From an uncultured Aureimonas sp. (GTDB lineage Bacteria > Pseudomonadota > Alphaproteobacteria > Rhizobiales > Rhizobiaceae): 40,772 nucleotides of DNA. A program made the translations under genes and the position numbers. The stretch spans positions 1 to 40,772 of the forward strand of contig NZ_CAJYIU010000163.1 in the NCBI RefSeq assembly GCF_913775355.1. The letters are read 5' to 3'. Position 1 is the stretch's first letter. Every line of letters starts with the position of its first letter. Positions 1 to 40,772 of this stretch are shown in pieces. The notes beneath the pieces are model-generated. The model had not been told where the DNA came from, did no database searches, and saw only the letters and a program-made list of their open reading frames with translations.

Positions 1-80
1 TCATGGCCGTCGCGCAGGAGTTGCAGGATGCAGTGGCTACCGAGGAACCCGGTGCCGCCGGTGACGAGAACTGTGCTCAT
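1..80 (-). CDS. Extended SDR / NAD-dependent epimerase-dehydratase, N-terminus only (runs off window)
   Basis: Minus-strand translation from the CAT at 78-80: MSTVLVTGGTGFLGSHCILQLLRDGH, a Rossmann TGGTGFLGSH motif. Not in the ORF track because it is truncated. Confidence 0.8.
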   Translation of the reverse strand, partial: MSTVLVTGGTGFLGSHCILQLLRDGH

Positions 81-280
81 GGGATCTCCTTCGAGGCGAA
101 GAAATCCGGTAAGATGACGGAGATCAACCAGGATGGATTCTTGGACCTAGCTGTCTGGTAGCGGAACGTTGTTGCAACCCGTTATGAGAAGACCACCGCA
201 GGCGTCCTCTGCCTCGCCGCAGCCCTCGACTGAATCAGACGCTAACAGACTCTGGCACGATGCAGATGAAATCTGCCGTC

Positions 281-973
281 TCATCTGGGACGATAGCCGC
301 AGAGAAATACCACGACACGTTCGTGCGTGATGGATCGGTCGGACTCGGTGATGTGATGAGGCTCGAGACCGAAGCTCGCCGCCCTCATCCGCTCCGTGAC
401 AACGAAAGCCAGGAACTGGTCCACGACGGTCTGAGGTTCGGCCGCACGAAGTTCCCCACGTCGCTGCGCCTCGGCTACGACGGGGACGATCAGATCGGCC
501 ACCGAGCGCCGCGCCTCCTCGTAGGTCTTCATCAAGTTGGGAAACTTCGGGATCATCGAGACCATCAGTCGGTCGAGAGCCACGATGTCCTCCCGGATGG
601 CGGAGCCGATGAGGTCGAGCGCGATCCGGTTCAGGTAGGCCTCGATGTCCTCACCGTCGTTCCTCACGATCCTCGGCCGGGCCTCAGACAGGAATTCGCC
701 GAGGACGCTGCCGACCGTGGCGCGGAAGAGACCGTCCTTTTCACCGAAGCGGGCGTAGAGCGTCTTCTTCGACATTTTCCCGATGGCGCAGATTTCGTCG
801 ATGCTGGTCTCCTCGAACCCCTTTTCGACGAAGAGGCGGCGCGCGATCGACAGGATGAGGTCGGTCAGCTGTTGCGCTTCCTCGGGCGATGGTCTGCCAC
901 GCGTCCGGGAGGCCATCAGGCAGGGTCGGTTCGGCCCGGTATTCGGAAGCGGACGTTTCTCAGGGTGCTTCAT
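281..973 (-). CDS. TetR/AcrR family transcriptional regulator
   Basis: N-terminal HTH: ILSIARRLFVEKGFEETSIDEICAIGKMSKKTLYARFGEKDGLFRA; divergent from an efflux operon. Confidence 0.92.
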   Translation of the reverse strand: MKHPEKRPLPNTGPNRPCLMASRTRGRPSPEEAQQLTDLILSIARRLFVEKGFEETSIDEICAIGKMSKKTLYARFGEKDGLFRATVGSVLGEFLSEARPRIVRNDGEDIEAYLNRIALDLIGSAIREDIVALDRLMVSMIPKFPNLMKTYEEARRSVADLIVPVVAEAQRRGELRAAEPQTVVDQFLAFVVTERMRAASFGLEPHHITESDRSITHERVVVFLCGYRPR

Positions 974-1093
974 TCACAGTCATCGCGCATGTCAAGATCG
1001 GCGTTCCCGCTCTACCACAGGCGGGCGCGCTACACCGCTCGAAACGAAATAGCGGCATTAGTCGGGACAGGTGTCGGTCGCTAGCTCAAGGAG

Positions 1094-1137
1094 CAGACTT
1101 AATCAATGATACGATTCGGTATCATTCATCAAGTCTG
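1094..1137. promoter_or_regulatory. Extended interrupted palindrome, likely TetR operator
   Basis: CAGACTT-N4-AATGATAC-N6-GTATCATT-N4-AAGTCTG; inner and outer arms share the centre at 1115.5. Lies between the divergent TetR gene and the RND operon. Confidence 0.7.
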
Positions 1138-1357
1138 ACTTAGAAGCCCCTCCACCGAAGCGCGAGCATTCTCGCACAGTCTTGTCATGCAGCCTGCTTT
1201 CAAGAGTTGCGAAATCAGGATTGAAAAGGAACGGCATCGCGTCATATAGGCGGCCACGGATTGCTGCGGAGCGCGTCCGTAGGAGCTAGCGCACGGCAGG
1301 CGCGGCGCCAGGTATGCAAGCGTTCCGTCGGTGCAATGCCTCAAGGGCCGCGTTCAC

Positions 1358-2470
1358 ATGGTCAGGTCTACCCGATGGGTCCACGGCTGCCGCCCGGCAA
1401 GAGCGGGCGCGGTGCTGTCGATCCTCCTTTTGCTGTCCGCCTGCGGCGAGCAACCGCCCCCGCCCGAGCAGAAGCCGGAGCGCGTCGCGGTCGACGTCGT
1501 AGCCTTCGAGCCGATCGCGCCGGACCTGTCCCTGACCGGTACCGTCGCCGCGCGGGTGGAGAGTCAGTTGTCCTTCCAGATCGACGGCCGCGTCGCGGAG
1601 CGCTTCGTGGACGTCAGCGATCGCGTCAAGGCGGGCGACCTCCTCGCACGCCTTGACCCCGCGAGCCAGCAGGCGGACGTCGATGCGGCGCAGGCGAGCG
1701 TCGCAGCGGCCGAGGCGACGTTAGAACAGGCGCGCATCAACTTCGATCGCCAGGACCAGCTGCTGCGGAGCGGCGTGACGACGCGCGGCAACTTCGAGAA
1801 CGCGCGCAAGGACCTGCGGGACGCGCAAGGCAATCTCGACAGCGCGAAAGCAAGTCTGGCCAACGCGCGGGAGCAGTTGACCTTTACCGAGCTGCGGGCC
1901 GACGCGGACGGCGTCATCACGGAAAGACGCACGGAAACCGGACAGGTCGCCGCCGCGGCCCAGCCGGTCTTCACCCTGGCGCACGAGGGCGAGCGCGAGG
2001 CGGTGTTCGACGTCTATGAATCCCTCCTTATCGAAGACCCGTCGCCGTCGGGCGAACTGACCGTGCGCCTCGTCGGCGACCCTTCGGTCGAGGCGCGGGC
2101 GAAGGTCCGCGAGATCTCGCCGACCTTCGACAGCCGCACGGGAACGGTGCGGGTCCGCGTGACCCTGATCGCCCCGCCAGAGCGCATGGGGCTTGGAAGC
2201 GCCGTCGTCGGCGTCGCGCAGGGACAGGAGAAGCGCCTGGCGAGGCTGTCCTGGCGCGCCCTGTCGGCCGGCACCAGGGGAGCCGCGGTCTGGGTCATCG
2301 ACGAGGCGACGAAAGCCGTCTCGCTTCGCCCGATCGAGGTCGACAGCTACCGGACCGGCTACATTCTCGTCTCCGGCGGGCTGAAGGCGGGCGACAAGGT
2401 AGTGACTGCCGGGTCCCAACTCCTGCGCGAAGGGCAGGTCGTGGAGATCGCACAGGACGTGCCGGCATGA
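1358..2470 (+). CDS. RND efflux periplasmic adaptor (MFP/HlyD family), lipoprotein, adaptor 1
   Basis: Lipobox LLLLSAC; barrel-sandwich plus coiled-coil MFP pattern (GRVAERFVDVSDRVKAGDLLARLDP...ELRADADGVI). ORF opens at GTG 1331; ATG 1358 is an alternative start. Confidence 0.9.
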   Translation: MVRSTRWVHGCRPARAGAVLSILLLLSACGEQPPPPEQKPERVAVDVVAFEPIAPDLSLTGTVAARVESQLSFQIDGRVAERFVDVSDRVKAGDLLARLDPASQQADVDAAQASVAAAEATLEQARINFDRQDQLLRSGVTTRGNFENARKDLRDAQGNLDSAKASLANAREQLTFTELRADADGVITERRTETGQVAAAAQPVFTLAHEGEREAVFDVYESLLIEDPSPSGELTVRLVGDPSVEARAKVREISPTFDSRTGTVRVRVTLIAPPERMGLGSAVVGVAQGQEKRLARLSWRALSAGTRGAAVWVIDEATKAVSLRPIEVDSYRTGYILVSGGLKAGDKVVTAGSQLLREGQVVEIAQDVPA

Positions 2471-3546
2471 GGATGGTGCTCCGCCTGTTCGCTGTGGTCG
2501 CGCTCCTCGGGCTCGCTGGATGCGGCGACGACGAGGCGAGCGAAGCCGCACCGCCGGTCCGGCCGGTGCTCTCGACGGTGGCCGAGGTCTCGCCTCTTCC
2601 CGAGCCGACCTTCGCCGGCTCGGTCCAGCCACGCTATTCGCGAGACCTCGGGTTCCGCGTCGCCGGGCGGGTACTCAGCCGCAACGTCGATGTCGGCGAC
2701 ACGGTCGAGGCGGGGCAGTTGCTCGCCTCGCTCGACCCGCAGGCGCAGGCGCTGGCCGTCCGATCGCTGCAGGGAGAACTCGCCGCCGCCCAGGCCCAGG
2801 AGGAGAACGCGCGCCTCGCGCGCGACCGCCAAGCGGCCCTCGTCCAGCGCAACGCCAGTCCCCAGGCCCAGCTCGACAGCGCCGAGCAGCAACTGGCCAG
2901 CGCGCGCTCGGCGGTCGCCAGCCGCGTCTCCGAACTCGACAAGGCGAAGCAGGAGCTCGGCTACACACGCCTTCTGTCCGAGACCGACGGGATCGTCACG
3001 GCCGTCGGCATCGAGGTCGGACAGGTCGCCGCCGTCGGGCAGGTCGCCGTGACGGTTGCCCAGACCGACGTTCGCGAGGCGGCGGTCGACGTCAGCGATG
3101 AAGAGGTCGATGCGCTCGCGCCCCGGCAGGCATTCCTCGTCTCGCTGCAGATCGATCCTTCGCGCGTCACGAGCGGGCGGGTGCGCGAGATCGCACCGCG
3201 CTCCGACAGCGCGACGCGCACCCGGCGCGTCCTAATCACGCTCGACGACCCGCCGCCGGCCTTCCGCGTCGGCACGACTGTCGACGCGCGGCGCGACACG
3301 GGCTCGGAAGGCGAGATCCGCCTGCCCGACACGGCGCTCCTGCGGACGGGCGCGGAAGCCTCCGTCTGGGTGGTGGACGAGGCCGCCGGCCGCGTCGCCC
3401 GGCGCGCCGTCACCTTCGAGGCCAGCGGCCGCGGCGAGGTGCGGATCACCTCGGGCATCGAGGCGGGCATGCGCATCGTTACGGCGGGCGTCAACTCGCT
3501 GAAGGAAGGCCAGGCCGTGAAGGTCGAACAGGAGCTCGTGCGTTGA
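2467..3546 (+). CDS. RND efflux periplasmic adaptor (MFP/HlyD family), lipoprotein, adaptor 2
   Basis: Lipobox LLGLAGC; FRVAGRVLSRNVDVGDTVEAGQLLASLDPQ; overlaps the upstream gene by ATGA. Confidence 0.92.
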   Translation: MRMVLRLFAVVALLGLAGCGDDEASEAAPPVRPVLSTVAEVSPLPEPTFAGSVQPRYSRDLGFRVAGRVLSRNVDVGDTVEAGQLLASLDPQAQALAVRSLQGELAAAQAQEENARLARDRQAALVQRNASPQAQLDSAEQQLASARSAVASRVSELDKAKQELGYTRLLSETDGIVTAVGIEVGQVAAVGQVAVTVAQTDVREAAVDVSDEEVDALAPRQAFLVSLQIDPSRVTSGRVREIAPRSDSATRTRRVLITLDDPPPAFRVGTTVDARRDTGSEGEIRLPDTALLRTGAEASVWVVDEAAGRVARRAVTFEASGRGEVRITSGIEAGMRIVTAGVNSLKEGQAVKVEQELVR

Positions 3547-6500
3547 AGCGGTTCAACCTGTCGGAATGGGCGCTGCACCATCGTTCGCTGGTCTGGTACT
3601 TCATGATCGTCTTCGCCGTGGCGGGAGGGCTTTCCTACATCAACCTCGGCCGCGAGGAGGATCCCAACTTCACCATCAAGACCATGATCATCCAGGCGAA
3701 CTGGCCGGGTGCCACGCTGGAGGACACGGTCAACCAGATCACCGAGCGGATCGAGAAGAAGCTCGAGGAGCTTCCGCAGATCGACTATACCAAGAGCCTC
3801 ACCTCGCCTGGCTCGACAACGGTCTATCTCTACCTCCTCGACACGACGCCGGCCAAGGACGTCGCCCAGCAGTGGGTGCGAGCGCGCAACCTCATCCGCG
3901 ACATCCAGTCCGAGATGCCTTCAGGCGTTCAGGGTCCCTTCTTCAACGACGACTTCGGCGACGTCTACGGCAACATCTATGCCCTGACGGCGGACGGCGT
4001 CTCCCAGCGCCAGTTGCGCGACTACGCCGAGGCGGCCCGCGACAAGATCCTCGGCGTGCCCAATGTCGGCAAAGTCAACCTGATCGGTGCGCAGGACGAG
4101 GTGATCTATCTGGAGTTCTCCGTCCGCGAGATCGCCGCCCTCGGCCTCAGCCAGCAGACCATCATCGATGCGCTGGCGGCCCAGAACGCGGTGGTCCCGT
4201 CAGGGACGATCGATGCCGACGGCGAGCGCATCACGGTGCGCGTCAACGGGCAGTTCGCCTCCGAGGACAGCCTGCGCAACGTCAATCTCTGGATCAACGA
4301 CCGCTTCTTCCGCCTGTCAGACGTAGCGCGGATCGTGCGGACGTACCAGGATCCCCCGCAGGCCCTGTTCCGCTACAAGGGCGAGCCAGCGCTCGGGCTC
4401 GCGATCGGTATGAAGGCCGGCGCGAACCTCCTCGAGTTCGGCGAAGCCCTGACCACCGAGATGAAGGCCGTCGAGGCGCAACTGCCGATCGGCGTCGGCC
4501 TGCATCTCGTCTCCGATCAGCCGCATGTGGTGGAGGAAGCGGTCGGCGGCTTCACGACGGCGCTCGTCGAGGCGATCGTCATCGTGCTCGCCGTGTCGTT
4601 CGTCAGCCTCGGCCTGCGCGCCGGCTTCATCGTCACGCTCGCCATTCCCCTGACCCTCGCCATCACCTTCATGGTGATGGAGTATTCCGGTGTCTCGCTG
4701 CAGCGCATCTCCCTCGGCGCCCTGATCATCGCGCTCGGCCTTCTTGTCGACGACGCGATGATCGCAATCGAGATGATGGTGGCACGGCTGGAGGTCGGCG
4801 ACGACCTGCACAAGGCGGCGACCTACATCTACACCTCGACCGCCTTCCCCATGCTGACGGGAACGCTGGTCACGGTCGCCAGCTTCATGCCGGTCGGCCT
4901 CAACAGCAGCGCTGCGGGCGAGTTCACCTTCACCCTGTTCGTCGTGATCGCGGTCTCCCTGATCGTCTCCTGGCTCGTGGCCGTGATCTTCATGCCGATC
5001 CTCGGCGTGACCTTCATGCCGAAGTCGATGAAGAAGCACTCGGAGAAGAAGGGGCTGTTCGGCCGATCCTTCTCGGCGATCCTGCGTCTTTGCGTGCGCT
5101 TCAAGTGGCTCACCATCCTGGCGACCGTCGGGCTCTTCGCCCTTGCGATCTTCGGTATGGGCTTTGTCCAGCAGCAGTTCTTTCCGACCTCGGACCGGCC
5201 CGAGGTGATCGTCGACTGGACGGCGGCGCAGAACACCTCGATCGACGAGACGCGAGCCCAGATGGATCGCTTCGAGACGAACCTGCGCGATGATCCGGAC
5301 ATCACCTACTGGTCGTCCTATGTCGGACAGGGCGCCGTTCGCTTCGTGCTGTCGTTCGACGTGCAGCCGGCCAGTCCGAACTACGGCCAGATCGTCATCA
5401 TGACGACGGACGTGGAGGCGCGCGACCGCGTGATCGCGAAGCTGCGCGACATCGGCGAGCGCGACTTCCTCGGGACCGATGTCTTCGTCCACACGATGGA
5501 TCTCGGGCCGCCCGTCGGCCGGCCGATCCAGTATCGTGTCAGCGGTCCCGACCTTCAGGTCGTGCGCGGCATTGCGCAGCGCGTCGCCGGGGCCGTCGGC
5601 GCCAACCCGAACATGGGCCGCGTGACGCTGGACTGGAACGAGCCCGCCCGCGTCGTCAAGGTGAACGTCCTCCAGGACAAGGCACGCCAGCTCGGCATAT
5701 CCTCGCAGGACATCGCCTCGGCGCTCGGGAACGTCGTCGGTGGGACGACGGCAACCCAGATCCGCGACGGGATCTATCTCGTCGACGTCATCAGCCGGGC
5801 CCGCGACGAAGAACGCAGCTCGATCGAGACCCTGCGCAACCTCCAGCTGAACACCCAGGACGGGCGCGTCATTCCGCTCGCCGCCGTCGCGACCCTCGAC
5901 CATGAGATGGAGCAGCCCTTCATCTGGCGCCGCGACCGCGTACCGACGATCACGGTGAAGGCGACCGTGAGCTCGAAGGCGCAGCCGGCGACGATCGACG
6001 AGGAGCTGGCGCCCGAGATCGAGGCGCTTCGGGCGGAGCTTCCGCCGTCTTACGCGATCGCCGTCGGCGGCGCGGTCGAGGAAAGCGCCAAGGGACAGGG
6101 CCCGATCGCCGGCGTCCTGCCGCTGATGCTCCTGACGATGACGACGATCCTGATGTTCCAGCTGCAGAGCTTCCAGCGCCTCTTCCTGGTCGTCGCCGTG
6201 GCACCGCTCGGCCTGATCGGCGTCGTGGCGGCGCTGGTTCCCTCGGGAGCGCCCCTCGGCTTCGTCGCCATCCTCGGGGTCCTCGCGCTGATCGGCATCC
6301 TCATCCGAAACTCGGTGATCCTGATCGTGCAGATCGAGGATCACATCCGCGAGGGGTGGGGCCGCTGGGACGCGGTGCTGGACGCCACGGAACACCGGAT
6401 GCGGCCGATCATGCTCACCGCGGCGGCCGCCTCGCTCGCCCTCATCCCGATCTCGCGCGAGATCTTCTGGGGACCGATGGCCTTCGCCATGATGGGCGGG

Positions 6501-6665
6501 ATCATCGTGGGAACCGTCCTCACGCTCCTGTTCCTGCCCGCGCTCTACGTCGCCTGGTTCCGCATCAAGCCGAGCGAGACGGGCCAGCCGGACCATCACG
6601 GCCCGGCGTCCGACGAGCCGTTCAAGGCGGACGGGAGCGGCAAGGCCGGCACGGCGATGGCCTAG
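3543..6665 (+). CDS. RND efflux transporter permease subunit
   Basis: 1040 aa, AcrB/HAE1-like: N-terminal WALHHRSLVWYFMIVFAVAGGLSYINLGREEDPNFTIKTMII, TM4 region GLLVDDAMIAIEMM; overlaps the upstream gene by 4 nt. Confidence 0.96.
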   Translation: MKRFNLSEWALHHRSLVWYFMIVFAVAGGLSYINLGREEDPNFTIKTMIIQANWPGATLEDTVNQITERIEKKLEELPQIDYTKSLTSPGSTTVYLYLLDTTPAKDVAQQWVRARNLIRDIQSEMPSGVQGPFFNDDFGDVYGNIYALTADGVSQRQLRDYAEAARDKILGVPNVGKVNLIGAQDEVIYLEFSVREIAALGLSQQTIIDALAAQNAVVPSGTIDADGERITVRVNGQFASEDSLRNVNLWINDRFFRLSDVARIVRTYQDPPQALFRYKGEPALGLAIGMKAGANLLEFGEALTTEMKAVEAQLPIGVGLHLVSDQPHVVEEAVGGFTTALVEAIVIVLAVSFVSLGLRAGFIVTLAIPLTLAITFMVMEYSGVSLQRISLGALIIALGLLVDDAMIAIEMMVARLEVGDDLHKAATYIYTSTAFPMLTGTLVTVASFMPVGLNSSAAGEFTFTLFVVIAVSLIVSWLVAVIFMPILGVTFMPKSMKKHSEKKGLFGRSFSAILRLCVRFKWLTILATVGLFALAIFGMGFVQQQFFPTSDRPEVIVDWTAAQNTSIDETRAQMDRFETNLRDDPDITYWSSYVGQGAVRFVLSFDVQPASPNYGQIVIMTTDVEARDRVIAKLRDIGERDFLGTDVFVHTMDLGPPVGRPIQYRVSGPDLQVVRGIAQRVAGAVGANPNMGRVTLDWNEPARVVKVNVLQDKARQLGISSQDIASALGNVVGGTTATQIRDGIYLVDVISRARDEERSSIETLRNLQLNTQDGRVIPLAAVATLDHEMEQPFIWRRDRVPTITVKATVSSKAQPATIDEELAPEIEALRAELPPSYAIAVGGAVEESAKGQGPIAGVLPLMLLTMTTILMFQLQSFQRLFLVVAVAPLGLIGVVAALVPSGAPLGFVAILGVLALIGILIRNSVILIVQIEDHIREGWGRWDAVLDATEHRMRPIMLTAAAASLALIPISREIFWGPMAFAMMGGIIVGTVLTLLFLPALYVAWFRIKPSETGQPDHHGPASDEPFKADGSGKAGTAMA

Positions 6666-6753
6666 CCGCCGCGACCGTTACCGCCATCGCCGGGAGACGC
6701 CGCAAGCCTGAACGGGCGCGCAGACATCCGCCTCACCGCAGGGAAAAGCCCAA

Positions 6754-8031
6754 TTGAACCGAGACCATCACCTCGTCATCGTCGGCGGCGGCGTCGCCGG
6801 CCTCGACATCGCCAGCCGTATTGGCGGCCGGGACGCTCTGCGCGTCACGCTGATCGATCGCGAACCGGCCCATATCTGGAAGCCCATGCTGCACACGATC
6901 GCGGCCGGCACTCAGTCCTCCTCGTTCCAGCAGACCTCTTTTGTCGGGCAGGCCCGCGAAAGGGGTTTCGCCTATCAGCCCGGCGAGGCGATCGGCATCG
7001 ACCGCAAGCAACGGGAGGTTCGGCTGGGGCCGATCGTCGCGGACGGGCGGGACATCGTCCCGGCGCGCAGCGTCAGCTACGATACGCTCGTCCTTGCGGT
7101 CGGAAGCGAGGCCAACGATTTCGGCACCCCAGGAGCCGGCCGTCACTGCCTGACCATCAATTCGCGCGGTCAGGCCATCGCCTTCAACGACCGGATGAGG
7201 ATCGAACTCCTCCACGCCCTGGCACAGGACCGGACGTTCGGGGTCGCGATCGTCGGCGGCGGGGCCACCGGGGTGGAACTGGCGGCCGAGATCGTGCAGC
7301 TTGCCGAGATCGTGCAGGGTTACGGGATCAGCGGCCTCAGGGAGCGGGTCCGCATTTCGTTGATCGACACGGGCGACCGGCTTCTTCGCGCCTTCCCCGA
7401 GCGGATCTCGCATGCCGTCGCGGCGCGCCTGCGCGAGATGGGCGTCGAAGTGAACCTCAGTGTAAAGGTTGTTTCAGTCGACGAGGAGGCGTTCAACCTC
7501 TCCGACGGCAAGATTGTGCGCGCCGAAATGAAGGTCTGGGCGGCAGGCGTGCGGGCTCCCGGTCTCCTGTCCACGATCGAGGGGATCCAGTTGAGCAAGC
7601 TCGGCCAAATCGTCGTCGGGGACGATCTGAGATCGGTCGACGACCGTTCGATCGTCGGCGTCGGCGACTGCGCCAGCCCCCGTTTCGCGGACGCCTCGAT
7701 TCTGGTCCCGACCACGGCGCAGGCGGCCTCGCAGGAGGCTGACTACCTTGTCCGTCATCTGCCGACCCTGATCGCGGGCGGCACCGCTCCCGCCTTTCAG
7801 TACCGCGACTTCGGCTCACTCGTGTCGCTCGGGGGCTACGACGCCTACGGAACGCTCGGTCGCATCGGCCTGTTCGGAGGCGGATTTCTGAAGGGGCGTG
7901 TCGCGCAACTCGGGCATGCGCTGCTTTACCGCCGCCATCAGGCTCGGCTGCACGGGATGGGCCGGGGCAGCCTTCTCTGGCTTGCGGACGTCCTGAACGC
8001 GCGGGTTAGACCGCGGGCGCGCTTGTCATGA
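6754..8031 (+). CDS. NADH dehydrogenase type II-like FAD-dependent oxidoreductase
   Basis: Two dinucleotide-binding motifs (VIVGGGVAGLDIA; VAIVGGGATGVELAAEI), WAAGVRAP and VGDCA motifs; TTG start. Confidence 0.9.
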   Translation: MNRDHHLVIVGGGVAGLDIASRIGGRDALRVTLIDREPAHIWKPMLHTIAAGTQSSSFQQTSFVGQARERGFAYQPGEAIGIDRKQREVRLGPIVADGRDIVPARSVSYDTLVLAVGSEANDFGTPGAGRHCLTINSRGQAIAFNDRMRIELLHALAQDRTFGVAIVGGGATGVELAAEIVQLAEIVQGYGISGLRERVRISLIDTGDRLLRAFPERISHAVAARLREMGVEVNLSVKVVSVDEEAFNLSDGKIVRAEMKVWAAGVRAPGLLSTIEGIQLSKLGQIVVGDDLRSVDDRSIVGVGDCASPRFADASILVPTTAQAASQEADYLVRHLPTLIAGGTAPAFQYRDFGSLVSLGGYDAYGTLGRIGLFGGGFLKGRVAQLGHALLYRRHQARLHGMGRGSLLWLADVLNARVRPRARLS

Positions 8032-8348
8032 GCGAAGACGCCGAATTACCCGCCGCGAAACAGCCTTCCGCAACATCGCAAGGACCAAGAGATGAAACAG
8101 CGAATGCTGGTCTCTCCTCTGAGCAGTGCCGCGCCGCTCGCGGACTGCTGGACTGGTCGGTCCAGAAGCTGGCACGACACGCCGGCGTTCCTGTCGACTG
8201 CGTGCGTATTTTCGAACGTCGTCGGAATGAAGGGGATGCCGATACGGTTGAACTGATTCGTCACGCGCTTGAGCTCGGCGGGATCGAATTCATTCCCGAG
8301 GATAAAAAGGGAGCGGGTGCAAGACTACGAAAGCCATCGGCCAAGTAA
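8028..8348 (+). CDS. Small XRE-like helix-turn-helix protein
   Basis: CRAARGLLDWSVQKLARHAGVPVDCVRIFERR...IRHALELGGIEFIPED; ATGA overlap with the upstream gene. Confidence 0.75.
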   Translation: MSEDAELPAAKQPSATSQGPRDETANAGLSSEQCRAARGLLDWSVQKLARHAGVPVDCVRIFERRRNEGDADTVELIRHALELGGIEFIPEDKKGAGARLRKPSAK

Positions 8349-8381
8349 TTTATTCGCATCCACCCCTTCTTTCACCAATTC

Positions 8382-8419
8382 GATGAATACTGAAACAAAA
8401 TCAATATTCATCAGTATTC
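8382..8419. repeat. Interleaved inverted repeats in AT-rich intergenic DNA
   Basis: GATGAATA (8382-8389)/TATTCATC (8405-8412) and GAATACT (8385-8391)/AGTATTC (8413-8419). Confidence 0.6.
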
Positions 8420-8737
8420 TGAATATCCTTGAAATTCCCTCATGCATGCGTTCGCGCCATGCCTACAAGATCGACTCAAGTTGAATTGACGTTTTGAATG
8501 ATGCTACCTGAATAACCATGCCACAATCCGTGGATTTGCGATGATCGGGTGTTCTAGCAGATCTTCTACACCGTGGGAGCTACGGCCCTCGGCTTTGAGA
8601 ATGGAGGGGCAACACAACCTGTTGCGTCCGCGTGTCTGTCGACGGCCTCGTCACTGAAGCGCTGAGCGCTGCAGTCGCTCGCAGGTCTGGAGGGCCTCTC
8701 CTACCAAGACCTGTATGTGTCCAACAACGATTGCGCG

Positions 8738-9433
8738 TCATCGAAAGGAATTCAGGTAGAAGGACACATAGGCTTCGATCTCTTTGCGATCGACGTCGGT
8801 CAGTTCCAGACCGGCCAAACCGAAGCTGGCCTGACGCAGGCGCGGCGCGATGGCCCCGTCGGCGAACCAGCGCGCCGCACGTCTGACGTCCTCGACCGGA
8901 AGATCACCGCGCTCGCGCGCGGCCGAGAGAAGATCCGCCACGCTGTCGTAAACGGCATCGATCATGGCGCCGAGGATCTGCGAGACGTTCGGAAACTCCT
9001 TGACGACCGACAGGAACAGACGCTCGAACGCCAGCATGTCGGTTCGAAGCGTCTGCTTGAGGAACCGACAGGCGCATTCGATCAATGCGTCCCGCAACGG
9101 CATCGCCAACAGATCGGAGTCGAGCCTCCGACGCTCGTTGAGGAAGTCTTCGGTGAAACTTCGAACCACCTCCTCCAGCAGCGACGCCTTGTTGTCGAAG
9201 CGCTTGTAGAAGGTCTGATTGGAAATCGACGCAAGCTCGATGACGTCATCGATGGCTGTGGCGTCGTATCCGACCTCAAGAAACCGAGATTGCGCAACCG
9301 CGACGATGTGTCGCGTCAGTTCGAGCGTCTCCTCCTGGGACGGGCGTCCGCGGCGGCGCGGCGCGGTATGGGTCTGTATTGTCAATCGCTTGCGGCTCTT
9401 TCCAGAACGAATCACGCCTTCGCGCTTCCTCAA
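8738..9433 (-). CDS. TetR/AcrR family transcriptional regulator
   Basis: RGRPSQEETLELTRHIVAVAQSRFLEVGYDATAIDDVIELASISNQTFYKRFDNKASLLEEV HTH. Confidence 0.92.
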   Translation of the reverse strand: MRKREGVIRSGKSRKRLTIQTHTAPRRRGRPSQEETLELTRHIVAVAQSRFLEVGYDATAIDDVIELASISNQTFYKRFDNKASLLEEVVRSFTEDFLNERRRLDSDLLAMPLRDALIECACRFLKQTLRTDMLAFERLFLSVVKEFPNVSQILGAMIDAVYDSVADLLSAARERGDLPVEDVRRAARWFADGAIAPRLRQASFGLAGLELTDVDRKEIEAYVSFYLNSFR

Positions 9434-9564
9434 GACAGATTCGCCACGACATTGGGGCGCTCTCTTGAAAAAGAACCGAACGGTCTATTTATCCGCGCAG
9501 CGTCTCGCCTCGGGACCCGTCGATCACACTCAGTGCGTTCGATACCTCTCAATCGGAGAAACTT

Positions 9565-9918
9565 ATGAAACGACTCGCCCTCGCCATCGCCCTCCTGTCG
9601 ACGACCGCAGTCCTGCCCGCGACCGCACAGGTCGTCACGATCGTCGAACTTGACCGTGACGTCGTTGTCCCCCCGTTCGGCCTGACGGTCGGAAAGCTGG
9701 AGCGTTCCGCCATCACGGATACCGCAGGCAAGCGTCTCGGCGATATCGAGAAGGTCGTCGGCACGGCCGAAGAGGGACCGACCGCTTTGGTCATCAAGGC
9801 CGAAAACAGCGAATCCTCGTATATCGTGCCCCTTGCTCGGTTCGGCTCCGTCAACGGCGCCATCACCGTCGACATCACGACCGCCGACCTCGCCAAGCTC
9901 CCCGTGTACGGTCGATAA
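9565..9918 (+). CDS. Small exported protein, PRC-barrel-like
   Basis: Signal peptide MKRLALAIALLSTTAVLPATAQ; short domain with GKRLGDIEKVVGTAEEGPTALVIKAE. Confidence 0.6.
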   Translation: MKRLALAIALLSTTAVLPATAQVVTIVELDRDVVVPPFGLTVGKLERSAITDTAGKRLGDIEKVVGTAEEGPTALVIKAENSESSYIVPLARFGSVNGAITVDITTADLAKLPVYGR

Positions 9919-9949
9919 TTCAGGCCCTGCTGCGTTCGGTTCGAGCGAT

Positions 9950-9984
9950 CTCGTGCATCCCCAGTTTGTCCGGGGATGCACGAG
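9950..9984. terminator. Strong hairpin 3' of the PRC-like gene
   Basis: CTCGTGCATCCCC (9950-9962)-N9-GGGGATGCACGAG (9972-9984), 13-bp perfect arms; no T-tract follows. Confidence 0.5.
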
Positions 9985-10114
9985 CGCTCTGCCGAAGCGT
10001 ATGTCGCACGCCCTCAGAACCGATCCAAACCTTGAATGGATCGGTATGGTAAAAATGCACCACCGCCGACCGAACATTTTGGTGGCATTGACTGGCACAC
10101 AAAGCATTTTTAAA

Positions 10115-10130
10115 TAGACCAATCGGTCTA
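10115..10130. promoter_or_regulatory. TetR-type palindrome upstream of the OMP gene
   Basis: TAGACC-AATC-GGTCTA, perfect 6-bp arms, 29 nt before the likely ATG at 10159. Confidence 0.65.
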
Positions 10131-10158
10131 ATTGGCCGAGGCATTCGAGGGGAAGACG

Positions 10159-10968
10159 ATGACGATGAAGTTTCTTTTGACATCGGCAGCGCTCGTCGCG
10201 CTGTCGGCACCGGCGTTTTCGGCTGACGTGGTTTATGAAGAGCCGGCGGCACCCGTCGTCGCGCTGGCTCCTGCTTACACGTGGACTGGCTTCTATATCG
10301 GCGGACAGGCCGGCGCTGCCTTCAACAACGAGTCCGGGGACGTCGAGTACAATCCCGCCACTGGTGCGTTCTTTCCGTCGACGTCCTTCGTCGCCGGTGA
10401 CGACAATTCCGACGATGCGGCCTTCGTGGGCGGCGCTCATGTCGGTTTCGACTATCAGATCGACAGCCTGATCATCGGTGCGGTGGCCGACATCAACTAT
10501 ATCGATGCCTCGACGATCTCCAGCTACACGCTCGGTACGGTCGCCACCGGCTTCGATACGTTCGGCGTCTCGCAGGACATCAATTTTATCGCGACCGCCC
10601 GCGCCAAGATCGGTTTCCTGCCGACCGAGCGCCTTGCGATCTATGCAACGGGCGGCGTGGCCTACGCCGATACCGATGTCGAGTTCGTCTCGCCGGGCAT
10701 CCTCAATGCGACGCGCGGTTTTGCCACATCGGTGAGATCCGACAACGACGATGTTGGATATGCTGTCGGTGGCGGAGTCGATTACCTCGTCACGCAGAAT
10801 TTCTCGGTAGGCCTTGAGTATCTGTACACCGACATCGGCGAGACAAACCTCGACGTAACCTACACCAATCCGCTGCTGCCCATCGGACAGCAGACGTTCG
10901 AGACCTCGTCGAACGACGACCTCGACTTCCATACCGTGTGGGCGAAGGCTTCGTTCCGCTTCAACTAA
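10159..10968 (+). CDS. Outer-membrane beta-barrel protein (Omp25/Omp31-like porin family)
   Basis: Signal peptide MTMKFLLTSAALVALSAPAFSA; YTWTGFYIGGQAGAAF; C-terminal DLDFHTVWAKASFRFN ending in aromatic-x-N. ORF opens at 10132; ATG 10159 fits the signal peptide. Confidence 0.9.
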   Translation: MTMKFLLTSAALVALSAPAFSADVVYEEPAAPVVALAPAYTWTGFYIGGQAGAAFNNESGDVEYNPATGAFFPSTSFVAGDDNSDDAAFVGGAHVGFDYQIDSLIIGAVADINYIDASTISSYTLGTVATGFDTFGVSQDINFIATARAKIGFLPTERLAIYATGGVAYADTDVEFVSPGILNATRGFATSVRSDNDDVGYAVGGGVDYLVTQNFSVGLEYLYTDIGETNLDVTYTNPLLPIGQQTFETSSNDDLDFHTVWAKASFRFN

Positions 10969-11014
10969 CTAAGCCTTTGCGAAAAGCGCTCCTGCGTTGA
11001 TCGCGGGGGCCTTC

Positions 11015-11049
11015 GACAGCCTGTCGTTCTCCAGTCCCGGCAGGCTGTC
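11015..11049. terminator. Hairpin downstream of the OMP gene
   Basis: GACAGCCTG (11015-11023)/CAGGCTGTC (11041-11049), perfect 9-bp arms. Confidence 0.4.
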
Positions 11050-11156
11050 ACTCCCTCGAAGTCGTCGCGCAAGTCGCTTCATCATGCCACCGGCATGGCA
11101 ATGGGCAGCAACACTCGCTGCAGACGTCCCTTCCATCCAAGTTTCCGGCGACCGTA

Positions 11157-11282
11157 ATGTTTAGCAAACGAATGACGTTGATCGCTCTTATCGGCGTCTT
11201 CGCGGTGACGATCGTCGCCGGCGGGTCACTGGTCGCCTACTGGGACGGGATGAACCGGACCGACGAGACCGGCGTTCGGTAG
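11157..11282 (+). CDS. Putative 41-aa single-pass membrane peptide
   Basis: MFSKRMTLIALIGVFAVTIVAGGSLVAYWDGMNRTDETGVR; one hydrophobic helix with a basic N-terminus. Below the ORF-track length cutoff. Confidence 0.45.
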   Translation: MFSKRMTLIALIGVFAVTIVAGGSLVAYWDGMNRTDETGVR

Positions 11283-11404
11283 CGATTGGTTCGAAGGTGG
11301 GCATGAAGGCGTTTGTCCGTTTTGGAAGGAACGTCGTCCCCATCATCGCTGCTTAAACGGGCAAGCTCCTGATCGTCCGTGGGACGAAAGAAAGTAATCG
11401 GTGC

Positions 11405-11540
11405 TCAACTTGGGGAAGCCCAATCAAGGCCCTGTTGGCGCCTGATCCAAGCGAGCGCGGTTGCGAGGCAGAAGACGCCGTGGAAACTGGCACCAGTCTT
11501 CCTGCGCCGATGACACTCACGCAGGTCCTGGTGTGACGTG
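11405..11540 (-). pseudogene. IS5-like transposase C-terminal remnant
   Basis: Minus-strand reading SHQDLRECHRRRKTGASFHGVFCLATALAWIRRQQGLDWASPS* resembles IS5-family C-termini (ATRYxKTAxSFxGxxxLAxxxxWIR). Confidence 0.4.
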
Positions 11541-11621
11541 ACCCCCGTTTTTCATCCAGCGGGAGCGAGAGTCCTGTCGTGATCTGACCTGCTACCCGTT
11601 CCTGGACCACTTGGCCGGTCG

Positions 11622-12473
11622 TCATCCAGCTTCGACCGGCGGCGGCGGGCCATGTGCCGCTGACCGGTTCACCAGCGATATCGGCGGTTTGTTGCCGATG
11701 GCACTATGCGGTCGCACCTCGTTGTAGTCTCTACGCCAAGCCTCGCATTTGCGCACCGCGTCGTCGAGGCTCATGAACCAGTGCTGGTTCAGACACTCTG
11801 CCCGGAACTTGCCGTTGAACGACTTGGGTGTTGGCGTTGTCCGTCGGCTTTCCGGGCCGGGAGAAGTCGAGCACGACACCGTGGGTATAGGCCCACAGGT
11901 CCAACTCGCGCGAGACGAACTCGCTCCCCTGGTCGACCCGGATCGACGCGGGATAGCCCACCTCGCCGCAGACGCGTTCGAGCACGCCCACGACGTCGGG
12001 AGCCCGGAAGCTGAAGCGCGGCACCACCGCCGGCGAGAACCGGCTGAAGGTGTCCACGACGGTCAGGATACGCAGCTTCGGTCCCGTCGCGAGCTGGTCA
12101 TGGACAAAATCCATGGCCCATACCTCGTTCGAGCAGGACGCCGCGCAGCGGCCCTCCCGCAGCTTCGCCTTGACCCGGCGCTTGGGTGGTCTGTGCCGCA
12201 GTTGCAGACCCATCTCCTTGTAAAGACGATAGATCCGTTTTGCGTTCACGTCCCAGCCCTCCCGCCGAAGCAAGACGTGGATGCGTCGATACCCATAGCG
12301 CACCCGCGTCTCGGCGATCTCCTTCACTCGCTTCTTCAGATCGGCCTGATCGGCGCGGCGCCCACGATAGTGGTAGCTTGATCGCTCCGCCCGAAGCACA
12401 GTACAGGCCCGCCGGATGCTGACCTGCCACGTGCTCCTGACGTCGTCGACGAGCTGCCGGCGCCGGTCAGGCC
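11622..12473 (-). pseudogene. IS3-family OrfB (DDE transposase), frame-disrupted
   Basis: Integrase-core sequence (RYGYRRIHVLLRREGW...VWAMDFVHDQL...RVDQGSEFVSRELDLWAY...GKPTDNAN) changes frame at about 11825 and continues as SFNGKFRAECLNQHWFMSLDDAVRKCEAWRRDYNEVRPHSAIGNKPP. Confidence 0.88.
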
Positions 12474-12740
12474 TCAGAGCTTTCGCGAGACGACATCCTG
12501 CAACATCGCCTTGTCGAGGCTGAGATCCGCAACCAGCCGCTTCAGCTTGGCATTCTCATCCTCGAGTTGGCGCAGTCGCCGCATCTCCGACGGCATAAGC
12601 CCCGCGTACTTCCTGCGCCAGGCGTAGAACGTCGCCTCGCTGATCCCGGTCTTGCGGCACACTTCGCCGACGCTCGTGCCGTCCTCAGCCTGCTTCAGCA
12701 CGAACGCGATCTGCGCCTCGGAAAACTTCGACCTCTTCAT
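12474..12740 (-). CDS. IS3-family OrfA (HTH)
   Basis: MKRSKFSEAQIAFVLKQAEDGTSVGEVCRKTGISEATFYAWRRKYAG. Confidence 0.93.
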   Translation of the reverse strand: MKRSKFSEAQIAFVLKQAEDGTSVGEVCRKTGISEATFYAWRRKYAGLMPSEMRRLRQLEDENAKLKRLVADLSLDKAMLQDVVSRKL

Positions 12741-12818
12741 TTCAAGCTCCTCTTCCGGCCCTCCTTCATAACTGGAATTTTCCAGCTCAGAACGGTCCAG
12801 GAAACGGGCAGCAGGTCA

Positions 12819-13316
12819 CCTGTATCACTGCCGCGATCGTCTTGGCGTTTGTGCCCGATCCCACCCGCACCGCGACACCGTCGATCTTCAGCTTGATCCC
12901 ACCGATGGGCTGGCGTGCCGCCCGTTGACGCCGCTTCGGCTTGGCCGGTGCCGTCACCGAAGCCGGAGGCTCCGCCTCGACGACCACCGGAACGAAGGCT
13001 GGCACGAGCGGGGCGGCTTCCGGCTCAATGCGCGCTTCCCGGCGCCACCCGAAGACCTGAAGCGGGCGAAGGCCATGGCGGCGGGCGACCTACGACACAA
13101 CGGCTCCCGGCGCCAGCGTCTCTTCCAGAACCCGCACCTTCTGGTCGGGGGACAACTGTCGGCGGCCGCCAGCCCCGTTGATGATCTCTATACGGCGCAC
13201 CGGGCGCGAAGGGTCAGGCCTACGGTCAAATCCAGACACAAAACGATTTTTATCTTGGATCGTCAGACTCCGCGCTCGCGAAAAGAAACGGAAGGTGGGG
13301 CCGGGAGAACGCTTAC
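12819..13316 (-). pseudogene. IS66-family element fragment (one end plus broken OrfA/TnpA)
   Basis: Minus strand RRIEIINGAGGRRQLSPDQKVRVLEETLAPGAVVS*VARRHGL... then MPAFVPVVVEAE...GGIKLKIDGVAVRVGSGTNAKTIAAVIQ; possible IS66-type end GTAAGCGTTCTCCC (minus strand, ending about 13316). In-frame stop, and truncated by the IS407-group element. Confidence 0.75.
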
Positions 13317-13625
13317 GGATAGTAATGCCACTCAGCGTCCGCTTTCGCGCGAATTGGCCGTGCGCACTTGTGATTTGGAAAGGTTGAAACCGGATGGTCA
13401 CTTCCCGACGTCCGCTTTCAGGGCGCTCACCGACGCGGAGGGGTCGTTTCCGGAACAGCAGCTCTCTGACTGGCCAACCCACAAGCTGCCGGTCGACTTT
13501 CGGCACATTGCCCTTCTTTAAAAGAATGTCTCGCAACAGTTTTTGTCAGCATAGTTACTTATTTGCCCATCGTTGCCAGAGGGGACGAGCTTATTGTTGA
13601 GTTTCCTGCATTTAATTAGCAGACG

Positions 13626-14705
13626 TCATCCAAAACGTTGCTGGGATTCAGCGTCGAAAAGGTGGACGCGCTCGGGCTGAATCCGGATGGGAAGCACGTC
13701 GCCTGGTCCGCCGGCGAGATGGTCGCGCAGGACGACGACGAGATCGTCTTCGCCGAGCTTAACTACGAGTTGCGTCTCGGAACCCATGGGTTCGATGACC
13801 GAGATGATGCCCATTCCGTGCGTGGCAGCGACGTCGCCGAGATGGATGTGTTCCGGCCGGATGCCGTAGACGATACGTCTGTTTGCGTTCAGCTTCATGG
13901 CGCCTTCCGGCAGCGGCAGGAGGGTGCCGCCCTTGCTACGGAACATCAGCTCCGCCTTGTCGGAGACGATGTCGCCTTCAAGAAGATTCATCGACGGCGA
14001 GCCGATGAAGGCGGCGACGAAGAGATTGCGCGGCGCATTGTAGAGATCGAGCGGTCGCCCGACCTGCTCCACCTGTCCCCCATTCATCACCACAATCCGG
14101 TCGGCCATCGTCATCGCTTCGATCTGGTCGTGCGTGACATAGACCATCGTCGTCTTCAGCCGCTGGTGCAGCGACTTGATTTCCGCGCGCATCTGCACGC
14201 GCAGCTTGGCGTCGAGGTTCGACAGCGGTTCGTCAAAGAGGAAGACCTTGGGATCGCGCACGATGGCGCGGCCCATGGCGACGCGCTGGCGCTGGCCCCC
14301 CGAGAGCTGCTTCGGCAGCCGTTCGAGAAGGGGCCCGAGCGCGAGGATGTCTGCCGCCTTGCGCACGCGCTCGGCGATCGTGGCCTTGTCGCTTTTGGCC
14401 AGACGAAGCGAGAAGCCCATGTTTTCTGCCACCGACATGTGCGGGTAGAGTGCATAGGTCTGAAACACCATGGCGACGTCCCGCTCCTTGGGCGGCACGT
14501 CGTTCACGGCCCGTCCGCCGATGCGGATGTCGCCGCCGGTGATCTTCTCGAGGCCGGCGATCATTCGCAGGAGGGTCGATTTTCCGCACCCCGACGGACC
14601 GACGAGGATGACGAACTCGCCGTCGGCGATGTCGAGGTCGACATCCTTGATGACGGCATGGGCACCGTAAGATTTCTGGACGCCACTGAGGGAGAGGGGG
14701 GCCAT
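13626..14705 (-). CDS. Carbohydrate ABC transporter ATP-binding protein (UgpC/MsmK-like)
   Basis: Walker A GPSGCGKSTLLR, signature LSGGQRQRVAMGRAI, Walker B VFLFDEPLSNLD, H-loop VTHDQIEA, C-terminal TOBE-like region. Confidence 0.95.
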   Translation of the reverse strand: MAPLSLSGVQKSYGAHAVIKDVDLDIADGEFVILVGPSGCGKSTLLRMIAGLEKITGGDIRIGGRAVNDVPPKERDVAMVFQTYALYPHMSVAENMGFSLRLAKSDKATIAERVRKAADILALGPLLERLPKQLSGGQRQRVAMGRAIVRDPKVFLFDEPLSNLDAKLRVQMRAEIKSLHQRLKTTMVYVTHDQIEAMTMADRIVVMNGGQVEQVGRPLDLYNAPRNLFVAAFIGSPSMNLLEGDIVSDKAELMFRSKGGTLLPLPEGAMKLNANRRIVYGIRPEHIHLGDVAATHGMGIISVIEPMGSETQLVVKLGEDDLVVVLRDHLAGGPGDVLPIRIQPERVHLFDAESQQRFG

Positions 14706-14764
14706 GGCTGCTCCTTGAGCGGTCGGCGGATGGGGCGGATGACGAGTTCAAGCACCGAACGGCG

Positions 14765-15790
14765 TCACATCACGAAGACGGCTTTTTCAGTCCTGCGCTC
14801 GTCGAACATGCGGAAGGCCGTCTCGGCGTCGTCCAGCGCGAAGCGGTGTGTGGCGAGGCGTTCGAGATCAATGTTCTTGGCCTCGATGACGCGCGTGATC
14901 TCGGGGTATTCGGCAATGTTGAAGTACCAGGACCCGAAAATCGTCACCTGCTTGCGGATCAGCTGTTCGCTCGGACGGATCGTCGTCTCGCGGCTCTCGC
15001 CGACGCAGGCGAGCTGGCCGAACGGGGCGAGCGCGTCGAGCGCCATGTTCTGTGCACCGCCGTTGCCCGAGCAGTCGATCGCCCGGTCGAGGCCATGGCC
15101 TTGCGTGAAGTCCTTCAACGTCGCGAGGGAGGCGGGATCCGTCGGGTCGAGCGCGAGATCGGCCCCGAGTTCGAGCGAGAAGCGTCGGCGCTCCTCGATG
15201 GGATCGAATGTAACGACGCGCCCTCCAAGTGCCTTGGCGGCCAGGGTTCCGGCCGAGCCCATTGGTCCAAGTCCCCAGATGCCCACCGTCTTCGACCCGT
15301 CGATGCCGAGCTTCCTGCTCGCCGAATAGAGCGTGCCGAAGGCATCCGTGGAGATGGCCGCCGCAACGAAGGACATGGAATCGGGAATGCGCAGGAGGTT
15401 CCGGGCGGGAACCGCGAGGTATTCGGCGTTGCCGCCATCCTGCGTGAAGCCGAGGCAGGTCCATTGCGGGCAGAGGAACATCGAGCCCTGCCGGCAATAT
15501 TCGCAGGTGCCGCAGCCGACGGCGAGGTACACCGCGACCCGGTCGCCGGAGCGGAACTGGGTGACGGCGGCGCCGACCTCGACGACGATCCCTGCTGGCT
15601 CGTGTCCGGTGATGCAGCGTCCGGCTGCCTCACCGCCCACCGTGGCATCGCCACCGTAGTAGAGGCTCATGTCGGACCGGCATATGCAGGAGGCCTTGAC
15701 CTGGACCAGGACTTCGTCCGCGCGAGGCGTCGGCACTTCGACGGCGCGAATTTCGACACGCTTGTTGCCGGGGAGATAGACGGCTTTCAT
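14765..15790 (-). CDS. Zinc-dependent alcohol/polyol dehydrogenase (MDR)
   Basis: CRSDM, GHEPAGIVVEVG, structural-zinc cysteines GCGTCEYCRQGSMFLC, GLGPMGSAG. Confidence 0.92.
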   Translation of the reverse strand: MKAVYLPGNKRVEIRAVEVPTPRADEVLVQVKASCICRSDMSLYYGGDATVGGEAAGRCITGHEPAGIVVEVGAAVTQFRSGDRVAVYLAVGCGTCEYCRQGSMFLCPQWTCLGFTQDGGNAEYLAVPARNLLRIPDSMSFVAAAISTDAFGTLYSASRKLGIDGSKTVGIWGLGPMGSAGTLAAKALGGRVVTFDPIEERRRFSLELGADLALDPTDPASLATLKDFTQGHGLDRAIDCSGNGGAQNMALDALAPFGQLACVGESRETTIRPSEQLIRKQVTIFGSWYFNIAEYPEITRVIEAKNIDLERLATHRFALDDAETAFRMFDERRTEKAVFVM

Positions 15791-15811
15791 CGGATGTTCC
15801 TGAGCCTGGTT

Positions 15812-16630
15812 TCACTTCACCGCGCCGGCCGTCAGGCCACGCACGAACGAGCGCTGCATGAGAAGAAAGAGGACGACGAGCGGCGCGAAGGCGATGGTGC
15901 CTGCAGCGGCGATGCCGCCGTAGTCGACGCCGTAGCGCCCCTGCAGCGAGGCTGCGCCGACGGTCAGCGGCTTCAGCGTCTCCGTCTGAAGCACCACGAG
16001 CGGCAGGAGATATTCCTGCCAGGAGAAGAGGAATACGATGAGGGCGAGCGACATCAAACCGGGCTTGGCGACGGGCACCACGACCTTGAGAAAGACCTCC
16101 GGCATGGTTGCCCCGTCCATGATCGCCGCCTCGATCAGCTCGTTCGGCACGTCCTGCATGACGGTGCGCATCATGAAGATTGAGAAGGGCATCAGCAGTG
16201 CGGCCTGCGGAAGGATGACGCCGAGGCGCGTGTCGAGAAGGCCGACGGCCTGGAGGTTACCGTAGAGCGCGACGATGACCGACGGGGCCGGCAGCACGAG
16301 ACCGGCGAGGAAGAGGACGAAGAAGGCCTCCTTGCCGCGAAAGGCGAGCTTGGCGAAGGCGAAGCCGGCGATCGGCGCCGTCAGCACGATCAGCGCCGTC
16401 GAGGACACAGCTAGGAGGACGCTGTTGGCGAAATAGGTGGAGAAGCCGGACTGCGTCCAGACGCGGGCGTAGTTGGACAGGTCGATCGGCCAACTCAGAG
16501 CCAGCGGCGCAGCGAAGAGATCGGCCTCGCTGCGCACCGAGGCGAGCAGCACGAGATAGACGGGCAACAGGGCATAGAGCGCAAAAAGCGTCAGGACGCC
16601 GTACTGAAGGATGCGGCCGGCTCGGATCAT
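15812..16630 (-). CDS. Carbohydrate ABC transporter permease (MalG-like)
   Basis: MIRAGRILQYGVLTLFALYALLPVYLVLLASVRSEADL...EAAIMDGATMPEVFLKVVVPVAKPGL EAA loop; start at the CAT at 16628-16630. Confidence 0.93.
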   Translation of the reverse strand: MIRAGRILQYGVLTLFALYALLPVYLVLLASVRSEADLFAAPLALSWPIDLSNYARVWTQSGFSTYFANSVLLAVSSTALIVLTAPIAGFAFAKLAFRGKEAFFVLFLAGLVLPAPSVIVALYGNLQAVGLLDTRLGVILPQAALLMPFSIFMMRTVMQDVPNELIEAAIMDGATMPEVFLKVVVPVAKPGLMSLALIVFLFSWQEYLLPLVVLQTETLKPLTVGAASLQGRYGVDYGGIAAAGTIAFAPLVVLFLLMQRSFVRGLTAGAVK

Positions 16631-17487
16631 CGTGTCCTCAAGATACGGAAGCTCACGGCGCTGATCGTCAGGACGATCGCGAGGAGGACGACGGACAGGG
16701 CGGCGGCGTAGCCGAAGTCGCCGACGAGGAAGAAGGTCTTGTAGATATGGGTGGTGAGAACTTCCGTCGCGTAGCCCGGCCCACCCTGCGTCGTGACCCA
16801 GACGAGATCGAAGAATCTCATTGCCTCGATCGCGGCGTAGAGGCCGAGGAAGAGCGTGGTCGACTTCAGAAGCGGCACCGTGATGAAGCGGAAGCGCTGC
16901 CACCAGGTCGCGCCGTCCAATGAGGCCGCCTCGTAGAGCGACGGATCCACGGACTGGATCGCGGCGAGATAGATGACGACGCAGAAGCCGAAGAAGGTCC
17001 AAGCCCCGACGATGTTCAGCGAAACGAGGGCGCTTGAGGGCTCCGCCAGCCAGGCACCGGCGAGATGGCCGAGGCCGGCGATGTCGAGGCCCCAGTTGGC
17101 GAGGCCGAAGAGCGGGTTGTAGATCCATCCCCAGATGATCCCGGCGACGACGAGCGGGATGGTCCGAGGCAGGAAGTAGATGGCCCCGAGGACGCGGACC
17201 GTGCGCGGCGACATCTCGGCAAGGATCGCCGACAACAGGAGGCCCGCCATCAGCGGAAAGGCCAGCGTCAGGACGACCCAGATGGCGTTGTGCCCAAGGG
17301 CAGCCCAGAACACCCCGTCAGAACCGAGACGCAGATAGTTCGAGACGCCGGCAAAGCCTTGGACGATGCCGTTGTCAAATTTTAAGAACGAGTACACCGC
17401 CACCTGCCCGATCGGCAGTCCAACGAAGAGCATGTAGAGCGCGAAGGCTGGCAGAATGAAAAGATACGCCAGGCGGGTCTCGAACAT
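16627..17487 (-). CDS. Carbohydrate ABC transporter permease (MalF-like)
   Basis: LAYLFILPAFALYMLFVGLPIG...YEAASLDGATWWQRFRFITVPLLKSTT EAA loop. Confidence 0.93.
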   Translation of the reverse strand: MFETRLAYLFILPAFALYMLFVGLPIGQVAVYSFLKFDNGIVQGFAGVSNYLRLGSDGVFWAALGHNAIWVVLTLAFPLMAGLLLSAILAEMSPRTVRVLGAIYFLPRTIPLVVAGIIWGWIYNPLFGLANWGLDIAGLGHLAGAWLAEPSSALVSLNIVGAWTFFGFCVVIYLAAIQSVDPSLYEAASLDGATWWQRFRFITVPLLKSTTLFLGLYAAIEAMRFFDLVWVTTQGGPGYATEVLTTHIYKTFFLVGDFGYAAALSVVLLAIVLTISAVSFRILRTR

Positions 17488-17620
17488 GGAAGATCATCTC
17501 CTGGAGGGTGGACGCGGCGGCCTCGTTCCCCGGCGGATGGACGAGGCGCGTCGAGGCGACGCCCCTCGTTGAGGGCGTCACGAGACGGCCGCGACGGGAC
17601 GAGCTTCGGATCGGCGGGGC

Positions 17621-18913
17621 TTAGGGCACCCAGCGCTCATTGTTGGCCTTGGCGGCCTCCCACGACGACTGCAGCGTTGCGAGAAACTCGGCGGGTTCGC
17701 TCTGGCCGCCGGCAAGGCGCTGCAGTTCGGAGTAAAGAACCTGCGTGACGCTTTCAGGCAAGGTCGTGTGAAGGTCATAGAAGTTGGTGTCGGGTGTCGC
17801 GAGACCCGCCGCGAAGAACTCCTTCACCACCGGCAGCACGTCCCAGCCCTCGATTTCCTCGACGGTCGAGCCGATCGGCACGAGGAACCCCTTCTCGCCC
17901 CACGTCTTTCGGTTCTCGGGCGTCAGCAGGCAGTCGACATAGGCCGCGGCCGCATCCTTGACGGGCTGCGCCGACTTTTCGGCAATCTGCCACTGCGAAC
18001 CCTCGCCCCACATCGTACCGGCGGGAATGCCCTCGCCGATCGGCGGCAGCATGAAGACGCCAAGGTCGAACTTGGCGCCGCGGGCGATGTCCTGAAGAAC
18101 CCAGGTTCCCGTGATCGTCATCGCAGCACGCCCGCCCAGGAACAGGGCGTTGGCCTCATCATAGCCGACGCCGTTGAAGCCGCGCGGGAAATAGCCTTTC
18201 GCGGTCCAGTCCTTCAGCGTCGTGGCGGCCTTGAGGAAGGGAGCATCGGTCCATTTGCCGTCGCGAAACAGAACGTCCTCTTCCATCTGACGGCCGGCCG
18301 AGAGGCCGAAGAGCAGCGAAAGCGTGTTGGTGGCGGGCCAGCGGTCGCGGTTGCCGAAGGCGATCGGCGTGTAGCCGGCCTGCTTGATCTTGTCGGCGGC
18401 CGCCTCGAACTCGGCGAAGGTCTTCGGCACGGAGAGCCCGAGCTCGGCGAAGATCGCCTTGTTATAGTAGACGCCCATCAGGTCCTGTTCCATCGGCACA
18501 CCGTAGAGGGAGCCTTGATAGGAGTTCCTGCCGCGGTAGAAGGCGTTGATACCCGCCCACTTGTATTGATCGTAGTATCCGTCGAGCTTGGCGAGGCGAC
18601 CGTTACGGGCATAGCCCGAAAGAACGGCCGCGGCGGGCCATGTGTAGGCGAGATCCGGTGTCTCGTTCGCCGACACGGCGAGGCGATAGGTCTCGCGGAT
18701 ACCGATCGAGGGCACCACGGTGCGCTTGACGTCGAGGTTCGGCAGCTTCGCCTCGCAGGCGCTGATCAGCGCCTCCATGGCTGGCCCAGCCGCCGTGATG
18801 CCGGTGGCGGCGAACTGGTCCCATTGCACGACGGGCGTTTTTTCCTGCGCGAGGGCGGGGGCCGACACGGTGGCGGCGAGCATGACAAAAGCGATGCGGC
18901 GAACGATCGACAT
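17621..18913 (-). CDS. Extracellular sugar-binding protein (SBP family 1)
   Basis: Signal peptide MSIVRRIAFVMLAATVSAPALAQ; YQGSLYGVPMEQDLMGVYYNKAIFAELGLSVPKTFAEFEAAADKIK. Confidence 0.93.
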   Translation of the reverse strand: MSIVRRIAFVMLAATVSAPALAQEKTPVVQWDQFAATGITAAGPAMEALISACEAKLPNLDVKRTVVPSIGIRETYRLAVSANETPDLAYTWPAAAVLSGYARNGRLAKLDGYYDQYKWAGINAFYRGRNSYQGSLYGVPMEQDLMGVYYNKAIFAELGLSVPKTFAEFEAAADKIKQAGYTPIAFGNRDRWPATNTLSLLFGLSAGRQMEEDVLFRDGKWTDAPFLKAATTLKDWTAKGYFPRGFNGVGYDEANALFLGGRAAMTITGTWVLQDIARGAKFDLGVFMLPPIGEGIPAGTMWGEGSQWQIAEKSAQPVKDAAAAYVDCLLTPENRKTWGEKGFLVPIGSTVEEIEGWDVLPVVKEFFAAGLATPDTNFYDLHTTLPESVTQVLYSELQRLAGGQSEPAEFLATLQSSWEAAKANNERWVP

Positions 18914-18984
18914 GAATGAAGTCCTCCCAGAGATTCAAGATGCAGTGCAAAGCGATGGCCTCTCCCAAAGCCGCCGGACGTCGG

Positions 18985-19815
18985 TCAGTCGGTGAGCAGC
19001 GGCTTCAAATATTCATAGGAGCGGCGGGCGATCTGGTCGGGCTCCACTCCACGTCGATTGAAACCGACCTCCATCGTGACGAAGCCCGCAAAATTTACCG
19101 CCTTCAGCGCCGCGATCAGTGCGACGTAGTCGACCGTGCCGTCGCCGGGCGCGTTGCGGTCGACGTCGGCGATGTGGAGGTGATGAAGGTCCTCGCCGAG
19201 CCGGTACACGTAATCCGACGGAACCTCGTTGCGGTAGAGCGCGTGGTAGGTGTCGAACATGCCCTTCACGTTGGGCTTGCCAACCGCGCGTTTCAGCGCC
19301 AGCACGTCGTCGACCGTATCGATGAGATTGGAATCGGCGGACGTCGGCTCGATGGCCAGTGTCACCCCGTGACCCGCCGCGAAGTCGGCCACCTCAACGA
19401 GGGCCTCCGTCGTCCAGCCGATAGCTTCCTCGCGCGTCGTGCCGAAAATCTGCCAGCCCGCGACATAGAGGACAGTTTTTCCGCCCCATTCAGCACAGAG
19501 CTCCGTGACCTTCTTGTACTGGTCGATCGCGGCGGCACGCTCCTCTGAGATCGGCGAGGCAACGTTGAAGCCTGGGCCGCCACCAGGCGCAGGCAGCATC
19601 GAGGCCACTTCCAGCCCTACATCGTTCAAGAGATTGCGAATGTCGGTCCGGCGTTGCTTCGAGACGTGGTCTGGATAGGCATGCGGATTGGCCGCGCCGA
19701 TCTCGATGCCGTCATAGCCGATCGCGGCGATGCGCTTGATCGTGTCTTCGAGCGTATAGGCTGGGACCCACACCGGGAAGCTCGAATAGACCCAAGTGTT
19801 GAACGCAAGCCTCAT
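18985..19815 (-). CDS. Sugar phosphate isomerase/epimerase (xylose isomerase-like TIM barrel)
   Basis: MRLAFNTWVYSSFPVWVPAYTLEDTIKRIAAIGYDGIEIGAANPHAYP...MFDTYHALYRN...HLHIADVDRNAPGDGTVDY; GGGAG RBS before the ATG at 19815. Confidence 0.88.
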   Translation of the reverse strand: MRLAFNTWVYSSFPVWVPAYTLEDTIKRIAAIGYDGIEIGAANPHAYPDHVSKQRRTDIRNLLNDVGLEVASMLPAPGGGPGFNVASPISEERAAAIDQYKKVTELCAEWGGKTVLYVAGWQIFGTTREEAIGWTTEALVEVADFAAGHGVTLAIEPTSADSNLIDTVDDVLALKRAVGKPNVKGMFDTYHALYRNEVPSDYVYRLGEDLHHLHIADVDRNAPGDGTVDYVALIAALKAVNFAGFVTMEVGFNRRGVEPDQIARRSYEYLKPLLTD

Positions 19816-19956
19816 ATTTATTCTCCCGCCTTCGCCACGGATGCCTGTCCTCAGGATCGGAGGATGCCCCCGTTCTTCCATGCGCAAAAGCACCTGTTCC
19901 ACAGCGCTTTCGTTATCGGAGTTTCTTTTCACGTCGTCGAAGAGGGCGGGCACCTT

Positions 19957-19984
19957 AATTCGTCCAGTTTGGACCATTCGAATT
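19957..19984. promoter_or_regulatory. Candidate operator upstream of the epimerase-led operon
   Basis: GTCCA-GTT-TGGAC (19962-19974) within AATTCG...CGAATT flanking arms. Confidence 0.4.
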
Positions 19985-20049
19985 TGGGCCGCTTCTGGGC
20001 CTTATATGGGAGACGCGTCCATCGGCTCGTCAGGTCTGCGCCTTCGCGT

Positions 20050-21858
20050 TCACCCAGGCTTACGAGGCAAGGCCTCCGCGCGCCGCTGAGCGTCCGTCAA
20101 AGCAGCTTTCGGTGCCTTCAGGCCAAGAAGCATGTCGTGCATCTCCTCTCCGGCGATCCGAATGATGGCCGAGATGCCCGGTATGGGAGGGCGCGGCCAC
20201 ATCCGCAGCGTGCGCTCGCGTGCCATGCGATCTACCACGCCGATCACATCAGAAACCGCTGAGACGTCCGGGTCGCTGTTGACGCTGAAGCGCGGGCTGG
20301 CGAGGCTGCCGTTGAGAATATAGAGCTTGGCGGCGCTTGCCGAGGTGAGCGTCGAGAGCGCCGTCCAGGCAGCCTCGATGCGATCAGGCGCGATATTGGC
20401 CGGGATCGCCAAGGCATAGCCACCGAGCGGAGCGACCGGGCTGCCTTTGCGGCCGGTCGGGTGAGGAAGATAACCGGTCTGGTCATATGCCGGCGAGGCA
20501 GGCTTCCGCGCGAAAAGATGCGCGAGCAAGGTGTGGGAGTAGGCTAAGGCCGTGCGGCCGGAGGCAAAGGCGCGAGCCCGGTCGTACCAGACCATGGACA
20601 GGATCTCCGGCGGCGAAAGCGACAGGAGTTCGCGCAACACCTCTGCCGTTTCCCGTGCCGCATCAGACAGGAAGGCCGGGCGCAACGCCGCATCCTGGGC
20701 GCGTTCGATGTCGAACTCGCCATCGCGGTCCCGCGGCAGGGCCACGACGGGCTCGCCATGGGCAGCCATGAGGGTCATGAACGTATGCCCAAGCGCCGTG
20801 CCGCGCCCCCCGTTCCACGCAATGCCGCTGATTCCACGCTCCGGCCGGTGCAGGATCCGGGCGGCTTCGAGGAGCGCGGGAATGGTTCGGGGCGGCTCGA
20901 TGCCGGCATCGGTGAGAAGGTCGCGCCGATAGACCAGCATCTCGGCGGTTGCTAGGACCGGTATGCCGTACTGGCGACCGCGCCACCTCGCGCTCGCAAC
21001 GGCATCCGGCACGAAGTCGCCAAGTTCATGCCCCGTCGCGAGGAGCAGGTCATCGAGCGGGCGCAACAGGCCGGCCGAACCCATCTCGCCGAACCAGGGC
21101 ATATCGCATGCCACGATATCGTAGGCAGAGACCCGTTGCGCACCGTTCTCAACGATCTCGCGCTGGAGGCGATCAATCGACAGGGCGCGCGCATGGATTT
21201 CCACGCCGAGAATCACCTCGAACTGACGCTTGAGAGCGTTCATCGCCATGAACGTCGGGTCGGCATGAACGAGGAGCCGCAGACCCTTCGGCAGCGCGAG
21301 TTTAGTCTTCAGAACGGCTGGCGGAGAAATAACACCTCGAGCGGACTGCCCTGGTGATCTAGGGCGAGCATCGGGTTTCGACCGCGAGTCCGCAGTCAAG
21401 TCCGTCGCAGAATCGCGCAAAGCCTTGGCAAAGACCTGCCAGCGTCGCAGCAGTTCGCTGGACGGATGGAGGGACACGGACTTTCCCGTCGCCGTGCGCG
21501 CCCGCCGGACAATCAGGCCAGCACGCGCCAGTTCGTCGATCGTGCGTATAGCGCTGCCATGGCTCAGCCCCGACGCATGGGCCAGCGATGTCGGCGTGGT
21601 GAGGCGGCCGGACACGTAGTTGCGCATGAGCTCGACGGCAATTCCTAGACCTCGTCCGTCCAGCTCCGGCAAAAGTCGATCGCGGCGTGCAGCCTCTACG
21701 GCCTCGACGAAGTGTGCGACCTGCCTGACATCGATGTGAGACTGCGGGTCGATCCGCGCCCGATCCGCCGCCTCGTAGGGTCCTTCGGGAGCGTCTGCAG
21801 AAACCGGATTGGTACGACGGCTAACCACGACACCCTTACGACAGACTTCAAAAGGCAA
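20050..21858 (-). CDS. Predicted regulator: N-terminal winged-HTH fused to a C-terminal SBP family 1 domain
   Basis: N-terminal MRNYVSGRLTTPTSLAHASGLSHGSAIRTIDELARAGLIVRRART wHTH; C-terminal LRLLVHADPTFMAMNALKRQFE...YGIPVLATAEMLVYRRDLLTDAGIEPPRTIPALLEAARIL...GGYALAIPANI SBP; no signal peptide. Confidence 0.8.
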   Translation of the reverse strand: MPFEVCRKGVVVSRRTNPVSADAPEGPYEAADRARIDPQSHIDVRQVAHFVEAVEAARRDRLLPELDGRGLGIAVELMRNYVSGRLTTPTSLAHASGLSHGSAIRTIDELARAGLIVRRARTATGKSVSLHPSSELLRRWQVFAKALRDSATDLTADSRSKPDARPRSPGQSARGVISPPAVLKTKLALPKGLRLLVHADPTFMAMNALKRQFEVILGVEIHARALSIDRLQREIVENGAQRVSAYDIVACDMPWFGEMGSAGLLRPLDDLLLATGHELGDFVPDAVASARWRGRQYGIPVLATAEMLVYRRDLLTDAGIEPPRTIPALLEAARILHRPERGISGIAWNGGRGTALGHTFMTLMAAHGEPVVALPRDRDGEFDIERAQDAALRPAFLSDAARETAEVLRELLSLSPPEILSMVWYDRARAFASGRTALAYSHTLLAHLFARKPASPAYDQTGYLPHPTGRKGSPVAPLGGYALAIPANIAPDRIEAAWTALSTLTSASAAKLYILNGSLASPRFSVNSDPDVSAVSDVIGVVDRMARERTLRMWPRPPIPGISAIIRIAGEEMHDMLLGLKAPKAALTDAQRRAEALPRKPG

Positions 21859-22043
21859 GTCGCCAAGGGTCGCCTGGCAAATTTCAAAAGCCGATTATGC
21901 GCGATCTCGGCGGATCGAGAACCAGCAGTGCGCACGCATCTTACCGCGTTTGACCCGTTCCCTCGAGAAATTTGATATCACCCTAGGTGTTTGATCCCAG
22001 GGTTTGATGGTGTGATCCTCTCCATGGAATGGAAGGATGCCCT

Positions 22044-22925
22044 ATGGGACAGGTTCGTCACGGCAGCGCCACGACCACGCACGCCATCCGAGCAGCAATA
22101 CAGCGATCGGAAGCTTCGCTCGCGACGCTGAGCCGGGAGTCCGGCATCAACCCAAAGACGGTGGCCAAGTGGCGTAAGCGTCAGACCCTGGAGGTTATGA
22201 AGACCGGGCCTAATGAGCCACGATCAACGACCTTGAGTGAGGCCGAGGAGGCGATGGTTGTCGCGTTTCGCCGGCACACGCTGCTGCCCTTGGATGACTG
22301 CCTCTACGCCTTGCAGCCGACGATCCCGCATCTGACCCGGTCAGCGCTGCACCGGTGCCTCCATCGACACGGCGTATCCAGATTGCCAGACGTCGACGGC
22401 GATAAGCCTAAGCGGCAGCGCTTCAAGCGCTATCCCGTAGGCTTCTTTCACATCGATATCGCTAAGGTGCAGACCGGTGAAGGCAAGCTCTACCTGTTCG
22501 TTGCGATCGACCGCACCAGTAAGTTCGCGGTCACCCAGCTCGTCGACAAGGCGGACAGGCGGACGGCTTGGGCGTTCCTCGCGCGCTTGCTGCAGGTCGC
22601 GCCGTATCGAAGCCACACGATCCTGACCGACAACGGCATCCAGTTCGCCGAGCAGCCGCGGAACCGCAATACGGCCTGGTCCCGGCAGATGCGCTTCGAC
22701 ATGATCTGCGAGGCCAACGGTATCGAGCATCGGCTGACCAAGCCGAACCACCCCTGGACGAACGGTCAGGTCGAACGGATGAACCGCACGATCAAGGAAG
22801 CCACCGTCAAACGCTTCCACTCCAAGAGCCCCGATCAGCTTCGCACGCACCTCGCCAACTTCATGGCGGCCTACAACTTTGGCCGCCGACTGAAGACGCT
22901 CGGCGGTCTCACACCCCAAGACTAG
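22044..22925 (+). pseudogene. IS481-family transposase, C-terminally truncated by an in-frame TAG
   Basis: MGQVRHGSATTTHAIRAAIQRS...GFFHIDIAKVQTGEGKLYLFVAIDRTSKFAVTQL...NHPWTNGQVERMNRTIKEATVKRFH...NFGRRLKTLGGLTPQD*; reading through gives IARIWTSEPNRFIVNPVHQMPGLNT* to 23003. Confidence 0.88.
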
Positions 22926-23062
22926 ATCGCCCGGATCTGGACCTCAGAGCCCAACCGGTTCATCGTCAATCCGGTCCACCAGATGCCGGGACTGAACACC
23001 TAGCTCCTCTTGGAATTATACGACGGGCTTCGCGGGCAACGATCGAAGTTTCCATCGGCTCG

Positions 23063-24121
23063 TCATATGGCGGCGCGGACGCCATCGGCGTAGATATGTG
23101 CATGCTGGGAGGGCATGACGACACGCAGCGCATCGGCTGGGATAGTGTGCTCGCGCGGCAGTTTGGCCTTGAGCCGGGCGCCGTCGGCTAGTTCCAGTTC
23201 CACGACGCGCACATTGCCCTGGTCCTGCACGCCAATCACTTGGGCGGGCAGGCCCGTATCCGTCGCGCTGAGTCGAATATGCTCTGGGCGGATTCCGACC
23301 GTCAGGGTGCCGCCGACGATTGTCGGCGCGTCGTTCCGGATGATCTCCCCGCCGACGCGGATCTCCCCACCGGACTGCGTGGCGGGCACGAAGTTCATTC
23401 CGGGCGAGCCAATGAAGGTGCCGACATAGGCGTTGAGGGGGCGCTCGAAGAGGTCCTTGGGCGTGCCGCGTTGGATCACCCGTCCCGCCTGCATGACGAG
23501 GATCTCGTCGGCGAAGGTCATCGCCTCGTTCTGGTCGTGCGTGACGTAGATGACGGTGTGGCGGGTGCGCTCGTTGGCCTGCTTGATGCGGCGGCGCAGA
23601 TCGAACTTCATCTGCGGGTCGATGACGGTGAGCGGCTCGTCCATAAGCAGCGCTGCCACGTCGTCGCGCACGAGGCCGCGGCCGAGCGAGATGAGTTGCT
23701 TCTCGTCGGCCGTCAGCGACCGAGCGGAGCGCCCGAGGCGGGCGGTCAGGCCGAGAAGTTCGGCGACCTCCGACACCCGCCGCTCGATGCGCGCCTTGTC
23801 CCAGTTCCGACATTTCAGGGGAAAGGCGAGGTTCCCGAACACCGTCTTGGAACGGTAGACCACGGGAAATTGGAAGACCTGCGCGATGTTGCGGTCGGCG
23901 ATCGGGGCGCGCGTAACGTCTTGCTCGCCGAGGCGCACGCGCCCATCGGAGGGAAACAGCAGCCCCGAGACGATGTTGAGCATTGTCGTCTTGCCGCAGC
24001 CCGACGGCCCGAGCAGGGCGTAGGTCTTGCCGTCCTCGAAGAGGATGTCGGCGGGTTGGAGCGCGTGAGATCGGCCACCGTCGTAGGAATGGCCGACGCC
24101 GTCGAGATGGATGCGGGCCAT
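23063..24121 (-). CDS. ABC transporter ATP-binding protein (GlpT-like position, degenerate signature)
   Basis: Walker A GPSGCGKTTMLN; Walker B ALLMDEPLTVID; H-loop VTHDQNEA; signature replaced by LTADEKQLISLGRGL. Confidence 0.93.
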   Translation of the reverse strand: MARIHLDGVGHSYDGGRSHALQPADILFEDGKTYALLGPSGCGKTTMLNIVSGLLFPSDGRVRLGEQDVTRAPIADRNIAQVFQFPVVYRSKTVFGNLAFPLKCRNWDKARIERRVSEVAELLGLTARLGRSARSLTADEKQLISLGRGLVRDDVAALLMDEPLTVIDPQMKFDLRRRIKQANERTRHTVIYVTHDQNEAMTFADEILVMQAGRVIQRGTPKDLFERPLNAYVGTFIGSPGMNFVPATQSGGEIRVGGEIIRNDAPTIVGGTLTVGIRPEHIRLSATDTGLPAQVIGVQDQGNVRVVELELADGARLKAKLPREHTIPADALRVVMPSQHAHIYADGVRAAI

Positions 24122-25212
24122 CAGTGTCCTCCCTGCGAAGTCGCGCGCGGCGCGGCCATGAGCTGTCCGTCGCCGTGTCCGGCGAAGCAGAACAGGCGGT
24201 CGGGCGGGATGCGGAACGTCATGCTAGAGCCGTTGTGGACGACATGGACGCCCTCCCGCTGGATCGCGATGGGGCCGAAGGGCGCGTCGAGATAGATGAA
24301 GCTCTCGGAGCCCGAGATCTCCGAATAGGTGACGAGGCCGGTCGCCTCGCCCCGGCCGGCCTCGATCTCGATCTCGCCGGCGCGGATACCGAACCGGTAG
24401 CGTCCGGGCGGCAGGTTCGCGAAATGAGCTGGCGGTGGAAGGCGCACCGCGCCCAGATTCAAAGCCTCGGTCGCCAGTTCGCCCTCGATCACGTTCATCG
24501 GCGGATCGTTGACGATGCCGGCGACGAGCGCCGAGGCGGGACGGTCGAAGACGTCGGCCGGCGTTCCCGTCTGAAGCACGCGTCCCTCGTGCAGCACGAC
24601 GACGTGGTCACCGAGCATCATGGCCTCGGCGGGCTCGGTCGTGTTGTAGACCGCGATCGTGTCGGTCTGGGCACCGAGGATGCGCCGGAACTCGTCGCGC
24701 AGCTGCTCGCGCAGCTGGTAGTCGAGATTCACCAGCGGCTCGTCGAGGAGAAGGATCGGCGCGTGGCGCACGAGCGCGCGCGCCAGCGCCACGCGCTGCT
24801 GCTGCCCGCCAGAGAGCGCCGAGGGGCGCCGGTCGCCGAAGGCGCCGAGGCCCACGGTCTCCAGCTGCGCCTGGACGCGGGCCCGCACCTCGGCATCGCC
24901 CACGCCCCGGCGCCGAAGCGGGAAGGCGACGTTTTCGAAGACCGTGAGATGAGGGTAGTTGATGAATTGCTGGTAGACCATCGCGACGTCGCGCTGCCAG
25001 GCGGGCACCGTCTCGAAGGCGCGCCCGTCGAGCCGGATGTGGCCGGAGTCCACACCCTGGAGCCCGGCGAGCGCCCGCATCAGCGTAGTCTTGCCGGCCG
25101 AGGTACGGCCGATCACCGTGGTGAGGCGCCCGCGCGAAAACTCGGCCGTGATGCCGTCCAGGAAGGGCACGCCGCCCTCCCGGAGGCGAAGGTCGTCGAG
25201 AACGAGACTCAT
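24121..25212 (-). CDS. ABC transporter ATP-binding protein (GlpS-like position, degenerate H-loop)
   Basis: Walker A GRTSAGKTTLMR; signature LSGGQQQRVALARAL; Walker B ILLLDEPLVNLD; H-loop region YNTTEPAEAM. Confidence 0.93.
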   Translation of the reverse strand: MSLVLDDLRLREGGVPFLDGITAEFSRGRLTTVIGRTSAGKTTLMRALAGLQGVDSGHIRLDGRAFETVPAWQRDVAMVYQQFINYPHLTVFENVAFPLRRRGVGDAEVRARVQAQLETVGLGAFGDRRPSALSGGQQQRVALARALVRHAPILLLDEPLVNLDYQLREQLRDEFRRILGAQTDTIAVYNTTEPAEAMMLGDHVVVLHEGRVLQTGTPADVFDRPASALVAGIVNDPPMNVIEGELATEALNLGAVRLPPPAHFANLPPGRYRFGIRAGEIEIEAGRGEATGLVTYSEISGSESFIYLDAPFGPIAIQREGVHVVHNGSSMTFRIPPDRLFCFAGHGDGQLMAAPRATSQGGH

Positions 25213-25224
25213 GGGTGGAACCTC

Positions 25225-26055
25225 CTATCGGATCGCGCCGGCCAGCGTGCCGCGCGAGAGAAGCCGTTCGACGAAGAAGGCGATCAGGATGAGGGGGGCA
25301 ACGGAGACGAGGGCCGAAGCCGACAGGCTCCACCAGGGCGTCACGGATGAGTTCAGCGCGACTACCGCGACGGGCAGGAGCTGCGTGTCGGTGAAGGTTA
25401 GGGTGAAGGCGAAGAAGAAGTCGTTCCAGCCGAAGATCAGGCAGAACATGCCGGCGACGAGAATGCCGGGCAGCGAGTTCGGCAGGACGACGCACCGGAA
25501 GGCCTCGAAGGGCGAGCAGCCGTCGAGCATGGCCATCTCGTCGATGGCGCGCGGCACGCCGTCAAAGAAATCGACCATGATCCAGACCGCGATGGGCAGG
25601 AGGAGCGCGATGTAGACGAGGATCAGCCCGATCTTCGAGTCCAGGAGGTTCAGGAACTGCAGGAGCAGGAAGAACGGGATCGACAGGACGATCGGCGGCA
25701 TGATCCGCTGGGAGATGAAGAAGAACACGAGGTCGGCGTTCTTCACGAAGCCAGCCTTGTAGGTGAAGCGCGACAGGCCGTAGGCGGCAAGCGTGCCGAG
25801 CACCAGCGAGATGGCGGTGGCGCTTAGCGTGACGATGAGGCTGTCGAGATAGGGTTTGGCGATGTCGATGCCGCCCGCCCCGCCGAACAGCGAGCGCCAG
25901 CCAGCGAGCGAAGGCTCGTACTGGAGGTAGGGGATGTAGGTCGGCCCGCCCGTCACGGCGTTGGCGGTCTTGAACGAAGTCGTCAGCGCCCAGAGGAGCG
26001 GCGTGACGACAAAGGCGCCCCAGAGGACGACGAGGACATACTTGAGCGCCTTCAT
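25225..26055 (-). CDS. ABC transporter permease (MalG-like)
   Basis: MKALKYVLVVLWGAFVVTPLLWALTTSFKTANA...DEMAMLDGCSPFEAFRCVVLPNSLPGI. Confidence 0.92.
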   Translation of the reverse strand: MKALKYVLVVLWGAFVVTPLLWALTTSFKTANAVTGGPTYIPYLQYEPSLAGWRSLFGGAGGIDIAKPYLDSLIVTLSATAISLVLGTLAAYGLSRFTYKAGFVKNADLVFFFISQRIMPPIVLSIPFFLLLQFLNLLDSKIGLILVYIALLLPIAVWIMVDFFDGVPRAIDEMAMLDGCSPFEAFRCVVLPNSLPGILVAGMFCLIFGWNDFFFAFTLTFTDTQLLPVAVVALNSSVTPWWSLSASALVSVAPLILIAFFVERLLSRGTLAGAIR

Positions 26056-26936
26056 GCCGTCTTTCCTCCGACGAACACACGAACCAGAAGCTTGGCGACG
26101 ATCGTGAGCAGGACGATCATGATGACGAGGTAGGTGATCGAGAGCGCCGCCGCGTAGCCGATCTGGAAGTCGCGAAGGCCCCGGATGTAGATGTAGTAGC
26201 CGGTGGTCTCGGTCGCCGTGCCGGGCCCGCCCGAGGTGAGGACGTAGACCGTCTCCATCAGCTTTGACGCCTCGATGAGGCGGATGATGATCGCTCCGAT
26301 CGAGACGGGCGCAAGCAGCGGGAATGTGACGTTGAAGAAGGTGCGGATCGGCCCCGCGCCGTCGATGGCCGCGGCCAGGAACGGCTCGCGCGGCAGCGAG
26401 ATCAGGCCCGCGAGTAGCAGCAGGAACATGAAGGGCGTCCACTGCCAGATTTCGACCAGCATCACGGAGGCAACAGCCCATTCCGCCGAGGTCAGCCAGG
26501 GATACGGCCCGAGGCCGATGAAGCCGAGGAGGTCGTTGGCGGGCCCCAGCGACTCATGGAAGATCGTGCGCCAGATCACCGACATGACGACCGGCGTCGT
26601 CATCATCGGGATCAGGAACAGGACGCGCCACAGCCGGCGGAAGCGGATGTCGCGCCAGACGAGGAGCGCCAGCGCGAAGCCCAGCACGTACTGGATCAGC
26701 ACCGTGCCCACCGCCATCAGGGACAGACGGCCGAGCGACTGCCAGAACCGGACGTCGTTGAAGACGCCGGCATAGTTGCGCACGCCCGCCCAGTCGAGGC
26801 CCGGCACGATCGCATCCCAGCCCGACAGCGAGACGCGGATGGTGAAGAGCAGCGGGAACAGGATGATGGCGAGAAGGACCAGGAGGCCGGGCAGGAGGAA
26901 GGCGAGCTTGTAGGGACGGAATTCGCGCTGCTGCAT
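26052..26936 (-). CDS. ABC transporter permease (MalF-like)
   Basis: KLAFLLPGLLVLLAIILFPLLFTIRVSLSGWD...LAAAIDGAGPIRTFFNVTFPLLAP; overlaps the next gene by 4 nt. Confidence 0.92.
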   Translation of the reverse strand: MQQREFRPYKLAFLLPGLLVLLAIILFPLLFTIRVSLSGWDAIVPGLDWAGVRNYAGVFNDVRFWQSLGRLSLMAVGTVLIQYVLGFALALLVWRDIRFRRLWRVLFLIPMMTTPVVMSVIWRTIFHESLGPANDLLGFIGLGPYPWLTSAEWAVASVMLVEIWQWTPFMFLLLLAGLISLPREPFLAAAIDGAGPIRTFFNVTFPLLAPVSIGAIIIRLIEASKLMETVYVLTSGGPGTATETTGYYIYIRGLRDFQIGYAAALSITYLVIMIVLLTIVAKLLVRVFVGGKTA

Positions 26937-27017
26937 GACGACAGGGCTCCGATGCGCGGCGAGGGAGGCCGGGGCCGGCAGCAGCCGGTCCCGGCAGGGC
27001 TCAAAGCGTCGCGGTCG

Positions 27018-28568
27018 TCAGCGGCCGCGATCTTCCAGCGCCACCACGTTGGCATAGGCCTCGCGGACGCGGTCGGGACCGATCCGGTCGACGATCTCCT
27101 TCCACTGCGCGGCGACCCCGTCGAGCGCCTCCTGGGGACTGCGCTGGCCAGCCATGGCTTCGGCGACGCCGTTGGCGAGCGTCGACATGAACTGGTTCAC
27201 GCCGGGCACGCGCAGATCGAAGACGCGGTTGTTGGACTGATCCATGCCTGACAGGGTGTCGACATAGGTCTTGGCCGTATTGGCCTCCCAGCCGAGCTTC
27301 TCCTGCCAGAAGGTCGGATCGAAGTGGGTGGTGCGATACGGATTGACGCCGAAGCGGCCGATCTGCAGATCGAGCTGCGTGTTGGCCTCGTTGGAGAAGA
27401 AGCACAGGAAGTCGAAGGCCATGTCTTGGTTCTTAGAGGCTTTGGAAACGGCCGACGTCCAGCCCCAGGTGATGTAGGGCGGGGCGTTCGGGGTCTCGAA
27501 CGTGTCCCAGGCGTTGGTGTCGCGGTTCCAGACCTGCGTGGAGCCCGGCAGCGGCGCGGCCGCCACCTTGTTGCGGATCGGGCTCGACGCCTCCTGCGCC
27601 TGGATGAAGGCGTCGTCCCAGGAATAGCTCATCAGCGACTGGCCGCCGCCGAACGAGAAGATCTCGTCGCCAAGGCCGAAATTGGTGCCGCCCGGCGGGA
27701 AGGCCTTCTGCGCGTCGATGAACATCTCCAGCGCTTTCACGAAGCCCGGATTGTTGATCTGCGGCTCCATCGTGTCGAGCTTGAAGAAGTAGCCGCCCTT
27801 CACGTTGGGGTTCTTGGTATAGGCGGCGGCGCGGCTGATGAAGGCCGAGAACATCAGATCGTCGCGCTTGGTCACCTCAGCCGAGCCGAACTGCCCGCGC
27901 CCGTCCTTGCCCCAGTCCCAGCCGGTGAAGAACTTGGCGACCGCGTTGTACTCCTCCCAGGTGCGCGGCACTCGCAGGTCTTGGCCCGTCTCGGCCTTGA
28001 AGCGCTGCTGGTATTCCGGGTTATCGAAGATGTCGGCGCGGTACTTGAGGTAGTGCCGGTCGCCGTCGACCGGATACTGGATCATCTGGTCGCCCCAGGT
28101 GGCGACGTCGCGGTAGTTCTGCGTGACCTCCTTCATCCCCGGCACCTCCTGATAGGCGGCCGGCACGGGCTGGAGGTAACTCTGGACGTCGCCGATCCAG
28201 AGCGAGGGGTAGAACATCACGTCGTAGGCGGCCTGGCGCGTCTGGAACGGGATCATCAGGCGCTGGTAGAGATCGCCGAACGGAATGTGCACGACATCGA
28301 CCTGCGCGCCGGTGAGCGCCTGGAACTGCTTGGCGTGGAGGTCCGTCGGCTCGCCGATCACCGGCACCGCGTGTGTGATGACGCGCAGCGTCTTGCCGGA
28401 ATAGTCCTTGGCGTCGATCGCCTCGTAGGAGCAGGCGCCCGGAACGTCCGGAGCCGAGCCGTACTGCGCATAGTCCCCGTAGGCCTTGTAGTCGATGTCG
28501 GCGGCGAACGACGGCGCCGCGGTGGCGAGCGCGCAGGCCGAGGTCATCCAGAATGCATGCCGTTTCAT
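27018..28568 (-). CDS. Extracellular solute-binding protein
   Basis: Signal peptide MKRHAFWMTSACALATAAPSFAA; LRVITHAVPVIGEPTDLHAKQFQALTGAQVDVVHIPFGDLYQRLMIPF; start at the CAT at 28566-28568. Confidence 0.9.
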   Translation of the reverse strand: MKRHAFWMTSACALATAAPSFAADIDYKAYGDYAQYGSAPDVPGACSYEAIDAKDYSGKTLRVITHAVPVIGEPTDLHAKQFQALTGAQVDVVHIPFGDLYQRLMIPFQTRQAAYDVMFYPSLWIGDVQSYLQPVPAAYQEVPGMKEVTQNYRDVATWGDQMIQYPVDGDRHYLKYRADIFDNPEYQQRFKAETGQDLRVPRTWEEYNAVAKFFTGWDWGKDGRGQFGSAEVTKRDDLMFSAFISRAAAYTKNPNVKGGYFFKLDTMEPQINNPGFVKALEMFIDAQKAFPPGGTNFGLGDEIFSFGGGQSLMSYSWDDAFIQAQEASSPIRNKVAAAPLPGSTQVWNRDTNAWDTFETPNAPPYITWGWTSAVSKASKNQDMAFDFLCFFSNEANTQLDLQIGRFGVNPYRTTHFDPTFWQEKLGWEANTAKTYVDTLSGMDQSNNRVFDLRVPGVNQFMSTLANGVAEAMAGQRSPQEALDGVAAQWKEIVDRIGPDRVREAYANVVALEDRGR

Positions 28569-28660
28569 GTGGGTCTCCTCCCGAGGATCGTCGCGCCCCT
28601 CCGGCGCAGGGTGGTCAGATAGAAAGACGCGGGGAACTCCCGTCCCGCGACTTTCGGGCA

Positions 28661-29713
28661 TCAGGGGATCAGGACGGCACGGCCGTGGATTTTCCCCGCA
28701 TTGAGGTCCTGCAGTGCCTGGTTGGCGTCGGCGAGCCGATATTCCACGGTCGCGAGATTCACGAGCCCGCGGTCGGCGAGCGCCATGAGTTCCACGAGCT
28801 CCGCCCAGGTCCCTACGAGATTGCCGATGATGCTCTTCTCGGCGATCACCAAGTCGACTGTGGGCACCACGATGTCCTCGCCGTAGCCGACGACATAATA
28901 GGAGCCTGCGCCGCGCGTCATCGCGAGGCCCTTTCTTGTGGTGCCCTTCTCGCCGACGAAGTCGATCACGGCTTCCGCGCCGTTGCCGCCCGTCAGCTGC
29001 AGCACGGCCTCGACCTCGTTGCCGTCGGCCTTCACGAGATGGTCGGCGCCCATCTTACGGGCGAGTTCCAACGAGGCGTCGGACTTGTCGACCACGACGA
29101 CATCGGCCGCGCACATCGCCTTGAGGCACTGGATGCCGATATGGCCGAGGCCGCCCGCGCCGATCACGACGCAGGTCTCGCCAGGCAGGAGGTGGCGCGT
29201 CGCCTTCTTCACTGCGCGGTAGGCCGTGAGGCCCGCGTCGGAATAGGGCGCGACATCTTTTGGAGCGAGCGTCTTCGGAAGTGGCACGATGTTGCGGTCG
29301 GACGTGCAAAGGAACTCGGCATAGCCTCCGTCGCAGTCCAGGCCCGGGAACTTGCCGGGTGCGTGCATGTCCATGCCGCGTCGACAGGCGAGGCACGTGC
29401 CGCCCGAGATCTTCGGATGGACGATTACGGGATCGCCCACCTTCACGTTCTCGACCTCCTTGCCGACCGCCTCCACCCAGCCGGCGTTCTCGTGGCCCAT
29501 GATGAAGGGCAGGAGCTGATCGGCGTTCGGATCCATGTGCGGACGCCAGACGCCCTCGATGATGTGCAGGTCGGTGCGGCATACGCCCGCCCCGCCGATG
29601 CGCACGATCACGTCGTTGGCCTTGGTGATGGTGGGGTCGGGAACGTCCTCGTAGCTCAGCCAGTTCGACGCCGTCAGATGATCGTCGTATGTCTTCAGGA
29701 CCTGCGCTTTCAT
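28661..29713 (-). CDS. Zn-dependent alcohol dehydrogenase (MDR) with reduced structural-zinc site
   Basis: GVCRTDLHIIEG, GHENAGWVEAVG, VVIGAGGLGHIGIQCLKAM; start at the CAT at 29711-29713. Confidence 0.92.
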   Translation of the reverse strand: MKAQVLKTYDDHLTASNWLSYEDVPDPTITKANDVIVRIGGAGVCRTDLHIIEGVWRPHMDPNADQLLPFIMGHENAGWVEAVGKEVENVKVGDPVIVHPKISGGTCLACRRGMDMHAPGKFPGLDCDGGYAEFLCTSDRNIVPLPKTLAPKDVAPYSDAGLTAYRAVKKATRHLLPGETCVVIGAGGLGHIGIQCLKAMCAADVVVVDKSDASLELARKMGADHLVKADGNEVEAVLQLTGGNGAEAVIDFVGEKGTTRKGLAMTRGAGSYYVVGYGEDIVVPTVDLVIAEKSIIGNLVGTWAELVELMALADRGLVNLATVEYRLADANQALQDLNAGKIHGRAVLIP

Positions 29714-29765
29714 GCCTTCTCCTCCCGTCGCGGACACCCGCTGGACCGGTGCCTGACGACCCTCC

Positions 29766-29781
29766 TGCAACCGCCGTGCCA
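29766..29781 (-). promoter_or_regulatory. Sigma-54 (-24/-12) promoter
   Basis: Minus-strand TGGCACGGCGGTTGCA matches TGGCACGNNNNTTGCW with exact GG-N10-GC spacing; 52 nt before the dehydrogenase start. Confidence 0.88.
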
Positions 29782-29840
29782 GTTCATTAACCTCCTGTGA
29801 AAGCAGGGCTTTGAGGCGTTTCCCCTCTGGAGGCCTAACG

Positions 29841-29889
29841 TCCAGTCGCTGGACGGCTCCCGCATCGATGTGTCCAGTTTCTGGTCATT
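29841..29889. promoter_or_regulatory. Two upstream activator palindromes for the sigma-54 activator
   Basis: CGTCCAG-TCG-CTGGACG (29841-29857, perfect 7-bp arms) and TGTCCAG-TTT-CTGGTCA (29873-29889, 6/7); centres 32 bp apart. Confidence 0.7.
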
Positions 29890-29947
29890 GCAGCCTGTCG
29901 CGCGCGATGTAGTCTGGTCATGGCCAATGTTGCGGGAGGGAGGAGCC

Positions 29948-31816
29948 ATGCAGCATCTGTTGTCGGGAATTGACCGTGCTCGGCTCGCCCTCGAGGCAGG
30001 TCAGCGCGTGCCGTCGGGAGCCCTATCGTCCAGCGTTTCATCGAGCTGGCAGCGATGCCGCGAAACAGGGCTTGATCCACGCTCTCGTCCACGCGGCGAA
30101 ATCATTCCCTTCGTCGAGGTTGGGCATCGGCGCGAGGCGCTAGCGACGTTACGGCGTCTGGCGCTTGCCGAGATGCAACTTCTTCATTCGCAAATCGCCG
30201 GCTCGAACTTCGTGATTGCGCTGGGCGATGGCGAAGGCGTGGTGCTCGATACGATCAGCGACCACCAGTTCGCCGAGAGCGAGGCTGGGCGCTCCATTGT
30301 GCCCGGAAGCGTCTGGCGCGAGCGCGAGCGGGGCACCAACGCTTTAGGCCTCGCCGTGATGGAGCGCCAGCCCGTCGCGGTCTACGGGCGCGAGCACTAC
30401 TTCGCCTGCCACGGGCATCTGTCCTGCATGGCGGCCCCCATCCTCGACGCGGAAGGCAATGTGCTTGGACTTCTTGATGCATCCTGCACCAACGAGGCGC
30501 GCCAGCAGCACACGCATGCCCTGGTTCGGATGGCCGCTTCGCAGATCGAGAACGGGCTCATCTATCAGCAGCGCTCGGAAAGCTTCATCTTCGCCTTCCA
30601 TCCGCGCGTCGAATATCTCGACACGCTCTCGGCCGGCTTGATCGCGTTGTCTCGGGAGGGCGCCGTCCATTCGCTGAACCGGCCCGGTACGGCCCTTCTC
30701 GCCGGACTGCCGGTCGATCAGGGCATCCATTTCGACGACCTTTTCGAGGCCGGTTTCGGCAGCGCGATGGACGGGCTGCTCAACGGCGGGGTCGTTAGGA
30801 TCCGCGACCGTGCCGGCAGTAGCGTGTTCATGGTCTGCCGCCAGATTGGACGCGCGGGGCTTGGCCGGATCGAGGCGCCGCAGAAGACCGCTGCCAATGT
30901 CACCGTTGTGGAGCGCAAGAGCCATCCGGATTTCGTGTGCGACGATCCCGAGCTTCGCGCTGCTCTGGAGGAGGTCGCCGATGCCACCTCGCTCCGGCTC
31001 CCCGTTCTCGTCACCGGCGAAACGGGAACGGGCAAGGACCGCATGGCCCGTCATGTGCATGCCGCCTCTGGACGGTCGGGCGAGTTCGTCGCCGTGAACT
31101 GCGGTGCTCTGCCGGAAAGCCTCTTCATCGCCGAACTCTTCGGCCACGAGCGCGGAGCCTTCACCGGCGCACGCGGCGAAGGCGCGCCGGGCCTCGCGCG
31201 CCAGGCACACAAGGGGACGCTGTTCCTCGACGAGGTGGCCGATATTCCGCTGGCCGCCCAGACCGCGCTCCTGCGCTTTCTCGACACGCAGGAGGTGCGG
31301 CCGGTCGGCGGACAGAAGAGCACCAAGCTCGACATCCAGATCGTCTCGGCGACGAACCGGGATCTGGAGGAGATGGTCGCGCAACGCCTGTTCCGGAGCG
31401 ATCTTCTCTACCGCTTGAACACGTTCACCATCCGTCTTCCCTCGCTCTGCGCCCGCGCCGACTTCCCCCAAATCGTGCGGCATGTGGTAGAGCGGCTGGC
31501 GCCTGGAACTGTCGTCACCGATGAGGCCGTTCGTCGGCTAGGCGCGCGCAGTTGGCCCGGCAACATGCGCGAGTTGGAAGCCGTGCTTCAGCGTGCGCTC
31601 CTGCGTCGCAAGATGCCGTTCCTCGATGAGACGGCCTTCGAACTCATGCGCGCTCCGGCCGTCGCCGACACCTGCGGAGCCTGCCGCGGGCATGCCGTGA
31701 ACGAGCCCCGCTGCTCCAGCATCCGTCTCGCCTACCGCTCGGCCGACCAAAACATCGCCCTGACAGCACGGCGCCTCGGCCTGTCAAGGACGACGGTTTA
31801 CAAGCACGTCCAGTAA
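29948..31816 (+). CDS. Sigma-54-dependent transcriptional regulator, AcoR-like (GAF, AAA+, Fis HTH)
   Basis: Walker A GETGTGKDR, sigma-54 contact loop ERGAFTGA, GTLFLDEVADIP, C-terminal NIALTARRLGLSRTTVYKHVQ. Confidence 0.95.
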   Translation: MQHLLSGIDRARLALEAGQRVPSGALSSSVSSSWQRCRETGLDPRSRPRGEIIPFVEVGHRREALATLRRLALAEMQLLHSQIAGSNFVIALGDGEGVVLDTISDHQFAESEAGRSIVPGSVWRERERGTNALGLAVMERQPVAVYGREHYFACHGHLSCMAAPILDAEGNVLGLLDASCTNEARQQHTHALVRMAASQIENGLIYQQRSESFIFAFHPRVEYLDTLSAGLIALSREGAVHSLNRPGTALLAGLPVDQGIHFDDLFEAGFGSAMDGLLNGGVVRIRDRAGSSVFMVCRQIGRAGLGRIEAPQKTAANVTVVERKSHPDFVCDDPELRAALEEVADATSLRLPVLVTGETGTGKDRMARHVHAASGRSGEFVAVNCGALPESLFIAELFGHERGAFTGARGEGAPGLARQAHKGTLFLDEVADIPLAAQTALLRFLDTQEVRPVGGQKSTKLDIQIVSATNRDLEEMVAQRLFRSDLLYRLNTFTIRLPSLCARADFPQIVRHVVERLAPGTVVTDEAVRRLGARSWPGNMRELEAVLQRALLRRKMPFLDETAFELMRAPAVADTCGACRGHAVNEPRCSSIRLAYRSADQNIALTARRLGLSRTTVYKHVQ

Positions 31817-31961
31817 GTCCGAGAGTTAAGCCCAAGCCGTGGCCGAAAAGGCATTCAGATGAAGGGCAGCTGCGACTATCGCCTCGTTCGGCGTCGGAAC
31901 GAACCTCATAGTCACGACAATGCACGATGCTTATTCTATCCTCCGTCGATGATGCAGGAGC

Positions 31962-32011
31962 AGCGGAACGGCAGCTTTGCCAAGTTTCAATCATAAAACT
32001 TCCGTTCCGCT
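31962..32011. repeat. Two-tier inverted repeat in an intergenic region
   Basis: AGCGGAACGG (31962-31971)/CCGTTCCGCT (32002-32011) plus nested AAGTTT (31982-31987)/AAACTT (31996-32001). Confidence 0.6.
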
Positions 32012-32162
32012 TTCCACCCATCTTACCTATATCGAGACCGGCGACTTCGGGCTGGAAGCGGACCGGCAGCTCTGCGATTGGTCTTTTAGAAAGCCGACAT
32101 TAGGCAAAAGCTGTCTATCGGCTCCTGCACGCTGTCTTGTGGCCAACGAAGCGACTTGACGG

Positions 32163-33053
32163 GTGATCGGCAATGCCATTTCGCTGAAATTGCCGTATGA
32201 TCAGCGGATGTCGAGCGCTTTAAGAATTGCTCAGGGGAAATTCGGCCGCGTCGCCCTGTTGGACATGGATCGTCCGCTTGTGCGGCATGCTCATCCTCAT
32301 TGCCATGTTCTTTTGAAGGTGGAGGGTGCGGATACGCAGTTCTCGGTGCGCGACGACCTCGTTCCTCTCACCGACGACAGCGCCGTCCTCGTCAATGCAT
32401 GGGAACCACATGCCTATGCGCACGACGCTCGTCGCCCGCCGACGATTATCCTCGCGCTTTATATCGAGCCCAGGTGGCTCGCCGAATTTAGACCCAACTG
32501 GACCGCAAGCGGACGCCCCGGCTTCTTCGCGCGAGCCGCAGGCGCCATCAACCCGCGCATCCGCGTCCTCGCCGACGATATGGCGCGCGCGATGGTCGCG
32601 GAGCCGGGAAACCGAAGCCTGCACGAGACATTGTTATCGGCACTGATGGTGTCGGTCATCGAGCGATTCACTCCCTGGCGCGAGACGGCCGTCTCGCTCC
32701 GGGATCTGGCAAGGGGGCCGAGCATTGACCGGAGGATCCGTTTGGTCGCGGCCCAGATCAAGTCAGACCCGGGCGCGGTCCGGCAGATCGACGATTTGAT
32801 CTCCGGCTCGGGCGTGTCACGGGCGCAGTTCTTTCGGTTGTTCGAGACGTCCTTCGGCGTTTCACCGCGCATCTATCTGAACGCCGCCCGATTGGAGCGA
32901 GCCGTACAGGCCGTTTCCGACAGCGAGGCGAACCTCTCCGCGATCTCGGAGAGTCTTGGCTTTTCCGTTCCTGCGCATTTCTCCCGCTTCTTTCACGACC
33001 ATGCTGGTTCGTCGCCCTCGGGTTTCCGCGCCGTGACGCGAATGCCCGCTTAA
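32163..33053 (+). CDS. AraC family transcriptional regulator
   Basis: Cupin-like N-terminus (HAHPHCHVLLKVEG), C-terminal double HTH ending ISESLGFSVPAHFSRFFHDHAGSSPSGFRA. GTG start at 32163, or ATG at 32208. Confidence 0.93.
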   Translation: MIGNAISLKLPYDQRMSSALRIAQGKFGRVALLDMDRPLVRHAHPHCHVLLKVEGADTQFSVRDDLVPLTDDSAVLVNAWEPHAYAHDARRPPTIILALYIEPRWLAEFRPNWTASGRPGFFARAAGAINPRIRVLADDMARAMVAEPGNRSLHETLLSALMVSVIERFTPWRETAVSLRDLARGPSIDRRIRLVAAQIKSDPGAVRQIDDLISGSGVSRAQFFRLFETSFGVSPRIYLNAARLERAVQAVSDSEANLSAISESLGFSVPAHFSRFFHDHAGSSPSGFRAVTRMPA

Positions 33054-33055
33054 TT

Positions 33056-33082
33056 GTGAGACTCCTCGGTAAGCCGTGAGAC
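33056..33082 (+). promoter_or_regulatory. Direct repeat, candidate AraC-family operator
   Basis: GTGAGAC at 33056-33062 and 33076-33082, 20-bp phase, just upstream of the Mo-hydroxylase operon. Confidence 0.5.
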
Positions 33083-33168
33083 CGGACGGGATCGTGCGTC
33101 TAGAAGGTTCTCCCTAGGCTCCTGTCCATGGCGCTCCCGACGGGTCGGCGCCTTGGGAGGATTCACAT

Positions 33169-36138
33169 ATGACCGCCATTCCGCCAACGGGCGGCTGGAC
33201 GGGGCGTTCTGTGCCGCGCGTCGAGGACGCGGCGCTGTTGACGGGCCGCGGCCGCTACATGGACGATCTGCCGATCACGCCGGGAACGCTGCACGCCGCG
33301 ATCCTTCGTTCGCCTCATGCCCATGCCAAGATCCTGAGCATCGATGCCTCCAAGGCGCTTGCTCTGCCCGGCGTTGCCGTTGTCCTGACGTCCGACGAAG
33401 TCCGACGCCTGTCGCGCGCGATGACCGTTGGCGTGAAGGCCGATGTCGAGGCCTGGCCGATTGCCGTGGACCGGGTACGCTACGTCGGCGAGCCGGTCGC
33501 CGTGATCGTCGCCGCTGATCGCTACATCGCCGAAGACGCCGCCGATCTCGTGGAGGTCGAGTACGAGGTCCTGGCCGCGGTCGTCGATCCCGGTGCGGCG
33601 GCCGAGCCGGACTCGCCAAGGCTTCATCCCTCCTTGAGCGGCAACGTCATCAACGAGCGCCTGTTTCGTTACGGCGACCCGGACGCGGCCTTCGAGAGTG
33701 CTGCCAATCGCGTGGCGGTCACCGTCCGCTATCCCCGCAATTCGGGCACGCCGATCGAGACCTATGGCGTCGTCGCGTCCTACGATCCGGGCGAGGATGC
33801 CTACGACGTTACGGCCAACTTCCAAGGTCCCTTCTCCATCCACGCCGTGATCGCGCGCGCCCTGAACGTGCCGGGCAACCGGATGCGCCTGCGCACGCCG
33901 CAAGACTCGGGCGGTTCGTTCGGCATCAAGCAGGGGGTGTTGCCCTATGTGATCCTCATTGCGCTCGCCGCTCGTTTGGCCGACCGGCCGGTGAAGTGGA
34001 TCGAGGATCGGCTCGAACACCTCTCGGCTTCCGTGTCCGCGACGAACCGGGTGACGACCCTGGAGGCCGCGGTCGAGGCGGACGGGCGGGTCGCGGCGCT
34101 GCGCTGGGACCAGCTTGAGGATTGCGGCGCCCACCTCAGGGCGCCCGAACCCGCCACCCTCTATCGCATGCACGGCAACATGACGGGCGCATACGCCATT
34201 CGCCATGTCGCAATCCGCAACCGGATCGTGCTCACCAACAAGACCCCGACCGGCCTCAACCGGGGCTTCGGCGGTCCGCAGATGTATTTCGCGCTCGAGC
34301 GCCTGATGCAGCGGATCGCGGTGGAGCTGGGGCTCGATCCGCTCGACGTCATCCGGCGCAATCTCGTGCCGGCGGGGTCCTTTCCCTATCGAACGGCGAC
34401 CGGCGCGCTCCTCGACAGCGGCGACTACCAGGCGGCCATGACCCGCGCAATCGACCAAGGCGGACTGGCGGGCCTCATCGAGACCCGCCGGGCGGCGCGC
34501 GCCGAAGGCCGGCTTTATGGAATCGGCTATACGGCCGCCGTTGAGCCGAGCGTCTCCAACATGGGCTACATCACCGCCGTGCTGTCGCCGGCCGCGCGCC
34601 GTAAGGCCGGTCCGAAGAACGGCGCGCAGGCGACCGCGACGATCGCGATCGATCCGCTCGGCGCGGTGTCCGTCAAGGTCGCCTCCGTGCCACAGGGACA
34701 GGGGCACCGCACGGTGCTCGCGCAGGTCGTCGCCGATGTCCTGGGACTGGAGCCCGGTGCCATCCGCGTTCTTGCCGATGTGGATACGGCGCGCGACGCC
34801 TGGTCCATCGCGTCCGGCAACTATTCTAGCCGCTTCGCCCCCGCCGTCGCCGGCGCGACCAAGCTCGCGGCTGACCGGGTCGCGGAGAAGCTGAAGCGCG
34901 TCGCCGCCGGGCAGCTCAACGTCGCGGCCGACGAGGTGGACCTTGAGAACGGCCGCGCCCAAGCGCGCGGCAACTCCGCGAACTCCGTATCCTTCGCGCG
35001 CGTCGCCGCCGCCGCGCACTGGGCGCCGGGAACGCTGCCCGACGACGTCGACCAGACGATCCGCGAGACGGTCTTCTGGACGCCGGAGCAACTGATCGCG
35101 CCGGATGACGAGGACGCGGTGAACTCCTCGCTCTGTCACGGCTTCATCTTCGACTTTTGCGGCGTCGAGGTGGACCGGCTCACCGGCGCGGTGCGCATCG
35201 ACAAGTACGTCACGATGCACGACTGCGGCCGGATCCTGCATCCCGGCATGGTGGCAGGTCAGGTGACGGGCGGCTTCGCCCACGCGGTCGGGGCGGCGCT
35301 GCTGGAGGAATATGCCTACGGTCCGGACGGCAGCTTCCTGTCAGGCACGTTGGCGGACTACCTCATTCCCACCGTGATGGAAGTGCCCGAGCCGGTCATC
35401 CTCCATTACGAGAGCCCGTCGCCCTTCACCCCGTTGGGGGCCAAGGGCGTCGGCGAGGGGAACTGCATGTCCACCCCCGTCTGCCTCGCCAACGCGGTAG
35501 CGGATGCCTGCGACTTCGAGGATGTGACGCTTCCGCTCGTTCCTGCGCGTGTCGCGGATCGTCTTGCCGCCAAGGAAAAGCCCTCTCGCGAGGCCCCGAC
35601 AAGAACGGCCGCGCCCGCCAAGCCCGGCGAGCGCAAGCTGACGGGGGAAGGCTCGGCACTGGTCGCGGCACCACGGCAGGCCGTCTGGGACATGCTGCTT
35701 GACCCCAAGACACTAGAGGCGGTGATCCCCGGCGCGCATGGCGTGCGCAAGGTGTCGCCCACGCGCTTCCTCGCCGATGTCACGCTTGGCGTCGGCCCGG
35801 TGAAGGGGCGCTACCGCGCCGAGATTGAACTCTCGGACTTGGCGGAGCACGAGGCCGTGACCCTGTCGGGCGGGACGGACGGGGCGCTCGGCTTCGGCAG
35901 GGGCTCGGGACGGATCACGCTGACCGAGACCGCGGCGGACCGAACCGAAGTCCATTACGCCTACGAGGCGGTGATCGGCGGCAAGGTCGCGTCCGTCGGC
36001 GGCCGCCTGCTGGACGGCGCGGCTCGAGTCGTGATCGGTCAGTTCTTCAAGTCGCTCGCTGCTCATGCGGGGGGAGGAAACGGTGCGGGGCTGGGTGTCC
36101 TGGCACGGCTCCGTCGCCTGATCGGGAGGCGCGCATGA
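33169..36138 (+). CDS. hmfA: Molybdenum hydroxylase large subunit with fused C-terminal CoxG/SRPBCC domain; candidate 2-furoyl-CoA dehydrogenase large subunit
   Basis: RSVPRVEDAALLTGRGRYMDDL, LRTPQDSGGSFGIKQG, GLNRGFGGPQMYFALERLM, PLGAKGVGEGN; C-terminal LTGEGSALVAAPRQAVWDMLLDPKTLEAVIPGAHGV is CoxG-like. Symbol inferred from operon context. Confidence 0.75.
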   Translation: MTAIPPTGGWTGRSVPRVEDAALLTGRGRYMDDLPITPGTLHAAILRSPHAHAKILSIDASKALALPGVAVVLTSDEVRRLSRAMTVGVKADVEAWPIAVDRVRYVGEPVAVIVAADRYIAEDAADLVEVEYEVLAAVVDPGAAAEPDSPRLHPSLSGNVINERLFRYGDPDAAFESAANRVAVTVRYPRNSGTPIETYGVVASYDPGEDAYDVTANFQGPFSIHAVIARALNVPGNRMRLRTPQDSGGSFGIKQGVLPYVILIALAARLADRPVKWIEDRLEHLSASVSATNRVTTLEAAVEADGRVAALRWDQLEDCGAHLRAPEPATLYRMHGNMTGAYAIRHVAIRNRIVLTNKTPTGLNRGFGGPQMYFALERLMQRIAVELGLDPLDVIRRNLVPAGSFPYRTATGALLDSGDYQAAMTRAIDQGGLAGLIETRRAARAEGRLYGIGYTAAVEPSVSNMGYITAVLSPAARRKAGPKNGAQATATIAIDPLGAVSVKVASVPQGQGHRTVLAQVVADVLGLEPGAIRVLADVDTARDAWSIASGNYSSRFAPAVAGATKLAADRVAEKLKRVAAGQLNVAADEVDLENGRAQARGNSANSVSFARVAAAAHWAPGTLPDDVDQTIRETVFWTPEQLIAPDDEDAVNSSLCHGFIFDFCGVEVDRLTGAVRIDKYVTMHDCGRILHPGMVAGQVTGGFAHAVGAALLEEYAYGPDGSFLSGTLADYLIPTVMEVPEPVILHYESPSPFTPLGAKGVGEGNCMSTPVCLANAVADACDFEDVTLPLVPARVADRLAAKEKPSREAPTRTAAPAKPGERKLTGEGSALVAAPRQAVWDMLLDPKTLEAVIPGAHGVRKVSPTRFLADVTLGVGPVKGRYRAEIELSDLAEHEAVTLSGGTDGALGFGRGSGRITLTETAADRTEVHYAYEAVIGGKVASVGGRLLDGAARVVIGQFFKSLAAHAGGGNGAGLGVLARLRRLIGRRA

Positions 36139-36962
36139 AGCCCGCACCATTCGACTTCGTTCGAGCCGCTACCTTGGCCGAGGCGCTGGATGCCTTGGCG
36201 CAGGCGGGCGAGGACGGGCGGGTTCTCGCTGGCGGCCAGAGTTTCGTTCCCATGCTGAACATGCGTCTGGCGCGGCCCAGCGTGCTCATCGACATCATGG
36301 GCGTTGCGGATTTGCGCGGTCTCGACGTCGCGAAAGGCGCGCTACGCATCGGTGCTGGCGTCAGGCAAGTCGAACTGGCGCGCTGGCCCGATCTAACCAC
36401 CCGGCTCCCGCTACTGGCCGCCGCCGTTCCTTACATCGGGCATGTCCAGACCCGGTCGCGCGGAACGGTGTGCGGATCACTCGCCCATGCCGATCCGAGC
36501 GCCGAGCTTCCCCTCGCGCTGATCGCGCTGGAGGGTGATATCCACCTGCGCACGAAGAAGGCGCGCAGGACCATCGCCGCGCGGGACTTCTTTCTTGGAA
36601 TGATGGCGACTGCCCTTCAGCCCGGCGAGATGATCGAGGCGGTGTCGTTTCCGCTACGGCGCGCGGGCCAGGGATTCGGCTTCCGAGAAGTGGCCCGGCG
36701 GCACGGCGACTACGCCGTGGTCGCTTGCGCGGCAGTGGCCGGACCGCAGGGCATTCGGCTGGCTGTGGGCGGGGTCGGCGACGTGCCGACGCTGCGGGAG
36801 CTTCCCGATCCCGCGAGCGGCGATCTCGACGAGGCCCTCAACGACTTCGCTTGGTCGCTCGACGCGCGCGAGGACCTCCATGCCACTCCGAGATACCGGC
36901 GCGAACTCGTGCGCCGCCTCGGCCGCGATGCCATCGAGGAGGCGCTGAGATGCCGAAGCTGA
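36135..36962 (+). CDS. hmfB: FAD-binding molybdopterin dehydrogenase (CoxM-like); candidate 2-furoyl-CoA dehydrogenase FAD subunit
   Basis: MKPAPFDFVRAATLAEALDALAQAGEDGRVLAGGQSFVPMLNMRLARPSVLIDI; SRGTVCGSLAHADPSAELP; ATGA overlap. Confidence 0.75.
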   Translation: MKPAPFDFVRAATLAEALDALAQAGEDGRVLAGGQSFVPMLNMRLARPSVLIDIMGVADLRGLDVAKGALRIGAGVRQVELARWPDLTTRLPLLAAAVPYIGHVQTRSRGTVCGSLAHADPSAELPLALIALEGDIHLRTKKARRTIAARDFFLGMMATALQPGEMIEAVSFPLRRAGQGFGFREVARRHGDYAVVACAAVAGPQGIRLAVGGVGDVPTLRELPDPASGDLDEALNDFAWSLDAREDLHATPRYRRELVRRLGRDAIEEALRCRS

Positions 36963-37468
36963 CGAAAGCCGAACGCCATCCCGTCCGTTTCACCCTCAAC
37001 GGACGCCCCGTCGAGACCTGGGCGGAGCCCCGCACCCTCTTGACGGACGTTCTACGCCACGGGCTCGGATCCACCGGCACCCATGTCGGCTGCGAGCACG
37101 GCGTCTGCGGTGCCTGCACAGTCGAGATCGACGGCGAGCCGGCCCGCGCGTGCCTGGTTTTGGCGGGTCAGGTCGACGGTCAGGCGGTCCGCACGGTCGA
37201 AGGGCTGGAGCCCGAGGCTGGACGCCTCTCAGTGCTCCAGGAGGCGTTTCGCCGGCATCACGGGCTGCAATGCGGGTTCTGCACGCCCGGCATTCTCATC
37301 ACCCTCGATTGCCTGTTCCGCGCTCGACCGGACGCGGACGAGGCGGAGATCCGCGATCACCTGTCAGGGCATCTCTGCCGCTGCACCGGCTACGCGCCCA
37401 TCATGCGGGCGGCGCTGGATGCCCGAGACAGACTCAACCAAGCACGACGGGAGGAAACGCATGCTTGA
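36950..37468 (+). CDS. hmfC: 2Fe-2S subunit (CoxS-like); candidate 2-furoyl-CoA dehydrogenase small subunit
   Basis: GCEHGVCGACTVEIDGEPARAC ... QCGFCTPGILIT ... GHLCRCTGYAPI. Confidence 0.75.
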   Translation: MPKLTKAERHPVRFTLNGRPVETWAEPRTLLTDVLRHGLGSTGTHVGCEHGVCGACTVEIDGEPARACLVLAGQVDGQAVRTVEGLEPEAGRLSVLQEAFRRHHGLQCGFCTPGILITLDCLFRARPDADEAEIRDHLSGHLCRCTGYAPIMRAALDARDRLNQARREETHA

Positions 37469-39005
37469 TCTCGGGACCAGCTTTCTCGCGAGCGTCGAGC
37501 GCGATCCGGGCGCGCTGGCGATCGTCGACGGCACGACGCGACTGACCTATGCCGAGTGGCTGCCTCGCATCGTCGCGCTGGCGAAGGGCCTCACGGACTT
37601 GGGTCTCCGGCCGGGCGACCGCGTCCTGACCCTCCTGCAGAACCGCTGGGAGAACGCCACCCTGCACTGGGCCTGCCAGTTCGCGGGGTTGGTCGTCACG
37701 CCGCTCAACTGGCGCGCGAAGAGCGACGAGATCGACTACGCGCTGGAGGATTCCGAGGCACGCATTCTCGTCTACGAACCCGTGTCCTTCGATGCCGTCA
37801 GCGCCAGCACGCGGGCACAGGAGGCGATCCGGCTGCCGGTCGAGGACGGGAACGGCGGCATGAGCCTGGCCGGACTGATGGCGGGCGACGGAGCGACCTT
37901 CGAACCCCGCGCGTCGGCGCAGAACTGGTCGCTGATGCTCTATACGTCGGGCACCACGTCGCGGCCGAAGGGGGTGCCGCGCCGCCACCACGCCGAGCGC
38001 GCCGGCGCGCTCGCCCATGTCGCGCAGAACCTCTACCGGCACGGCGAGCGCACCCTCGGCGTCATGCCGCTCTACCACACGATGGGCGTGCGCTCGCTGC
38101 TCGCCACCTCGCTGATCGGCGGCACCTTCGTCTGCCTCCCGCGCTTCGACGTGGAAGGGGCGCTGCGCGCCATCGAGGAGAACGGGATCACCAATCTCTA
38201 TCTGGTCCCCACTCTCTACCACGACATCGTCCACCATCCGTCCTTCTCGCCCGGCCGCGTGCGCAGCGTCACCAAGCTCGGCTTCGCCGGCGCCTCCATG
38301 ACCGACGGCCTCATGCGGCGCCTTGGCGAAAGCTTCCAGCCCGAACTCTTCGTCAACCACTACGGCTCGTCCGAGGTCTACACGTTCACGATCGATCAGA
38401 AGGCGCCGGAAAAGCCCGGTTCGGCGGGCCGCGCGGGCATCAACCAGATGGTCCGTGTGGTGAAGCTCGGCGAGCGTGACGCCTCCCGACGCGCAGCCCC
38501 GCGAGAGGAGGGCGAGATCGCCGTGCTCCTGAAGGGGGACGAGAGCTTCGAAGGCTACTGGAAGCGCCCCGAGGCCGACGCCAAGGCGATCCGCGACGGT
38601 TGGTACTTCACGGGTGACACCGGCTTCCTCGACGAGGACGGCGACCTCTTCGTAACCGGGCGCACCGACGACATGATCATCACCGGTGGCGAGAACGTCT
38701 CGCCAGTCGAGATTGAAAGCTGCCTGTCGCTCCACCCCTGCGTCGACGAGGTGGCGGTGGTCGGCCTTCCCGATGAGCGCTGGGGCAAGGTCGTCACCGC
38801 CTTCGTGAAGCGTTCGGGCATGGTCGACGAGGCCGAGCTCGACGAGCACTGCAAGCGCTCGGGCCTCGCCAACTTCCGGCGGCCCCGCGCCTACGTCTTC
38901 GTGAACGCCATCCCCAAGAGCCCGGTCGGCAAGCTGCTGCGTCGCCTTCTGGTGGCCGGGGAATACGAGCTCGAAACCCCGGCCGCGACGCGCGCCGCCT
39001 CCTGA
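37461..39005 (+). CDS. hmfD: AMP-dependent acyl-CoA synthetase; candidate 2-furoyl-CoA synthetase
   Basis: LMLYTSGTTSRPKGVPRRHH, NHYGSSEVYTF, YFTGDTGFLDEDGDLFVTGRTDDMIITGGENVSPVEIE, SPVGKLLRR. Confidence 0.72.
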   Translation: MLDLGTSFLASVERDPGALAIVDGTTRLTYAEWLPRIVALAKGLTDLGLRPGDRVLTLLQNRWENATLHWACQFAGLVVTPLNWRAKSDEIDYALEDSEARILVYEPVSFDAVSASTRAQEAIRLPVEDGNGGMSLAGLMAGDGATFEPRASAQNWSLMLYTSGTTSRPKGVPRRHHAERAGALAHVAQNLYRHGERTLGVMPLYHTMGVRSLLATSLIGGTFVCLPRFDVEGALRAIEENGITNLYLVPTLYHDIVHHPSFSPGRVRSVTKLGFAGASMTDGLMRRLGESFQPELFVNHYGSSEVYTFTIDQKAPEKPGSAGRAGINQMVRVVKLGERDASRRAAPREEGEIAVLLKGDESFEGYWKRPEADAKAIRDGWYFTGDTGFLDEDGDLFVTGRTDDMIITGGENVSPVEIESCLSLHPCVDEVAVVGLPDERWGKVVTAFVKRSGMVDEAELDEHCKRSGLANFRRPRAYVFVNAIPKSPVGKLLRRLLVAGEYELETPAATRAAS

Positions 39006-39029
39006 CAACTCACCAAAAGGATCATCCCC

Positions 39030-39836
39030 ATGAGCGAACCCTATCGCTTCGACCATCCCGAGCTCCGATCCCTCGACGGCTTCGCGGTCACGATCGACCC
39101 GGCCCACGAGCGGGCCGACATCGTGCTTGATCGTCCCCCTTACAACGTCGTATCGATGGCCGCGCGCGACCAGCTCCGTCTGGCATTCGAGGCGCTCGAC
39201 GCCGATCCGCGCGTGCGGGTAATCGTCCTGTCGGGCGCCGGCGAGCATTTCTCCTCGGGCGGCGACATCAAGGGCTTCCTTGAGGCGAGCCCCGAGCACG
39301 TCTCCAAGCTCGCCTGGAACGTGGCGGCGCCGGCGCGCTGCGAGAAGCCCGTGATCGCGATGAACCGCGGCTACTGCTTCGGCGTCGGCTTCGAGCTGTC
39401 GCTCGCCTGCGACTTTCGTGTGGCGTCCGAAACGACGCTCTACGCCCTGCCCGAGCAGAAACTCGGCCAGATTCCGGGCTCGGGCGGATCGGCGCGCCTC
39501 CAGAAGATCGTCGGCGTCACGCGCACCAAGGACATCGTGATGCGCTCCAAGCGCATATCGGGGTCCCAGGCGCTCGAATGGGGCATTGCCACCGAATGTC
39601 ACCCAGATGATGCGCTGGAGGCCGCCGTCGCGACGCTGGTCGAGGAATTGCGCACCTTCTCGCCGCTCGCCCAGCGCACCGCCAAGAAGCTCTTGAACGA
39701 CAGCGACGACGCGCTCCTGACCACCGCGATCGAGCTGGAAGGGCTGAACTACTCGCGTCTGCGGATGTCGGAGGACTTCCGGGAAGGCGTCGAGGCTTTC
39801 CACGCCAAGCGAAAGCCGACCTTCAAGGGGGTCTGA
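39030..39836 (+). CDS. hmfE: Enoyl-CoA hydratase/isomerase family; candidate 2-oxoglutaroyl-CoA hydrolase
   Basis: VIVLSGAGEHFSSGGDIKGFLE, MNRGYCFGVGFELSLACDFRVASE, PEQKLGQIPGSGGSARLQKIVG crotonase fold. Confidence 0.7.
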   Translation: MSEPYRFDHPELRSLDGFAVTIDPAHERADIVLDRPPYNVVSMAARDQLRLAFEALDADPRVRVIVLSGAGEHFSSGGDIKGFLEASPEHVSKLAWNVAAPARCEKPVIAMNRGYCFGVGFELSLACDFRVASETTLYALPEQKLGQIPGSGGSARLQKIVGVTRTKDIVMRSKRISGSQALEWGIATECHPDDALEAAVATLVEELRTFSPLAQRTAKKLLNDSDDALLTTAIELEGLNYSRLRMSEDFREGVEAFHAKRKPTFKGV

Positions 39837-39895
39837 CACACCCCGGTCATCCGGGCTTTCGACCGGCGCATCATCATCGAAAACAATGGCTTGGC

Positions 39896-39914
39896 CCCCG
39901 GCGTCCCGCCGGGG
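39896..39914. repeat. Hairpin between the hydratase and transporter genes
   Basis: CCCCGGCG-TCC-CGCCGGGG, perfect 8-bp arms with a 3-nt loop. Confidence 0.5.
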
Positions 39915-39982
39915 TCGGGAGAGACATGCCCAAGCCACCGACGCCGGCACGCAAGACCGGCCCTTAAGCGGAGGAAACCATC

Positions 39983-40772
39983 ATGACAGCGCTTGAACAG
40001 GCGGACCCATCCGCCATCCCGCCCCCCACGCGCCGGCAGACCGTCACGGCCGCCGCCGCGTCCCTGTTCGGATGGGGGCTCGACCTCTTCGACCTCTTCA
40101 TCCTGCTCTACGTGGCCCCGGTGGTCGGGCGTTTGTTCTTCCCGTCCGAGCAGCCGATGCTGTCGCTGGCGGGCGCCTACGCGTCTTTCGCCGTCACGCT
40201 TCTTGTGCGCCCGCTCGGCTCGGCGATCTTCGGCTCCTATGCCGATCGCTTCGGCCGTAAGCGGGCCTTGATGGTGGCAGTCACGGGCGTCGGCCTCTCG
40301 ACGGCGATCTTCGGGCTGCTGCCGACGGTGGGACAGATCGGCTGGCTCGCCACGGCGCTGTTCCTGTTCTTCCGCCTCGTGCAAGGCATCTTCGTCGGCG
40401 GCGTCGTGGCGTCCTCGCACACGATCGGCACGGAAACCGTCCCTGAGCGCTGGCGCGGCTTCATGTCCGGGGCGATCGGCGGCGGCGGCTCGGCCATCGG
40501 CGGCCTCCTCGCCTCGCTAGTCTTCTTCGTGGTCTCGCTCCTCTTTCCCGGCGACGCCTTCGCCGAGACCGGCTGGCGAGTGATGTTCTTCTCCGGCCTC
40601 CTGACCTCGGTGATCGGCCTCTTCATCTTCCGCAATCTCGAGGAATCGCCGCTTTTCAAGCAGCTTCAGGCGAAGAAGGCGCTGAAGAGCGCGACCGCGC
40701 CGAAGGATGCCTCGCCGGTCAGAACCCTGTTCTCCCGTCCGCAGCTCAATGGCTTCCTTCTAACCCTGCTTC
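39983..40772 (+). CDS. MFS transporter, metabolite:H+ symporter (MHS) type, truncated by the window end
   Basis: MTALEQADPSAIPPPTRRQTVTAAAASLFGWGLDLFDLFILLYVAPVVGRLFFPSE...GSYADRFGRKRALMVAVTGVGLST; GAGGA RBS before the ATG at 39983. Not in the ORF track because there is no stop. Confidence 0.9.
   Translation, partial: MTALEQADPSAIPPPTRRQTVTAAAASLFGWGLDLFDLFILLYVAPVVGRLFFPSEQPMLSLAGAYASFAVTLLVRPLGSAIFGSYADRFGRKRALMVAVTGVGLSTAIFGLLPTVGQIGWLATALFLFFRLVQGIFVGGVVASSHTIGTETVPERWRGFMSGAIGGGGSAIGGLLASLVFFVVSLLFPGDAFAETGWRVMFFSGLLTSVIGLFIFRNLEESPLFKQLQAKKALKSATAPKDASPVRTLFSRPQLNGFLLTLL

Follow-up and report, generated by a model that had tools for sequence, protein, structure and literature searches.

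The locus comprises a regulator gene and a sugar ABC operon, both on the minus strand of the window, that is, the whole stretch of DNA that was analysed (40,772 nucleotides). The longest open reading frame of the regulator, at 20050-21858, encodes 602 amino acids from TTG 21858. The preliminary description had placed this frame upstream of the operon and on the same strand, which is correct once the strand is given as minus; the 602-residue frame does exist, but its start is better set at GTG 21828, which yields a MarR-SBP fusion protein of 592 amino acids encoded at 20050-21828. This start, at residue 11 of the longer frame, is the probable one, because a ribosome-site-like sequence (TAAGGG) precedes it and because it is collinear with 'MVSARS...PEGPYEA' in the closest orthologue (L005). 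A start codon that would remove the helix-turn-helix (HTH), which the same description had considered, is not what we found, as GTG 21828 leaves the entire HTH in place. Residue numbers below refer to the 602-residue frame. The fusion has been kept at full length in dozens of genomes, and it is therefore neither a chance event nor an assembly artefact.

The predicted target operon runs in the minus direction, from 19815 down to 13626. Its first gene (18985-19815) encodes a TIM-barrel epimerase/isomerase with an AP_endonuc_2 domain, whose nearest NCBIfam model, below the cut-off, is IolO, and which starts at ATG 19815 and not at 19977. It is followed by the secreted solute-binding protein (SBP) of a CUT1 transporter, with a signal peptide (17621-18913); by a first CUT1 permease (16627-17487); by a reading frame (15812-17128) whose C-terminal part, residues ~174-438, is the second permease, with a true start near 16640; by a zinc-dependent dehydrogenase (14765-15790), nearest to IolM and again below the NCBIfam cut-off; and by a UgpC-type ABC ATPase (13626-14705), the last gene. 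A sugar ABC operon with its own periplasmic SBP beside the regulator, as proposed earlier, is thus what the genes reveal. Promoter scans of the gap between regulator and operon returned no sigma-70-like promoter.

The operon (segment 13626-21858) looks horizontally acquired. A close copy of its SBP is absent from the 20 same-genus genomes listed, and a copy with 68% identity, in the same layout, occurs in a genome from another family of the same order (G740). Upstream of the regulator lies an IS481-type element (21983-23003). Its inverted ends are imperfect (71% over 28 nt), and they start and finish with CTAG. The element sits ~155 bp from the likely start of the regulator, and its insertion may have changed the promoter of this gene.

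Domain architecture and cellular location

The N-terminal part of the protein is a winged helix-turn-helix of MarR type (residues 38-155; 21394-21747, minus strand), as identified by AlphaFold2, Foldseek and Pfam MarR_2. At the sequence level the Pfam matches are weak (MarR_2, 0.0097; MarR, 0.0099, with 16.5 bits against a cut-off of 27), and a profile of this domain alone found at best a SlyA-like MarR protein among PDB sequences (0.034). The closest orthologue, from L005, does clear the Pfam MarR cut-off (27.7 versus 27 bits), a member from Paraburkholderia (L051) scores with HTH_IclR (30.8 versus a cut-off of 22), and phmmer aligns residues 31-128 with the solved MarR regulator 8ylf (2.3e-4). 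The AlphaFold2 model of residues 22-165 (pLDDT 80, pTM 0.69) has the order helix-helix-helix-recognition helix-wing-long helix, and with this model Foldseek retrieved 35 PDB matches at E<=0.001, those listed being MarR-type regulators; the top matches include MftR 8ylg (4.9e-5) and MepR (TM 0.67). Thus the winged helix that the preliminary description had read from the translation, and whose absence from the N-terminal 170 residues it had regarded as decisive against it, is present with a MarR fold. The recognition helix (residues 100-112) and the wing (116-132), contained in HGSAIRTIDELARAGLIVRRARTATGKSVSLHP (21463-21561, minus strand), are among the best-conserved stretches of the domain. 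A full-length AlphaFold2 model built from nine sequences was poor (pLDDT 50.5) and was left out for the SBP cleft and the domain arrangement.

The C-terminal part is a complete SBP family 1 domain (residues 195-595; 20074-21276, minus strand), in line with the original claim. The Pfam model SBP_bac_1 (PF01547) matches residues 237-510 with 2.8e-26 (93.7 bits versus a cut-off of 26), and the best PDB relative, the sugar ABC binding protein 5iai, aligns over residues 195-595 (7.9e-31). The lack of a signal peptide was also borne out: the first 70 residues reach a maximum KD15 hydropathy of 0.52, compared with 2.07 in the secreted SBP at 17621-18913, and a hydrophobic N-terminal segment is absent from all nine family members checked. 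The fusion protein is therefore almost certainly cytoplasmic, as judged from these profiles. That it could be an ordinary secreted SBP with a mis-called start is suggested by the strong SBP_bac_1 match and by the label 'extracellular solute-binding protein' on most plasmid records, but it is hardly credible, as in every member the SBP domain follows a conserved N-terminal winged-helix region that has no signal peptide, which contradicts a secreted identity.

What these domains describe is a one-component regulator of winged helix and type II (SBP family 1) domain, as had been proposed, and the principle is known, since SgrR and DsvR are HTH-SBP_bac_5 regulators. DsvR (Vca0578), the SgrR homologue of Vibrio cholerae, carries its HTH at the N-terminus and a solute-binding-protein domain at the C-terminus (PMC13060122). 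The fusion resembles SgrR of enterobacteria and DsvR in being a cytoplasmic one-component regulator with this domain order, but it differs from them in its sensor, SBP family 1 instead of family 5, and in its lineage, targets and predicted operator. The HTH of SgrR and DsvR is SgrR_N, and neither SgrR_N nor SBP_bac_5 is among the Pfam hits of the window protein up to E 0.1, which rules out membership of the SgrR family. Typical MarR proteins have ~140-160 amino acids and bind their ligand within the same domain; the N-terminal domain of the fusion has their topology and finds MarR proteins as its top PDB fold matches, and its predicted operator is a palindrome, whereas its chain extends into a 400-residue SBP sensor. 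With secreted SBPs of family 1, such as 5iai and the trehalose/maltose-binding protein 1eu8, it shares a full-length alignment of the C-terminal half, but it has no signal peptide, is joined to a DNA-binding domain and belongs to a separate clade. LacI-type regulators combine an HTH with a periplasmic-binding-protein fold of type I and serve local sugar operons, and LysR-type regulators combine a winged HTH with a type II PBP-like effector domain. The former family is ruled out because the window protein has no LacI HTH or type I Peripla_BP Pfam match, and the latter because it has no HTH_1 or LysR_substrate match, its sensor being instead a full sugar-type SBP. In the open-licence literature, a search for a MarR/SBP_bac_1 regulator returned no description of one, which is weak evidence of absence; the family is apparently undescribed.

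Distribution, phylogeny and neighbourhoods of the family

A scan of species genomes returned eight full-length relatives (48-68% identity), and 34 plasmid records cover the protein to >=80%; most annotated records among the latter carry the 'extracellular solute-binding protein' label. The full fusion was found in 8 of 289 genomes of a class-wide sample (10 genes, all with >=453 bits), where secreted SBPs match the sensor half only (<=177 bits), and in 7 of 397 genomes of a phylum-wide sample, one of them outside Alphaproteobacteria, that is, in ~2-3% of the sampled genomes. The window protein itself scores 960 bits in the family search and aligns through both halves, so it belongs to the family. 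Its own genome holds a second fusion paralogue, on contig C6 (32% identity). One further genome (G529, locus L085) has three fusion regulators, two of them ~6 kb apart on either side of a CUT2 operon and the third on a different contig.

The sensor halves of 37 sampled members, mostly from Alphaproteobacteria, form one clade with 100/100 support, in a tree whose outgroup branches are long, and because of this clade a single fusion event is suggested as the origin of all fusions. The phylogeny of the SBP half that had been called for was thus obtained, with the exception that the SBP at 17621-18913 had too low a score to be included and was compared pairwise only, giving 23% identity over part of the sensor's length (24.6 bits). 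This identity and the separate, old clade rule out that the sensor was copied recently from its SBP neighbour. A sensor built from the binding protein of the adjacent transporter, and for that reason reading the ligand which the earlier description had suggested, is therefore not supported in this form: the sensor half and the local CUT1 SBP are only distantly related, and most relatives adjoin CUT2/Rbs-type transporters, whose SBP is of a different family.

Sugar ABC operons adjoin the fusion gene in nearly all loci, which fall into three main groups. First, in group 1 (the window, L005, L014, L019 and L080) the fusion gene is followed by the TIM epimerase, the CUT1 SBP, two permeases, the zinc dehydrogenase and the UgpC ATPase, the last being annotated or detected in every locus except L005. 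Upstream of the fusion gene there is a CUT2 transporter in L014 and L019, a more distant CUT2 set in L005 and at least a CUT2 permease in L080; in the window the IS481 element occupies this place instead, without CUT2 genes. Second, group 2, from Rhodobacterales, several Rhizobiales and small 1.4-Mb genomes, combines a CUT2 transporter with genes for an SDR, a Xaa-Pro peptidase-like protein, E1alpha/E1beta, a lipoyl protein, SSADH and E2. The conserved cluster of SDR, Xaa-Pro peptidase-like protein, E1-E2 with lipoyl protein and succinate-semialdehyde-type dehydrogenase, together with CUT2 genes, adjoins the fusion gene, with varying completeness, in L006-L012, L015, L059-L061, L063-L065 and L084. 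Third, group 3, from Rhizobium, Sinorhizobium, Loktanella, Aminobacter and Shinella together with the paralogue in the window's own genome, has varying subsets of genes for an NAD(P)-oxidoreductase, a 2,3-butanediol-dehydrogenase-like protein, Gfo/Idh, YciI, an intradiol dioxygenase and maleylacetate reductase, and a transporter in some loci and none in others. Five loci (L017, L018, L052, L053 and L054) have sugar/cyclitol-type dehydrogenases, intradiol dioxygenase and maleylacetate reductase or YciI beside the fusion gene, and it is tempting to speculate that these clusters encode a polyol-to-hydroxyquinol route. The Paraburkholderia locus carries a CUT2 SBP, IolG and a hydroxypyruvate-isomerase-like gene. 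From these gene contents we infer that, as a theme common to the loci, a sugar, polyol or cyclitol is taken up and oxidised.

The variable company of the fusion gene bears on the role of its C-terminal half. The protein could bind DNA while this half gauges transport through protein contact, for instance with CUT1 or CUT2 permeases, or only oligomerises, which would accommodate both a sensor half that did not originate from the SBP next door and a transporter type that varies from locus to locus. We regard this as unlikely. Distant members retain the entire SBP fold, second lobe included, together with a large number of invariant residues such as W255, R352, W424, Y440 and G479-G480, as is expected of a working ligand cleft; moreover, a specific permease contact is unlikely because one sensor clade serves two unrelated transporter types. 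For the favoured role, ligand sensing, the same observations provide a lead: as the sensor is no copy of the neighbouring SBP and most relatives lie beside an unrelated transporter type, the sensed ligand may be a pathway intermediate. Cyclitols or keto-sugars are candidate ligands, a weak lead that comes from IolO and IolM being the closest NCBIfam models of the epimerase and the dehydrogenase, at scores under the cut-offs.

Predicted operator and proposed mechanism

The motif first emerged as a repeated TATCCA-NNN-TGGATA palindrome when divergent promoter regions from the Rhodobacterales group were aligned. When all 11,264 palindromes with 5-bp half-sites and gaps of 0-10 were searched in the noncoding DNA of 28 loci, ATCCA-N3-TGGAT ranked first, and its generalised form RTCCA-N3-TGGAY was present in 16 of the 28 loci, compared with 0-1 loci for gaps of 0-2 and 4-10 and 0-1 for permuted half-sites. 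Since this discovery set contains the loci that suggested the motif, three checks were added. First, with a PWM trained without group 1, the site at 19962-19974 is the top match of the 40.8-kb window (19.8, with the runner-up at 9.1), and in L005, L014 and L019 the best match likewise falls in this gap. Second, the 4.2-Mb genome of the window holds exactly two copies of RTCCA-N3-TGGAY, one beside each fusion paralogue; the second, at C6:3265, has the NAD(P)-oxidoreductase on one side and, on the other, the CUT2 operon next to the C6 paralogue. Third, of six genomes that played no part in the discovery, four carry a copy in the gap adjoining the fusion gene (L080, L081, L082 and L083), one of them outside Alphaproteobacteria, and the exact site is absent upstream of the fusion gene in the other two (G645 and G529).

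The predicted operator of the window, GTCCA-GTT-TGGAC (19962-19974, both strands; GTCCAAACTGGAC on the minus strand), is its only copy of RTCCA-N3-TGGAY and lies beside the fusion gene; the first gene of the operon begins ~147 bp downstream of it. The site is conserved in the same gap in L005, L014, L019 and L080, so that all five copies of the CUT1 operon that were found share the order fusion gene, operator, operon. The low-GC group has ATTCA-N3-TGAAT in the equivalent place, and in three small 1.4-Mb Alphaproteobacterial genomes (L063, L064 and L065) this variant occurs, together with the fusion regulator, at several promoters of the locus. In many relatives the sites are paired, with a spacing of 20-21 bp in 12 of 21 close pairs. 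Counting copies per genome fails as a test for the fusion, with 0-26 copies in genomes without it, 1-30 in genomes with it and two in the window's own genome; because fusion-free genomes hold as many copies overall, the argument rests on placement and not on number. This conserved operator-like palindrome inside the gap 19816-20049 favours the earlier suggestion that the regulator targets the neighbouring operon.

Alternatively, the palindrome might be the operator of another regulator that travels with the operons, the fusion protein binding elsewhere, given that the association is positional only and that two held-out genomes lack the exact site. This seems to us very improbable, as no other regulator gene was seen common to the loci, nor any inside the window operon; the two copies in the genome each abut one of the fusion paralogues, whose neighbours differ; and the site recurs at fusion genes whether these adjoin CUT1, CUT2 or catabolic genes.

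With a probability of roughly 85%, we propose that the fusion is a cytoplasmic one-component transcription factor that binds RTCCA-N3-TGGAY, uses its SBP domain as a sensor and controls the adjacent operon. The MarR-type winged helix would dimerise and bind the palindrome, the SBP family 1 domain would sense a small molecule, and a dimer at 19962-19974 would control the epimerase, CUT1 transporter and dehydrogenase genes. At tandem sites two dimers would probably sit side by side on one helix face, as the spacing of paired sites equals two helical turns. Closure of the SBP domain upon its ligand would change the DNA-binding geometry, and most likely a repressor would be released when the domain closes on an imported sugar, polyol or cyclitol, or on a catabolic intermediate. 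Ligand-released repression is somewhat favoured over activation, a preference taken solely from the MarR precedent.

At a broader level, we see an even chance that these proteins constitute an unnamed transcription-factor family that arose from one fusion of a MarR-type domain with a sugar SBP and is hidden as 'extracellular solute-binding protein'. Such a family would have kept one operator while the transporter varied, from CUT1 to CUT2 to catabolic genes without a local transporter, and its SBP fold would have moved from carrying nutrients outside the cell to sensing breakdown products inside it. Alongside SgrR, the fusion proteins would be a second and independent example of a transport SBP that has become a sensor within the cell. 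Because genome annotation calls the fusion proteins secreted binding proteins, their regulons are overlooked, and the predicted operator makes these directly testable. The ligand of the sensor would in turn point to the substrate of the flanking catabolic clusters, with their epimerases, IolM/IolG-like dehydrogenases, intradiol dioxygenase and maleylacetate reductase, or E1/E2 and SSADH, and the MarR-SBP architecture is a possible scaffold for biosensors.

Three further features of the window lie outside the regulator and its predicted operon. A second CUT1-type cassette (23063-29770) encodes two ABC ATPases, two permeases, a large SBP_bac_1 protein (547-residue reading frame) and a zinc dehydrogenase. 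After it come a GAF/sigma-54 activator (29870-31816) and an AraC regulator (32163-33053), and at 11731-12399 there is an integrase reading frame with rve and HTH_21 domains, an IS3-like remnant.
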